The translations under genes were made by a program, and so were the position numbers. This document shows, piece after piece, positions 1-40,739 of a stretch of 40,739 nucleotides of DNA (position 1 is the first letter of the stretch; each line of letters opens with the position of its first letter). Source of the stretch: a virus; the IMG/VR virus record IMGVR_UViG_3300005563_000019, positions 1 to 40,739 of that record. One strand, given 5' to 3'. The notes under the pieces were generated by a model. The model did no database searches and was not told where the DNA came from. It saw only the letters and a program-made list of their open reading frames with translations.

Positions 1-70
1 CCTGCGCCGTCCAACTTCGCCGCTCCCCCGGCTCCGTCTGCCGGGGCTGGTTTCGCGCAGGTCGGCGCGA
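1..70. repeat. Terminal direct repeat, left copy (circle joint)
   Basis: Bases 1-70 are identical to bases 40670-40739, the last 70 bases of the window. The repeat lies inside a gene whose frame is continuous across the joint. It is therefore most simply the overlap left when a circular or circularly permuted genome was assembled, and not a biological terminal repeat. Confidence 0.95.
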
Positions 71-1755
71 CCCCTCCGGCGGTCGATGCGACGCCCGCGT
101 CAGGCATGGATGCCCGGACGCGGCGGCTGGTAGCGGAAGCGCTATACGGCGAAGCGGGCAACCAGGGCGAGACGGGCATGCGAGCCGTCCTGGACGTAGG
201 CCGCAATCGGGCTCGCATGTCGGGCCTCGGGCTGGACCAGGTGTTCACCGCTCCACACCAGTTCGAAGCGATGAACAATCCGCGCACTCGCGCCAAACTG
301 GACGGCTTGCCCGATAGCGCACTAGCTAACGCCTACGGCATTATTGACAACCAGAACGCGCCGCCCGTAGTCGGCCCCAACACGACCAACTTCCTCAACC
401 CGTCGATGCAGACCCAAATGGGGCGCCCGCAACCTCCGTGGGCGAATGGCAATGGGCAGCGGATCGGCGATCATGTGTTCTACGAGGGGAACTATCAGGC
501 TCCGCGTGGGATGCGGCCGAACAATCCCCCTCCGCCCCCTGCTCCGCCGCCTCAGATGGGCACTGGCGGCGCTCCGCCGGTTCCTGCGCCTCCGCAGCCC
601 CAGGGCCAGCAAGCCCCGCCAGCGGGCTCCCCACAGGCCGCCGTGCAGACGGAATTGCCGATCCTCTACGGCAACGGCGCGACGCCTGTGGAAAAAGCCC
701 AGATCATGCAGGGCCTACAGGCCCCGGTTGGCTCGGCGCGCTACAACGAAGCCGCGACACGACTGCATGAGATCGCGATCCGCATGTCGCAACAGACGCC
801 CTATGATATCCAGATCGTCAATGGCGTGCCGGTCGCGATCGACAAGGATACCGGCCACCTCATCCCACTGGCAGTTCCGGATGCTGTCCGCTCGCGTGTG
901 ATGGATGCCAGCCAAGCAGGCATCAACGCCCCCCCGGGCACGAGTGTCGTGCAAAGCCCGGTGGGCGATACTCGCGTCGTCAGCCAACCTGCGGCGGGCT
1001 ATCAAGCGGCCAACCAGCCCGGCCAGCCCTATCAGGAACGCCCGATCCGCGGCGGTTCTCAGGACCCGACCTCCGGACAGAACGTGGTCGCCAACGAAAG
1101 CCAGCTGCGCCAGCAGTACGACCGGGAGATCGCCCCTTACCGGCTGGCCCGCGAGGGCTATCAGAAGGTGCTTCAAGCCGCCCAGACGCGCACCCCTGCC
1201 GGGGATATCGCTCTGGTGTTCGGCTACATGAAGACGCTTGATCCGAACTCGACCGTCCGGGAGGGCGAGCAAGCCAGCGTCCGCAACTCGGGCACGATCG
1301 ATCAGACGATCGCCAACCTCTACAACCAGCTGCTCAGTGGCCAGGGCTCGCTCACCGATCAGCAGCGCCAGCAATTCCTCGACTCCGCCGGACGGCAGTT
1401 CGCCACGTATGAGACGACCGCCCAGGGCCTCAATCAGCGCTACGGCCAGATTGCTTCCAGCTATGGCTTCGATCCCAGCCGTATCGTCCAGCGCTTCGAT
1501 CCGGTCGGCCAGATGGCCCCGACGCCAGTGCCGACCTCTCGGCAACCGGATGGCTCTTATCGCCCGACCCCGGGCATCAACCCGGGCCAGCAGCCGACGC
1601 ACAGCAACACAGCAGCGGGTCCATCGCGCCTTCCCCCGGGCGTGACGCCGCAGGATGCTCGCGCCCAAGCTGCGGCGGCCATCAGGGCGGGCAAGCCTCG
1701 GGAAGCCGTGCTTCAGCGTCTTCAGGCGCTCGGCGTCGATCCCTCGGGGCTCTGA
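1..1755 (+). CDS. Virion-associated SleB-type cell-wall hydrolase, 3' part
   Basis: This is the larger part of a gene that starts at 40349 and crosses the joint. The whole product is 691 residues. The first ATG in this part (106) is internal: the frame is open from base 1 and fits the right end. From whole-protein residue 143 it carries a SleB/Hydrolase_2 domain: AEALYGEAGNQGETGM with the likely catalytic Glu in YGEA, then AVLDVGRNRAR and HQFEAMN. A Pro-rich linker follows (about 265-315 of the whole protein), then a helical, Gln-rich C-terminal half. The family cuts peptidoglycan. In a virion protein this would open the wall during DNA entry, like the transglycosylase of T7 gp16. It sits between two other large virion proteins and is followed one base later by the next gene. 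The ejection role is inferred from domain and position. Confidence 0.85.
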   Translation, partial: PAPSNFAAPPAPSAGAGFAQVGATPPAVDATPASGMDARTRRLVAEALYGEAGNQGETGMRAVLDVGRNRARMSGLGLDQVFTAPHQFEAMNNPRTRAKLDGLPDSALANAYGIIDNQNAPPVVGPNTTNFLNPSMQTQMGRPQPPWANGNGQRIGDHVFYEGNYQAPRGMRPNNPPPPPAPPPQMGTGGAPPVPAPPQPQGQQAPPAGSPQAAVQTELPILYGNGATPVEKAQIMQGLQAPVGSARYNEAATRLHEIAIRMSQQTPYDIQIVNGVPVAIDKDTGHLIPLAVPDAVRSRVMDASQAGINAPPGTSVVQSPVGDTRVVSQPAAGYQAANQPGQPYQERPIRGGSQDPTSGQNVVANESQLRQQYDREIAPYRLAREGYQKVLQAAQTRTPAGDIALVFGYMKTLDPNSTVREGEQASVRNSGTIDQTIANLYNQLLSGQGSLTDQQRQQFLDSAGRQFATYETTAQGLNQRYGQIASSYGFDPSRIVQRFDPVGQMAPTPVPTSRQPDGSYRPTPGINPGQQPTHSNTAAGPSRLPPGVTPQDARAQAAAAIRAGKPREAVLQRLQALGVDPSGL

Positions 1756-1756
1756 C

Positions 1757-3862
1757 ATGCCGGTGGACCTCTTCGCTGATATCGCTCCCGCTAAGCCGGT
1801 AGGCCAAGTCACGACAGGCCAGCGGCTGGGCGCAAACCTCGCCATGACCGGGACGCCCTACCAGGGACCGGCGCCCAATCTGTTCCACGACATCCCGGCG
1901 GCGGCCCCGGTACCCAGCGCGGGCCAGGATGTGCTCAATACCCTGTTGCCGAGCATGCTGCGCGGCGTGACCAGTTTCGCGGGCCAGGTCGGCGACACGC
2001 GGGAGATGGTCAAGAGCGCCGCGGATTGGGCGATGCAGAAGTTTGGCGTCTCCCGGCATGACGCCAACATCCTCGCCCGGGGCATCCTGAACCAATCGAT
2101 GGTGGGGCGTGCTCCCACCTCCGGCCAGATCAACACCGGGATCGAGAACGCCACCGGCCAGCCGCTATATCATCCTCAAACCCCCATCGGCCGCTATGCG
2201 GATGCCGGGATTCAGACGGCGACCGGAGCGCTGACGGGCGGTGTTGAAGGGGGCATAGTTCCGACCCTGCAGCGAATCGGCGTCGGGGCCGCGTCGGGCC
2301 TCGCATCGCAGGGCGCATCGGACATCGCGGGCGGGGTTGCTCAGCGGGCGGGACTATCCCCGGATGATACGGACGCGGTTCGCAACGTGGCGGGCCTGGT
2401 GGGGGGCGCAGGTTCCGGCGCGGTGCTGGGGCCGCTCTCGCCGCACAGCACGCCCACTTCGCGCCTGATCGGCCGGCGCATCCCGGAGAACACGCCAGTT
2501 CCCCGCATCGTCCAAGGCTTGCGCGAGAACCGCGACATCGGCTTTCCGACGACGCTGGCCGAACAGACCGACTACGCCACCAACGGGGTGAGCCAGCTGG
2601 GCGGCCTGCAAGGCGCTGTGGAGCGTCGGCCCGCTGGGGTGGAGCATATCCGTCCGATGATGGCCGAGCGGCCCCAGCGCGCCCGGGCGGTCATGGCGCA
2701 GGTATTGAACGACCTGGGACCGGAGCGTCCGCCGACTGACGTTTCGCTGGGCGCCCAGGATGCCGCGCAAGGCGTGATCCGCCAGGCGGAACAGGCCAGG
2801 ACCGCCGCCAGTGGCCCGCTCTACCGGGCGGACGAGAACCGCCCCGTGCCCCCCCAACGACTCGCCCAGATCATCCAGGACATGGACCAGACGATTGCCA
2901 ATGGAGCTCCGTCCGTGACGGCTCCGCTAAGGGCGCTGCGGAACGAGTTGACCACGCCTGGTCCCCTGACAGCGGGACGCCTAGCGGGGATCGTCGGACA
3001 GGCTGAAGAGAACACTCAGCTTCCTCCGGGTTCCGTGGGCGCCACTGGGCGTCGGCAGACGGGCGTCATCGCGCCCTATCTGCAACAGATCACAGAACTG
3101 ACGACGCCACCTGGAAGTCTTCGCGCCGCGGCGGATGACATCCATCGCAACTTCTCCGAAACGGTCAATGACCGGCTGACAGGCGGACAGGTCGGGCGGA
3201 TTGCCAGGCCCCTTAGTGCAGAGGGGCAACCGGCCCTGAACAGCCAGACTGGCGCGCTCTATCCACAGCGTCCGCCGCCCGGTCTCGCGGATGAGACGCG
3301 CCAGACGGTCGGCATGCTCGGCCAATCCGGCAACGACCTGACGCGCGCTTATCTCGGCCAGCAATCGGCGCAGGGACTGCGAGACCTTCGCGAAGGCCCC
3401 AACACCTTCGGGGCCTCCACCCTAGCTGCCAATCTCGCCGGCAATCCGGAGCAGCGCGCGAACCTGATGGCAGGCGTTGGGGCCGCATCTCCCCAAGCCG
3501 CGGCCCGTCTGGCCCAGGGCCTTGAGGCGTTCCAGGCGTCCGGCAAGCGACCGCACATGGGCTCGACCACGCAATCGAACCTCAGCAACGACCTGGAGAT
3601 CGCCGGGGAACGGGCCGGGACTGCCGCGGCTGGACATGGGGGCCTCAGGCTTCAACTCGACCGCTTCCTGAACCTGTTCCGGGAAGTGGGGATCGATATG
3701 TCGCAGCACCGTGTTGCCAGGGCGATCATGGCCGATCCCGAGCAGGCGGGACGCATCCTTGATCGAGCCCTCGCCGCAAAGGGAGACACTCTGGCAAGCC
3801 GCGCCGCCAATCAGGCCGCACTCAGCTGGATCGAAACCAACAGCAGGGAACAGGACAAATGA
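1757..3862 (+). CDS. Putative internal virion / DNA ejection protein (701 aa)
   Basis: The chosen ATG at 1757 follows the stop of the hydrolase gene by one base; an in-frame ATG at 1655 would overlap that gene by 100 bases. The product begins PVDLFADIAPAKP and repeats a similar LFHDIP motif about 35 residues later. Such LFxDI motifs are common at the N-termini of podovirus internal proteins. The rest is Ala/Gly/Gln-rich, with a glycine-rich possibly membrane-active stretch (GLVGGAGSGAVLG, about residues 210-225) and long helical segments. No enzyme motif is seen. Size, composition and place next to the hydrolase and the Gln-rich giant protein suggest a set of three ejected proteins comparable in layout with T7 gp14-16 or P22 gp7/16/20. 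That comparison is inference. Confidence 0.7.
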   Translation: MPVDLFADIAPAKPVGQVTTGQRLGANLAMTGTPYQGPAPNLFHDIPAAAPVPSAGQDVLNTLLPSMLRGVTSFAGQVGDTREMVKSAADWAMQKFGVSRHDANILARGILNQSMVGRAPTSGQINTGIENATGQPLYHPQTPIGRYADAGIQTATGALTGGVEGGIVPTLQRIGVGAASGLASQGASDIAGGVAQRAGLSPDDTDAVRNVAGLVGGAGSGAVLGPLSPHSTPTSRLIGRRIPENTPVPRIVQGLRENRDIGFPTTLAEQTDYATNGVSQLGGLQGAVERRPAGVEHIRPMMAERPQRARAVMAQVLNDLGPERPPTDVSLGAQDAAQGVIRQAEQARTAASGPLYRADENRPVPPQRLAQIIQDMDQTIANGAPSVTAPLRALRNELTTPGPLTAGRLAGIVGQAEENTQLPPGSVGATGRRQTGVIAPYLQQITELTTPPGSLRAAADDIHRNFSETVNDRLTGGQVGRIARPLSAEGQPALNSQTGALYPQRPPPGLADETRQTVGMLGQSGNDLTRAYLGQQSAQGLRDLREGPNTFGASTLAANLAGNPEQRANLMAGVGAASPQAAARLAQGLEAFQASGKRPHMGSTTQSNLSNDLEIAGERAGTAAAGHGGLRLQLDRFLNLFREVGIDMSQHRVARAIMADPEQAGRILDRALAAKGDTLASRAANQAALSWIETNSREQDK

Positions 3863-4164
3863 CCGCCGGGGGGCAGGTTGTATCGATGACGGAAGGCATG
3901 GATTCCAGGGAACTGCTTATCCGGCTGGACGAGCGCACCAAGACGACGTCCGACGAGGTCAAGGGCGTCCGTGACGATCTGCGCGCCATCACTCACGCCA
4001 CCGACGCCAAGCTTGCCCTGCGGGATCAGGAAATCGCCAAGGTCTATGTGACGAAGACGGAATTTTCTCCGATCGCCAAGATGGTCTGGGCGACGGCCGG
4101 AGTTGTGGGATTGGGAGCAGTCGGGGTTGTCGGCCTGGCCCTCAAGATCGTCTTTCACGTCTGA
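3859..4164 (+). CDS. XhlA-like haemolysin/lysis-associated membrane protein
   Basis: The start overlaps the previous stop as ATGA. The 101-residue product has an acidic/basic coiled-coil-like N-terminal two thirds (RLDERTKTTSDEVKGVRDDL) and one C-terminal membrane segment (about 77-99, VWATAGVVGLGAVGVVGLAL). This is the plan of the XhlA family, short proteins with a coiled coil and a tail anchor found next to holins and endolysins. It opens the lysis cassette. Another ATG at 3886 would remove nine residues. Function is inferred from architecture and neighbours. Confidence 0.65.
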   Translation: MTAGGQVVSMTEGMDSRELLIRLDERTKTTSDEVKGVRDDLRAITHATDAKLALRDQEIAKVYVTKTEFSPIAKMVWATAGVVGLGAVGVVGLALKIVFHV

Positions 4165-4165
4165 G

Positions 4166-4579
4166 ATGCGAAAGCACGGTCCATGGATGCTGGTCTTTCT
4201 TGCAACCATAGCCTTAATTTCTTGGGGTTATGCAGTACTGTTTGTAGCCGGGAGCGAGAAAATCTCCGACTGGACATCGTCATATCCTGTCGGGATCAGG
4301 GGGCAGGAGTTCCGGGCTACGGCGCTGGTCCAGGGAGATGTTCGGGAGGACTGTTTCTCGGGCGGCATCGCGACGCTGGTCTATTCCGACAACCGGGTTC
4401 TGGTGTTGCCGCACACGATCTACCGCGATGCCCGTCGCCCGTTCGACCTCGGGATCGCCATCCTGATCCCGGCCGATGCGGCCCCGGGCGAGACGAGGCT
4501 ATCGGTGAGCGAGTCCTACAATTGCGGGATGCTGATGACGCGGATCAAGTCGCCCGCTTTGCGCTTCGAAATAAGGTGA
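4166..4579 (+). CDS. Single-pass membrane protein with periplasmic domain, lysis region
   Basis: The ATG lies one base after the upstream stop; an in-frame ATG at 4103 would sit inside the previous gene. The 137-residue product has an N-terminal anchor (about 8-29, MLVFLATIALISWGYAVLFV) and then a mainly beta-strand-like domain with two cysteines (DCFSGG and YNCGML), which could form a disulfide in the periplasm. I do not recognise the family. The first 90 bases are clearly richer in A/T than the surroundings, which could mark foreign origin. It is not a typical inner-membrane spanin because no coiled coil is visible. Confidence 0.7.
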   Translation: MRKHGPWMLVFLATIALISWGYAVLFVAGSEKISDWTSSYPVGIRGQEFRATALVQGDVREDCFSGGIATLVYSDNRVLVLPHTIYRDARRPFDLGIAILIPADAAPGETRLSVSESYNCGMLMTRIKSPALRFEIR

Positions 4580-4591
4580 TAAGGTGACGCT

Positions 4592-4807
4592 ATGGGCGAT
4601 CTAGTCAACCAGCCGACTTCCGAGCCGACTCGCAAGACCATCGCTGTTGGCATGGGCGGTGTGTCGGCGGTGTCGATCTCCGTCGTGATCGGCTGGGTGT
4701 GTCGGACCTTCCTGCATCAGGAGATGCCCGGTGAGGTGCAGGTTGCGTTGGCGAGCATCCTGATATTCGCTTGCTCATACCTGACGCGCGAGAGGGTGTC
4801 GGTTTGA
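4592..4807 (+). CDS. Putative holin (two membrane segments)
   Basis: The 71-residue product has a polar N-terminus, two hydrophobic segments (about 18-38 and 51-65) and a short charged tail (TRERVSV). This fits a class II holin, the membrane protein that times lysis by making holes for the endolysin. It lies directly before the lysozyme gene, whose start overlaps its stop. The sequence itself is not diagnostic; the call rests on topology and position. Confidence 0.7.
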   Translation: MGDLVNQPTSEPTRKTIAVGMGGVSAVSISVVIGWVCRTFLHQEMPGEVQVALASILIFACSYLTRERVSV

Positions 4808-5232
4808 CCACGCCAAACCTCATCGCCGATCTCAAGCGCGCCGAAGGTTGCCGCCTCACGGCCTACCAGGACACGGTGGGCGTATGGACCATTGGCTACG
4901 GCCACGCCTACGTCCACCCCGGAACCGTCTGGAGCCAAGCCCAGGCGGACGCGCAGCTCACCGCAGACATTGCCCACACCGAAGCCGGCCTCGACGCCCA
5001 TCTGCCCTGGTGGCGCACGCTGGACGATGTCCGGCAGGACGTGCTGGTGAACATGGCTTTCAATCTCGGCGTGACGAGCCTGTGCCAGTTTCGGAACACG
5101 CTGGCCGCGATCCAGGCCGGCAAGTGGCAGGCGGTGCATGACGGGATGCTTCACTCTCTGTGGGCCAAGCAGGTGGGCGCCCGAGCCCAGCGCCTCGCCC
5201 AGCAGATGCTCACGGGAGAACACCAAGCATGA
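4804..5232 (+). CDS. Endolysin, T4-type lysozyme (GH24)
   Basis: This is a phage lysozyme that hydrolyses peptidoglycan. The GH24 signature is complete: Glu in RAEGCRL, then YQDTVGVWTIGYGH. It matches the T4 lysozyme triad Glu11/Asp20/Thr26 in spacing. The C-terminal half keeps VNMAFNLG and ALW-like motifs (SLWAKQVG). The preferred start is TTG at 4804, which overlaps the holin stop as TTGA and has GAGAGG about seven bases upstream. ATG at 4771 would overlap the holin gene by 37 bases and add eleven residues. No signal peptide is seen, so release would need the holin. Confidence 0.93.
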   Translation: MTTPNLIADLKRAEGCRLTAYQDTVGVWTIGYGHAYVHPGTVWSQAQADAQLTADIAHTEAGLDAHLPWWRTLDDVRQDVLVNMAFNLGVTSLCQFRNTLAAIQAGKWQAVHDGMLHSLWAKQVGARAQRLAQQMLTGEHQA

Positions 5233-5552
5233 AGGCCCTCTTCCTCCTCGCCCTCTTCCCCCTCTCTGGCTGTCTCTCACCCACGATCCAACTGAACGTG
5301 GCCAAGGGCGTGCTGGTGGCTGAGGCTGCGACTGACGGTGTGAATCACATGGCGATCGTCGCCGCGCCGGCCCTGCACGGTCAAGCCGCCCTGAGGGTCA
5401 AGGCCTGCGTCGATGGGGCCAACAACGCCACCAGCGCTGCAAAGGCTCTCCAGGCCTCTGGGGACATCGCTGGAGCCTCTGCGTCGGTCAGTGCGGCACT
5501 GGACAACGTCGCTACCTGCACAGCCGCCACGAACGCCGCGAGGAGCCAATGA
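5229..5552 (+). CDS. Small lipoprotein of the lysis cassette (possible outer spanin)
   Basis: The ATG overlaps the lysozyme stop as ATGA. The 107-residue product has a short signal peptide, KALFLLALFPLSGC, with a clear lipobox LSGC, so Cys15 would be lipidated and the protein exported. The mature part is Ala-rich, helical, with two further cysteines (KACVDG and ATCTAA). A lipoprotein directly after an endolysin suggests an outer-membrane spanin role. However, no inner-membrane partner with the usual embedded overlap is seen, so this is tentative. Confidence 0.75.
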   Translation: MKALFLLALFPLSGCLSPTIQLNVAKGVLVAEAATDGVNHMAIVAAPALHGQAALRVKACVDGANNATSAAKALQASGDIAGASASVSAALDNVATCTAATNAARSQ

Positions 5553-5767
5553 ACCCCGTCCTGTTATTGCAGCTCGCCCAGATGGCCCAAGCGGCTTTCG
5601 AAGCCTATCCCGCTATCATGAAAGAGTTCCAGGCTATCCAGGCGGCTGCATCTGCAAAGCCCGAGGAACTGGTTGCGCTGAATGCCCAGATCGCTTCGAT
5701 GGATGCAGCCCGCCTGGCGAGTTGGAAGGCCGCCGACGATGCGCTGGAGGCGGCAGCTAAGACCTAG
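5549..5767 (+). CDS. Small helical protein, unknown
   Basis: This is the last gene of the rightward late operon, with an ATGA overlap to the lipoprotein gene. The 72 residues are Ala-rich and look like one or two amphipathic helices (AAFEAYPAIMKEFQAIQAAA, then a second helix). There is no membrane segment or known motif. It meets the opposing early operon 12 bases further on, with no clear terminator hairpin between them. Coupling suggests a role in lysis or in virion completion. Confidence 0.65.
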   Translation: MNPVLLLQLAQMAQAAFEAYPAIMKEFQAIQAAASAKPEELVALNAQIASMDAARLASWKAADDALEAAAKT

Positions 5768-5779
5768 CCCGGTTCCCTG

Positions 5780-6055
5780 CTACTCATTTCGCCGCGCTGC
5801 CTGAGAGGGGATTGGCCGTCGGATGTCTCCGAACGGCCAGATGCCGTGCTTCCGCATGTCCTTGATCAGCAGTGGGCCTGATGGGTCCGTGATGTTGTTG
5901 CGGTCAATCCAAGCGTTCCGCCACCCGTGCCAGTAGGCTTTCGAGCGGTTGTCCCCCGGCTCTGGCTCGCCTGCGAATCCATCGCGGTAGCCCTCTTGGA
6001 CCTCATCGGGATCGAGCGTCAGCAGTTCGGCCGCTGTGGTGACGGGCTCTCTCAC
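5780..6055 (-). CDS. Small protein with RMF-like GYxxGxAG...HGWRxA motif
   Basis: It starts at GTG overlapping the upstream stop as GTGA. The 91-residue product contains EGYRDGFAG followed by SKAYWHGWRNAWID. The pattern resembles ribosome modulation factor (RGYxAGxxG...WxxGWREA), and phage proteins of this kind are common. RMF dimerises stationary-phase ribosomes; whether this protein touches ribosomes is unknown. It is the last gene of the leftward early operon. Confidence 0.65.
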   Translation of the reverse strand: MREPVTTAAELLTLDPDEVQEGYRDGFAGEPEPGDNRSKAYWHGWRNAWIDRNNITDPSGPLLIKDMRKHGIWPFGDIRRPIPSQAARRNE

Positions 6056-6333
6056 TTCCCGCCCTCGCTTATGAGGGGAAGGGTTGGGAGTGGGTTCATC
6101 CCGCCGCTCGCAGGCTCGCTGTCCGGCCCTTCAGCCACGTCTTGACGCCCAAGAGCGCCATCGGAGAGGGGACGCTCTGAGTAGTTCGTCAAACCCAAAG
6201 CGCCCAGTATCCGGTAAGCGGTGCGGGTGGCCGATATCCCTTCCTCGCGCGCCTCTTGGATCAGGAACGCCACCCGCGCCGCTTGACGAGCGACGGCAGC
6301 GGCTTCGTCCAGAGCGTTCACGATCTTGCTCAT
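6052..6333 (-). CDS. Hypothetical protein, early operon
   Basis: The 93-residue product has a helical N-terminal half (SKIVNALDEAAAVARQAAR; RTAYRILGALGL) and a disordered Gly/Pro-rich tail. The start at 6333 is preceded by a strong GGGGGGAG ribosome site in the 55-base gap after the 383-residue gene, one of only a few real gaps in this operon. I do not recognise the family. Confidence 0.6.
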   Translation of the reverse strand: MSKIVNALDEAAAVARQAARVAFLIQEAREEGISATRTAYRILGALGLTNYSERPLSDGALGRQDVAEGPDSEPASGGMNPLPTLPLISEGGK

Positions 6334-6388
6334 CTACTCCCCCCGAGCTGGGATGGCGGAGAGCATGGCGCGGTAAGCCGTCGTGAGC

Positions 6389-7540
6389 TCACTTTCCGTC
6401 CTCCGCGAGAGCGTTGCGGGTGAGGTCTGGGTCAAGGTCTGCGTCGACTCCGATGCCGTTGGGCGATGCGGGGATGGCCTTCCACCACTGGAACAGGGCC
6501 GCGCTGGCGCTGATCGTGTGGTGACGCGCCTTGGCTTCGTCGCCCGCGATGGCTGCACGCAGCGCCTTCCCGGCGAGATAGCCGACAAGCCAGAACCAGT
6601 TCTCGGCCGACTTGTCCCGGTCGTGCGCGTCTCCCCAACGCTGGCGCTGGTGAGCCGCTTCGGTGACGATCCCTTCCCAGAACTCATCGATCTGCGGGCG
6701 GCTCAGCAATTCCTTGAGCAGACCGTGTTCCATGCGCTCGTCGGCTAATTCCCCCTCCAGTTGCCCGAACCGAGCCTGGAGGCGGGAGAGGGCGCGAATG
6801 AGCGCGCCGCTGTCCGCCTGCATGTCGTCGCAGGTGTCAATGTGCGTACGGATCGTCCCGAAGTCTGCATCGGTAGAGGGGTGGGGGTCGCGCAGGCGAG
6901 CAAGTTCAGCCTCTGCCTTCATAGCCCGCTCTATCGCGCGATCGGCTACGGCAATGGAGGGGTGGGGGATTGGTGGCACAGGCTCCCCCTTGCCTGCGGG
7001 CTCAATAGGCCCTGAAGCCATCTCTTCCGCCTCCCCCGCTTTCTCCGATGCTGGGGGTGGGTTGCCGTTCAGATGGTTCCAGATGTTATCCGATACTGGG
7101 GGTGCAGGCTCTTCCTCAGCAGCGGAGGCTGAACTCGGACTCCACTTGTTAAAGGCGCGCACGATCTCCACCGCCGATCTTTGTTCACTCCCCTCTGTGA
7201 AGGTGCGAGGGGTTAGCAGCCGCCTTCGAAGCGTGTGCCAAGGCTCGTAATTGAAGCCCCACCCTGTGTCTTTGCCGTCGAGAATGTCGGTCACAAGTTG
7301 GCAGAACACCTGCGACGTATGGTCGTGGCCGCGCCACCACGCCGGGTGCGCTGCATCTGTGGCGTCAAGCTCGGGATCGTCCAACACGGGCCGGGAGGAG
7401 AGGGCTTCCAGGGCATCCGCGAGCATGTCGAACAGGTCGCTGTTGGTGTACGAGCACTTGCCTTCCGCATGGTCGGCAGATCGCCACCATTTGGCTTGCA
7501 GTCTGGTCTTGGCGATCAGGTCTTCGGTTGTCGTAGTCAT
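6389..7540 (-). CDS. Multi-domain early protein with WFWLVGYLAGKA domain
   Basis: The ATG at 7540 overlaps the upstream stop as ATGA and is preferred over an in-frame start at 7618. In the 383-residue product an N-terminal helical part is followed by a Pro/Glu-rich linker (about 145-210), a coiled-coil-like segment, and a C-terminal domain with ENWFWLVGYLAGKAL, GDEAKARHHTIS and ALFQWW. That C-terminal pattern recurs in many phage proteins and looks related to all-alpha nucleotide pyrophosphohydrolase-like (MazG/dATP-dGTP diphosphohydrolase) proteins. I do not see a full catalytic ExxE...ExxD set, so activity is not claimed. Confidence 0.7.
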   Translation of the reverse strand: MTTTTEDLIAKTRLQAKWWRSADHAEGKCSYTNSDLFDMLADALEALSSRPVLDDPELDATDAAHPAWWRGHDHTSQVFCQLVTDILDGKDTGWGFNYEPWHTLRRRLLTPRTFTEGSEQRSAVEIVRAFNKWSPSSASAAEEEPAPPVSDNIWNHLNGNPPPASEKAGEAEEMASGPIEPAGKGEPVPPIPHPSIAVADRAIERAMKAEAELARLRDPHPSTDADFGTIRTHIDTCDDMQADSGALIRALSRLQARFGQLEGELADERMEHGLLKELLSRPQIDEFWEGIVTEAAHQRQRWGDAHDRDKSAENWFWLVGYLAGKALRAAIAGDEAKARHHTISASAALFQWWKAIPASPNGIGVDADLDPDLTRNALAEDGK

Positions 7541-7686
7541 GGGCGGCGTCCGTGTTGAGCGCGCTCTTTCTCGACTTCGGCCATGAAGTCTCGCAGTATC
7601 TTGTAGGACAATTCCCACGCTGGATGGTGTGCCGGAAGGCGAACTATGTTGGCAACGGCAGCTTGGATTAAATCAACCGGTGGCAT
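7537..7686 (-). CDS. Small hypothetical protein
   Basis: The 49-residue product starts PPVDLIQAAVANIVR. The ATG at 7686 has GGGAGGGAAGG directly upstream, a near-ideal ribosome site, so it is preferred over in-frame ATGs at 7734 and 7746 inside the preceding gene. The stop overlaps the next start as ATGA. It is a short helical protein of unknown role. Confidence 0.6.
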   Translation of the reverse strand: MPPVDLIQAAVANIVRLPAHHPAWELSYKILRDFMAEVEKERAQHGRRP

Positions 7687-8071
7687 CCTTCCCTCCCACG
7701 TCGTGGTAAAGCTGGGCGAGGGCGCGGAAGGCATCTCGCGGGACATAGCGCGCCCTGTTATATTGGTCCAAATTATCGCTGTACTCCGCGAACGGCCCCG
7801 TCACCTCGATCACGCGGGCCTTGAGGGCGTTGTAACCGTCCTCGTGCATTTCGCAGTACCAATGGATTGTCTCGTTGGCCGCCCTCCACTCGGCGACTTC
7901 CTCCCGCAGCTTGGTGATGGTGGTGGCGGCTTCTGTGAGCATCCGGTCGTGCGGCGTGTCGCCGAGGACGTAGGCGGTCGCTTTGATGCCGTAGGGGGCA
8001 GGTGGCGGGGACACCTGATACCTAGACCGTGCGTCACACAGCCTCTCCACAATATCGCGCTCATCGGCCAT
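7673..8071 (-). CDS. Hypothetical protein, early operon (132 aa)
   Basis: It has a mixed N-terminal part (DERDIVERLCDARSRYQ) and a coiled-coil-like centre (TEAATTITKLREEVAEW), then an acidic/aromatic tail. The beginning and the LREEVAEWR helix resemble small phage proteins of unknown function often called ead/Ea22-like, but the likeness is weak. The start overlaps the upstream gene by 11 bases. Confidence 0.65.
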   Translation of the reverse strand: MADERDIVERLCDARSRYQVSPPPAPYGIKATAYVLGDTPHDRMLTEAATTITKLREEVAEWRAANETIHWYCEMHEDGYNALKARVIEVTGPFAEYSDNLDQYNRARYVPRDAFRALAQLYHDVGGKDATG

Positions 8072-8387
8072 CTGTGGGCTCCTTGGGAGGGTTCAGGGCC
8101 AAGTCTGCGATGTGATGCGCGGCAAGGTCGTCAGCGTGGCCGGTTCGCTGCCAGGCGTCATGAAGGGCGTCCCGCGCCTCTTCGAGGGCCTGTCTCAGCC
8201 ACTCAGCTTCGTCTGTGTGGGAGAGTTTGATGTCTGGCTTGTTGACGCCCAAGTGAAACGCCGCATTGTTCAGGACACCCTTGGCATGCTGGTCGTTCAT
8301 TTTGTCGGCTTCGGCGTGCAGCCATGCGATGCAGGCGCGAACGCCCTGGTTGAAGCCGGCGCGGCGCTCTTCGGGATTGTTGCTCAT
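8061..8387 (-). CDS. Hypothetical protein, early operon (108 aa)
   Basis: The ATG at 8387 overlaps the previous stop as ATGA and has GGAAG eight bases upstream. Two helical blocks are visible: GFNQGVRACIAWLHAEADKM and WLRQALEEARDALHDAWQ. The first resembles small phage proteins with a GxRAxxxWL motif. There is no catalytic motif, and the family is not recognised. Confidence 0.65.
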   Translation of the reverse strand: MSNNPEERRAGFNQGVRACIAWLHAEADKMNDQHAKGVLNNAAFHLGVNKPDIKLSHTDEAEWLRQALEEARDALHDAWQRTGHADDLAAHHIADLALNPPKEPTDGR

Positions 8388-8791
8388 GGGACCGACTTCC
8401 ACCACTTGCGAGATTTGATAGTGGAAATCATCGGCCGCCCGACGCCGTACATAGCTGCTAATGTCAGCTTCGGAAGGTCTGAGTTCCTTATCTCAACTAC
8501 CTGAGCCGCCGTGAGTTTAGCGCACGGATGCGTCTCGCCCTCGCGGGGATTGACCGGCGTTTCTCGGCGGTGGCACGTAACGCACAGCCATTCGATCTCT
8601 AAAGGCTTCCTGTGGTCGTGGTGGTGGGCGTGGATTGTTGCTCGGCCGTCTTTGGCTGGCGGTCCAGGTCGTCCGCAACGTTCACACAACTCAGGACGAA
8701 CCAGTCGCCCACGACGCAGCTCGTTTGCGACGACGCTCTTAGCGCGCGTCCTCAGCCTCTCCCTGGCTTCATGGAAGGATTGATCGGTCAT
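8384..8791 (-). CDS. HNH-like zinc protein with C-terminal HTH
   Basis: The ATG at 8791 overlaps the upstream stop as ATGA. In this 135-residue product, a helical N-terminus is followed by a zinc/HNH-like core: CERCGRPG, then IHAHHHDHRKPLEIEWLC and CHRRE. The C-terminal 45 residues (KLTAAQVVEIR, LTLAAMYGVGRPMISTI, WWK) form a helix-turn-helix of the type found at the end of HNH homing endonucleases. Phage HNH proteins nick or cut DNA, in packaging or as selfish elements. This copy could equally be a small DNA-binding zinc protein. A related tail stands alone at 15288-15455. Confidence 0.75.
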   Translation of the reverse strand: MTDQSFHEARERLRTRAKSVVANELRRGRLVRPELCERCGRPGPPAKDGRATIHAHHHDHRKPLEIEWLCVTCHRRETPVNPREGETHPCAKLTAAQVVEIRNSDLPKLTLAAMYGVGRPMISTIKSRKWWKSVP

Positions 8792-9111
8792 TGGGGGCCA
8801 CCAGTCGCTTTGGAGATGGCGGCTCGGGCGCGACCGGGGGCTTCGTTGGCGGCCCGAATTGTCGCCGCTTGCAGGAACGACTTTCCCCAATCCACCTCGG
8901 ACGCGAAAGCCTCAAACGCGGCCAATGTTTCGGTCAGCGCCTCCAGAAGCTCGGGAGCCGCGGAGATCAGCCGGGCGCGTTCCTGGGCTTCGCTGTCGAC
9001 GCCCCACACCCGAACGATGGGATGGCCGTTGCGCGCCTCGTGAATCGGGATGGTGAGTTCGTTCCGGGTGAACGTCCCGATGACCCAGTTCGGCGTATGC
9101 TTCTCACTCAT
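8788..9111 (-). CDS. Conserved phage protein with RARLISAAPELLEAL motif
   Basis: The 107-residue product ends at 8788 with an ATGA overlap to the HNH gene. The N-terminal half is beta-strand-like (WVIGTFTRNELTIPI, HPIVRVWG). It is followed by the helix ARLISAAPELLEALTETL, which is very common in phage orphan proteins from Gram-negative hosts and which I know only as a hypothetical family. No catalytic residues stand out. Confidence 0.7.
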   Translation of the reverse strand: MSEKHTPNWVIGTFTRNELTIPIHEARNGHPIVRVWGVDSEAQERARLISAAPELLEALTETLAAFEAFASEVDWGKSFLQAATIRAANEAPGRARAAISKATGGPQ

Positions 9112-9218
9112 CTGAACGTGTTCCTTGAGCGCAAGGGGTTGCGAGATGGGGCTTTCGTCCCGAAGTGCTTGGCGGCGATGCGCTTGGACTGCGCCATCTG
9201 CTCCCTAAGATCGGGCAT
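9108..9218 (-). CDS. Possible 36-residue protein
   Basis: This short frame fills the gap between two accepted genes. Its stop overlaps the next ATG as ATGA, and GGGGGA lies about six bases before its own ATG. The product is basic (PDLREQMAQSKRIAAKHFG, then a Ser/Arg/Pro tail). The tight fit to the overlap pattern of this operon is the main evidence that it is translated. Confidence 0.5.
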   Translation of the reverse strand: MPDLREQMAQSKRIAAKHFGTKAPSRNPLRSRNTFR

Positions 9219-9429
9219 CTTCGATCCCCCCGAAATCCCATTCCCACATCAGGTAGTTTATGGCTCGGTAGTCCTCCTCGGAGAACTCAAACTCGGGCGG
9301 CTTGCGCCACTCCCAACGGTCGGTAAGGGTTAGGCCGCGTGAGCGCAGGTGCTTTATGGCAGCAAAGTCGCCGCCGTCCTGGCTTTTGCTGCACCAATAC
9401 TCGTGAAGCTCTGGTGGGCCGCTAGGCAT
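9205..9429 (-). CDS. Hypothetical protein ending in EWDFGGI
   Basis: A 74-residue acidic, Trp-rich protein with a helix (FAAIKHLRSRGL) and the C-terminal AINYLMWEWDFGGIE. Similar short endings occur in other phage orphan proteins. The start overlaps the upstream gene by eight bases. Unknown role. Confidence 0.6.
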   Translation of the reverse strand: MPSGPPELHEYWCSKSQDGGDFAAIKHLRSRGLTLTDRWEWRKPPEFEFSEEDYRAINYLMWEWDFGGIEDARS

Positions 9430-9703
9430 GGTCGGGGCCTTTCAGCATGTCAGCCGGCTCCGGAGGCGGTCCGGCCAGCATGAAACGGTGCGCCCACCCC
9501 TGTTGGTAGTTACACCACTCACAGATCCACCCGTCGTTATCGACCACCAGCGCGTCGGGTGAGCCCGTGTCCTCGCGGTAGGCTACATGGTCCGCATCGT
9601 CATGGTTCGGGCAGGTGAAGGCGTGAACCCAGTCGCACGCCTGCCACCGCCGCAGGCCGGCGACTTCCTCGTCTGACCACGGCGCGTCTGATCTTTCGCT
9701 CAT
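9422..9703 (-). CDS. Small zinc-finger-like phage protein
   Basis: The ATG at 9703 is chosen: CTGGAG lies just upstream, whereas the longer in-frame start at 9799 runs into the neighbouring gene. The 93-residue product has WSDEEVAGLRRWQ, FTCPNHDD and CEWCNYQQGWAH, so four Cys/His pairs could bind zinc. This is a recurring phage family of unknown function. It is followed within eight bases by the next gene. Confidence 0.7.
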   Translation of the reverse strand: MSERSDAPWSDEEVAGLRRWQACDWVHAFTCPNHDDADHVAYREDTGSPDALVVDNDGWICEWCNYQQGWAHRFMLAGPPPEPADMLKGPDHA

Positions 9704-9734
9704 AGTGTCTCCAGGGGAGAGGGGGTCTCTCTTG

Positions 9735-10163
9735 TCATTGGGGGCCTGCTTGATATTTGGCGTGGTACTCGGCCGCGACTTCGAACGGGTCGAGCCCATA
9801 GGTGCGCCAGAACGCCATCTCGTTCCCGCGATGCTGGAGCCAGTGATGGAACATGCAGAGCGGCGTCGCGCGGTTGTCGTCAGGTTTGCGCTGCATCCCG
9901 GTCGGTGGCTCGCCAGGCTTGTGCGTGCGAATATGCGCAGCCTCGGTGCGCCCCTCGCATTCGCCCGTGGCTAGGCAGCACGGCTGGCGGCGCAGGAAGG
10001 CCAGATAGCCGTTGTCTCTCACCCGCCCTCGGCTGGCCTTCGGGTTCTTCGGGCGGACCACCTTCGGGCTAGCAGCTCTGTCCTCTGACTCGAACTTGGC
10101 GATCTCTCTCAGTTCTGCTTCGAGGCGTTGTTTGCGAGCGCGGGTTTCGGCGGAAAGGGTCAT
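9735..10163 (-). CDS. HNH nuclease-like protein (DUF968/Ref type)
   Basis: The 142-residue product has a charged coiled N-terminal third, then RRQPCCLATGECEG, EAAHIRTHKPGE, RKPDDNRATPLC and FHHWLQHRGNE. This Cys/His pattern matches the DUF968-like or P1 Ref-like HNH fold, in which a His of the AHI strand and His pairs of the C-terminal helix bind metal. Such proteins often lie beside recombination genes, as here. The start overlaps the methyltransferase stop by one base (TAATG). The exact substrate is not known. Confidence 0.75.
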   Translation of the reverse strand: MTLSAETRARKQRLEAELREIAKFESEDRAASPKVVRPKNPKASRGRVRDNGYLAFLRRQPCCLATGECEGRTEAAHIRTHKPGEPPTGMQRKPDDNRATPLCMFHHWLQHRGNEMAFWRTYGLDPFEVAAEYHAKYQAGPQ

Positions 10164-11203
10164 TATGCTGTCCCTTCGCCTTCGCTTTGCTTCGGCGGAA
10201 CTGCATGACCGTCAGCGATGCGCGCTCCAAGTGCGCGCCCCGAGAGAGATGCGAGAATAGCCCGCCCGATCTGCTCGGGGATGATCGGTGGGTTCAGGTT
10301 TCCGAGGGCGTGGATTCGCTCCACCCGCTCGGCAACCCCTGAAGCCACTCGACCCACGTCGGGTTCAGGCTCCCAAGTATGCCGTTCCTGCCGTGCGATT
10401 GCAGTCCCGATCGGCGCGATGCAGTCGGTGTCGGCCACAGAGCCGCCTCGCTCAATGGGATGCCTCGCCCGTGCGCCAAGCGCAGCGCGTGGCCTTCTTC
10501 CGACCGCCGGCCGCTCCGGAAGTCCCTCGCTGTCGGTGTGGGCCAAAGCGACCGGTTGACCGCGCGTCCGAGCTCGTTCCCGCTCGGGCCGTTGCTCTTG
10601 CCGTCCGGGCTGGCGCCGTGCAGCGTCGGCCAGAGTTGCGACGATCCAGACGCGATCACGGATGTGGGGTGCGTCAAAGGCGGCAGCCGATAGGCAATGC
10701 CACTCCGCATCGTACCCGAGCGCGGCCAGGTCTCCGAGAACTCGTCCGAAGTCTGCTCCCCCGTTGATGTTAAGCAGGTTTGAGCTGTTCTCCAGCAACA
10801 GGCCGAGGGGTCGAAGCTCGCCAGCCAGGCGGACGATTTCGCTCCATAGTCCAGAGCGTGGATCGTCCATGCCAAGTCCCGTGCCCGCTGGGCTGTTGCC
10901 CTGGCAGGGCCATCCGGCAACGATCCAGTCGGGAACAATTCCGGCTGCTCGCAGGCTGGCTCCGGTAAGGGCTCGAACGTCTTCGAAGATGGGGACATGG
11001 GGCCAGTGCTTGCGGAGGATGCGGCGGCAGAACGGCGTGATCTCGCAGAAGGCGGCGGTCTCGAAGCCGCCCGTCCGCTCCAGGCCCAGGCTGTAGGCCC
11101 CGATGCCGCTGAACAGGTCCAGCAGGCGAAGCGGGGCCTCCAGTGCAGAACTGGCCTCTATGCAGTTCCGTGGAGCCGCAGGCGTAACGGAGGGATAACC
11201 CAT
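10163..11203 (-). CDS. DNA (cytosine-5) methyltransferase
   Basis: It transfers methyl from AdoMet to carbon 5 of cytosine. Motif I LDLFSGIGAYSLGLE lies near the start. Motif IV is GWPCQGNS with the catalytic Cys, motif VI is LLLENSSNLL (ENS where ENV is usual), motif VIII HIRDRVWIVA, and motif X ALGNLNPPIIPEQIG near the end. A variable target-recognition region lies between VIII and X. ATG at 11203 has GAGG six bases before it; a GTG at 11215 would overlap the upstream stop but has no spaced ribosome site. No restriction enzyme is nearby, so it is an orphan enzyme, probably for escape from host restriction. Its target sequence cannot be read from here. Confidence 0.93.
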   Translation of the reverse strand: MGYPSVTPAAPRNCIEASSALEAPLRLLDLFSGIGAYSLGLERTGGFETAAFCEITPFCRRILRKHWPHVPIFEDVRALTGASLRAAGIVPDWIVAGWPCQGNSPAGTGLGMDDPRSGLWSEIVRLAGELRPLGLLLENSSNLLNINGGADFGRVLGDLAALGYDAEWHCLSAAAFDAPHIRDRVWIVATLADAARRQPGRQEQRPERERARTRGQPVALAHTDSEGLPERPAVGRRPRAALGARARHPIERGGSVADTDCIAPIGTAIARQERHTWEPEPDVGRVASGVAERVERIHALGNLNPPIIPEQIGRAILASLSGRALGARIADGHAVPPKQSEGEGTA

Positions 11204-11211
11204 TACTTCCC

Positions 11212-11442
11212 TCACCCTCCTGCAACGGGGGCATTAACACCCGGGTCCCTGGGTTCGGAGAGATATTCCCGGATGCTGACATCGAGCCTTTCCCCGGCCG
11301 CCAGCAGGTGTCGGAAACCGGATGCTCTGATGATGACGGCGTCGATATCGCCTCGGCCGCCCATCACCTCTAGAGCCGCGATGGCGGCAACGGCCTGCTC
11401 GGCCCAAGCAATCATTCTCGCTTCAAGGAATGACGTGCTCAC
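11212..11442 (-). CDS. Hypothetical protein, early operon (76 aa)
   Basis: It has a helical N-terminal half (ARMIAWAEQAVAAIAALEVM) and then a short beta/helix segment. There is an ATGA overlap with the NinB gene on one side and contact with the methyltransferase on the other. Not recognised. Confidence 0.6.
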   Translation of the reverse strand: MSTSFLEARMIAWAEQAVAAIAALEVMGGRGDIDAVIIRASGFRHLLAAGERLDVSIREYLSEPRDPGVNAPVAGG

Positions 11443-11861
11443 CTCACCCTCTCCAGTCCGCGCTCATTGGCGCTCTGGGTGGCTTCGGAGAAGGTGACGG
11501 AATGCTCTGCGCCCCAAGCGAGGATGATCTCGATGAGGTCCGAGCATTCCTCAGTGGACAGGTCCGACGATGACGATCCGAGATCCACAACGCCCTGGCC
11601 GTCGAGGCTGGGAACCGGATCGCTCGCCCGGTTCAGCGCATCCATGAAAAGCAGTTTCCACTTGGCCGCCGTCAGCTTGCGCCCGTGCCAGGTCATCTGC
11701 TGGGCGATGTCGGTAAGTGCCGCCCAGAGCTTGTCGTTCTGCGGGAGACTTCTCCGCGGCCCCTTGAACTCGAGCCGCGTTCCCTTGGGGGCCTTGGCGA
11801 CCCACGCCTGAGCGATAGCGCGGGTCGTGGGCTTTTCGAGGATCAGGACGGCTCGGGACAT
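11439..11861 (-). CDS. ninB: NinB-family recombination protein
   Basis: The 140-residue product matches the NinB (lambda Orf) plan: a short N-terminal strand and helix, then the signature GTRLEFKGPRRSLPQNDKLWAALTDIA, conserved WHGRKLTAAKWK, and a C-terminal helix. Lambda NinB/Orf binds single-stranded DNA and can replace RecFOR in loading recombinase. It lies one base from the RecT-like gene, forming a recombination pair. Family match is strong; activity is inferred from the family. Confidence 0.88.
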   Translation of the reverse strand: MSRAVLILEKPTTRAIAQAWVAKAPKGTRLEFKGPRRSLPQNDKLWAALTDIAQQMTWHGRKLTAAKWKLLFMDALNRASDPVPSLDGQGVVDLGSSSSDLSTEECSDLIEIILAWGAEHSVTFSEATQSANERGLERVR

Positions 11862-11862
11862 G

Positions 11863-12702
11863 TCAGGCCGCCACCGCTGGGCCGACGGCGCCCTTGAAGG
11901 CTTCCGTCATCGCCTCCTCGGCTTCGTCCAACTGCGCTTCGCTGGCGATCTCCTCAGCACGCAACATCACCTGATTGCGAATGCTGTCGAGCCAGGACAT
12001 GGGACATTGAGAGGTGTGCTTCTCGAATGCCTTGTCCCACTCGTACAGCTCCTCGGGGGTCGTGCAGCCGTTGATCGCGTCGCGGATTTCCTTGTCGAGC
12101 CCGATATCCTTGGCGCGAGCGCTGCTGAGGCGCTTCATGCGACCGTCCGCGAGTTGCGGTTGGATCGGGTCGGCGGCGCCCTGATTGGGCGTGATGTTGC
12201 GGGGCTCCTCGGGAGCCGTCGCGGCTGGTCCGAAGTCCTGCACCTCCTCCGGCACGTACATCCCGCTGGTGGCCATCGGGAACACCGTGCGGACCCCTTC
12301 GGAGACGACGCGGGCGCGCAACATCTGGCGCGGGTACTTCTTCCACATCGGGTTGTTGATGCCGGCCTTCACGGCGCGGGGCATCGTCCAGTCGATCCGG
12401 GCCGAACCGCCGGCCGGATGACTGAACGTGGCGTCGGCCTTCTCGTCGGACAGCGCGTGCCACTCGACCTTGCCGCCGGCGCTGAGAAAGTCGCGCAGCA
12501 TGGCGTCGGCCTTCTTGGAGGGGCGACCGCTGATGATATGATAGTCCTGGGCGGCGGTGGCCGGATGGCGCCCCTCGGCCTGGGCCACCAGACAGAGAGC
12601 GAGGGCCTGCTCCGGGTTCTGCACCCCGAATAGCTTCGACCCGGCGATGGCGCGCGCCATGCGCTCCATGTCGTTGACTTGGTACTGGACGACGGCGTTC
12701 AT
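11863..12702 (-). CDS. RecT-like single-strand annealing protein
   Basis: The N-terminal MERMARAIAGSKLFG and ALALCLVAQAEGRHP are followed by DYHIISGRPSKKADAML and NPMWKKYPRQMLRARV. These are typical of the RecT-type phage annealing proteins, which coat single strands and pair homologous DNA. The 279-residue length is usual for the family, and the C-terminal third is acidic and variable. No partner exonuclease (RecE or lambda Exo type) is recognised nearby. It would act with the adjacent NinB protein. The start overlaps the upstream stop as TGATG. Confidence 0.85.
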   Translation of the reverse strand: MNAVVQYQVNDMERMARAIAGSKLFGVQNPEQALALCLVAQAEGRHPATAAQDYHIISGRPSKKADAMLRDFLSAGGKVEWHALSDEKADATFSHPAGGSARIDWTMPRAVKAGINNPMWKKYPRQMLRARVVSEGVRTVFPMATSGMYVPEEVQDFGPAATAPEEPRNITPNQGAADPIQPQLADGRMKRLSSARAKDIGLDKEIRDAINGCTTPEELYEWDKAFEKHTSQCPMSWLDSIRNQVMLRAEEIASEAQLDEAEEAMTEAFKGAVGPAVAA

Positions 12703-12980
12703 CAGATCATCCTCCGGATCATGTCGGACTGCTTCGCGACGTGCTCGCCAAGCCGCCTGAGAGCGTCAGGGACGCCAGGCGGGAGGAGTTGGGCTACCGC
12801 AGGGTCAGTGACCTTCAGCGCGGCTCCAGCGGCCTCCAGCAGGAGCAGGAGCGCATCCCGAGCCTCGTCGGAGGCGTCGGAGCGCAGATAGGCCTGACGC
12901 TCGGCCAGCGATTGCTTCCGGATCGTGGCTCCAAGACATTCGATCTTGTCTCGGGTGGTGGGGAAGAGGGAGATGGTCAT
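12702..12980 (-). CDS. Hypothetical protein upstream of the RecT-like gene
   Basis: The 92-residue helical product has DALLLLLEAAGAALKV in the middle and a C-terminal basic helix. It is translationally coupled to the annealing protein (TGATG), so it may assist recombination, but no family is recognised. Confidence 0.6.
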   Translation of the reverse strand: MTISLFPTTRDKIECLGATIRKQSLAERQAYLRSDASDEARDALLLLLEAAGAALKVTDPAVAQLLPPGVPDALRRLGEHVAKQSDMIRRMI

Positions 12981-13207
12981 CCGACACTTTCCATCTGAGC
13001 ATTGGCTTCCGAGACGATCCGCTTTACTCTCTCTCTGAAGTTCGCATCCGAGATGAAGTCTGCGTCAGTCGACGCGATCCACTGGAGCGAACCGTACAGG
13101 CTGTAGAGCGTGAGCTTCCTGGCCTCGTTCTTCGCATTCACCTCGGCGAGCCATTCGTGGAACGGCTGGCCCGGAGCGGGTTCGGGAAGGCGGATGACTT
13201 CACCCAT
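12977..13207 (-). CDS. Hypothetical protein (76 aa)
   Basis: It begins GEVIRLPEPAPGQPF, a proline-rich opening seen in several small phage proteins, followed by helical segments (FHEWLAEVNAKNEARKL). ATGA overlap with the next gene. Function unknown. Confidence 0.6.
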   Translation of the reverse strand: MGEVIRLPEPAPGQPFHEWLAEVNAKNEARKLTLYSLYGSLQWIASTDADFISDANFRERVKRIVSEANAQMESVG

Positions 13208-13212
13208 CAGCG

Positions 13213-13416
13213 TTACTCCGTCTGAAGCATCATGTTGTGGAGCGCACGTTCGATTTTCGCGGCGGGCCAGATCTCCACGAGCACTTCGATAAGCGTCGGG
13301 CGGTCAGCGTTTTCCGGAGCGCCGGGCGTCTCGTCAGCGATGGCACGCAAACGATTTATGGGCATTGCGCCGAGTAGTGCCCGGCGTGTGCGATCTCGGG
13401 TACGGAGATTAATCAT
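13213..13416 (-). CDS. Hypothetical protein (67 aa)
   Basis: A small basic N-terminus (INLRTRDRTRRAL) is followed by a helical acidic part (PTLIEVLVEIWPAAKIERAL). It sits without gap between its neighbours. Not recognised. Confidence 0.55.
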   Translation of the reverse strand: MINLRTRDRTRRALLGAMPINRLRAIADETPGAPENADRPTLIEVLVEIWPAAKIERALHNMMLQTE

Positions 13417-13953
13417 CTAAGCCGCCCTCTCATCACGCTTCGCCGAGCCGAAAGCATCCATCCCAGCGACTCCGCTGGTCATGGGCCCGCCAGCGACCAT
13501 GACGGCGCTGACGGCCCAGCCGCGCTTGCAGGTCGAAAGCCACTGCTCATAGGTGGCCGTATCGTTGGCGAATGCGCTGGCGTTGTTATCGGCTAGCCAG
13601 CGCGCCAACTCTTCAGGCGTCGCGAAGGCTGGCGAAATCGGCGTGCCTTCGCTGGTGTCTTCGTACATCATCAGATGCGTGGCGACTTCCTCAGGCCATT
13701 CCGGCATGTAGTCGTCTGGAGATGGGCGCGGGCCAGCCCAATCCGTGTAGCGTGCTATCGTCAGCGCGTTGCCATCTCGGGCCTTCCATCCGCCAGCCCA
13801 ATCCTCTTGTAGGCCCTTTCCCCATTGCTCCCGGGCGAAATCCCACTCAGCGGCGCGAGTGGCATAGGACCCCTTGCAAAGCGGGATGAAATTCCCGTCC
13901 TCATTGCGAGGATGCTCCCACGCCTTGGGAACCATTCTGACTTCTCGACCCAT
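13417..13953 (-). CDS. Conserved phage protein with SEGTPISP motif
   Basis: ATG at 13953 overlaps the upstream stop as TGATG and has AAGGA about eight bases before it. A GTG one codon earlier is an alternative. The 178-residue product includes the landmarks DYMPEWPEEVATHLMMYE, TSEGTPISPAFATPEELARW and LADNNASAFANDTATYEQWL. I know this pattern as a widespread conserved hypothetical family of phages and bacteria. No catalytic triad or metal site is evident. Confidence 0.75.
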   Translation of the reverse strand: MGREVRMVPKAWEHPRNEDGNFIPLCKGSYATRAAEWDFAREQWGKGLQEDWAGGWKARDGNALTIARYTDWAGPRPSPDDYMPEWPEEVATHLMMYEDTSEGTPISPAFATPEELARWLADNNASAFANDTATYEQWLSTCKRGWAVSAVMVAGGPMTSGVAGMDAFGSAKRDERAA

Positions 13954-14138
13954 CACGCAGCGTCCTTCTTCTCTTGCTTGCCCGAGCCGAAAGCCCTGGC
14001 GATCTGCTGGTTGATCTGATCGGTGAGCGCCCGTGTTCCGCGGCGTTGGATCAGGTCTGTGGCTTGGGCCTGCTGTTCAGGCGTGGGTCCGCCGTTGCGG
14101 AAGGCGGTGTGGGCGAGGGCTTCGAAGGAGCGGGGCAT
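13953..14138 (-). CDS. First gene of the leftward early operon (61 aa)
   Basis: This is the first gene after the leftward promoter. The ATG at 14138 has GGAG eight bases upstream and lies about 17 bases after the predicted transcript start. The short, basic, helical product (PEQQAQATDLIQRRGTRALTD) has a Lys-rich end. It could be an early regulator or inhibitor of a host protein, but nothing in the sequence proves that. Confidence 0.6.
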   Translation of the reverse strand: MPRSFEALAHTAFRNGGPTPEQQAQATDLIQRRGTRALTDQINQQIARAFGSGKQEKKDAA

Positions 14139-14161
14139 TTACGTCTCCGTTTGTGATCCCG

Positions 14162-14189
14162 ACAATACGCCCCGACGCGTATGTGTCAA
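14162..14189 (-). promoter_or_regulatory. Leftward early promoter
   Basis: Reading leftward, TTGACA (14189-14184) is followed by a 16-base spacer and TATTGT (14167-14162). The -35 box is a perfect sigma70-type box. The predicted start is near 14155, just before the first gene of the leftward operon. Confidence 0.75.
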
Positions 14190-14214
14190 CGTCGTATTTG
14201 CGGATTGACGTATT
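14165..14214. promoter_or_regulatory. Operator-like CGTAT repeat cluster between divergent promoters
   Basis: The pentamer CGTAT occurs at 14178, 14193 and 14209, and its complement ATACG at 14165, so copies are 13-16 bases apart. The copies overlap or flank both promoters' boxes. The first two form the inverted repeat ATACG-N8-CGTAT. The same pentamers surround the promoter at 19555. They are candidate sites for the Cro-like protein coded at 14241 or for the ribbon-helix-helix protein at 19591. Confidence 0.55.
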
Positions 14215-14233
14215 TTTTCTGAGCGCGCATATT
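14205..14233 (+). promoter_or_regulatory. Rightward promoter for a leaderless transcript
   Basis: TTGACG (14205-14210), 17-base spacer, CATATT (14228-14233), then seven bases to the ATG at 14241. No ribosome site precedes that ATG, so transcription would start at or next to the start codon. The promoter at 19555 has exactly the same geometry. Confidence 0.65.
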
Positions 14234-14240
14234 CGCTCGC

Positions 14241-14429
14241 ATGACAGCCGATGATGTTCGCAAACTGCTACGGGAACGAGCCAACGGCAACCAGGCCGCC
14301 TGGGCTCGGGAACAGGGTATCTCAGCGCAATACGTCTGTGACGTGCTCACCGGGCGTCGCGAGCCCGGCGAAGCAATCTTGAAGGCTCTCAAGGTCGAGC
14401 GCCGCGTCACCTACGTGCGGGCCGCATGA
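14241..14429 (+). CDS. Cro-like HTH transcription regulator
   Basis: In the 62-residue product the helix-turn-helix is clear: NQAAWAREQGISAQYVCDVL, then TGRREPGEAILKALKVERRVTY. This is the compact Cro/phage-antirepressor-like form in which the protein is little more than the DNA-binding domain. It faces the leftward operon across a region rich in CGTAT repeats, the classical place for a Cro-type switch. It is probably translated from a leaderless mRNA. No CI-like partner with a peptidase domain is found, so lysogeny is not supported. Confidence 0.82.
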   Translation: MTADDVRKLLRERANGNQAAWAREQGISAQYVCDVLTGRREPGEAILKALKVERRVTYVRAA

Positions 14430-14596
14430 TCGCCCACCGCACCACCCAGACCCCCGAACGCGCCATCCGCGAGAGCCGACTCGGCGCGACCAAGCCCCCA
14501 TCCAGCTACCAGCTCGACAAGCTTGCGATCGGACGCCGCAGAGCCGCCCTTGCTGGCCGCTCCAAGCGTGCTGACGAGCTGCTGAGGAAGTTCTGA
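14426..14596 (+). CDS. Small basic protein between regulator and methyltransferase
   Basis: It overlaps the regulator stop as ATGA and the methyltransferase start as TGATG. The 56 residues are strongly basic, with RAIRESRLGATKPPSSYQLD and a C-terminal RRRAALAGRSKRADELL. It could bind nucleic acid. No family recognised; double coupling supports translation. Confidence 0.6.
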   Translation: MIAHRTTQTPERAIRESRLGATKPPSSYQLDKLAIGRRRAALAGRSKRADELLRKF

Positions 14597-15288
14597 TGCG
14601 CGTGGAGCACATCGGCGACGCGACGCTGTACCTGGGCGACTGCCGGGACGTGCTGCCCACGCTGGGCAAGGTGGACGCGGTTGTGACCGATCCGCCGTAT
14701 GGGATTAATATCGGCTCGTCTGGGCGTATCGGCTCCTCTAAGATAGTCGAAGTTCGCGAATATGGCAAGTTCTCGTGGGACCAAAGCGCCCCGACCGATG
14801 AACTTATTAAGCAAATCCGGTGCGCCGCGCGCTGGTCTATTATCTTCGGAGGCAACTTCTACACGCTTCCGCCGACCTCGTGCTGGCTGGTATGGGATAA
14901 GCTGAACACTGGCGACTTCGCCGACTGCGAATTGGCTTGGACCAACCTCCCGAAAGCCGTCCGACGCCTCCGCTATCTCTGGAATGGCTGTATGCGCGCC
15001 AACGGCGAGGTGCGCGGCGATCACCCGACACAGAAGCCCATCGGGGTCATGGCGTGGGTGCTGCAGCAACTTCCGCCGGATTGTCGGACTGTCCTCGACC
15101 CCTTCATGGGGAGCGGGACGACCGGCGTGGCGTGCGTCAAGGCGGGCCTGACCTTCACCGGCATCGAGCGTGAGGAACGCTACTTCGAAGCCGCCTGCCG
15201 CCGCATCGAGGAAGCCCATCGTCAGCCCCGGCTATTCGCTGAGCCGGTGGCCAATATCGTCCAGCCGTCCATGTTCGGTGAACCCTGA
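14596..15288 (+). CDS. DNA adenine-N6 / cytosine-N4 methyltransferase
   Basis: The beta-class arrangement is visible: TDPPYGINIG (catalytic DPPY, residues 32-35) comes before HPTQKPIG (143-150) and the AdoMet site LDPFMGSGTTGVA (167-179). The domain is N6_N4_Mtase (PF01555). The enzyme would methylate adenine N6 or cytosine N4. At 230 residues it is compact, with little room for a separate target domain. No cognate nuclease is adjacent, so it is an orphan like the cytosine-5 enzyme on the other strand. Roles could be anti-restriction or marking of the replication origin. Confidence 0.92.
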   Translation: MRVEHIGDATLYLGDCRDVLPTLGKVDAVVTDPPYGINIGSSGRIGSSKIVEVREYGKFSWDQSAPTDELIKQIRCAARWSIIFGGNFYTLPPTSCWLVWDKLNTGDFADCELAWTNLPKAVRRLRYLWNGCMRANGEVRGDHPTQKPIGVMAWVLQQLPPDCRTVLDPFMGSGTTGVACVKAGLTFTGIEREERYFEAACRRIEEAHRQPRLFAEPVANIVQPSMFGEP

Positions 15289-15455
15289 TGCACCCCAGCC
15301 GCGGCAATCCCAAACTCACCCCCGAGCAGGTGGCCGAGCTGCGGATGTTCCGGCGCTTCAGCACGCTGACCCTGAAGGAACTTGGGAAGCGCTACGGTGT
15401 CAGCCACGTGGCTATCTGGAAGATCGCGAACGGCCACACATGGAAGAACGCATGA
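15288..15455 (+). CDS. Stand-alone HTH protein resembling an HNH-endonuclease tail
   Basis: The start overlaps the methyltransferase stop as TGATG. The 55 residues contain KLTPEQVAELR, LTLKELGKRYGVSHVAIWKI and TWKN. They line up with the C-terminal DNA-binding tail of the HNH protein at 8384-8791 (KLTAAQVVEIR, YGV, WWK). It is therefore either a remnant of a homing endonuclease or a small dedicated DNA-binding protein. Confidence 0.65.
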   Translation: MHPSRGNPKLTPEQVAELRMFRRFSTLTLKELGKRYGVSHVAIWKIANGHTWKNA

Positions 15456-15607
15456 CCGGCCGCCCAGCCTTCCCTGATCCTGAGACGCAGGCCCGTCGCC
15501 AGCTGAGGGAAATGTGCCGTTTCCTATATGGCAGCTTCGAGGAGCGCTTCCGCCACAACTCGGAAGACCTGGCGAAGTGGAAGAAACTGATAACGAGGAC
15601 GAAATGA
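15452..15607 (+). CDS. Small hypothetical protein (51 aa)
   Basis: It is joined by ATGA overlaps on both sides. The product TGRPAFPDPETQARRQLREM and its following charged helix show no membrane segment or known motif. A start at 15440 would add four residues. Confidence 0.55.
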   Translation: MTGRPAFPDPETQARRQLREMCRFLYGSFEERFRHNSEDLAKWKKLITRTK

Positions 15608-15888
15608 GCGAACCGATTGGACCGGGCGATCTGGTGGAGTGCATCTCTGTCCGAGACGACAGCGTCTCCGGCTATACGGTCGGTTCTACCTATATCGTGG
15701 ATGAAGTTGGTGTTCTGAGAGGAATTCCCTGGTTAAATTGTCTGAGAATGCCTCGCCCGAGCGAATGCGAGAGTAGCTCGGCGCCCGGATGGCTTGCGGA
15801 TGCCTTCCGCCCCATCTCCCGCCGCTCCGACTTCGAGAAAGTCCTTGAGCAGCTGAAAGCTCCGCTCCCTGAGCTTCAGGATGCCTAA
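15604..15888 (+). CDS. Small beta-rich protein (94 aa)
   Basis: ATG at 15604 overlaps the upstream stop as ATGA. The first half is beta-like (GPGDLVECISVRDD, YTVGSTYIVDEVGV) and resembles an SH3-like or KOW-like barrel. The tail is helical. It is the last gene before a promoter and hairpin element. Similar short phage proteins are annotated only as hypothetical. Confidence 0.6.
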   Translation: MSEPIGPGDLVECISVRDDSVSGYTVGSTYIVDEVGVLRGIPWLNCLRMPRPSECESSSAPGWLADAFRPISRRSDFEKVLEQLKAPLPELQDA

Positions 15889-15892
15889 GCCA

Positions 15893-15921
15893 TTGACGAA
15901 AAGCCCAGCTTGACCCTCAAT
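15893..15921 (+). promoter_or_regulatory. Promoter candidate upstream of hairpin A
   Basis: TTGACG (15893-15898), 17-base spacer, CTCAAT (15916-15921). The -10 box is weak (three of six). The candidate is supported by its likeness to the element at 16716: same -35, same spacer length and a matching G-rich hairpin just downstream. Confidence 0.45.
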
Positions 15922-15929
15922 GGCAGGGC

Positions 15930-15968
15930 GGGCGGGGAGCATCCATCCTAACAAACGCTCTCCCGCCC
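15930..15968 (+). promoter_or_regulatory. Leader hairpin A
   Basis: GGGCGGGGAGC (15930-15940) pairs with GCTC and CCCGCCC (15957-15968), giving 11 base pairs with one bulged T at 15961 and a 16-base loop. No T-run follows, so it is not a standard terminator. It would lie at the very 5' end of an RNA from the promoter at 15893. Hairpin B at 16750 has the same plan, including the single bulge on the 3' arm. Confidence 0.5.
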
Positions 15969-16003
15969 TAAGCGAACAAGCCGCCTTTTCAACGGAGGAA
16001 AGC

Positions 16004-16198
16004 TTGCTGCCTGATCCCCTTATAGCTCTAAATTATCCGCATGGTAAACGCCTGGACATGGGCGATCCTATGGACGTTCACACCGCAGCTGTGGAAAGCC
16101 TCCTAGAATGCGTGGATGCTTTGGTCGACTTGATCGGCAATGACCGCACCATGCGCCTGCTGAGACAGTGTGACGATGCGCTGTGGGTGGCGAATTGA
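16004..16198 (+). CDS. Small hypothetical protein, probable TTG start
   Basis: The frame is open further upstream, but GGAGGAA at 15994-16000 lies at ideal distance before TTG 16004. Later ATGs at 16058 and 16070 lack a comparable site. The product is about 64 residues, with a helical core AAVESLLECVDALVDLIGN. This helix resembles small phage proteins of unknown role. It is the first gene after hairpin A. Confidence 0.5.
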   Translation: MLPDPLIALNYPHGKRLDMGDPMDVHTAAVESLLECVDALVDLIGNDRTMRLLRQCDDALWVAN

Positions 16199-16407
16199 GC
16201 GTCTGGCGGCGGGTTGACCGCGTCGACCCTCCTCGCGAAAAGCTGATCGGCCTGGCGTCGGGCAAATGCGGCGCGATGTTTGCTATCGGCGTCGTGCTCG
16301 ACAGTGGGCGTGTGAGCGCCCAAGGCTGGGCATCATTTCCAGCGACTCAAAGGTTGGCGTTCTGGGACTTGTGGCGCCCTTTTGAATGTCCCGATCCAGA
16401 CGAGTGA
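16183..16407 (+). CDS. Small hypothetical protein (74 aa)
   Basis: It can start at GTG 16183 or at TTG 16195, the latter overlapping the upstream stop as TTGA; neither has a strong ribosome site. The product has KLIGLASGKCGAMFAIGVVL, a small strand-rich core, and an acidic C-terminus. Not recognised. Confidence 0.5.
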   Translation: MGGELSVWRRVDRVDPPREKLIGLASGKCGAMFAIGVVLDSGRVSAQGWASFPATQRLAFWDLWRPFECPDPDE

Positions 16408-16411
16408 CCTG

Positions 16412-16735
16412 ATGAGCACCCCGCTTCGTAAGTTCGAGAAGGTCATGCTCTACCGGATGCGTGACGGCCACTTCACGCCGCGCACCATCAACCGCGCTCT
16501 GATAAATGCGACCCAGCCGCTGCATCGCTCGATCATGAATATCGAACGCACCCTCTCGAACATGGAGGGAAAAGGCTACGTGGAGCATGTCTCTCGCAAC
16601 ACATGGATTCCAACCGATCTCGGGTGGGGCTGGCTCAGCCGTCATGGTGGCGTTGAGGGGCAGGCAGGCGATCCACCCAGGGACATGCTGATGCCGGCTG
16701 CCCATCGCGGGACAATTGACGTTTCAACGGCTTAG
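16412..16735 (+). CDS. Winged-helix DNA-binding protein
   Basis: ATG at 16412 lies five bases after the upstream stop. The 107-residue product has STPLRKFEKVMLYRM, a helix pair (HRSIMNIERTLSNMEGKGYV) and a beta wing with WIPTDLGWGWL, a winged-helix plan of the kind that reads DNA. The final 25 residues contain the promoter at 16716 in their DNA. It could regulate replication genes downstream. Confidence 0.6.
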   Translation: MSTPLRKFEKVMLYRMRDGHFTPRTINRALINATQPLHRSIMNIERTLSNMEGKGYVEHVSRNTWIPTDLGWGWLSRHGGVEGQAGDPPRDMLMPAAHRGTIDVSTA

Positions 16736-16744
16736 GTAGATAAA
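16716..16744 (+). promoter_or_regulatory. Promoter candidate for the replication/packaging operon
   Basis: TTGACG (16716-16721), 17-base spacer, GATAAA (16739-16744, four of six). It lies at the end of the winged-helix gene and points at the initiator gene. The transcript would begin near 16752 at hairpin B. Confidence 0.6.
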
Positions 16745-16749
16745 AGGCG

Positions 16750-16779
16750 GGCGGGAGGTGTTGGATGCACCTACCCGCC
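16750..16779 (+). promoter_or_regulatory. Leader hairpin B
   Basis: GGCGGGAGGTG (16750-16760) pairs with CACCT and CCCGCC (16768-16779), 11 base pairs with one bulged A at 16773 and a seven-base loop. A second weak hairpin can form from AGGCC and GGCCT further on (16783-16805). No T-run follows. The 107 bases from 16745 to the initiator start hold no gene. Confidence 0.5.
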
Positions 16780-16851
16780 TTCAGGCCCTAACAGGGGGGA
16801 GGCCTTCGCCCGGATGCATAAGATACCTGCCCAGCGTGACGGTTTCAAGCC

Positions 16852-17379
16852 GTGAGCAACCAGGCGATCACGCTTGCCCTACAAACGCAGGGGGTTTCGT
16901 CCGCCGAGAAATTCCTTTTGGTGGTTATCTCGAATTACGCCAACCAGGACATGGAGGCGTGGCCCTCGCACGCCAGATTGGCGAGAGATACCTGCATGTC
17001 CCGGCGGACCATCATCCGGCTGGTGGCCAGCTTGGCGGAAAAGAAGCTGATATCCGTCCGTGGGCGGAAGTCTCGCGGGCTCCAGACGACCAGCCTCTAC
17101 ACCCTGACTTTCCGTGGTGACATGATGGCACAGCGTGGTGACATTGACGCCCTCGACGTGGTGACATCCACGACCAAACCGGGTGACACCATGGCACACG
17201 AACCTAAGAAAGAACCTATAATAGAACCTCCATACGCGCGCGAGGCTCGTGCTGCTGAGATAGCAGCCTCGCGCGCTTTAGGACCGATAGCCCTGGTGAA
17301 AATCCCGAGGCCCAAACCACCGGCGGAAACCCCCGCCCAGATGGCCAGCAGGCTCCGACAGATGGCGATGCGAGCATGA
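16852..17379 (+). CDS. Replication initiator-like protein (lambda O type layout)
   Basis: It starts at GTG 16852; no strong ribosome site is seen. The 175-residue product has an N-terminal winged helix of the phage replication-protein type (EAWPSHARLARDTCMSRRTI, then IRLVASLAEKKLISVRG), typical of HTH_36/O-type initiators. A flexible linker (about 88-125) is coded by repeated DNA that looks like an origin, as in lambda O. The C-terminus is short and helical. O-type proteins bind origin iterons and recruit the host helicase. No helicase loader is recognised, although the next gene (17393) occupies the place of lambda P. Confidence 0.7.
   Translation: MSNQAITLALQTQGVSSAEKFLLVVISNYANQDMEAWPSHARLARDTCMSRRTIIRLVASLAEKKLISVRGRKSRGLQTTSLYTLTFRGDMMAQRGDIDALDVVTSTTKPGDTMAHEPKKEPIIEPPYAREARAAEIAASRALGPIALVKIPRPKPPAETPAQMASRLRQMAMRA
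17113..17276. other. Putative replication origin: four iterons, A-rich segment and dyad
   Basis: CGTGGTGACAT occurs exactly at 17113, 17134 and 17157, with a variant CGGGTGACAC at 17180. Spacings are 21, 23 and 23 bases, about two helix turns. Copies 1 and 4 are also both followed by ATGGCACA. A purine/AT-rich stretch (17204-17228) with two AGAACCT copies comes next. Then an 11-base inverted repeat pairs 17236-17246 with 17266-17276. All lie inside the initiator gene. This order (iterons, then AT-rich segment, in the initiator's linker) is that of lambda ori. Confidence 0.65.
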
Positions 17380-17392
17380 GGAGGAGACAAGC

Positions 17393-17698
17393 ATGACCAT
17401 GCTGGAGAGACTCGCGAGGGCGATTGATCCGCTAGCCTTCTATCGCAACGACGACGGGGGTACGACGAGAACCTCCCTCGATCTTCAGCGCATCAAGTAC
17501 AACGAGCGCAGAGCGGACGCACGTGTAGCGGCTCGTGAGGTCCTCCAAGCCCTCCGCAACCCGGATGAGGGGATGCTGGAGGCGGCTGTTCCCGCAATCC
17601 TTGGCGGGGGTGTGTTCTTCAACGAGCGTCGGGTTTTTATTGAACGCTTCCAAGCAGCAATCGACCACATCCTCAATGAAGGAGCGGCGACGGAATGA
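17393..17698 (+). CDS. Hypothetical protein following the initiator (101 aa)
   Basis: A strong GAGGAGGA lies before ATG 17393. The product has a helical core (AREVLQALRNPDEGMLEAAV) and ends FQAAIDHILNEG. A similar ending, GIDHILNGG, is found in the protein at 29908-30150, so both belong to a loose phage family. Position after an O-type initiator is where a helicase loader would be, but no such signature is seen. Confidence 0.65.
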   Translation: MTMLERLARAIDPLAFYRNDDGGTTRTSLDLQRIKYNERRADARVAAREVLQALRNPDEGMLEAAVPAILGGGVFFNERRVFIERFQAAIDHILNEGAATE

Positions 17699-17946
17699 TC
17701 ACCTCCCACAACGGCTGGAGACGCGGAATGGCAACCCCTGACGAAAGCAAGTATGCACGCGCCCTTCGCCTTCAGCGGGAAAAAGCCCTTAAGGAGCGCC
17801 GCTTCAGAGATAGCCGTTTGAAAATGGCTGAGGAGCGAGAGCGAGACCCTGTCGGCTTTCTGATGCGGACAGCTAGGCTTTCGTTCGCGCAGGCGGTAGA
17901 AATGCTCGCCGATGAACAGGCGCAGAAAACCCGTGACGACGGCTAA
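17695..17946 (+). CDS. Charged helical hypothetical protein (83 aa)
   Basis: ATGA overlap with the upstream gene. The product is nearly all charged helix (ARALRLQREKALKERRFRD, LKMAEERERDPVGF), probably a coiled coil, with an end that overlaps the small terminase candidate by 35 bases. An in-frame ATG at 17728 is an alternative start. Function unknown. Confidence 0.6.
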   Translation: MITSHNGWRRGMATPDESKYARALRLQREKALKERRFRDSRLKMAEERERDPVGFLMRTARLSFAQAVEMLADEQAQKTRDDG

Positions 17947-18238
17947 AGTAGCAAAATCTAGCAACCGCGGCTCCAAGCCCGGAGAGCACCGCGGCGGTCG
18001 GCAGAAGAACACGCCTAACAAGTCTACAAAGGACGTGAAGGCGCTAGCCTCGCAGTACGGTCCCGACGCCATAGCTGAACTCGGCCGCCTCGCCACGCAG
18101 GCTGAGAGTGAAGCGGCCAAAGTCGCGGCCATCAAGGAAATCCTCGATCGCGCCTATGGGAGATCGCCAGTGACAGCTGAGCATTCACATACCTTCAAGG
18201 GCATTGTTGGGTTCAGATGGCAGCCTCCCACCGATTGA
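17912..18238 (+). CDS. Putative small terminase subunit
   Basis: It directly precedes and overlaps the large terminase gene by 22 bases. The 108-residue product has a basic N-terminus with GSKPGEHRGGRQKNTPNKST, then a helical part (ALASQYGPDAIAELGRLATQ; AAIKEILDRAYGRSPV). The GGRQKGTPNK-type opening is a hallmark of a group of phage small-terminase or DNA-binding proteins. Small terminases bind the packaging site and load the large subunit. A GTG at 17933 is an alternative start. Confidence 0.72.
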   Translation: MNRRRKPVTTAKVAKSSNRGSKPGEHRGGRQKNTPNKSTKDVKALASQYGPDAIAELGRLATQAESEAAKVAAIKEILDRAYGRSPVTAEHSHTFKGIVGFRWQPPTD

Positions 18239-19551
18239 TCGATCAATGGGTCGACAGTGACTACGCCCCTCGCAGGGCTTTCCTGCCCTTCCATAGCCGA
18301 ACACAGCGGTTTTCTGCCGGGGTAGCGCACCGCCGAGCAGGCAAGACCGTGGCGGCAATCAATGAGCTGGTGATGCGGGCGATCGAGAACGATCTTCCCA
18401 ACCCACGCTGCGCCTACGTCGCCCCGCTGTTCAACCAGGCCAAGGACGTCGCCTGGCTCTACCTCAAGCACTACGCCCGGCCGATCCTGGCCAAGCCTCC
18501 CAACGAGAGTGAGCTTTATGTCGAGCTTATCAACGGGGCCAGGATACGACTATACGGCGCTGACAATCCGGATCGGCTCCGAGGAATATATCTCGATGAT
18601 GTGGTACTGGACGAGTACGCGGACATGCATCCGGCTGTTTGGCCCGAAGTCATCCGCCCCCTGCTCGCCGATCGACGTGGCCGAGCAACTTTTATCGGTA
18701 CTCCAAAAGGCAGAAACGGCTTCTTCGACATCTACAGCCGAGCCCTAGACGATCCCGACTGGTTCACGTTCATGCTCAAGGCCAGCGAGACGAAGCTGAT
18801 CCCCGAGGACGAGCAGCGGGCCATGACCAAGGACATGACGCCCGAGCAGATCGCACAGGAGCTCGAATGCTCCTTCGAGGCGGCGATCCTGGGCGCCTAC
18901 TTCGGCAAGGAGATGGCCGAAGCCGAGCGCCAGGGCCAAATCGCCGACGTCCGCCATGACGATACGCTGCCCGTCCACACTTCATGGGATCTCGGCATAG
19001 GCGACAGCACCGCCATCTGGTTCTGGCAGATCACGCCCTCCGAAATCCACGTCATCGACCATTACGAGATGAACGGCCAGAGCGTCGAGCACTACGCCCG
19101 CGTGCTGCAATCCAAGCCCTACGTCTACGCTCACGACTGGGTTCCGCACGACGCCAAGGTCAGGGAGCTGGGCACGGGCCGCACCCGGATCGAGACCATG
19201 ATCAGCCAGGGCCTCAAGCCCCGCCTGGTGCCCGACCACAAGGTCATGGACGGCATCAACGCGCTGCGAGTGCTGTTCCCCCGCATCTGGTGGAACAAGG
19301 CCTGTGCGACCGGCCTGGAGGCGCTGCGGCAGTACCGGGCCGACTACGACGACAAGACGCGAGCCTTCAAGGACACGCCCAAGCACGACTGGACCAGCCA
19401 CACCGCCGACGCAGCCCGCTACATGGCGATGGCCTATCGCGAGCTGAAGCCTGATCCCAAGCCCGAGGAGAAGCCCGTCCTCGGCATCATGGACACCACC
19501 TGGGACCAGGCACTGAAGCGGTATGGGCCGCGGAGGGGTGGACGCGTCTAA
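18217..19551 (+). CDS. terL: Terminase large subunit
   Basis: This is the packaging motor: an ATPase that drives DNA into the procapsid plus a nuclease that cuts concatemers. Walker A is HRRAGKT (38-44), Walker B VVLDEYAD (129-136), and FIGTPKG (159-165) is the coupling motif. The nuclease domain starts at WDLGIGDS (257-264, first metal Asp), continues with YAHDWVPHDAK, and ends with HTADAARYMA (395-404, last Asp). At 444 residues it is of normal length for P22/T7-superfamily enzymes. The gene follows the small subunit and precedes a regulatory insertion before the portal. Confidence 0.97.
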   Translation: MAASHRLIDQWVDSDYAPRRAFLPFHSRTQRFSAGVAHRRAGKTVAAINELVMRAIENDLPNPRCAYVAPLFNQAKDVAWLYLKHYARPILAKPPNESELYVELINGARIRLYGADNPDRLRGIYLDDVVLDEYADMHPAVWPEVIRPLLADRRGRATFIGTPKGRNGFFDIYSRALDDPDWFTFMLKASETKLIPEDEQRAMTKDMTPEQIAQELECSFEAAILGAYFGKEMAEAERQGQIADVRHDDTLPVHTSWDLGIGDSTAIWFWQITPSEIHVIDHYEMNGQSVEHYARVLQSKPYVYAHDWVPHDAKVRELGTGRTRIETMISQGLKPRLVPDHKVMDGINALRVLFPRIWWNKACATGLEALRQYRADYDDKTRAFKDTPKHDWTSHTADAARYMAMAYRELKPDPKPEEKPVLGIMDTTWDQALKRYGPRRGGRV

Positions 19552-19554
19552 CGA

Positions 19555-19583
19555 TTGACGCCCAATCCCGTATAACGTAATAC
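19555..19583 (+). promoter_or_regulatory. Promoter for a leaderless RHH transcript
   Basis: TTGACG (19555-19560), 17-base spacer, TAATAC (19578-19583), then seven bases to the ATG at 19591. No ribosome site precedes the ATG. Box positions relative to the start codon are identical to those at 14205-14241. Confidence 0.55.
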
Positions 19584-19592
19584 GGTTCGTAT
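19569..19592. promoter_or_regulatory. Operator-like palindrome CGTAT-N6-ATACG with a third half-site
   Basis: CGTAT at 19569, ATACG at 19580 and CGTAT at 19588 cover the -10 region and the start codon. The same pentamers occur four times in the divergent region 14165-14214, suggesting a shared repressor. Confidence 0.55.
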
Positions 19593-19734
19593 GACGCGCA
19601 TCGTGAAGGCATTCAGAGTCGAGCCGGAGCTTTGGCTGTACGTGATCAATCGGGCGGCTGCTCTGAAGATCACGCCGAGCGCATGGCTGATCCGGTGCAT
19701 CAAGGATGCCAAGAAGCGCCAGGAGGGCCAATGA
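19591..19734 (+). CDS. Ribbon-helix-helix (Arc-like) regulator
   Basis: In the 47-residue product the strand IVKAFRVEPELW is followed by helix INRAAALK and helix TPSAWLIRCIKDAKKR. This is the ribbon-helix-helix plan of Arc/MetJ-type repressors, which bind short palindromes as dimers. The gene has its own promoter with a palindrome over it, so autoregulation is likely. It leads a block of small genes inserted between terminase and portal. Confidence 0.65.
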   Translation: MTRIVKAFRVEPELWLYVINRAAALKITPSAWLIRCIKDAKKRQEGQ

Positions 19735-19994
19735 GCATGATCACCGAACCCCCAGAGCATCTGATCGAAGCCGCGATCAAAGCCGCAACGGTCGTGACCA
19801 GCCAGCACAGTGGGGAAGGGGCGGCGCAGCAGTTCGCCGCCAATGCGGCCAACGGCTTTCCTGTCCACCGCCCGCCCAGCCTCGTCTCTCACTCCGAAAC
19901 GATCACCACGACCCAATACCTCAACCGGAAAATGGCGATCGACGTGGTGCGCGCTGTCCTCAAGGCTATTGCTGAACTTGGGGAGGGCCAATGA
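19731..19994 (+). CDS. Hypothetical protein (87 aa)
   Basis: ATG at 19731 overlaps the RHH stop as ATGA. The product has helices PEHLIEAAIKAATVV and AIDVVRAVLKAIAEL around a polar centre. Not recognised. It is part of the module controlled by the RHH promoter. Confidence 0.6.
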   Translation: MSMITEPPEHLIEAAIKAATVVTSQHSGEGAAQQFAANAANGFPVHRPPSLVSHSETITTTQYLNRKMAIDVVRAVLKAIAELGEGQ

Positions 19995-20155
19995 GCGAGG
20001 AATTTACCTGCGCCGTGTGCGAAGGCGTCTTCAACAAGGGTCGGAGCGAAGAGGAAGCCCTGGCCGAGAAAGACCGGCTTTGGGGCGAACTTCCGGTGGA
20101 GGAGTGCGACCTCGTTTGCGACGACTGCTTCAAGCTGATGGGGTTGGGCTCCTGA
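19991..20155 (+). CDS. Small zinc-ribbon-like protein (54 aa)
   Basis: It overlaps both neighbours (ATGA and TGATG). CAVC near the start and CDLVCDDC near the end provide four to five cysteines for one zinc site; the part between is a charged helix. This is a typical small phage metal-binding protein, of unknown target. Confidence 0.6.
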   Translation: MSEEFTCAVCEGVFNKGRSEEEALAEKDRLWGELPVEECDLVCDDCFKLMGLGS

Positions 20156-20256
20156 TGCGCCGAGGCTGGGACGGCTGCTGGGTTGTCCTGCTGGTGGTGT
20201 GTCTGGTGCTGGGAGCAGCTGGGACGGTGGTGCATATCTGGGGGCTGTTCAGATGA
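20155..20256 (+). CDS. Tiny membrane protein (33 aa)
   Basis: TGATG and ATGA overlaps on both sides. One hydrophobic segment (CWVVLLVVCLVLGAAGTVV) with basic residues at the start and a short C-terminus. Too short for family recognition; translation is inferred from the overlap chain. Confidence 0.5.
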   Translation: MRRGWDGCWVVLLVVCLVLGAAGTVVHIWGLFR

Positions 20257-20393
20257 AGCGGACATGGGCTTTCCGCGCGGGGCAACTGACCATCGTGTTT
20301 CTGCGGGCCTTCGTTCACGGGGCTGGCTGGGGCGCAGGTCTCTTGGCTGGAATAGAGGCGGTGATGCACTTTTTCCCTGCGCCTCATCACTGA
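20253..20393 (+). CDS. Tiny membrane-associated protein (46 aa)
   Basis: ATGA overlap with the previous frame. A basic N-terminus (KRTWAFRAGQ) is followed by one or two hydrophobic stretches (LTIVFLRAFVHGAGWGAGLL). With the previous gene it could form a membrane pair, for example in superinfection exclusion, but that is speculation. Confidence 0.5.
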   Translation: MKRTWAFRAGQLTIVFLRAFVHGAGWGAGLLAGIEAVMHFFPAPHH

Positions 20394-20435
20394 CAGCCGT
20401 AGCCTTGCAATCCCGATAGGATTGGGCGACATTCC

Positions 20436-20450
20436 CCCCTCGCGGAGGGG
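20436..20450 (+). promoter_or_regulatory. Hairpin covering the ribosome site before the portal module
   Basis: CCCCTC (20436-20441) pairs with GAGGGG (20445-20450) around a GCG loop. The 3' arm contains the GGAGG ribosome site for the ATG at 20453, so translation of the next gene could be held back by RNA folding. A weak promoter-like pair (TTGCAA at 20405, GACATT at 20428) lies just upstream. Confidence 0.4.
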
Positions 20451-20452
20451 TC

Positions 20453-20602
20453 ATGCCGAGCACGTCGCCTGCACAGCATCGCCTGATGGAGGCAGCGGCC
20501 CACACCAAGGGCGGCTACGGCGGCGTTCCCCAGAAGGTCGGCCTGGAGTTCGCCGCAGCCGACAAGGCCAAGAAGCTAGCCAAGGCGCTCCGGGGTGGCT
20601 AG
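20453..20602 (+). CDS. Small conserved protein preceding the portal (49 aa)
   Basis: PSTSPAQHRLMEAAAHTKGG and VGLEFAAADKAKK match a small phage family that begins SKSPAQxRLM and is usually found between terminase and portal genes. Its job is unknown. The stop overlaps the GTG start of the portal by eight bases. Confidence 0.7.
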   Translation: MPSTSPAQHRLMEAAAHTKGGYGGVPQKVGLEFAAADKAKKLAKALRGG

Positions 20603-22796
20603 GCAACCCATCGAAGCCACGCCATCGGACAACTTCACCGCCAAATGGATCGCGGAGATCGAGGGCTCGGAGAAGTGGCAGCGCACATTCCTTGAACGCT
20701 GCCGGCGGATCATCAAGCGCTATCGTGACGAACGCCTGACCAAGGACAACCAACCCGGCCAGGACAAGAAGCGCTATCCGATCCTCTGGAGCAACATCCA
20801 GACGCTCGGCCCTGCCGTCTACGCCAAGCCGCCCGAGGCGGTTGTTACGCGCCGTTACAAAGACTCTGACCCGATCGGCCGCTATGCCTCGGAGGTGCTG
20901 GAGCGAGCGATCAACTTCTCATGCAGCCAGTACGACTTTGACGAGCGCATGGAGTTGAGCCGGGACGATCTCTTGCTGATCGGCCGCGGTCAGTGCTGGG
21001 TCAGGTACATCCCGCACGTCTCCGGCCCAGAGGAGTCGGACGAGGACGCTCAGGTTACGACCGACGCCGAGGACGAGGGCTCGGAGGAAGAGAAGCAGGT
21101 TTACGCCGAGGTCGTCACGGATCACGTCGCGTTCGATGACTTCGGCTACACGCCCTGCCGGGAGTGGTCGGAGGTCTGGTACGGCTGGCGTCGGGCCTAC
21201 ATGGGCCGCGACGAGCTGGTCGAGCGGTTCGGCAAGAAGGTCGGCGGCAAGGTCCCGCTGGACTGGGAGCCCAAGGATCAGTTCCAGGACGAAGAGGCCA
21301 AGATCAGGAACAAGAAGGCGGCTATCTATGAGGTCTGGGACAAGCGCGCCGGAGAGGTGCTGTGGTTCTCCAAGTCCTACAAGGTTGGCCCGCTGGACCG
21401 CAGATCTGATTGGCTGGGTCTTGACGGGTTCTTTCCGTTTCCCCGGCCGCTCATGGCTACCACGCCGCAGGACAAGTTCATTCCGGTGGCCGACTTCGTC
21501 TACTACCAGGACCAGGCCGAGGAGCTGGACGAACTGACAGCGCGGATCGGCTTCATGATCAACGCCATCAAGGTGGCGGGCTTCTATGCTGGCGAGGAGA
21601 ACATCAAGCTCCAGAACCTGTTCAACTCGGAGAGCAACCAGCTTGTCCCGATCGACAGCATGGCCAGCTTCACCGACAAGGGCGGCTTCAAGGGGCTGAT
21701 CGAGTGGTTCCCGCTCGACAACACCATCAAGGCGCTCCAGACGGCTTTCGAGACCCGCAAGGAAATCCTCGAAGACATCTACCAGATCACCGGTATTGCG
21801 GACATCATCCGCGGAGCGTCGGACCCCAACGAGACGGCCACCGCTCAGACGATCAAGAGCCAGTGGGGCTCGATCCGAGTCCGGGACAAGCAGAACGAAC
21901 TTGCAAGGTTCGCCCGGGACCTGATGCGGATCAAGGGCGAGATCATCGCCAAGAAGTTCGATCCGCAGACCCTGGCCGCGATGACGGACGTACAGCTGCC
22001 CACCGATGCCCAGAAGAAAGCCGGGCAGGCGATGCAGGCCTATCAGCAGCAACAAGTCCAGCAGATGCAGGCCCAGGCTCAGCAGCAGGCCCAGCCCCCG
22101 CAGCCAGGGATGCCGCCGCAACCCGCCGCGCCGCCGCCGCAGGTTCCTCCGCCTCCGCCGATGCCGCCGGACATGCCGCCTCCGGAAATCCTCGCGCTGC
22201 CCAGCTGGGAGGACGTGAACGGGCTGCTGAAGAACGATGCGCTCCGATCCTTCCGGGTGGATATCGAGACGGATTCGACCATCCAGGCGGACGAGGATGC
22301 GGACAAGCAGCGCCGCGTGGAGTTCGTGACCGCCATCGGAGCCCTATTGGCCCAGGCATTGCCTGTGCTCCAGGCGGCCCCGCAGATAGCCCCGCTGATC
22401 GGCAAGACGGTGGAGTTCCTGGCTCGTGGCTTCCACGTCGGCCGCGAGATGGAAGACATCATCAACAAGACCTTCGACCAGCTGGCGCAGCAGCCCCCGC
22501 AGGCCCCAGGACAGGCCCCCAAGCCCGGGACCGATCCGCAGGAAGTCGCGCTCAAGGCCCAGGAGCTACAGCTCAAGCAGCAGGAAGCCCAGTTCCAGGC
22601 CCAGCACGACGCCGCGCAGCTGCAACTCGACGCCGCCAAGGTACAGGCCGAACAGGCGCGCACTCAGTCGGATGCGCAGCTCGGCATGGGAGACCTTCAA
22701 CTCCGAGCCCAGCAGCAGGTGTTGGACCACCAGCAGAACCAGCAACAGAACAACATCGCCATGCTTAGGCCGCCGCCCAGAGGACCCACGAAATGA
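20595..22796 (+). CDS. Portal protein
   Basis: Portal proteins form the dodecameric ring through which DNA enters and leaves. GTG 20595 is the start. The N-terminal RRIIKRYRDERL, YPILWSNIQTLGPAVYAKPP and ERAINFSCSQYDFD are typical of the P22-like portal family in podoviruses. The core runs to about residue 470, with RFARDLMRIKGEIIAKKFDP near its end. A Pro/Gln-rich linker (about 475-540) and a long Gln-rich helical tail follow (about 640-725), as expected for a barrel or crown. The 733-residue length is typical. It is followed by an ATGA-coupled gene. Confidence 0.9.
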   Translation: MARQPIEATPSDNFTAKWIAEIEGSEKWQRTFLERCRRIIKRYRDERLTKDNQPGQDKKRYPILWSNIQTLGPAVYAKPPEAVVTRRYKDSDPIGRYASEVLERAINFSCSQYDFDERMELSRDDLLLIGRGQCWVRYIPHVSGPEESDEDAQVTTDAEDEGSEEEKQVYAEVVTDHVAFDDFGYTPCREWSEVWYGWRRAYMGRDELVERFGKKVGGKVPLDWEPKDQFQDEEAKIRNKKAAIYEVWDKRAGEVLWFSKSYKVGPLDRRSDWLGLDGFFPFPRPLMATTPQDKFIPVADFVYYQDQAEELDELTARIGFMINAIKVAGFYAGEENIKLQNLFNSESNQLVPIDSMASFTDKGGFKGLIEWFPLDNTIKALQTAFETRKEILEDIYQITGIADIIRGASDPNETATAQTIKSQWGSIRVRDKQNELARFARDLMRIKGEIIAKKFDPQTLAAMTDVQLPTDAQKKAGQAMQAYQQQQVQQMQAQAQQQAQPPQPGMPPQPAAPPPQVPPPPPMPPDMPPPEILALPSWEDVNGLLKNDALRSFRVDIETDSTIQADEDADKQRRVEFVTAIGALLAQALPVLQAAPQIAPLIGKTVEFLARGFHVGREMEDIINKTFDQLAQQPPQAPGQAPKPGTDPQEVALKAQELQLKQQEAQFQAQHDAAQLQLDAAKVQAEQARTQSDAQLGMGDLQLRAQQQVLDHQQNQQQNNIAMLRPPPRGPTK

Positions 22797-23221
22797 CCGG
22801 CATCAACGTAATCCCGGTGGATGTGAACGGCGTCCCGTTAGCCTCGCCTGGCTCTCCGGTTCCCGCCGGAGCCACCCAGCTGGTAGCGACCAGCGGCATC
22901 GTCGGCAACGCCACTGCCGCGGCCACGCTCGGCAACGCCTCGGGTCAGACCACCTACATCAGCGGCTTTGACATCACGGGGCTCGGGGCGACTGCGGCTG
23001 GCTCGGCGAATGTCACCGTGGGCGCGTTGGTGGGCAACGTGACATTAAACTACGTGATCGGGGTTCCGGGAACCGCCACTAGCCCGATTACGCCGCTGGC
23101 GATCCAATTCAACCCGCCGATTCCGGCCGTATCGGGGACGGCTTCGGTGACGGTCTCGGCCCCCACCTTCGGGGCCGGCAACACCAAGGCTGTGGTCAAC
23201 GCCTACGGCTGGCGGAAGTAG
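22793..23221 (+). CDS. Small beta-rich structural protein
   Basis: ATGA overlap with the portal stop. The 142 residues are low in charge and rich in Thr/Val/Gly/Ala strands (NVTVGALVGNVTLNYVIG, SGTASVTVSAPTF). It looks like a decoration or fibre-like virion protein. No family is recognised. Confidence 0.65.
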   Translation: MTGINVIPVDVNGVPLASPGSPVPAGATQLVATSGIVGNATAAATLGNASGQTTYISGFDITGLGATAAGSANVTVGALVGNVTLNYVIGVPGTATSPITPLAIQFNPPIPAVSGTASVTVSAPTFGAGNTKAVVNAYGWRK

Positions 23222-23225
23222 TCAG

Positions 23226-23948
23226 TTGAGCACCAAAACACCCACCCAGCTGCCGCCGGCGACGACGGTCCTCGATACGGACCTCTACACCGGCTATCCG
23301 GACGATAATCCCGTCATCGGCCCGATGTATGCCATCTCGGCATTGGACCTGCGCCTCTACATGCAGGCTAATTGCCTGCTGTACGACGGCTCGGTTGCCA
23401 TGACCGGCGCGCTTCAGGCGTTCGCGGGAACCGAGGGCTCGCCCGGCGTCACCTTCAGCGGCGACGCGGACACCGGCCTCTATCACGTCTCTGCCAACAA
23501 GTTCGGCCTGGTCGCGGGTGGCGTCTCCTACCTCAACATTTCGTCGGCGGCGATCGAAGCCAAGACGCTGGTGTCGATCACGCTCGGGGCCGACCTGACA
23601 CCTGCGACCACGCCAAGCACTACCTCAGTCGGCTATCTCGGCCTGCCCCAGAACACCAAGAGCGCGGATTACACGCTGGTCATGGCCGACGCGGGGAAGG
23701 AAATCCCCATGTCCGGCAACCACACCGTAACGATCCCCGCTAATGCCTCTGTGGCGTTTCCGCTCGGGACCATCGGCGCAGCCTCGGTGGAGACCGGGGA
23801 CACGCTTACGCTGGCGATCACGTCCGACACCCTCGAGTGGCTGCCCTCGGGCGGCACCGGCTCCCGCACAGTCACCGGGCCGGGGATGGTGTTCTATCGC
23901 AAGCGCACCTCGACGCGCTGGTGGTGCTGGGGTTTTAACGTCACGTGA
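23226..23948 (+). CDS. Fibre-like structural protein (240 aa), TTG start
   Basis: The start is TTG 23226 with GGAAG upstream. The motif SPGVTFSGDADTGLYHVSAN, followed by FGLVAGG, is the recurring fibre motif seen in tail and head fibres. The C-terminal part (about 140-240) is beta-rich with TLEWLPSGGTGSRTV. It is grouped with the next glycine-rich gene in the head region, so it may be a head or capsid fibre rather than a tail fibre. Confidence 0.7.
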   Translation: MSTKTPTQLPPATTVLDTDLYTGYPDDNPVIGPMYAISALDLRLYMQANCLLYDGSVAMTGALQAFAGTEGSPGVTFSGDADTGLYHVSANKFGLVAGGVSYLNISSAAIEAKTLVSITLGADLTPATTPSTTSVGYLGLPQNTKSADYTLVMADAGKEIPMSGNHTVTIPANASVAFPLGTIGAASVETGDTLTLAITSDTLEWLPSGGTGSRTVTGPGMVFYRKRTSTRWWCWGFNVT

Positions 23949-24718
23949 GCGGAGCAGCTATCGCGGCGCTCGGCGGTGTTGCGCTCGGCGCTCAGACCAT
24001 CGTCATCACGGCTACGGGGGCGGGGACGATGCCCACTCCGGCCGGCTGGAACAATGCCAACAACGCGATCTATGTCCTCGCGGCTGGCGGGGATGGTGGG
24101 CTTGGGCAGGCCGGAGGCGGCTCGGGGAGCTTCGCGCGGGCGATCAACGTCACGCTCTCCGGCACGATCAGTTATCAGGTTGGCGCTCACAATACCACCA
24201 CGACGCAAGGCAGCGTGTTCGGAACCGCGGCGACCTGGTTCAACGGTTCAGCTGCGAATGCAGCAAGTGCGGGCGCGCGTGGAGGTGCAGCCGGGACGCT
24301 GGCTGGAGTTGGTGGATTGCCCGGTATCGAGACGGGCAACAGCGGCTCGCTATTGAGGGCCGGTTCGACGGGCGGGGCTTCGCTCTCCGGAGTAGGCGGC
24401 GGCGGGGCTGGCGCACCGGGGCCAAGTGGGCTGGGCGCAAACGGGACGAGTGCCTCTGGCAGCAACCCGGGGGCTGGAGGCGCTGGGGATGCTGGAACCG
24501 GCGGCGCTGGCGGCTCGGCGACGCCTGGAGGCGCTCCGGGAGGCAATGGGGGCAACGGTACGGAGTACGGCGGCGGCTATGGGGCTGGGGGCGGTGGTGG
24601 CGGCGCTGACACAGCCGCAGCCGGAAACGGCGGCTATGGCGCAGGGGGTGGTGGCGGCATTGGCAGCGGCGGGACCGGCGGCAACGGCCTGATCGTGATC
24701 ACCTGGACACCCGCATGA
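23945..24718 (+). CDS. Glycine-rich adhesin-like protein (copy 1)
   Basis: GTG 23945 overlaps the upstream stop. The N-terminal 110 residues form a Gly_rich-type lead-in (PTPAGWNNANNAIYVLAAGG). Residues about 110-245 are poly-glycine with Ala/Ser/Thr, and the end is GGNGLIVITWTPA. This end motif is characteristic of glycine-rich phage fibre proteins, and such regions can pack as polyglycine-II helices as in T4-like gp38 adhesins. A second copy is at 31857-32804. A receptor or surface role is inferred. Confidence 0.72.
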   Translation: MSGAAIAALGGVALGAQTIVITATGAGTMPTPAGWNNANNAIYVLAAGGDGGLGQAGGGSGSFARAINVTLSGTISYQVGAHNTTTTQGSVFGTAATWFNGSAANAASAGARGGAAGTLAGVGGLPGIETGNSGSLLRAGSTGGASLSGVGGGGAGAPGPSGLGANGTSASGSNPGAGGAGDAGTGGAGGSATPGGAPGGNGGNGTEYGGGYGAGGGGGGADTAAAGNGGYGAGGGGGIGSGGTGGNGLIVITWTPA

Positions 24719-25023
24719 GATACCGCATCCATAACGGCGAGCTTGTCCCGTCGCATCTGGTTCCCCGGGCTCCGGTGCAGCGCTCGCATCTGCCGGCCCC
24801 GATGCTGATCCGCGACGACATGGACGCGCTGAAGAACCCGGCCACGGGGCTGCTCTACGACAGCAAGAGCGCATTCCGCCAGGCGACCCGGGCAGCGGGT
24901 TGCTACGAGGTCGGCAACGACGCGCCGAACGTGAGCGCGGGCGTGCAGGGCCATACCGACAGCGACCGCGAGATCGCCACCGACATCAAGCAAGCCATGG
25001 AGCAAGTGGGCTATGCCTCCTGA
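24715..25023 (+). CDS. Conserved protein before the scaffold gene (102 aa)
   Basis: ATGA overlap with the glycine-rich gene. It contains IRDDMDALKNPATGLLYDSK and FRQATRAAGCYEVGND, a pattern common in phage proteins between portal and capsid genes. It may be a scaffold- or capsid-related accessory; no enzymatic motif. Confidence 0.7.
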   Translation: MRYRIHNGELVPSHLVPRAPVQRSHLPAPMLIRDDMDALKNPATGLLYDSKSAFRQATRAAGCYEVGNDAPNVSAGVQGHTDSDREIATDIKQAMEQVGYAS

Positions 25024-25966
25024 AGACACCGACCTTGAAGCCGACGTACGCGCCGCCATCGAAGGGCCAGCGGAACCGGCCACCGAAACCCCGGCTGCGC
25101 CCGTCGAAGCAGGCCCATCGCGGGACGAACACGGCCGGTTTGCGCCCAAGGTTGACAACAAGGCCGAAGTAACGCAACCATCAGCGTCGGAGGCACCCCA
25201 GCAACCTGGGACCATCCTCCCTCCCTACGGTTGGTCCGCTGCCAACAAGGCGAAGTTCGCCGCTCTCGATCCCGATGTTCAGCAGGAAGTCCTGCGCCGG
25301 GAAAGGGAGATGGAGGACGCCAAGAAGCAGTGGGACTCGAAGGGCGAACAGCTAAACCGGTTCCAGGCGCTTTACGAGCCTATCAAGGACCGTCTGACGC
25401 TCTCGGGCATCGACCAGTACGCCTACACCCAGGCCCTGATCCGCGCCGATGAGCTTCTGAGGACGAATCCGCAGCAGGCGCTCGTGCAACTGTCGCAGAT
25501 GTACGGGATCAATTTCCCCGGCATCCAGCCCCAGCAGCAGCCCTATGTGGACCCCACGCTTTCTGCGCTCCAACAGCAGGTTCAGCAGCTCACTCAGCAC
25601 ATCACTTCGCAGAACACCGCGAAGGAGCAGGCCGAGATGGCTGAAGTCAGCGGGCAGATCGCAGCGTTCCGGGAAGACCCGAAGCATCCCTACTTCGACA
25701 ACGTCAAGGACGACATGGCGTTGCTACTGGAGCGGGGGAAAGCCAAGGCTCTCGATGACGCCTACGAAATGGCCTGCCGCCTGAATCCTGAAGTCTGGGC
25801 GGTGATGCAGGCCAAGCCTGTGACGCCGGCCAGGAAGGGAACGCCGAGGGACATCTCCGTCACCGGTTCACCCGGGCAGACCCAGCCGGTTCGCCAGGTG
25901 AACTCCAGAGCCTCACACGAGGACGACGTCCGAGCGGCTTTAGAGGAGCTTGCGGGGCGCGTCTGA
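25013..25966 (+). CDS. Capsid scaffolding protein
   Basis: The 317-residue product lies directly upstream of the capsid gene. It is acidic and helical, with a disordered N-terminus (rich in Glu/Pro/Ala, including EHGRFAPKV), then YGWSAANKAKFAALDPDVQQ and a coiled coil (REREMEDAKKQWDSKGEQL), Gln-rich helices, and a basic C-terminal end. GxFxPxW- and RDEHGRFA-type openings are usual in scaffolds of podoviruses. It would guide procapsid assembly and then leave. Confidence 0.85.
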   Translation: MPPEDTDLEADVRAAIEGPAEPATETPAAPVEAGPSRDEHGRFAPKVDNKAEVTQPSASEAPQQPGTILPPYGWSAANKAKFAALDPDVQQEVLRREREMEDAKKQWDSKGEQLNRFQALYEPIKDRLTLSGIDQYAYTQALIRADELLRTNPQQALVQLSQMYGINFPGIQPQQQPYVDPTLSALQQQVQQLTQHITSQNTAKEQAEMAEVSGQIAAFREDPKHPYFDNVKDDMALLLERGKAKALDDAYEMACRLNPEVWAVMQAKPVTPARKGTPRDISVTGSPGQTQPVRQVNSRASHEDDVRAALEELAGRV

Positions 25967-25979
25967 AGGAGAAACCTAG

Positions 25980-27011
25980 ATGGCCAGCCCCGGCCTTTCG
26001 GAAATCGTCACCACCACCCTGCGCAACCGCGAGGGCAAGCTCGCGGACAACATGTCCAAGAACATCGCCCTGCTCAACCGCATGAACAAGCGCGGCACGA
26101 TCAACACCGCCGACGGCGGTCGCACCATCGTGCAGGAGCTGGAGTACGCCGAGAACTCGACGTACACCCGCTATAGCGGCTACCAGGTCCTGAACATCTC
26201 GCCGAGCGACGTGTTCACCGCCGCCGAGTTCGACTGGAAGCAGGCCGCGGTTGCGGTCACGGCCTCCGGCCTCGAAGCCGACGTGCAGAACACCGGGACG
26301 GAAGCCATCATCAAGCTGGTGGCCTCGCGCGTTCGCAACGCCGAGAAGACCATGCAGAACAACCTCTGGTCCGACATGTATTCGGATGGGACGGCGTCGA
26401 ACCAGATCGGCGGCCTTCAGCTGCTGGTGGCGGACAATGCCTCCTCGGGGACCGTGGGCGGCATCAACCGGGCGACCTACGGGTTCTGGCGCAACCAGTA
26501 CTTCGACGCCACCACGGACGGCGGCTCGGCGGCGACGACCTCGAACATCCAGAAGTACATGAACACCGTGTACAACCGGACGGTTCGCGGCACCGACAAG
26601 CCGGACCTGATCCTGGCCGACACCAACTACTACAACCTCTATCTCGGCTCGCTCCAGGCCATCCAGCGGATCACCTCCGACGAGATGGCCCAGGCCGGCT
26701 TCACCAGCCTGAAGTACATGGCCGCGGACGTGGTCCTGGACGGCTTCCCGCTGGGCAGCTCGGGCAACCTGCCGAACACCGGGATCGCCCCGGCCGGTGG
26801 TGCGAACTCGACGTCGGCGGCCGGCGCCCCGGTGAACCACATGTACTTCCTGAACACGGAGTACATTCACTGGCGTCCGCACGTGAACCGCAACATGGTC
26901 CCGCTGGAGACCGTGAACTCCATCAACCAGGATGCGACCGTGAAGCTCCTGGTCTGGGCGGGCAACATGACCCTGAGCAACGCCTTCCTGCAATCGGTCC
27001 TTAAAGATTGA
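25980..27011 (+). CDS. Major capsid protein
   Basis: A strong AAGGAGAAA ribosome site precedes ATG 25980, as expected for the most abundant protein. In the 343-residue product SKNIALLNRMNKRGTINTAD, VQELEYAENSTYTRYSGYQ and AVAVTASGLEADVQNTG, with later DEMAQAGFTSLKYMAADVV, fit the HK97-fold capsid family found in Bcep22-like and related podoviruses. It follows the scaffold by 13 bases. The G/C-optimised codon choice is the most even of the window, again a sign of high expression. Confidence 0.88.
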   Translation: MASPGLSEIVTTTLRNREGKLADNMSKNIALLNRMNKRGTINTADGGRTIVQELEYAENSTYTRYSGYQVLNISPSDVFTAAEFDWKQAAVAVTASGLEADVQNTGTEAIIKLVASRVRNAEKTMQNNLWSDMYSDGTASNQIGGLQLLVADNASSGTVGGINRATYGFWRNQYFDATTDGGSAATTSNIQKYMNTVYNRTVRGTDKPDLILADTNYYNLYLGSLQAIQRITSDEMAQAGFTSLKYMAADVVLDGFPLGSSGNLPNTGIAPAGGANSTSAAGAPVNHMYFLNTEYIHWRPHVNRNMVPLETVNSINQDATVKLLVWAGNMTLSNAFLQSVLKD

Positions 27012-27054
27012 TTGTTCTGTGATTTCAATCACTTAGCAATCGGAAAGGAATGAA

Positions 27055-27351
27055 ATGGCCGCTGTCACTGGCATCTACTGCACCACCACCCCCGAGGCAG
27101 GAATCAACCTCTATCGGGTCTCGCTGTCCATCGGCTCCCAGAAGCTTCTCACCCGGGTCAACGGGTCGGACGGGCGCCAGTGGATTTATGGCAAGCTCGT
27201 TGCCGCTCAGACCTCGATCGCCGCCGTCTCGGTGGGGGCCGCGGGCTCGATCGTCAGCTGCACCACCACCACCGCGATCTGGATGATGAACGCGACCGGC
27301 GGGGCGGCTGCGTCCAGCTATCTCTGGGTCCGCAAACGCACTCTGGCCTAG
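27055..27351 (+). CDS. Small protein after capsid, possible decoration protein
   Basis: GGAAAGGAA precedes ATG 27055. The 98 residues are strand-rich and uncharged (GINLYRVSLSIGSQKLL, VSVGAAGSIVSCTTTTAIW). Position directly after the capsid gene and the good ribosome site suggest an abundant capsid decoration protein. Not recognised by family. Confidence 0.65.
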   Translation: MAAVTGIYCTTTPEAGINLYRVSLSIGSQKLLTRVNGSDGRQWIYGKLVAAQTSIAAVSVGAAGSIVSCTTTTAIWMMNATGGAAASSYLWVRKRTLA

Positions 27352-27391
27352 CGCCTTTCGCCAACGCCCATTGGCGATTGGCCCTGGCAAG

Positions 27392-27424
27392 CGCCGGTCC
27401 TTTACGGGGCCGGCGTTCTGCGTT
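27392..27424 (+). terminator. Rho-independent-type terminator after the capsid genes
   Basis: CGCCGGTCC (27392-27400) pairs with GGGCCGGCG (27407-27415), nine pairs with one G-T wobble and a six-base loop. TTCTGCGTT follows. The T-tract is poor, so read-through into the next genes is likely. A smaller inverted repeat (CGCCAA/TTGGCG, 27359-27376) lies before it. Confidence 0.6.
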
Positions 27425-27435
27425 AGCGTCACCGC

Positions 27436-27549
27436 ATGGGCATCGTCATACTCGCCGCTACGATCTTCGTAGCCTGGGCTGCGCTCTCGGCTTTGTGCTG
27501 GGCGCTTGAAGGTGTCGGGCTCCTCCTCAGCGCGATATTCGACCGATGA
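27436..27549 (+). CDS. Tiny membrane protein (37 aa)
   Basis: A short frame after the terminator, ATGA-coupled to the next gene. Nearly all is hydrophobic (GIVILAATIFVAWAALSALC), one membrane span, with an acidic/basic end FDR. No ribosome site is obvious. Possibly the start of the glycosyltransferase cassette. Confidence 0.45.
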   Translation: MGIVILAATIFVAWAALSALCWALEGVGLLLSAIFDR

Positions 27550-27725
27550 GGCCTGTGGCGCGCGTCGTGGAGTTGGTGGACGGCTCCTTTCTGGTCGAGG
27601 TCGATGACGGCGATGACTATGTGCGCACAGGGTACCGTGGCTCCTTGGAGCGCATGAAGCAAATCGCGGACAGCTTCAACAAGCGACCGCCCATACCTGA
27701 TACCAAAAGAGTCGTGTATCCGTAG
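27546..27725 (+). CDS. Small hypothetical protein before the glycosyltransferase (59 aa)
   Basis: ATGA overlap with the tiny membrane protein. The start of the next gene follows its stop with no gap. It has a strand-rich N-terminus (ARVVELVDGSFLVEVDDG) and a helix (RMKQIADSF). Unknown; the lack of gaps suggests co-translation with the glycosyltransferase. Confidence 0.55.
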   Translation: MRPVARVVELVDGSFLVEVDDGDDYVRTGYRGSLERMKQIADSFNKRPPIPDTKRVVYP

Positions 27726-29123
27726 ATGCTGCACGTTTGCTGCGTCAGAACCGGTCGTAAGTACTCCCGCGATTACGTCGCGATCCTCCACGACATGGTC
27801 AGCCGCAACCTCAGCACGCCACACCATTTCTGGTGTCTGACCGACGATCCCGAGTCCATCCATCCTGAGATCGGGATCATCCCCGCCGACCCCGAGCTGA
27901 AAGGCTGGTGGCAGAAGGTCAACCTCTTCAACCCGCACATGCCCTGGAAGCCGGGCGAGGACCGGGTGCTCTACTTCGACCTCGACGTGGCCATTGTCGG
28001 CCGGTTGGAGGAGATGGCAGAGACGCCCGGCATCATCCGCGACTGGAACAACCCGGAATATAACAGCTCCGTTATGTGCTGGGATGCGGGCGACCACCTC
28101 AACGCCTGGCTGAAGTTCAACCCGATCGCCGTTCCGATCCGGATGCACGGAGACCAGAACTGGCTCACCGAGCTGGGGGGCTGGGAGACCTTCCCGCGCG
28201 ACTGGTGCCTGTCCTTCCGCGCCCACGCCCAGGACTGGCCCCCGAACGAGGCCAAGGTGGTGGTGTTCCACGGCGAGCCCAAGCCGCACGAGGTTCAGGG
28301 CTGGGTCAAGGACGTCTGGAAGATCGGCGGCCATACCCAGTTCCTGGCCGGCAAGGGCATGAACGTCTCTTATGCCAAGGTGCTGGAAAACGTCCGCATC
28401 AACTCGGCCCGGGAAGACGTGCAATGGTTCGTAGGGGATCAGCCGCACAAGGAGACGCTGGTCATCGTTGGAGGAGCCCCGAGCCTGAAGGAGCAGATTC
28501 GGGCGATCCGTGACCAGCGGCTCAGGGGTTCCAAAATCCTCGCCCTGAACAACGCCTGCGCCTTCCTGAACGCCAACAACATCGTGCCCGACTATCTGAT
28601 GATCTGCGACGCGCGGGAAGAGAACGTGGTGTTCACCCGCGCCGAAGCCAAGCGCTACATCCTCGCCAGCCAGTGCGACCCGAGCCTTTTCGACGCCCTG
28701 AAGGGCAAGGACGTGCACATGCCCCATTTGTGGGTGTGCGACGAGATGCGGGACATTCTGGCCCCCTACGACGAGACGCAACCCATCTGCCTGATCGGGG
28801 GCGGCTCGACGGTGGGCCTGCGGGCGATCAGCCTCGGCATCATCTCGGGCTATCGGACCATCCATCTATACGGCATGGACAGCTGCTTTTCGCAGTCGCA
28901 GCATCACGCCTACGAGCAGACCCTGAACGACGCGGACCAGGCGCTTGAGGTGTACCTGCCGGCGCTGAAGAAGCACTACGTGGTGAGCCCCTGGATGGCG
29001 CGTCAGGCGGCAGAGTTCAGGGATATCGTCTGGCAGCACGCCAAGGACAGTGGGACACGCATCATCGCCCACGGCAAGGGACTGATACCGGACATGGCGA
29101 GGCATCTGGCGCAAAATGGCTGA
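27726..29123 (+). CDS. Glycosyltransferase (GT8-like) fused to DUF115 domain
   Basis: Two domains are visible in 465 residues. The first (about 1-205) looks like a retaining GT8-type glycosyltransferase: WWQKVNLFNP, the metal/sugar-nucleotide motif YFDLDVAIVG with DLD at 85-87, and FHGEPKPHE (181-189), the usual second metal His region. The second domain (about 243-440) is DUF115/MptE-like: VIVGGAPSLKEQ, LNNACAFLNANNIVPDYL, then IGGGSTVGLRAISLGI, HLYGMD and HHAYEQ. DUF115 occurs in the Maf proteins that help glycosylate flagellin. The protein therefore probably adds sugar to a protein or surface polymer. It stands in the virion gene cluster, two genes before an FkbM methyltransferase. Target unknown. 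Confidence 0.8.
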   Translation: MLHVCCVRTGRKYSRDYVAILHDMVSRNLSTPHHFWCLTDDPESIHPEIGIIPADPELKGWWQKVNLFNPHMPWKPGEDRVLYFDLDVAIVGRLEEMAETPGIIRDWNNPEYNSSVMCWDAGDHLNAWLKFNPIAVPIRMHGDQNWLTELGGWETFPRDWCLSFRAHAQDWPPNEAKVVVFHGEPKPHEVQGWVKDVWKIGGHTQFLAGKGMNVSYAKVLENVRINSAREDVQWFVGDQPHKETLVIVGGAPSLKEQIRAIRDQRLRGSKILALNNACAFLNANNIVPDYLMICDAREENVVFTRAEAKRYILASQCDPSLFDALKGKDVHMPHLWVCDEMRDILAPYDETQPICLIGGGSTVGLRAISLGIISGYRTIHLYGMDSCFSQSQHHAYEQTLNDADQALEVYLPALKKHYVVSPWMARQAAEFRDIVWQHAKDSGTRIIAHGKGLIPDMARHLAQNG

Positions 29124-29298
29124 GATGAAGGAACACCCCCCGCTGGCGATATGCGAGGCTAACGCGCGGGCGAAGCGGACGACCGCGCAGTTTCGGCGCG
29201 AAGAAGCCGCAAAGGCGCTTCGCCACGCCGAGGAATTGGACGAAGAGGCGGCTATTTGGGAGCGTGCGGCGCAAACCCTGAGGGCCGCAGATGCCTGA
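29116..29298 (+). CDS. Small coiled-coil protein between glycosyltransferase and methyltransferase
   Basis: It overlaps both neighbours by eight bases. The 60-residue helical, charged product (AKRTTAQFRREEAAKALRHA) is predicted to be one long coil. It could link or regulate the two enzymes; no family match. Confidence 0.55.
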   Translation: MAEMKEHPPLAICEANARAKRTTAQFRREEAAKALRHAEELDEEAAIWERAAQTLRAADA

Positions 29299-29911
29299 TC
29301 TGATCCAAGACGCCCGCGGCATCTGGTGGCCCGCCGACGACGAATGGGGCCGGGAGATCATCCCGCTTGAGATCGGCCCGGCGATGAGCTGGCTACACGC
29401 CCACAACAAGCGATGGGGGACCATCATCCAGGCCGGGGGGAACGTGGGGCTCTACCCAGAAGCGCTAGGGCATACGTTCGGCCACGTGATGACATTCGAA
29501 CCGGACCCCGTGAACTACGAGTGCATACGCCGCAATGTTGGAGCGCAGAACGTCATCTGGTGGCAAGGCGCGCTTGGCGAACGCATGGGGGCTTGTGGCA
29601 TGGTCGAAGTGATGACGCACAACTGCGGCGCACACCGGATCGAGCCAGACGAAGATGGCGGTATCCCACTCTTTACGATCGATGGAATGGAGATGACCCC
29701 AGACGTCATCTGGCTGGACGTCGAAGGCTCCGAACTCCCGGCCCTGAAGGGCGCGGCTGAAACCCTGAAGCGCTGCAAGCCCATGGTCATCGTGGAACTG
29801 AAGGGCCTGGGCGAGGCCTATGGCTACACGAACGATGACGTTCACGCCTATCTCGAAGACTTCGGCTACAAGCTGGTGTCAGAGCACGGCAACGACAGGA
29901 TGTTCGCATGA
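29291..29911 (+). CDS. FkbM-family methyltransferase
   Basis: The Rossmann AdoMet site is IIQAGGNVGLYP (about 45-56; DxGxNxG in most relatives, QAGGNVG here), followed by the acidic ribose-binding end of strand 2, MTFEPDPVNY (67-76), and RRNVGAQNV. WLDVEGSELPALKGA (141-155) and KPMVIVELKG (163-172) are the FkbM hallmarks. FkbM enzymes O-methylate sugars and polyketides and often cap glycans. The gene overlaps the next start as ATGA. With the GT-DUF115 gene it suggests a methylated sugar decoration. Confidence 0.85.
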   Translation: MPDLIQDARGIWWPADDEWGREIIPLEIGPAMSWLHAHNKRWGTIIQAGGNVGLYPEALGHTFGHVMTFEPDPVNYECIRRNVGAQNVIWWQGALGERMGACGMVEVMTHNCGAHRIEPDEDGGIPLFTIDGMEMTPDVIWLDVEGSELPALKGAAETLKRCKPMVIVELKGLGEAYGYTNDDVHAYLEDFGYKLVSEHGNDRMFA

Positions 29912-30150
29912 GCATGTTCGAAGAACTGGTCGCCGCGGTAGGCAAGATCGAGGTTCATGAATCGATCACAGATATGGCCGCCAAATGCGATCGAGTGCCC
30001 TGCGCTGAGGAGGTGGTGCGAGTCGTTTTGAAAACGATGCGAGATATCAGCCGAGAGCACGAAAACGCGATGGAGCCGGTCAACGAAGCCCAATCCCGCG
30101 CGGTTATTTGGGCACGCGGAATCGACCACATCCTCAACGGGGGCGAGTGA
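29908..30150 (+). CDS. Small hypothetical protein (80 aa)
   Basis: ATGA overlap with the methyltransferase. Its C-terminal ARGIDHILNGG resembles that of the protein at 17393-17698. Otherwise helical with two cysteines (KCDRVPCAEE). Unknown. Confidence 0.6.
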   Translation: MSMFEELVAAVGKIEVHESITDMAAKCDRVPCAEEVVRVVLKTMRDISREHENAMEPVNEAQSRAVIWARGIDHILNGGE

Positions 30151-30154
30151 CCAA

Positions 30155-30769
30155 ATGTCAGCCGTTTACGACGCAACCACCGGCCTCAGCTTCGGCATCG
30201 GCCAGCAGCAGGAACAGGGCGTGTTCGCCGAGTTCGAACTGACCGCCGTGCAGAACAACTTCAAGACCGCCCAGGAAGGTCGCCCGATCTTCGAGGACAA
30301 GGTCTATATCCGCATCCGCACGGCCGGCGATCGCCTCAACGAGGTCCACCGCGAAGCCAAGGATCAGGACAAGCGCCGCTTCCCGCTCCAATGGGCGCGC
30401 TACGTCCAGGGCCAGGAACAGGCCACGGAGGGAACGCCATTGGAACAGTGGCCGTTGATGACACCGGGAAGCGTTCGCAGCCTGAAGGCCCTCAACGTGA
30501 ACACGGTGGAACAGCTCGCGGCGGTCACGGACGGCAACCTCGACCACCTGGGCATGGGCGCCCGGAACCTGCGCGAACAGGCCCAGGCCTATCTTGCGCG
30601 AGCCAACGAGGGCGCTGCGCTGCGCCAGGCCACCGCCGAAAACCAGAACCTGCGGGACGAGATCGAGGCTTTGAAAGCCAACGTCGCCAACCTCGCCGCC
30701 GCCAGCCGCAAGAAGGAAGCCACCGATGACGGCAATCGAACCAAACCGGGAAATACGCCCGAGGAGTGA
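30155..30769 (+). CDS. Conserved virion-region protein with coiled-coil end
   Basis: The N-terminal half of the 204-residue product has a conserved phage pattern: AQEGRPIFEDKVYIRIRTAG, RFPLQWARYVQGQEQATEGT, PLEQWPLMTPGSVRSLKALN. Then comes a helix-hairpin-helix-like segment (VNTVEQLAAVTDGNL) and a coiled-coil tail (about 150-190). I know this family as a head-region protein of unknown function in alpha- and betaproteobacterial podoviruses. Confidence 0.7.
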   Translation: MSAVYDATTGLSFGIGQQQEQGVFAEFELTAVQNNFKTAQEGRPIFEDKVYIRIRTAGDRLNEVHREAKDQDKRRFPLQWARYVQGQEQATEGTPLEQWPLMTPGSVRSLKALNVNTVEQLAAVTDGNLDHLGMGARNLREQAQAYLARANEGAALRQATAENQNLRDEIEALKANVANLAAASRKKEATDDGNRTKPGNTPEE

Positions 30770-31097
30770 GCCGACCTTCTATCTGGAAAACGGCGCGGAA
30801 ATGTTTATCATGCAGGTGGATCGCAACACCTGTCTCGGCCCTACGCCTGCGACGGACCAGCTGAGATCACGCTATCCTGAACACTACGAGGCGTTCAAGC
30901 GTGACTCTGCTGACATTGGTGCAGGAAACCGCAGACCTTCTGTCGATCCCCCGTCCAGCGACGGTGGTGGGCTCGACGGACACCCAGACGCGCCAGCTGT
31001 TCGCCCTCGCAAACGAAGAGGGCCGGGCAAGCGCCAAGTCCTACGACTGGCAGGCGCTGACCCGGGAATGGGTGTGGACGACAAACAGCGGCTTTGA
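30726..31097 (+). CDS. Conserved small phage protein with long out-of-frame overlap
   Basis: The first 58 residues (PTFYLENGAEMFIMQVDRNT, LGPTPATDQL, PEHYEAFK) match a family common beside phage connector genes. After that, from about 30901, the frame remains open for 66 more codons while overlapping the next gene; those residues are Pro/Arg-rich and look like shadow sequence. Either the protein has an unusual tail or its original stop was lost. It also overlaps the upstream gene by 44 bases. Confidence 0.6.
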   Translation: MTAIEPNREIRPRSEPTFYLENGAEMFIMQVDRNTCLGPTPATDQLRSRYPEHYEAFKRDSADIGAGNRRPSVDPPSSDGGGLDGHPDAPAVRPRKRRGPGKRQVLRLAGADPGMGVDDKQRL

Positions 31098-31608
31098 CCA
31101 GACCGGCGCGATACCGGACGATCTCGACCGGTTCTACTCCAACAGCTTCTACAACCGCACCACCATCCGCCCGATGCTGGGGCCGATCACGCCGCAGACC
31201 TGGCAGGCGATCAAGGCCTATCCCCAGATCAACAGCGTCTATCTCTCGTTCCGGATCAGGAACGATATCTATCTCGTCACGCCCCAGGGCGAGGACGGCG
31301 ATACCGCGGCCTATGAGTACATCACCCTGAACTGGTGCGTCGCCGCGAATGGCGACGGCAAGCCGGCATTCACCAACGACAGCGATACGACCGTTCTGCC
31401 GGAATGGCTATTCACGCTCGGGCTGAGATGGCGGTTCAGGAAGTCGAAGAACCTCGACTACGCCGAGGACTTCCGCACCTACCAGAGCGAGTTGCAGCAG
31501 TTGCAGGCCCGCGATGGAGGTAACGGGAATTTGGACATTACTGGTAAGAACCTATACAATCCTTACGGGCTCCCCAATATACCCGTTGGCTCATTTCCCG
31601 GATCATGA
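30901..31608 (+). CDS. Putative head-tail connector / adaptor protein
   Basis: GTG 30901 with GAGG eight bases upstream. The opening TLLTLVQETADLLSIPRPAT, then SYDWQALTREWVW, and the closing LRWRFRKSKNLDYAEDF belong to a well-known podovirus family of about 230 residues located between capsid and tail-hub genes. By position it would be the adaptor under the portal (role of P22 gp4 or T7 gp11). That function is inferred. Confidence 0.75.
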   Translation: MTLLTLVQETADLLSIPRPATVVGSTDTQTRQLFALANEEGRASAKSYDWQALTREWVWTTNSGFDQTGAIPDDLDRFYSNSFYNRTTIRPMLGPITPQTWQAIKAYPQINSVYLSFRIRNDIYLVTPQGEDGDTAAYEYITLNWCVAANGDGKPAFTNDSDTTVLPEWLFTLGLRWRFRKSKNLDYAEDFRTYQSELQQLQARDGGNGNLDITGKNLYNPYGLPNIPVGSFPGS

Positions 31609-31611
31609 CTG

Positions 31612-31860
31612 ATGGCTCACACTCAGGACGCAGTCATCTATGATCCGCTCACCGGCAACGTCGCCATGATCGTCATTCCGGATGACGACACGCAGTTAGG
31701 CGATCCGGCTTTCAACCCAAAGGGCTTGACGCAACTTCGGGTCCCCAGTTCCTCGGACCCCGTTTCCAACGCCGCCAAAATCAATTCAAAAATAAAGCTT
31801 CCTGTTACCACCGCTGCGTCAGTCGGGGTAGCGCTCGGAAACGTGAGCGTTAGCCAGTGA
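31612..31860 (+). CDS. Small structural-region protein (82 aa)
   Basis: The product has strand-like motifs (DAVIYDPLTGNVAMIVIPDD) and a Ser/Val-rich end. It precedes the second glycine-rich gene, whose GTG overlaps its stop as GTGA. Not recognised. Confidence 0.6.
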   Translation: MAHTQDAVIYDPLTGNVAMIVIPDDDTQLGDPAFNPKGLTQLRVPSSSDPVSNAAKINSKIKLPVTTAASVGVALGNVSVSQ

Positions 31861-32804
31861 CGACGGTCATCATCGTCTCTGGCGCGACAACTATCGTCCC
31901 ATCCGATTGGAATAACTCCATAAATTCCATTCATGGAATAGGGGCCGGGGGCAATGGCGCAGCTGGTTCCGGTACGAACACGGGCGGCGGCGGCGGCGGC
32001 GGCGGTGAGTACCGAAAGGCCGCCAACGTAACCCTGACGGCGGGATCAACCGTTGACATCAACATTCCAGCCGGCGGGGCCGGTTCGGGTGTCTCTGGGA
32101 CCTACATCAAGGATGGGGCCGGCGGCGGCGGCACAATCCAGATGGAAGCCAAGAACGGAGCCAATGCAGTAGGAAAAACCGGAGGGACCGGAGGGACCGG
32201 AGGGACCGGAGCGGCGGCTAATTTTGCCGGGGGCCAAGGGGGAACGAACTCTGTCGTCAGCACCATTGGCGGCTCCGGCGGTGGCGGATCGGCTGGACCG
32301 ACAGGCGCAGGTAAGGCCGGAGGCAGCAACGCGACTTCGACGGCTGGCGCTTCCGGGGGCGGGTCAAACGGAGGTTCCTCTACAGTAGGAACCGATCCTG
32401 GCTCGGGCAATGGATCGACTGGCGGCGCGGGCACGAGTGGAGCCGGCGGCGGGGCTGGGTCGAGTGCAGGAGGCCCCTCCGGCAACGCGACGGCGGGCAC
32501 GATTGGCGGCGGCGGAGGGGCGTCCGGCAACAGCAGTACGAACGGGTCGGGTATTGGCGGCTCTGGCGGCGTCGATACAGCGTTTGATGCCTCGCACGGC
32601 GCATCGGGCGGCGGCGGAGGTTCGGGTCACTCTGCCGGCAATGCCTCCGGCGCGGGTGGCGCTGGAGGAGCGTATGGGGGCGGTGGCGGTGGCTCGGGCT
32701 CGACCGGGACTGGCACATCTGGGGCCGGCGGCACAGGCGGCCAGGGAATCTTGGTGCTCATCTACACTCCAGCGGACGCCTTGACGGCGCAGATATTGAT
32801 GTGA
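31857..32804 (+). CDS. Glycine-rich adhesin-like protein (copy 2)
   Basis: GTG 31857. In the 315-residue product an N-terminal lead-in (TTIVPSDWNNSINSIHGIGA) matches that of the copy at 23945 (AGWNNANNAIYVLAAG). A glycine-rich body of about 230 residues and the end GGQGILVLIYTPAD follow. The DNA contains seven GGC triplets in a row (31983-32003) and a 9-base tandem repeat (32178-32213), both in frame. Such proteins serve as tips of phage fibres. It is most similar in plan to copy 1, so the pair may have arisen by duplication. Confidence 0.72.
   Translation: MTTVIIVSGATTIVPSDWNNSINSIHGIGAGGNGAAGSGTNTGGGGGGGGEYRKAANVTLTAGSTVDINIPAGGAGSGVSGTYIKDGAGGGGTIQMEAKNGANAVGKTGGTGGTGGTGAAANFAGGQGGTNSVVSTIGGSGGGGSAGPTGAGKAGGSNATSTAGASGGGSNGGSSTVGTDPGSGNGSTGGAGTSGAGGGAGSSAGGPSGNATAGTIGGGGGASGNSSTNGSGIGGSGGVDTAFDASHGASGGGGGSGHSAGNASGAGGAGGAYGGGGGGSGSTGTGTSGAGGTGGQGILVLIYTPADALTAQILM
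31983..32003 (+). repeat. (GGC)7 microsatellite within glycine-rich gene
   Basis: Seven GGC codons in a row followed by GGT give eight glycines. Triplet repeats of this type can change length without breaking the frame. Confidence 0.85.
32178..32213 (+). repeat. Nine-base tandem repeat within glycine-rich gene
   Basis: Three exact units of ACCGGAGGG and a fourth differing at one base, in frame, coding for Gly-Gly-Thr type triplets. Length change by slippage would keep the frame. Confidence 0.85.
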
Positions 32805-33145
32805 AAACCAAGCGATCCCTCGAAGGATATCTGCTGATCGACAACCGTCATGCGCCGCCGGTGTCCCTTGAGATGGCGCGGGCGTCCGGCAAGGAAGTCC
32901 TCGGGGCCGGGGTGGCGGGCGTGGTGGAAATGCCTGTCCTGACATGCTCGCACTGTCATCGGGGCGTAGCCGTGCAGCCGCTACGGACCCGCGACCGCGC
33001 CTATTGCCGCAAGTGCGATCACTACATCTGCGACGAATGCGCCGTCGTCGCGACTCTCAATGGAGGTGTGTGCGAACCTCTCACCAAGCGTCTTGACCTG
33101 TTGCAGGAACAGGCTGCAAAACCAACCAACCTCATAGGGATTTAG
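32801..33145 (+). CDS. Zinc-binding conserved phage protein (114 aa)
   Basis: GTG 32801 overlaps the upstream stop as GTGA. SLEGYLLIDNRHAPPVS opens the protein. Then CSHCHRG, YCRKCDHYICDECA and a later Cys make two zinc-ribbon pairs. This pattern is seen in a conserved family near phage structural genes; its role (structural zinc protein or chaperone) is unknown. Confidence 0.7.
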   Translation: MKTKRSLEGYLLIDNRHAPPVSLEMARASGKEVLGAGVAGVVEMPVLTCSHCHRGVAVQPLRTRDRAYCRKCDHYICDECAVVATLNGGVCEPLTKRLDLLQEQAAKPTNLIGI

Positions 33146-33147
33146 CC

Positions 33148-33648
33148 ATGGCCCGCTGGTCTGCGAATGTCGTCACCTGGACGCCCACGGCGGTAGCCGA
33201 CACCACCAACATGACCGCCCAGGGCTTTCAGGCGCTCCTGGGGGGCTCGTCCACCCAGCGCAGCAACATCCTGGAGGTGTTCATGGGCGGGCAGGCGACG
33301 ACCTCGTCTCCCTGCATCATGTTGCTGGCTCGGGATTCCACGGTGACATCCGGCGTAACCTCCAATGCCGGCCGGCTGGCGGCCCTTGATCCGGCGACCG
33401 CGGCGCTCGCGGCCCCGCCGATCTCGACCACGGTCGGGTCTTCCGCGTTGCCGCAGCGGAGTGCGACCCTGTCGCTGCTGAACCTGAGCTTCAATGCGAA
33501 CGGTGGGATCGTGCGCTGGGTGGCGGCTCCAGGGGAAGAAATCGGCATCCTGGGTAATACCGCCTCGCTCGGCGAGGTCAGCCTCTCGGCCTACACTGGG
33601 GGAACGCCCGGGCTGATGGGCTCGCACATCATCTTCGAACCCTTCTAA
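33148..33648 (+). CDS. Structural protein, beta-rich (166 aa)
   Basis: Starts two bases after the upstream stop. Low charge, Thr/Ser/Ala-rich, with strands (SATLSLLNLSFNANGGIVRW; GEEIGILGNTASLGEVSL), as in minor virion proteins. No family recognised. A tail or head-completion part is likely from position. Confidence 0.6.
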   Translation: MARWSANVVTWTPTAVADTTNMTAQGFQALLGGSSTQRSNILEVFMGGQATTSSPCIMLLARDSTVTSGVTSNAGRLAALDPATAALAAPPISTTVGSSALPQRSATLSLLNLSFNANGGIVRWVAAPGEEIGILGNTASLGEVSLSAYTGGTPGLMGSHIIFEPF

Positions 33649-33651
33649 GCC

Positions 33652-34197
33652 ATGGCCACGGTTCTCCGCTCGCCGCTGATCCAGCGGATTTGGCGCGCGG
33701 ACAGCCGGGCGGCGGTTCACTCGCAAAGCTGGGTCAACGGGCCTAACCCGGGATTTCTCGCGCCGGTTTCGACCGGCATGCAGGGCGTGCCTAATCCGGT
33801 CCTGCGGACGGACTCGCGGGTCGCGATCCTGTCGCAAAGCCTGGTGTTCGGGCCAACGCCAACACCGCCGACGCCAGTTGCGTTCGGCATGCAGCAGATC
33901 GCCAATCCGCTGCGCGATCCGCGCCTCAATCTGACAGGTCTTTTTGCCTTCTCCCATGGGCGGGTGATCCCGCCGCCCCCGACGCCGCATCCCTTCACCT
34001 ATGACCTGATCCCCACTATTCTCAATCTGGGCCAGCTTCAGTTGCAGCTGAACACCCTGTTCGGAGGCATCATCAACCAGCTTCCCGAGGTGCTCACAGT
34101 GCTTCCTGATGTGGCCGACTATGCGGACGGCAAGTTCGTCTCGATTGGCTCGGCGCTCTACCAGGCGCAGTCCGGCAGCTGGGTGAGGTTGAACTGA
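33652..34197 (+). CDS. Virion-region protein with internal repeats (181 aa)
   Basis: The first 110 residues hold imperfect repeats of about 37 residues: ADSRAAVHSQSWVNGPNP...GMQGVPNP and TDSRVAILSQSLVFGPTP...GMQQIANP, then a third partial copy (NLTGLFAFSHGRVIPP). The C-terminal part is helical, then strand-like (YADGKFVSIGSALYQAQSG). It overlaps the tail-hub gene start as TGATGG. Confidence 0.65.
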   Translation: MATVLRSPLIQRIWRADSRAAVHSQSWVNGPNPGFLAPVSTGMQGVPNPVLRTDSRVAILSQSLVFGPTPTPPTPVAFGMQQIANPLRDPRLNLTGLFAFSHGRVIPPPPTPHPFTYDLIPTILNLGQLQLQLNTLFGGIINQLPEVLTVLPDVADYADGKFVSIGSALYQAQSGSWVRLN

Positions 34198-35822
34198 TGG
34201 CCCTTCGACAAGCCCTCAGACCCAATCCGAACCGCGTGCAGACCGGCATCGTGGTCTCCGCACCGGCGCCCACAGGCGGATGGGATGCGATCAGTCCCCT
34301 CGCCAAGATGCCCCCGGAAAACGCGGTCATCCTCGATAACTGGATACCGGAGCCGGGCTATGTCCGCATCCGCAAGGGCTCGCGCATCTGGCAGGACGGC
34401 GCGGGCGATCCTGTCGAGAGCCTGATCACCTGGAAGGCCGCGGCCGATGGGATAGATCAGATATTCGCTGCCGCCGGAACGGGCATTTTTCCTATCGGAG
34501 CGCTAGGGGATGCGTGGCCCGCATCGTCCAAGACCGTCACCAGCCCTCGCGTGCAGTTCACTGCCATGTCCAACAGCGGCGGCGATTTCGCGATCTGCGC
34601 CAACGGCGTCGATTCCCCGTTCTATTACGACGGCACGAATTGGGGCGACCTGACCATCTCGGGCAGCTCTGGGCCAATCACGCTCGACCCCACGACGCTG
34701 GACTATCCGACTCTGCACAAGAGTCGGCTGCACTGGATCGAGACGGGGACCATGCGGACGTGGTTCCTCGACACCCAGGCCATCCAGGGGACCGCTCAGC
34801 TCCTCGACCTCGGGCCGGTGTTCAAGGAAGGTGGAACCCTGATAGGCCAGGGGACGTGGTCCAATCCCTACGGAGTTGGTCAGGATGACTACTACGTCGC
34901 ACTGACCTCGGAAGGGGAGGTGGCGGTCTACCAGGGGGACGATCCCTCGAATGCCCTCTATTGGTCGCTGGTGGGCGTGTTCCATCTGGGCAGACCACTT
35001 GGCGGACGGGCACTATTCAAGTTCGGCGGCGACCTTTTGGCGATCACCTCCAACGGTGTGATCTCGTTCAACCAGGCCCTGAAGCTGGACCGGAGCCAGC
35101 AAAACAGCGTCGCATTGACGCAGAAAATCCAGAACGCCTTTTCCCTCGCAGCGAAGGACTTTGCCAACAACTTCGGCTGGGACGCGATCCTCTACGATAT
35201 CGGCTCGCTGGCCATCATCAACATCCCCATCGTGGAGTTGCAAACCTCCTATCAGTACGTGCAGAACCTCCAGACGGGGGGATGGTGCCGGTTCATCGGG
35301 CTCAATGCGTTCTGCTGGTGTACCGCGAACGGCAATCTCTACTTCGGGGCTATCAACGGGGTGAACCAGGCGGCGGTGGGCGTACGCGACGGGGATAACG
35401 ACCTGGTGTGCGACCTGAAGACCGCCTTCAACTACTTCGGCGACCGCAACCAGAAGAACTTCACGATGGTCCGGCCGATCCTGAATGTGACCGCGGATGT
35501 CACCCCGGCGATCGAGATCGACTGCGATTTTGCCGAAAGTATCCCGCAGGCCATTCCGTCCGTGATCGACGGACGCGACACGGACCTGTCGATCCGGGCT
35601 GAGTGGAACGGCGCGCAGGGCATCGGGTTCTGTGGCGCGGTCCGGATGCGGGTGACGATTAGCGCCGATCCCGACTTGCAGGGCGTCCTGGGGATTGGGG
35701 ATGGCAACACGCTGGGCGACGGGGCCGGCAACGATATCGCCACGGACAGCGGGCTTCCCCTCGACGCGGAAGTGCAGTTTATTACCGCCGACGTTCTTTA
35801 TGAGCGTGGCGGAGTTCTCTGA
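34197..35822 (+). CDS. Putative tail hub / DNA stabilisation protein (541 aa)
   Basis: The opening SAPAPTGGWDAISPLAKMPP and LDNWIPEPGYVRIRKGS, followed by repeated strand-rich blocks (TLIGQGTWSNPYGVGQDDYY, GVFHLGRPLGGRALFKFGGD, GGWCRFIGLNAFCWCTANG), is the pattern of the beta-propeller-like tail proteins of podoviruses that follow the connector (the place of P22 gp10 or T7 gp12). The length is usual for the family. It would close the portal and carry the receptor-binding parts. The assignment rests on family pattern and gene order. Confidence 0.75.
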   Translation: MALRQALRPNPNRVQTGIVVSAPAPTGGWDAISPLAKMPPENAVILDNWIPEPGYVRIRKGSRIWQDGAGDPVESLITWKAAADGIDQIFAAAGTGIFPIGALGDAWPASSKTVTSPRVQFTAMSNSGGDFAICANGVDSPFYYDGTNWGDLTISGSSGPITLDPTTLDYPTLHKSRLHWIETGTMRTWFLDTQAIQGTAQLLDLGPVFKEGGTLIGQGTWSNPYGVGQDDYYVALTSEGEVAVYQGDDPSNALYWSLVGVFHLGRPLGGRALFKFGGDLLAITSNGVISFNQALKLDRSQQNSVALTQKIQNAFSLAAKDFANNFGWDAILYDIGSLAIINIPIVELQTSYQYVQNLQTGGWCRFIGLNAFCWCTANGNLYFGAINGVNQAAVGVRDGDNDLVCDLKTAFNYFGDRNQKNFTMVRPILNVTADVTPAIEIDCDFAESIPQAIPSVIDGRDTDLSIRAEWNGAQGIGFCGAVRMRVTISADPDLQGVLGIGDGNTLGDGAGNDIATDSGLPLDAEVQFITADVLYERGGVL

Positions 35823-35986
35823 TGGGCAAGAGCGCTTGGGTTCCTCCTGAAATACCCAATTCACGATTTATCGAGCCTACGCGAGCGCGCGAAAAGGGAT
35901 TCTGGGAAGTTGTTGAAGCCCCCGTGTTCATGGTCGCGATTGGCGCTCTCGTATGTGCCCTGGCATGGATAGTGGGGGTTCGTTGA
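35822..35986 (+). CDS. Small tail-anchored membrane protein (54 aa)
   Basis: TGATG overlaps on both sides. A polar N-terminal half (SAWVPPEIPNSRFIEPT) is followed by one C-terminal span (APVFMVAIGALVCALAWIV). It is too short for recognition but fits the overlap chain. A membrane protein here, among tail genes, is unexpected. Confidence 0.55.
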   Translation: MGKSAWVPPEIPNSRFIEPTRAREKGFWEVVEAPVFMVAIGALVCALAWIVGVR

Positions 35987-36504
35987 TGCAAATCCTCTAT
36001 CCTCAATCGGCCGAAGATTCGGTGGTCATGGCCAAGTGGGCCGCTCACATGATCCCGCATATGAACGGCCAGCCCTTCGACGCGCCGGCCAGCATCGCGT
36101 TTCTGGACGATGCGGGAGAGGTCGGCGGCATGGTGGTCTATTCCAGCTACCAGCCGCAATATGGCAACATCCAGGTGTCGTTCGTCGTCGCCAATCCCAA
36201 GTGCCTCTCTAGGAATTTGCTTTCAGCTTTGCTACGCTATCCATTCACCCAGCTAGGGGTGCAACGTGTGACCGCCATCACACCGTCCGATGAGACGACC
36301 AGCGTTTGGCGGTTCCTTCAAGCCTTCGGATTCACCCGAGAGGGTCGCGTCCGTAGGGGACTAGGAACCGAGGGCGATGCGATCATCTGGGGCCTCCTGG
36401 CGAGCGAATGGCGAACCAACAAGTTCAACGTCGACCGGGAGCCGAAAAAGCGCCGCCGCCGTAAGCGCGGAACGCTGTCGCTGGAGTCGCACGCCCTCCA
36501 CTAG
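35986..36504 (+). CDS. GNAT-type acetyltransferase
   Basis: ATG 35986 overlaps the upstream stop as TGATG. The 172-residue product has central strands (ASIAFLDDAGEVGGMVVYSS, NIQVSFVVANPKCLSRNLL), then VQRVTAITPSDETTSVWRFL with QAFGFTREGRVRRG, which are motif A/B-like parts of RimJ/RimL-type GNAT enzymes. A basic tail (KKRRRRKRG) could touch nucleic acid. Podoviruses often carry such an enzyme beside tail genes; substrate unknown. Confidence 0.75.
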   Translation: MQILYPQSAEDSVVMAKWAAHMIPHMNGQPFDAPASIAFLDDAGEVGGMVVYSSYQPQYGNIQVSFVVANPKCLSRNLLSALLRYPFTQLGVQRVTAITPSDETTSVWRFLQAFGFTREGRVRRGLGTEGDAIIWGLLASEWRTNKFNVDREPKKRRRRKRGTLSLESHALH

Positions 36505-36518
36505 GAAGGGCTGAGGAG

Positions 36519-39500
36519 GTGGGCAAAAGCACACCTCAGCAACCAGCGGTCCCCGATCCGACCGTTGTCGCCGGAGCCCAGAGCGCGGCGAACATCGCGA
36601 CCGCCAACAACCAGGCGGCCCTGAACCAGGTCGGCTCCTCCGGTCCCTATGGTTCGGTGCTGTGGCAGGCCGACCCGTCGCAGCCGGGCGGCCAGACCCA
36701 GGTCACGAGCCTGAGCCCGGCGCAACAAGGCATCCTGAATCAGCAGCAAGGGCTTCAGTCCAACGCGCTTACCGGCGCGGGACAGGCGCTCAATAACGCC
36801 CAGCAGGCGCTGCAAACGCCGCTGTCGGCGAACGGCCTGCCGGGCATTGTTTCCAACCTCAATCCCGGCGGCGTTCAGAGCCAGGTCGGCTCGAATCCGC
36901 AGTACGCCACCAACTACGCTTCCGGGCAGCTTCAGGGCCAGGTTGGCCAGACGCCTGTCCAGACGAACCTGGGCTCTTACGGCAACGTCCAGACCGGCAT
37001 TGGAGGCCAGGGTCCGGTCCAGTCCGGGGTTTATCAGCAGGGGACCAGCGGGCAGATTGCGCCGGCCGGACAAATCCAGGGCGGCGCGCAGGCATCACCG
37101 CTGCAATCGGGCCTGCAAGGGGTCAGCTACCAGACCGGCTACGACCAAGGCGGCAATATCCAGTCGGGCGTCTCGGCTCCGAACATCAACGGCCAGATCG
37201 CCGGGGCCGGAGGGATTCAGGGCAGCGTCAATCCGAATGCCCTCCAATCGTCGGTGCAGGGCAACCAGCTACAGACCGGCTACGGCTCGGGTGGGCAGAT
37301 TCAGTCTGGCGTCGGCGTGCAGAACGTCAACGGCCAGATCGGCAATGCGGGCGGCATCCAGGGCCAGCTTGGCTCCTCGGGGAGCATCCAGGGCAACGTG
37401 CAGGGCTCGGGGCCGCTGCAAGGCCAGGTGCAGGGCCAGCAGTATCAGACGGGCTACAATCCCGGAGGAGCCATCCAGGGCCAGATTGGCGCGACGGGCC
37501 AACAGACCAGTGTCGGCAACGGCGGCCAAATCCAGGGCCAGATACCCGTCACCGGCCAGCAACTCGGCATTGCCGGCGGCGGGCAGATTCAGACGGGAAT
37601 TGCCGGGGGCGGTAACATCCAGACCGGGTTCCAGGGCTCCAACGTCCAGGGCCAGGTTGGCAACGGTGGGGCAATCCAAGGGCAAATTGCCGGTGGGGGA
37701 GCGCTCCAATCCCAGGTCAACAATCCGCAGGCGGCCTATGGCTTCACGCCGCAAGGCTCGATCCAGGGCCAGGTCTCCAACCAGTCGACCGCCGATCAGG
37801 TCAATCAGGCGATCAACGCAGCCTATAGCCAGCAGACCTCCCGGCTCGATCCGCAGTTCCAGCAACAGCAGAACGCCCTCTCGCAGAGCCTGGCGAACCA
37901 GGGCATCGCGGTCAACTCGGCGGCGTGGCAGAACGCTATGGACCAGTTCGGCCGCACCCGGAACGACGCCTACTCGACGGCGCTGAACTCGGCGGTCGGG
38001 CTCGGCCAGAACGAGCAGAACACCCTCTACGGGCAGGCCCTCCAGTCGGGCAACTTCGCCAACGCCGCCCAGAACCAGGGCTTCGGGCAACAGCAGCAAT
38101 TGCTGACGGACTACAACTCGGCCGCTGGGCAGAATTTCGGCCAGAACCTGCAAGCGGCCAACCTGCAAAACTCGGCCGCAGGCCAGCAGTTCGCGCAGAA
38201 CGAGGCTCAAGGCAACTTCGCTAACGCAGCACAGGGTCAGGCGTATGGCCAGGGCCTCAGCTCGGGCCAGTTCGCCAACCAGGCCGCCGCCCAGCAATAC
38301 GCCCAGAACCAGGGACAGGCCGCGTTCAACAATACTGCCCAAGCCCAGCAGTTTGGGCAGAACCAAGCACAGGGCAACTTTGCGAATAACGCCCAGCTTC
38401 AGCAGTTCAACCAGAATGCTGCCCAGGGGGCCTTCACCAACTCGGCGCTTTCGAACCTGTTTAGCCAAGGGCAGGCCGCAGGGCAGTTCCAGAACGCGGC
38501 CCAGAACCAGCAGTTTGGCCAGGGCCTGCAACAGGGCCAGTTCACCAACGAGGCGCTTCAGAACCTGTTCGGACAAGGGCAGGCGCAGGGCCAGTTCGCC
38601 AATCAGGCACAGGGTCAGCAGAACGCCCAGAATGCAGCCCAGGCGGCGTTCGGCAATGACGCCAACTCGACCGCCTTTCAGCAGTCGCTGGCGCAGGGCA
38701 ATTTCGCCAACAACGCGGCGACGCAGGGCCTGCAAAACCAGCTGGCGCAGGGCAACTTCGCCAACAACGCGCAGGCCCAACAATACGGCCAGAACCTCGG
38801 ATCGGCGCAGTTCGCCAACAGCGCCCAGGCCCAGCAGTTCGGCCAGCTTTCTGCCCAGCAACAAGCCGCCGCCCAAGCGGCCCAGGCCAACAATGCCGCG
38901 GCCCTGGCGCAGGGGCAGTTCGCCAACTCTGCCCAGGCCCAGGGCAACGCTCAGAACCTGCAAGCCGGCCAATTCGCTAACCAGGCCAACAACGACCAGT
39001 TCTCGCAAGCCCTCGCCCAGGGCAACTTTGCCAACGCCGCAGCCAACCAGGGCTTTGCCAATCAGGTCACGGCGGGCAACTTCGCCAACGCGGCTCAAGG
39101 TCAACAATTCGGCCAGAACGCGCAACAGCAGGCCGCGCAGGCCGCGGCGCAGCAGGCCAACTTCGGCAACCAGGTCACGGCGCAGGGCGCGAACAACCAG
39201 GCGCAGGCGCAGTCCAACGCCCAGAATGCCGCGCAGGCCGGTTTTGCCAATCAGGCAGCCGGGCAGCAGTTCGCGCAAAATCAGGCCCAGGGCAACTTTG
39301 CCAACACGGCGACGACCCAGAACCTGCAAAACCAGCTTGCGGCCGGCGGCTTCAACAATCAGGCCCAGGCGCAACAGTTCGGTCAGAACGCCCAGCAACA
39401 GGCGGCGGGAGCGGCGGCGACGCAGGCGAACAATGCAGCCCTGCTCAATCAGGGCAACTTCGCCAACGCCGCCCAAGCGCAGCAATTTGGCCAGGGTCAG

Positions 39501-40058
39501 GCCCAAGGGCAGTTCGCGAATGCCGCTCAACAGCAGGCTTACCAACAGCAGCTCGGGGCCGGCCAGTTCGCCAACCAGGCATCGGCACAGCAGTTCGATC
39601 AGGGCCTGCAAAGCGGTCAATTCGCCAACCAGGCGACGACCGGTCAGGCGGCGCTCAACCAGAGCCAGGCCGCGTTCCAGAACCAGGCTGCGTCGCAGAT
39701 TTACCAGCAGGCGCTCAGCTCGGGCCAGTTCGCCAATGCCGCGGACGCGCAGGCGTTCGCCCAGCAACAGGCGGCGGCTCAGTTCCAGAACCAGGCCAAC
39801 CAGCAGCAACTGCAACAGAACGCCTACATCCAGCAGACGCCGATCAACGAGTTCAACGCGCTGGCGTCGAGCGGCCAGGTGCAGCTGCCGGGACAGGCAC
39901 AGTACACGCCGACCAGCGTGGCGCCGACCGACGTCACCGGGGCCTACGCCTTGTCGCAACAGCAGGCGAATGCGAACTATCAGGCGCAGCTTCAGCAACA
40001 ACAGTCGCAGTTGGGCGGCCTCTTCAATCTGGGCTCGGCGGCCCTAGCCTTCCTGTGA
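36519..40058 (+). CDS. Giant Gln/Asn/Ala-rich virion protein with two repeat regions (1,179 aa)
   Basis: The start is GTG 36519, with GAGGAG immediately before it. Four parts can be seen. (1) The N-terminal segment with VPDPTVVAGAQSAANIATAN and SSGPYGSVLWQAD is a conserved opening of phage internal/tail proteins. (2) About residues 110-420 contain repeats of the type GxIQGQV/GxIQSGV, probably beta-rich. (3) A conserved helical segment has SQQTSRLDPQFQQQQNALSQ, SLANQGIAVNSAAWQNAMDQ and RTRNDAYSTALNSAVGLG. (4) About residues 505-1110 contain some 30 units of an 18-residue repeat, consensus GNFANxAQxQQFGQNxAQ. The end (SSGQVQLPGQAQYTPTSVAP) is again conserved-looking. Size and place fit an ejected or tail protein; no enzyme motif. 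Confidence 0.85.
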   Translation: MGKSTPQQPAVPDPTVVAGAQSAANIATANNQAALNQVGSSGPYGSVLWQADPSQPGGQTQVTSLSPAQQGILNQQQGLQSNALTGAGQALNNAQQALQTPLSANGLPGIVSNLNPGGVQSQVGSNPQYATNYASGQLQGQVGQTPVQTNLGSYGNVQTGIGGQGPVQSGVYQQGTSGQIAPAGQIQGGAQASPLQSGLQGVSYQTGYDQGGNIQSGVSAPNINGQIAGAGGIQGSVNPNALQSSVQGNQLQTGYGSGGQIQSGVGVQNVNGQIGNAGGIQGQLGSSGSIQGNVQGSGPLQGQVQGQQYQTGYNPGGAIQGQIGATGQQTSVGNGGQIQGQIPVTGQQLGIAGGGQIQTGIAGGGNIQTGFQGSNVQGQVGNGGAIQGQIAGGGALQSQVNNPQAAYGFTPQGSIQGQVSNQSTADQVNQAINAAYSQQTSRLDPQFQQQQNALSQSLANQGIAVNSAAWQNAMDQFGRTRNDAYSTALNSAVGLGQNEQNTLYGQALQSGNFANAAQNQGFGQQQQLLTDYNSAAGQNFGQNLQAANLQNSAAGQQFAQNEAQGNFANAAQGQAYGQGLSSGQFANQAAAQQYAQNQGQAAFNNTAQAQQFGQNQAQGNFANNAQLQQFNQNAAQGAFTNSALSNLFSQGQAAGQFQNAAQNQQFGQGLQQGQFTNEALQNLFGQGQAQGQFANQAQGQQNAQNAAQAAFGNDANSTAFQQSLAQGNFANNAATQGLQNQLAQGNFANNAQAQQYGQNLGSAQFANSAQAQQFGQLSAQQQAAAQAAQANNAAALAQGQFANSAQAQGNAQNLQAGQFANQANNDQFSQALAQGNFANAAANQGFANQVTAGNFANAAQGQQFGQNAQQQAAQAAAQQANFGNQVTAQGANNQAQAQSNAQNAAQAGFANQAAGQQFAQNQAQGNFANTATTQNLQNQLAAGGFNNQAQAQQFGQNAQQQAAGAAATQANNAALLNQGNFANAAQAQQFGQGQAQGQFANAAQQQAYQQQLGAGQFANQASAQQFDQGLQSGQFANQATTGQAALNQSQAAFQNQAASQIYQQALSSGQFANAADAQAFAQQQAAAQFQNQANQQQLQQNAYIQQTPINEFNALASSGQVQLPGQAQYTPTSVAPTDVTGAYALSQQQANANYQAQLQQQQSQLGGLFNLGSAALAFL
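36840..37770 (+). repeat. Coding repeat region 1 (GxIQGQV type)
   Basis: Short imperfect units of about 8-12 codons of the type GGxIQ(G/S/T)x(V/I), for example GGNIQSGV, GGIQGQL, GGQIQTGI and GAIQGQIA. At the DNA level the units are related but not identical, so this is a protein repeat and not a recent tandem array. Confidence 0.75.
38030..39840 (+). repeat. Coding repeat region 2 (18-residue, 54-base units)
   Basis: Consecutive units of 18 residues, for example GNFANNAQLQQFNQNAAQ, GAFTNSALSNLFSQGQAA, GQFQNAAQNQQFGQGLQQ and GQFTNEALQNLFGQGQAQ. The constant residues are Phe3, Asn5, Ala7 and an aromatic or Leu at 12. Eighteen residues equal five turns of an alpha helix, so equal positions fall on one face. 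Confidence 0.85.
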
Positions 40059-40065
40059 GGACACC

Positions 40066-40347
40066 ATGAGCCGTTCGCAATATCTCGCGGAAGCCCTTCG
40101 CAGCATCGGCCAGCCGCAAGGCCAGTCCCAGGGACAGCCGGGCGGAGGCGTGGGGTTCCAGATGCTGAGCGACCGTCTGGGCCAGATGCGCCAGCCGCAG
40201 AACCCCGGCATGAACGCGCAGGGCGTGACCCTGAACACCCCACCGATCACCGATCAGGGGGTTGATCCAATGCGTGTCCAGGGATCACAGGCGCGGCCAA
40301 TGACCGGCGGTCTCCCGGGGCTCGCCCGCATGTTCCTGGGGAGGTGA
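40066..40347 (+). CDS. Small Gln/Gly-rich protein of the virion module (93 aa)
   Basis: It follows the giant protein by seven bases. A helical opening SRSQYLAEALRSIGQPQ is followed by disordered Gln/Pro/Gly-rich sequence and a hydrophobic end (GGLPGLARMFLG). The SRSQYLAEAL opening is similar to RSQYLADALKALQ in the next protein, so the two N-termini may bind the same partner. Confidence 0.65.
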   Translation: MSRSQYLAEALRSIGQPQGQSQGQPGGGVGFQMLSDRLGQMRQPQNPGMNAQGVTLNTPPITDQGVDPMRVQGSQARPMTGGLPGLARMFLGR

Positions 40348-40348
40348 T

Positions 40349-40739
40349 GTGGCCTCGTCCAACCCGTATGCAAACCTGATCGAGCAACAGGCGCTTGCGT
40401 CTGGCGGCTATGCGGCATTGCCGCAAATCCAGCGCAGCCAGTACCTCGCCGATGCCCTGAAGGCGCTTCAGGAGTCGGCCGGGCAGAATATCCGCACCCC
40501 GGGGGCTTTGGGCTCCAACCTGCTGGCGGCGGCCCTGCTGAAGTACGGCGAGAAGCGCTCGCAGAAGTCGTTGCTCGACGCGCTCGGCAAGCAATCCCAG
40601 GCCCAGGTTGGCGGGGACATGAGTCAGGTGTTCGGGGACCAGACGCCAGCGGCTCCCGCCGCTCCAGCCCCTGCGCCGTCCAACTTCGCCGCTCCCCCGG
40701 CTCCGTCTGCCGGGGCTGGTTTCGCGCAGGTCGGCGCGA
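40349..40739 (+). CDS. Virion-associated SleB-type hydrolase, 5' part (continues at base 1)
   Basis: GTG 40349 with GGGAGG just upstream. This part codes for the N-terminal segment of the 691-residue hydrolase: ASSNPYANLIEQQALASGGY, QRSQYLADALKALQESAG, then SLLDALGKQSQAQVG and a Pro/Ala-rich linker. The segment probably binds other virion proteins. It reads in frame through the 70-base repeat to residue 143, where the enzyme domain begins (base 106). The last 70 bases are repeated at the start of the window. Confidence 0.85.
   Translation, partial: MASSNPYANLIEQQALASGGYAALPQIQRSQYLADALKALQESAGQNIRTPGALGSNLLAAALLKYGEKRSQKSLLDALGKQSQAQVGGDMSQVFGDQTPAAPAAPAPAPSNFAAPPAPSAGAGFAQVGA
40670..40739. 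repeat. Terminal direct repeat, right copy (circle joint)
   Basis: Exact 70-base copy of the window start. Removing one copy gives a 40,669 bp circle and restores a 691-codon gene. A true short terminal repeat is possible, but its place inside an open reading frame argues against it. Confidence 0.95.

Follow-up and report, generated by a model that had tools for sequence, protein, structure and literature searches.

Initiators of the lambda type are described as acting on sites placed inside their own genes. Dimers of the lambda O protein bind iterons located in gene O and melt the 40 bp of AT-rich DNA beside them, and the P protein brings DnaB (PMC5043065). Each lambda iteron is reported to be an imperfect inverted repeat of 19 bp to which O dimers bind (PMC5043065, PMC7466680). 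According to the account in PMC8022706, phages lambda, P22 and L encode distantly related O proteins, each with its own iterons located within the O or 18 gene.

Here, a locus of this type was analysed in a virus. The window, i.e., the whole stretch of DNA under study, comprises 40,739 nucleotides (IMG/VR record IMGVR_UViG_3300005563_000019) with a GC content of about 64%. The features discussed below are collected in Table 1.

Table 1. Elements of the initiator gene and the candidate origin, in coordinates of the window
Feature	Position	Strand	Basis
O-like replication initiator, 175 residues, GTG start	16852-17379	+	Pfam, PHROG, alignment, AlphaFold
Iteron 1, CGTGGTGACAT	17113-17123	+	exact match
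Iteron 2, CGTGGTGACAT	17134-17144	+	exact match
Iteron 3, CGTGGTGACAT	17157-17167	+	exact match; reading frame differs from iterons 1 and 2
Iteron 4, degenerate, CCGGGTGACAC	17179-17189	+	direct-repeat family D2; register; GGTGACA core intact
AT-rich stretch, probable unwinding element; codes EPKKEPIIEPPY and neighbours	17200-17234	+	AT content; same place of the AT peak in 94 O-like genes
Perfect 12-base dyad, 17-base loop; codes most of helix 127-142	17236-17276		inverted-repeat scan

Genomic context

The first and last 70 bases of the window (1-70 and 40670-40739) are identical, so the contig is probably a complete genome, either circularly assembled or terminally redundant. In the region 10166-12702, on the minus strand, the NinB gene adjoins a gene for a RecT/Bet-like annealing protein, with a DNA methyltransferase gene nearby; together they resemble the recombination set of lambda and lie on the other strand from the O-like gene. 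Glycosyltransferase, methyltransferase and acyltransferase-like ORFs were found among the structural genes (27726-29911 and 35953-36504).

A phage contig (L016) encodes a terminase 69% identical to that of the window. Upstream of the terminase gene, at the place taken by the O-like gene in the window, it carries a 99-residue ORF with a lone DnaA C-terminal DNA-binding domain (L016:1656-1955; PF08299, 3e-14), followed by an ORF without a family (L016:1969-2589). It appears that a swap of the initiator module has taken place between such phages.

The initiator gene and its product

The product of the ORF matched the Pfam family HTH_36 (E 4e-11) and the PHROG replication initiation families 1032 (4e-18), 270 and 391 ('O-like'), with the 'O-like' name given to four of the best eight PHROG rows. 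Its N-terminus aligned with the MSFQA... starts of relatives. These matches support the proposal of the sequence-only reading that the gene encodes an O-type initiator. In the AlphaFold model, based on 43 sequences, residues 1-86 formed a winged helix with high pLDDT, the linker was predicted to be disordered (pLDDT below 50 at residues 90-109) and two C-terminal helices followed, the last one modelled confidently. The N-terminal winged helix that characterises the O-like initiators of the PHROG 1032/270/391 group is present. The motif F..FW..YP occurred in 21 of 94 relatives and not in the window's protein; a motif found in so few of them does not define the O-like family.

Against solved structures, the single-protein search gave a best E of 0.68, the profile search gave weak winged-helix matches (best 5.5e-4) and the Foldseek search of the initiator model against PDB reached 1.2e-3. 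The best VIA-align match had a Z of 10.6 over 67 residues with an rmsd of 1.5, and winged helices of many functions were matched. A solved O protein was absent from the lists of structure matches obtained by sequence, profile, Foldseek PDB and VIA-align searches. In BFVD, an entry named 'Putative replication protein O' was ranked sixth. An assignment to the RepC initiators of repABC was rejected, with the RP-C domain scoring 20.8 bits, under the Pfam cut-off of 24.4.

The iteron array

The iterons code the linker, and most of the first C-terminal helix is coded by the dyad, with about 50 residues remaining C-terminal of the AT-rich stretch. Three exact copies of an 11-base repeat and one variant had been pointed out in the linker-coding part of the gene at a spacing of 21-23 bases; copies were located at 17113, 17134 and 17157 and the variant at 17179, which gives start-to-start distances of 21, 23 and 22 bases, and all the elements lie within the ORF as proposed. 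Iteron 4 shares eight of 11 bases with CGTGGTGACAT and was too divergent to be detected in a scan allowing two mismatches to that sequence. It was recovered through a direct-repeat family, D2, in which 17116-17132 pairs with 17182-17198 at 88%; its GGTGACA core starts at 17182. Iterons 1 and 2 are read in frame 0 of the gene and iteron 3 in frame 2, which indicates that the repeat is kept as DNA and not as a protein repeat.

In the whole 40.7-kb window, the array starting at 17113 was the sole site with at least three identical 9-mers at a spacing of 14-30 bases. In 300 first-order Markov genomes, exact triples of 10-mers or 11-mers at a spacing of 16-26 bases did not occur, and triples of 8-mers were found in one genome, as were triples of 9-mers. 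Significant dyad symmetry was not detected in the window's iterons (p 0.32-0.61 over the four copies), and single iterons varied in this respect, with copies 1 and 4 pairing at 7 of 10 positions. For comparison, 48 of 94 O-like arrays were symmetric at p ≤ 0.05.

The AT-rich stretch and the dyad

The 35 bases following the array are 66% AT, relative to a mean of 36% for the window. Two AGAACCT copies had been noted here; both are present (17211 and 17223), and a further GAACCT at 17200 extends them to three GAACCT units at a 12-base spacing. The AT-richest 30 bases of the stretch (70% AT) were equalled or exceeded by 25 of the 40,710 30-base windows, this one included, and higher AT peaks were located near 27000 and at 31777-31911. 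ATA accounts for five of the 11 isoleucine codons of the initiator gene, as compared with 13 of 274 in 12 other ORFs, and two of the five fall in the AT-rich stretch.

The dyad downstream had been described as having 11-base arms. Its presence was confirmed and its length corrected, as the arms (17236-17247 and 17265-17276) are perfect over 12 bases. It is the sole perfect 12-base inverted repeat with a loop of 3-25 bases in the window, and also the longest among the short-loop ones. A 12-base dyad occurred somewhere in 12% of 60 simulated genomes, so the dyad alone is less exceptional than the array. Single-stranded DNA of 17195-17290 folded more strongly than its shuffles (z of -4.0 and -3.8 for the two strands), largely because of the dyad itself.

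Among 92 other O-like loci, no counterpart of the dyad was found except for one 11-base dyad formed by iterons (L140). The longest perfect arms within 150 bases past the array were mostly 5-6 bases in 93 loci, similarly to the upstream control, with the window as an outlier. The dyad was accordingly rejected as a general part of such origins, the other loci being no better than the upstream control. It was also rejected as a terminator, being absent from the terminator-like sites of 13900-18300. The dyad may have arisen by accident from the coding of an alanine-rich helix, or it may be a protein site. A more specific role can be imagined, in which the locus would be a pared-down O-type origin, devoid of P and of the usual C-terminal part of the initiator, and, after opening of the AT-rich stretch, the dyad beside it would form a single-strand hairpin used as an assembly site for loading the host helicase, in place of a phage loader; such a role is considered distinctly unlikely.

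Arrays in other O-like genes

A set of O-like genes was assembled from phages (12 of 97 matching records) and viral contigs (80 loci kept of 142, alignment A2). Together with the window and L027, these gave 94 genes, from which a subset of 49 was drawn by retaining products of at least 150 residues and one member of each group more than 85% alike. L027 was the only one of 25 loci examined through terminase relatives in which an O-like ORF was found, and no array was detected there. A single-protein scan of the viral contigs returned 26 pattern stretches and no relatives.

Arrays, defined as at least three near-identical 10-mers at a spacing of 16-26 bases, were present in 34 of the 49 distinct O-like genes at nucleotides ~229-405 of the gene; in the remaining 15, the same detector found none. 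The array sequence differed by lineage, and the repeats were mostly set in cycling frames, which indicates that in these genes, too, the DNA is what is kept. These results bear on the possibility that the repeats of the window arose by chance or are a property of the protein, a disordered linker of repetitive sequence, and play no part as DNA. The linker is indeed predicted to be disordered, and copies 1 and 2 each translate as RGD in the frame of the gene. However, copy 3 lies in another frame, the frames cycle in relatives, and arrays appeared in none of 980 codon shuffles, nor in any of the 129 neighbouring ORFs with 150 or more codons from the same loci, just as simulated genomes yielded no 10-mer or 11-mer arrays. 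This explanation is therefore regarded as extremely improbable.

The AT content was surveyed in a different group of 94 O-like genes, composed of the 49 genes and the O-like loci of the GGTGACA scans described below, after the removal of near-copies and array-less genes; for the GGTGACA loci, the detector was relaxed (8-mers, seven matches). The AT excess over the gene mean amounted to +0.13 to +0.14 at 10-49 bases past the last core and did not exceed 0.034 in any other bin. In 71 of these 94 genes, relative to 8.6 expected, the AT-richest 30 bases began between -5 and 60 from the end of the array. An array followed by an AT-rich stretch is thus the rule for the O-like family, and the window conforms to it.

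The short relatives limited to the winged helix (87-119 residues) differed: when the gene and its surroundings up to 700 bases away were considered, one of 23 had an array, located upstream of the gene. These relatives, which include L041-L057, L113-L120 and others, are mostly without an array.

The existence of array-less relatives of this kind is compatible with the array being an operator, through which the protein limits its own transcription or acts solely as a regulator, with replication starting elsewhere. The N-terminal domain, a generic winged helix with a fold near that of many transcription regulators, would suit such a role as well. Nevertheless, dozens of O-like genes have a mid-gene array with AT-rich DNA behind it, a layout that fits an origin better, the PHROG matches are to replication initiation families, and a second such array is absent from the window. 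The operator explanation is thus judged unlikely.

Recurrence of the GGTGACA core

A scan blind to genes was performed in viral contigs with three GGTGACA cores at a spacing of 20-24 bases, the reversed pattern being used as a control. Of 120 viral loci among the matches listed, 71 had their array within an O-like ORF. The reversed control gave 69 loci in total, six of them inside O-like ORFs. In GTDB genome contigs, the GGTGACA pattern fell in O-like ORFs at five of 117 loci among the matches listed. The core was placed on the opposite strand in 13 of 72 O-like ORF matches among the matches listed.

Arrays with the GGTGACA core (loci L121-L240) recurred in O-like genes on distant branches. 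The tree of 94 winged-helix domains is biased, with many rows fetched by the GGTGACA pattern and many long branches; it placed the window, weakly supported, among genes whose iterons differ in sequence from its own, and the GGTGAC+ label required at least five changes on well-supported branches. Due to this bias of the set and the many long branches, no convergence is claimed, and the recurrence of the core may reflect either common descent or a favoured site. A text search covering part of the literature found no paper on GGTGACA phage iterons.

Replication partners

The sequence-only reading had also stated that no helicase, primase or polymerase is coded, and that the phage must load the host machinery. 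Six-frame family searches of the whole record did not find the P (PF06992), DnaB, DnaC/IstB, polymerase A or Toprim_2 families, and a PHROGs scan of the 50 predicted ORFs did not find a helicase loader. Two methyltransferases gave one weak match each, to a helicase and a primase family. The 101-residue ORF following the O-like gene had no match to a Pfam or PHROG family. The first part of the statement agrees with these searches, but 'must' is too strong: several early ORFs are without a family match, so the loading of host machinery is something we infer. The host helicase is probably used.

A survey of loaders was carried out on 30 chosen records, mostly long, of which L134, L142 and L016 were excluded as non-O-like. 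Among the 27 O-like records left, which may include fragments and in which loaders may be too diverse to be recognised by these families, DnaB_C was found in 13, IstB in one, P in none with this model, and none of the three in 13. The lack of P, DnaB_C and IstB is hence not unusual. DnaA boxes with at most one mismatch numbered 11 in the window, as compared with 17.3 expected, and none started between 16091 and 30781, which gives no suggestion of a DnaA-assisted origin.

The size of the protein and the missing partners could also be taken as signs that the array is a worn relic and that the phage now starts replication elsewhere, its short protein having no helicase-recruiting part. With 175 residues, the protein is near the short end of the range in the 94 genes (144-381 residues), the fourth iteron is degenerate, and a P or helicase gene was not found. 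Against this, three of the repeats are letter-perfect, the AT-rich DNA shows no decay, the AlphaFold model is confident for the last C-terminal helix, and the same lack of P, DnaB_C and IstB is seen in nearly half of the O-like records surveyed. A relic is considered very improbable.

A model of initiation

The O-like family of the protein, the survey of arrays, the blind scan and the AT peak following the arrays all favour the proposed interpretation of the locus as an origin. Points that weigh against it are the 15 of 49 O-like genes in which the detector found no array, the short winged-helix relatives, L041 included, that mostly have none, the low share of GTDB loci in O-like ORFs (five of 117 among the matches listed), the lack of significant symmetry in the iterons and the negative searches for P and helicase genes. 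By analogy with lambda, the segment 17113-17234 is very probably the replication origin of the phage, placed where its own initiator gene codes for the linker and opened by the 175-residue protein. Binding, opening and initiation would follow the course known for lambda and its relatives. With its N-terminal winged helix, the protein would bind in several copies to the four iterons, each with a GGTGACA core; as the iterons are about two helical turns apart, the sites would point to roughly the same side of the DNA. Once occupied, the array would strain the DNA, and the adjacent AT-rich stretch would open. The host replicative helicase would be loaded at the opened stretch by a loader of the host or by a so far unrecognised early protein of the phage, any naming of the protein that brings the helicase being speculative, and host enzymes would then copy the phage DNA.

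This reading of the window provides a specific and testable pair of origin and initiator for this phage. The survey suggests a rule according to which the origin is marked by an O-like gene with linker repeats at a spacing of 20-25 bases and an AT-rich stretch after them. With such a rule, the origins of many uncultured phages could be predicted from sequence. Pairs of winged helices and iterons could be collected as well, making it possible to study how DNA specificity changes in an initiator that has its site within its own gene.

Comparison with known systems

The closest winged helix found, with 47-49% identity, belongs to a viral contig (L041). Its protein differs from the window's in having 89 residues, no array was detected with it, and a helicase-like frame follows, as judged by eye. 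Short inverted GGCTCA/TGAGCC repeats and AGAACCTAT were also noticed by eye after the stop codon of this gene.

The O-like gene of the Pseudomonas phage vB_Pae_U7 (L004) shows 33.9% identity over residues 1-111 and a similar layout, with four GGGTAGTAGC repeats in the linker at spacings of 20, 22 and 23 bases in cycling frames, and EPIIEP coded after them. In contrast to the window, its iteron sequence is another one, the protein has 282 residues and a primase/helicase gene is located directly downstream.

The gene 18 origins of P22 and L likewise have their repeats in the coding region, and the L repeat, as given in PMC8022706, is 11 bp, the length of that in the window. In the same account, gene 12 of P22 encodes a helicase of the DnaB type, and L is expected to have it too on grounds of homology, whereas no DnaB_C was found in the window.

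With lambda ori, the window shares four initiator sites in the middle of the gene followed by about 40 bp of AT-rich DNA, and an initiator that is O-like by PHROG. The differences are that the window's iterons have no significant symmetry and another sequence than the lambda iterons as published, and that lambda has gene P beside O, whereas the window is without a P family. The description of the origin as lambda-like therefore applies in a broad sense and not in the strict sense of ori-lambda, the repeats being not clearly inverted and P not being found. The broad kind of intragenic-iteron origin is marked by at least three repeats at a spacing of about 20-25 bases in the linker and by an adjoining AT-rich stretch, and the window contains both. 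On the strength of these sequence features, the locus belongs to the broad kind already described for lambda, P22 and L.

Follow-up and report, generated by a model that had tools for sequence, protein, structure and literature searches.

A GT8-like-Maf/DUF115 fusion glycosyltransferase and an FkbM methyltransferase form a candidate capsid glycosylation cassette in an Mx8-type phage virion operon

The window analyzed here is the whole of IMGVR_UViG_3300005563_000019 (40,739 nt), in which the feature under study spans positions 27436 to 29911; the genes and features described between 25980 and 30769 are on the plus strand. Homologs of Mx8p48, Mx8p49, and Mx8p50 are present in the same order, and by this homology the virion module is of the Myxococcus phage Mx8 (podovirus) type. 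The cassette lies inside the virion operon between the homologs of Mx8p49, a virion structural protein, and Mx8p50, with capsid genes on one side and tail-connector genes on the other. On the 5′ side, the Mx8p48-like major capsid protein (MCP; 25980 to 27011; phrog_9953, E = 9e-101), a possible acceptor, is 43 to 58% identical to the MCPs of Mx8, Mx9, ppBjS10J-1, and BUCT555, and a portal gene (E = 4e-202) is among the adjacent capsid genes. The MCP gene is followed by that of a 98-aa decoration-like protein of the Mx8p49 family (27055 to 27351), the leading acceptor candidate. A tblastn search of phage records with this protein found no relative, and its family membership therefore rests on the family profile, which recovers Mx8p49 with an E value of 1e-49. 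A G+C-rich, attenuator-like hairpin comes next (27386 to 27421; fold of 27350 to 27435, -45 kcal/mol, z = -4.1). The first-pass annotation had called it a terminator, but it lacks a T-run and is absent from the terminator scan list.

This interval starts with two small open reading frames (ORFs) of unknown function, one hydrophobic (37 aa; 27436 to 27549) and one of 59 aa (27546 to 27725) whose stop codon abuts the start codon of the fusion glycosyltransferase P0001 (465 aa; 27726 to 29123). P0001 is followed by the linker ORF P0002 (60 aa; 29116 to 29298), labeled a coiled-coil linker in the first-pass annotation, for which a family search gave nothing above the cut-off, by the S-adenosylmethionine (SAM)-dependent FkbM methyltransferase P0003 (206 aa; 29291 to 29911), and by an 80-aa ORF of unknown function with no PHROG match (29908 to 30150). 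The 3′ border of the slot is an Mx8p50-like virion-module protein (30155 to 30769; phrog_20268, E = 1e-30), and the p50 profile built for this analysis recovers Mx8p50 with an E value of 2e-57. P0001 and P0002 overlap by 8 nt, as do P0002 and P0003, and P0003 overlaps the next ORF by 4 nt, which makes them one translationally coupled operon. The overlapping genes, their place beside the capsid genes, and the order of a GT8-like-DUF115 fusion followed by FkbM had all been read correctly from the sequence in the first-pass annotation. Defense-system models gave no match. Elsewhere, the same gene block encodes two glycine-rich fiber-like proteins (23945 to 24718 and 31857 to 32804), and genes for two DNA methylases, one of the C5-cytosine and one of the N6/N4 type, are also present in the window.

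The four motifs that the first-pass annotation had picked out in P0001 were found at residues 85 to 87 (DLD), 182 to 187 (HGEPKP), 359 to 365 (GGGSTVG), and 393 to 398 (HHAYEQ). An AlphaFold2 model built from a 34-sequence alignment had a pLDDT of 91.9 and a pTM of 0.72, compared to a pLDDT of 41 with a two-sequence alignment, and, as the annotation had anticipated, its two halves matched GT8 and Maf structures. The N-terminal half (residues 1 to 205; 27726 to 28340) is predicted to be a GT-A fold with GT8 members as its best structural matches, LgtC (Z = 17.6), GlyE (17.3), and glycogenin (∼17) aligning over residues ∼1 to 203. Residues 5 to 199 match the phrog_1962 glycosyltransferase (E = 2e-19), and a profile-to-PDB search matched glycogenin (E = 1e-7) with the DxD, GGDQ, and HxG/KP regions aligned. 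The DLD, GDQ, and HG residues are conserved over the 34 homologs; D85xD87 is nearly invariant and H182 invariant, in register with the DxD and HFLG/KPW of glycogenin. P0001 showed no match to the Pfam GT8 family PF01501 at E values up to 1, and we therefore term the domain GT8-like and claim no formal GT8 membership. These structural ranks are among the matches listed by Foldseek and VIA, which rank single domains, and further families could lie outside them. None of the family E values for P0001 or P0003 was close to chance.

The C-terminal half (residues 215 to 465; 28368 to 29120) contains a match to PF01973, the DUF115/Maf/MptE-like family, at residues 221 to 390 (E = 1.7e-18; 67.5 bits compared to a cut-off of 34.6). 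In the model this half has the fold of the central Maf domain: residues ∼215 to 460 superpose on the flagellin glycosyltransferase Maf (5mu5) with a Z of 21.6 and 3.0 Å over 223 residues, the Maf profile matches with an E value of 9e-13, and the Maf-side residues G250, S253, D295, and H394 are conserved over the 34 homologs. Because the Pfam name also covers MptE, the domain might instead be a pterin or other diphosphokinase, which would leave P0001 without a second glycosyltransferase. Archaeal MptE (8sd5) does match (Z = 15.4, E = 3e-3), but Maf fits clearly better on both measures, sialyltransferases match this half structurally too, and the domain is recurrently fused with a glycosyltransferase and a sugar-type methyltransferase. 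The diphosphokinase identity was accordingly ranked below Maf, and we regard it as very improbable. P0001 scored 15.1 bits against the NCBIfam PseD/Maf model (cut-off, 670) and does not have the three-domain Maf architecture; for this reason, and given its GT8-like N-terminal partner, we do not class it among the true Maf enzymes, which act on flagellin with nonulosonic acid donors, but it may work like Maf.

P0003 passes the curated cut-offs of both FkbM models, PF05050 (E = 1.4e-15; 58.3 bits compared to 22.7) and TIGR01444 (E = 3.2e-16; 60.1 bits compared to 37.7), and its SAM-binding motifs QAGGNVGLY, FEPDPVN, and WLDVEGSE are conserved among homologs. No viral contig was recovered when P0003 was searched as a nucleotide pattern.

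The slot between the p49-like and p50-like genes was compared across about 130 to 150 related phages, and homologs with the same gene order, which the annotation had suggested looking for, do exist. Of the 65 slots above 1.3 kb, 55 contained DUF115, compared to none of the 84 shorter ones; what fills the long slots that lack it is for the most part additional proteins of structural type or undefined ORFs rather than recognized enzymes. When relatives were retrieved by capsid sequence alone, the DUF115 cassette was found in 29 of 117 distinct loci. Stenotrophomonas phage BUCT555 and Bradyrhizobium phage ppBjS10J-1 are examples of relatives that lack the cassette. The architectures varied: DUF115 alone, a glycosyltransferase and DUF115 with a separate FkbM, or DUF115 beside an acyltransferase-like gene. 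All three enzyme types are fused in four loci (L050, L059, L067, and L174), DUF115 and FkbM are fused with the glycosyltransferase separate in L116, and in L139 a glycosyltransferase-FkbM pair lies upstream while DUF115 stays in the slot. In about 20 loci the glycosyltransferase and DUF115 are instead fused to Methyltransf_24, a methyltransferase unrelated to FkbM, and no locus in the survey contained both methyltransferase types. The slot might be simply a safe landing site for selfish or neutral genes (morons) with no common function, as its patchy content, with many gains or losses, and the HNH-type genes that occupy it in three loci (L012, L014, and L099) would allow. Yet the same three enzyme types recur, fused in varying orders, the alternative methyltransferases never occur together, the catalytic motifs are retained, and capsid composition changes in correlation with the cassette, all of which makes a merely decorative role improbable.

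Candidate acceptors were sought in the Ser/Thr composition of the virion proteins, and three trends were apparent. First, the Ser+Thr fraction of the p49-like protein (0.224 in the window) was 0.214 in phages with the cassette compared to 0.166 in those without it (PGLS, P = 1e-6), and the MCP was also richer in cassette-bearing phages (P = 3e-4). No such shift was seen by PGLS in the portal, scaffold, p50, tube, or stabilization protein. Second, phylogenetic simulation gave P values of 0.0025 for the p49-like protein and 0.005 for the MCP, compared to 0.16 to 0.79 for five control proteins, and the p49-like signal held on the p49-like tree (P = 0.0025; unbiased subset, 0.013). Third, cassette presence required 7 changes on the p49-like tree compared to 14 to 17 on the MCP, p50, scaffold, and tube trees for the same 100 loci; together with the slot survey, this places the cassette genes within or beside the virion module and shows them to be co-inherited with the candidate acceptor. 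Part of the Ser/Thr shift could come from this co-inheritance, because the p49-like tree leaves only three well-supported independent contrasts. In five cassette-free phages (L005, L030, L033, L041, and L046) the p49-like Ser/Thr content equals that of the richest cassette-bearing ones. Within the MCP, neither the Ser/Thr/Gly-rich loop insertion of the window protein (residues ∼251 to 287), examined as an acceptor site, nor, on independent pairs, any of the three top-scoring Ser/Thr/Tyr/Asn columns tracks the cassette, and both were set aside. The association is statistical, and on comparative grounds the p49-like protein and the MCP are the favored acceptors. The acceptor could also be one of the glycine-rich fiber-like proteins, both encoded in the same gene block, or another tail protein; mycobacteriophages glycosylate the tail tube besides the capsid (PMC12363180). 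We consider this distinctly unlikely, since Ser/Thr content did not shift in the homologs of the tube and stabilization proteins.

The enzymes most likely attach a methylated sugar to surface proteins of the phage's own capsid, and we think it reasonably probable that the late-operon module carries out a two-step O-glycosylation with O-methyl capping of these proteins. In the scheme that we infer for enzyme activity, step order, sugar identity, acceptor, and benefit, the GT8 domain would start the glycan by moving a hexose-type residue from a nucleotide sugar onto Ser/Thr of a capsid-surface protein that has just been made. The fused Maf/DUF115 domain would add a second sugar, or it would itself join sugar to protein in the way that Maf acts on flagellin, and the separate FkbM enzyme would O-methylate the outer sugar and so cap the glycan. 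The most likely acceptor would be the p49-like decoration protein, whose gene lies directly upstream, followed by the MCP. The product would be a virion coated with methylated glycan, its surface charge, recognition, or stability probably altered. More tentatively, and with somewhat less assurance than we would need to prefer it outright, the Mx8-type lineage may have an exchangeable slot for glycosylating the capsid coat: a phage counterpart of the flagellin Maf system, fused to a glycogenin-like GT8 enzyme, would assemble a short O-glycan on both the p49-like decoration protein and the capsid, FkbM, a second methyltransferase, or an acyltransferase would vary its outer end, as in bacterial serotype loci, and the decoration gene and the enzymes would move as one unit.

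The annotation had left open whether the glycan goes on a virion protein or on the host surface. The second option would have the cassette modify lipopolysaccharide, capsule, pilin, or flagellin late in infection and so block superinfection or re-adsorption of virions to debris. FkbM enzymes are able to methylate polysaccharide sugars. A host-glycan target stays in consideration because GT8 enzymes such as LgtC, whose fold P0001 matches, act on lipooligosaccharide; Maf enzymes glycosylate flagellin (PMC11339370). Against this, the cassette has no flippase, anchor, or Gtr-type partner, it keeps a constant place within the virion operon and does not lie in a lysogeny or moron region, the composition signal is confined to capsid proteins, and cassette inheritance follows the p49-like gene. 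A host-surface role is therefore rather unlikely and gained no positive support, whereas the virion reading, with its methyl cap, is supported, and sequence composition favors the p49-like protein and MCP as acceptors. Phage glycosyltransferases acting on DNA are well known, and with two DNA methylases in the window the cassette might be thought to act on hypermodified bases. This seems scarcely credible: base-hypermodification genes were not found among the scanned window proteins, the GT8 and Maf folds differ, to our knowledge, from those of known DNA glucosyltransferases, and both the position and the composition signal are linked to the capsid.

Phage virion glycosylation is known experimentally from few systems and changes virion recognition. 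Unnamed copies of the GT8-DUF115 fusion are already present in predicted-structure databases. Searches of the open-licence literature on DUF115 or MptE-like proteins in phages, on FkbM in connection with capsids, and on glycosylated capsids returned no description of such a cassette, and the GT8-Maf architecture and mobile slot appear undescribed within the searchable literature. The earlier view that such a unit is not well described thus holds for the architecture but not for virion glycosylation itself, which is known in mycobacteriophages (Freeman et al. 2023, as described in PMC12363180). The candidate system is compact, recurrent, and modular, with a named candidate acceptor. Bare-slot relatives serve as natural knockouts and the capping enzyme is exchanged naturally among relatives, so that comparison inside one virion family could test what capsid sugars are for. 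If the proposal is true, Maf-type protein glycosylation would extend from flagellin to virus capsids, and new compact enzymes would be available for glyco-engineering.

Several known systems resemble the cassette in part. In mycobacteriophages, the phage-encoded glycosyltransferases Che8 gp110 and Corndog gp38 modify capsid and tail-tube proteins (Freeman et al. 2023, as described in PMC12363180). Compared by description only, the two cases share phage-encoded enzymes and the phage's own virion as the target (here a proposed one) but differ in their hosts, and the available part of that account makes no mention of a GT8-Maf fusion with a swappable methyltransferase beside a decoration gene. 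Maf carries out cytosolic protein O-glycosylation on Ser/Thr with no fixed sequon (PMC11339370). Unlike Maf/PseD, P0001 lacks the N- and C-terminal Maf domains, has a GT8 domain instead, and occurs in no flagellin context. With the GT8 family (glycogenin, LgtC, and the Skp1 galactosyltransferase 6mw5) it shares the fold (Z of about 17) and the DxD, GGDQ, and HxG/KP motifs, whereas its domain is only about 15% identical, short (about 200 residues), and fused to a Maf domain. A related GT8-like domain (residues 7 to 191, about 25% identity) is found in P1 PmgQ and P7 HdmD, but these are stand-alone proteins that match without the Maf domain and are annotated only with a putative morphogenetic function. 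Tetraselmis viridis virus S20 has, immediately after an HK97-type MCP, a GT-D gene, a weak MptE-like match, a methyltransferase, GT2, FkbM, and a GT8-like gene, but this uncharacterized cluster consists of separate ORFs in a different virion lineage. Finally, P0003 is an FkbM enzyme by the curated PF05050 and TIGR01444 models, and in this slot at least one other type of methyltransferase is interchangeable with FkbM.

The window, a virus record of 40,739 bp, has a virion module of the Mx8 podovirus type, with a portal, a scaffold-like protein, and a major capsid protein (MCP), and the genes then run in the order MCP, small protein, cassette, p50-like protein (30155-30769). The corresponding genes of Myxococcus phage Mx8 are, in sequence, p48 (major head protein), p49 (annotated "virion structural protein"), and p50. 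The family profile of the small 98-aa protein (27055-27351) matches Mx8p49 at an E value of 1e-49, which places this protein in the p49 family and the cassette exactly between p49 and p50. From their size, position, and the Mx8 annotation, p49-like proteins would sit on the capsid exterior, hence "decoration-like." The cassette is coupled to the virion operon: two small ORFs of no assigned function, the 465-aa fusion (27726-29123), a 60-aa ORF, and the FkbM gene (29291-29911) all point in the same direction, and their start and stop codons overlap or abut. Flanking the cassette are two glycine-rich proteins (23945-24718 and 31857-32804) that share a W-N-N motif near the start followed by GAGG/AAGG; these are perhaps paralogous fibre-like proteins.

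Both halves of the fusion have predicted enzyme folds with intact motifs. Residues 5-199 match the phage glycosyltransferase family phrog_1962, and residues 221-390 match PF01973 (DUF115, Maf/MptE-like). A profile of 34 homologs searched against solved structures found glycogenin (E 1e-7) and Maf (E 9e-13); the DxD, GGDQ, and HxG/KP regions line up with glycogenin, and catalytic-type residues are kept across homologs. The first-pass annotation had proposed GT8-like and DUF115 folds and named structure prediction as a check. The AlphaFold2 model (pLDDT 91.9, pTM 0.72) bears this out at the level of predicted folds, since in VIA-align, residues 2-203 matched LgtC (Z 17.6), and residues 215-460 matched Maf (Z 21.6) and, at a lower score, archaeal MptE (Z 15.4). 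Foldseek matches of the model include sialyltransferases, in agreement with the reported resemblance of Maf to Cst-II (PMC11339370). The last gene of the cassette, likewise proposed to be an FkbM methyltransferase, passed two curated cut-offs and has its SAM motifs kept. The window also contains two early-region DNA methylase genes, C5-cytosine (10166-11215, minus strand) and N6/N4 (14596-15285, plus strand).

Related loci (L-numbers) were gathered by capsid protein, from viral and genome contigs, and by the fusion, giving 166 with a capsid gene, 149 of which had a complete p48-p50 slot. This slot was either bare, mostly with the p49-like gene alone, or enlarged. DUF115 was present in 55 of the 65 slots longer than 1.3 kb compared to 0 of the 84 shorter ones; the other 10 long slots held mostly second structural-type proteins, the probable holin/lysis set of BUCT555, or undefined ORFs. 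Among the 117 distinct loci retrieved by capsid sequence only (thus excluding L090-L120, which were retrieved using the fusion itself), 29 had DUF115. Mapped onto a 134-locus capsid tree, the presence of the cassette requires 17 changes, of which at least 9 fall on well-supported branches. Across 299 genomes from the bacterial family around L174, the full fusion was found in the L174 phage contig and nowhere else, so the gene belongs to the phage and is not a common one in hosts. In L012 (10351-10815), L014, and L099, small HNH-type genes have inserted into this slot, which might thus serve as a homing target.

The design of the cassette is modular and recurrent. DUF115 occurs alone (e.g., L018, L023, and L040), fused to the GT with a separate FkbM gene (the gene order that was to be looked for in relatives, found in L010, L014, L017, and L035 as in the window), fused to both GT and FkbM (L050, L059, L067, and L174), fused to GT and Methyltransf_24 (L002, L057, L072, L090, and others; PF13578, E 6e-18), or fused to FkbM with a separate GT (L116). 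No surveyed locus had both methyltransferase types together. In L139 (Lysobacterales MAG contig; 421-1603 and 8548 onward), DUF115 stays in the capsid slot and the GT8-like and FkbM genes form an overlapping pair upstream of the capsid genes, near the opposite end of the locus. That the same partners were fused repeatedly in differing orders is strong evidence for a single pathway. In L061 (3326-4111), DUF115 lies beside a hexapeptide acyltransferase-like gene; such genes, or hydrolase-like ones, replace the methyltransferase there and in L079 and L083, which suggests an alternative capping chemistry. In the marine viral contig loci L003 and L004 (3417-6636), GT8-like, DUF115, sulfotransferase-looking, FkbM, and second GT8-like ORFs are separate and adjacent, a split version that could include sulfation as a step.

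Co-inheritance of the cassette with the p49-like gene is informative on the modified protein. For one set of 100 loci, the p49-like tree requires 7 cassette changes, compared to 14 on the MCP, 15 on the scaffold, and 15 on the tube trees, and 17 on the tree of p50, the other direct neighbor of the cassette. Furthermore, 27 of the 29 loci lacking a detectable p49-like gene also lack the cassette, and the two exceptions have a small gene between the capsid gene and the cassette. In many loci of the L141-L162 branch (mostly gut/rumen Alphaproteobacteria), the p49-like gene is missing, ~120 nt separate the capsid gene from the start of the p50-like gene, and the cassette is never present.

The cassette is also linked to the composition of two capsid proteins. 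Ser+Thr, the prior hypothesis among ten residue classes looked at, was compared in seven virion proteins between cassette-bearing and cassette-free phages by phylogenetic regression on the capsid tree with G+C as covariate; each tree was built from one gene by a quick search, recombination is common, and the loci include contig fragments. Ser+Thr rose from 0.166 in cassette-free to 0.214 in cassette-bearing phages in the p49-like protein (PGLS P = 1e-6) and from 0.139 to 0.155 in the MCP (P = 3e-4), with no shift in the portal, scaffold, p50, tube, and stabilization proteins (P = 0.19 to 0.80). Against 400 simulated trait histories, the values were 0.0025 (p49-like) and 0.005 (MCP), compared to 0.16 to 0.79 for controls, and the effect persisted with capsid-retrieved loci only. 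On the p49-like protein's own tree it remained but was weaker (P = 0.0025, or 0.013 with the unbiased subset), as the cassette and the p49-like gene are largely co-inherited. The p49-like proteins of cassette-bearing phages also have less Gly and Ala, and those of five cassette-free phages are just as Ser/Thr-rich. The window MCP (25980-27011) has a Ser/Thr/Gly/Pro-rich insertion of ~22 residues relative to most relatives (residues ~251-287); this loop was rejected as the acceptor site because it varies across the family and its presence is not linked to the cassette.

We therefore favor, with reasonable confidence, O-glycosylation and methyl capping of a virion protein on the capsid surface. 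The GT8 domain would start the glycan and Maf extend it, or Maf might make the protein link; FkbM would methylate the outer sugar. The acceptor would be the p49-like protein, perhaps also the MCP, and the benefit could be one of surface recognition or stability. The host would supply the nucleotide sugars; no sugar-nucleotide enzyme was found among the ten other window proteins scanned.

The cassette is real and well preserved, and it is probably a new form of putative phage virion glycosylation. The earlier view that such a unit is not well described holds for the architecture, of which no description was found in the open literature searched, although predicted-structure databases contain unnamed copies of the fusion. 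Phage virion glycosylation itself is known: mycobacteriophages glycosylate capsid and tail tube according to the summary of Freeman et al. 2023 in PMC12363180, and, going by that summary, they are the closest experimental precedent. The GT8-like domain is related to one in phage P1 pmgQ/P7 hdmD ("putative morphogenetic function," poorly understood), a sequence likeness hinting that P1 virions may be glycosylated. Tetraselmis viridis virus S20, with an HK97-type capsid, has a similar post-capsid set as separate genes, so the theme extends beyond one lineage; its glycosyltransferase and methyltransferase run (L006, 4115-8654), shortly past the MCP gene, includes FkbM and a GT-D fold enzyme. Among enzyme systems, flagellin glycosylation by Maf comes closest, and the window system differs in its fused GT8-Maf enzyme, its swappable capping methyltransferase, and its fixed slot adjoining a decoration-like gene.
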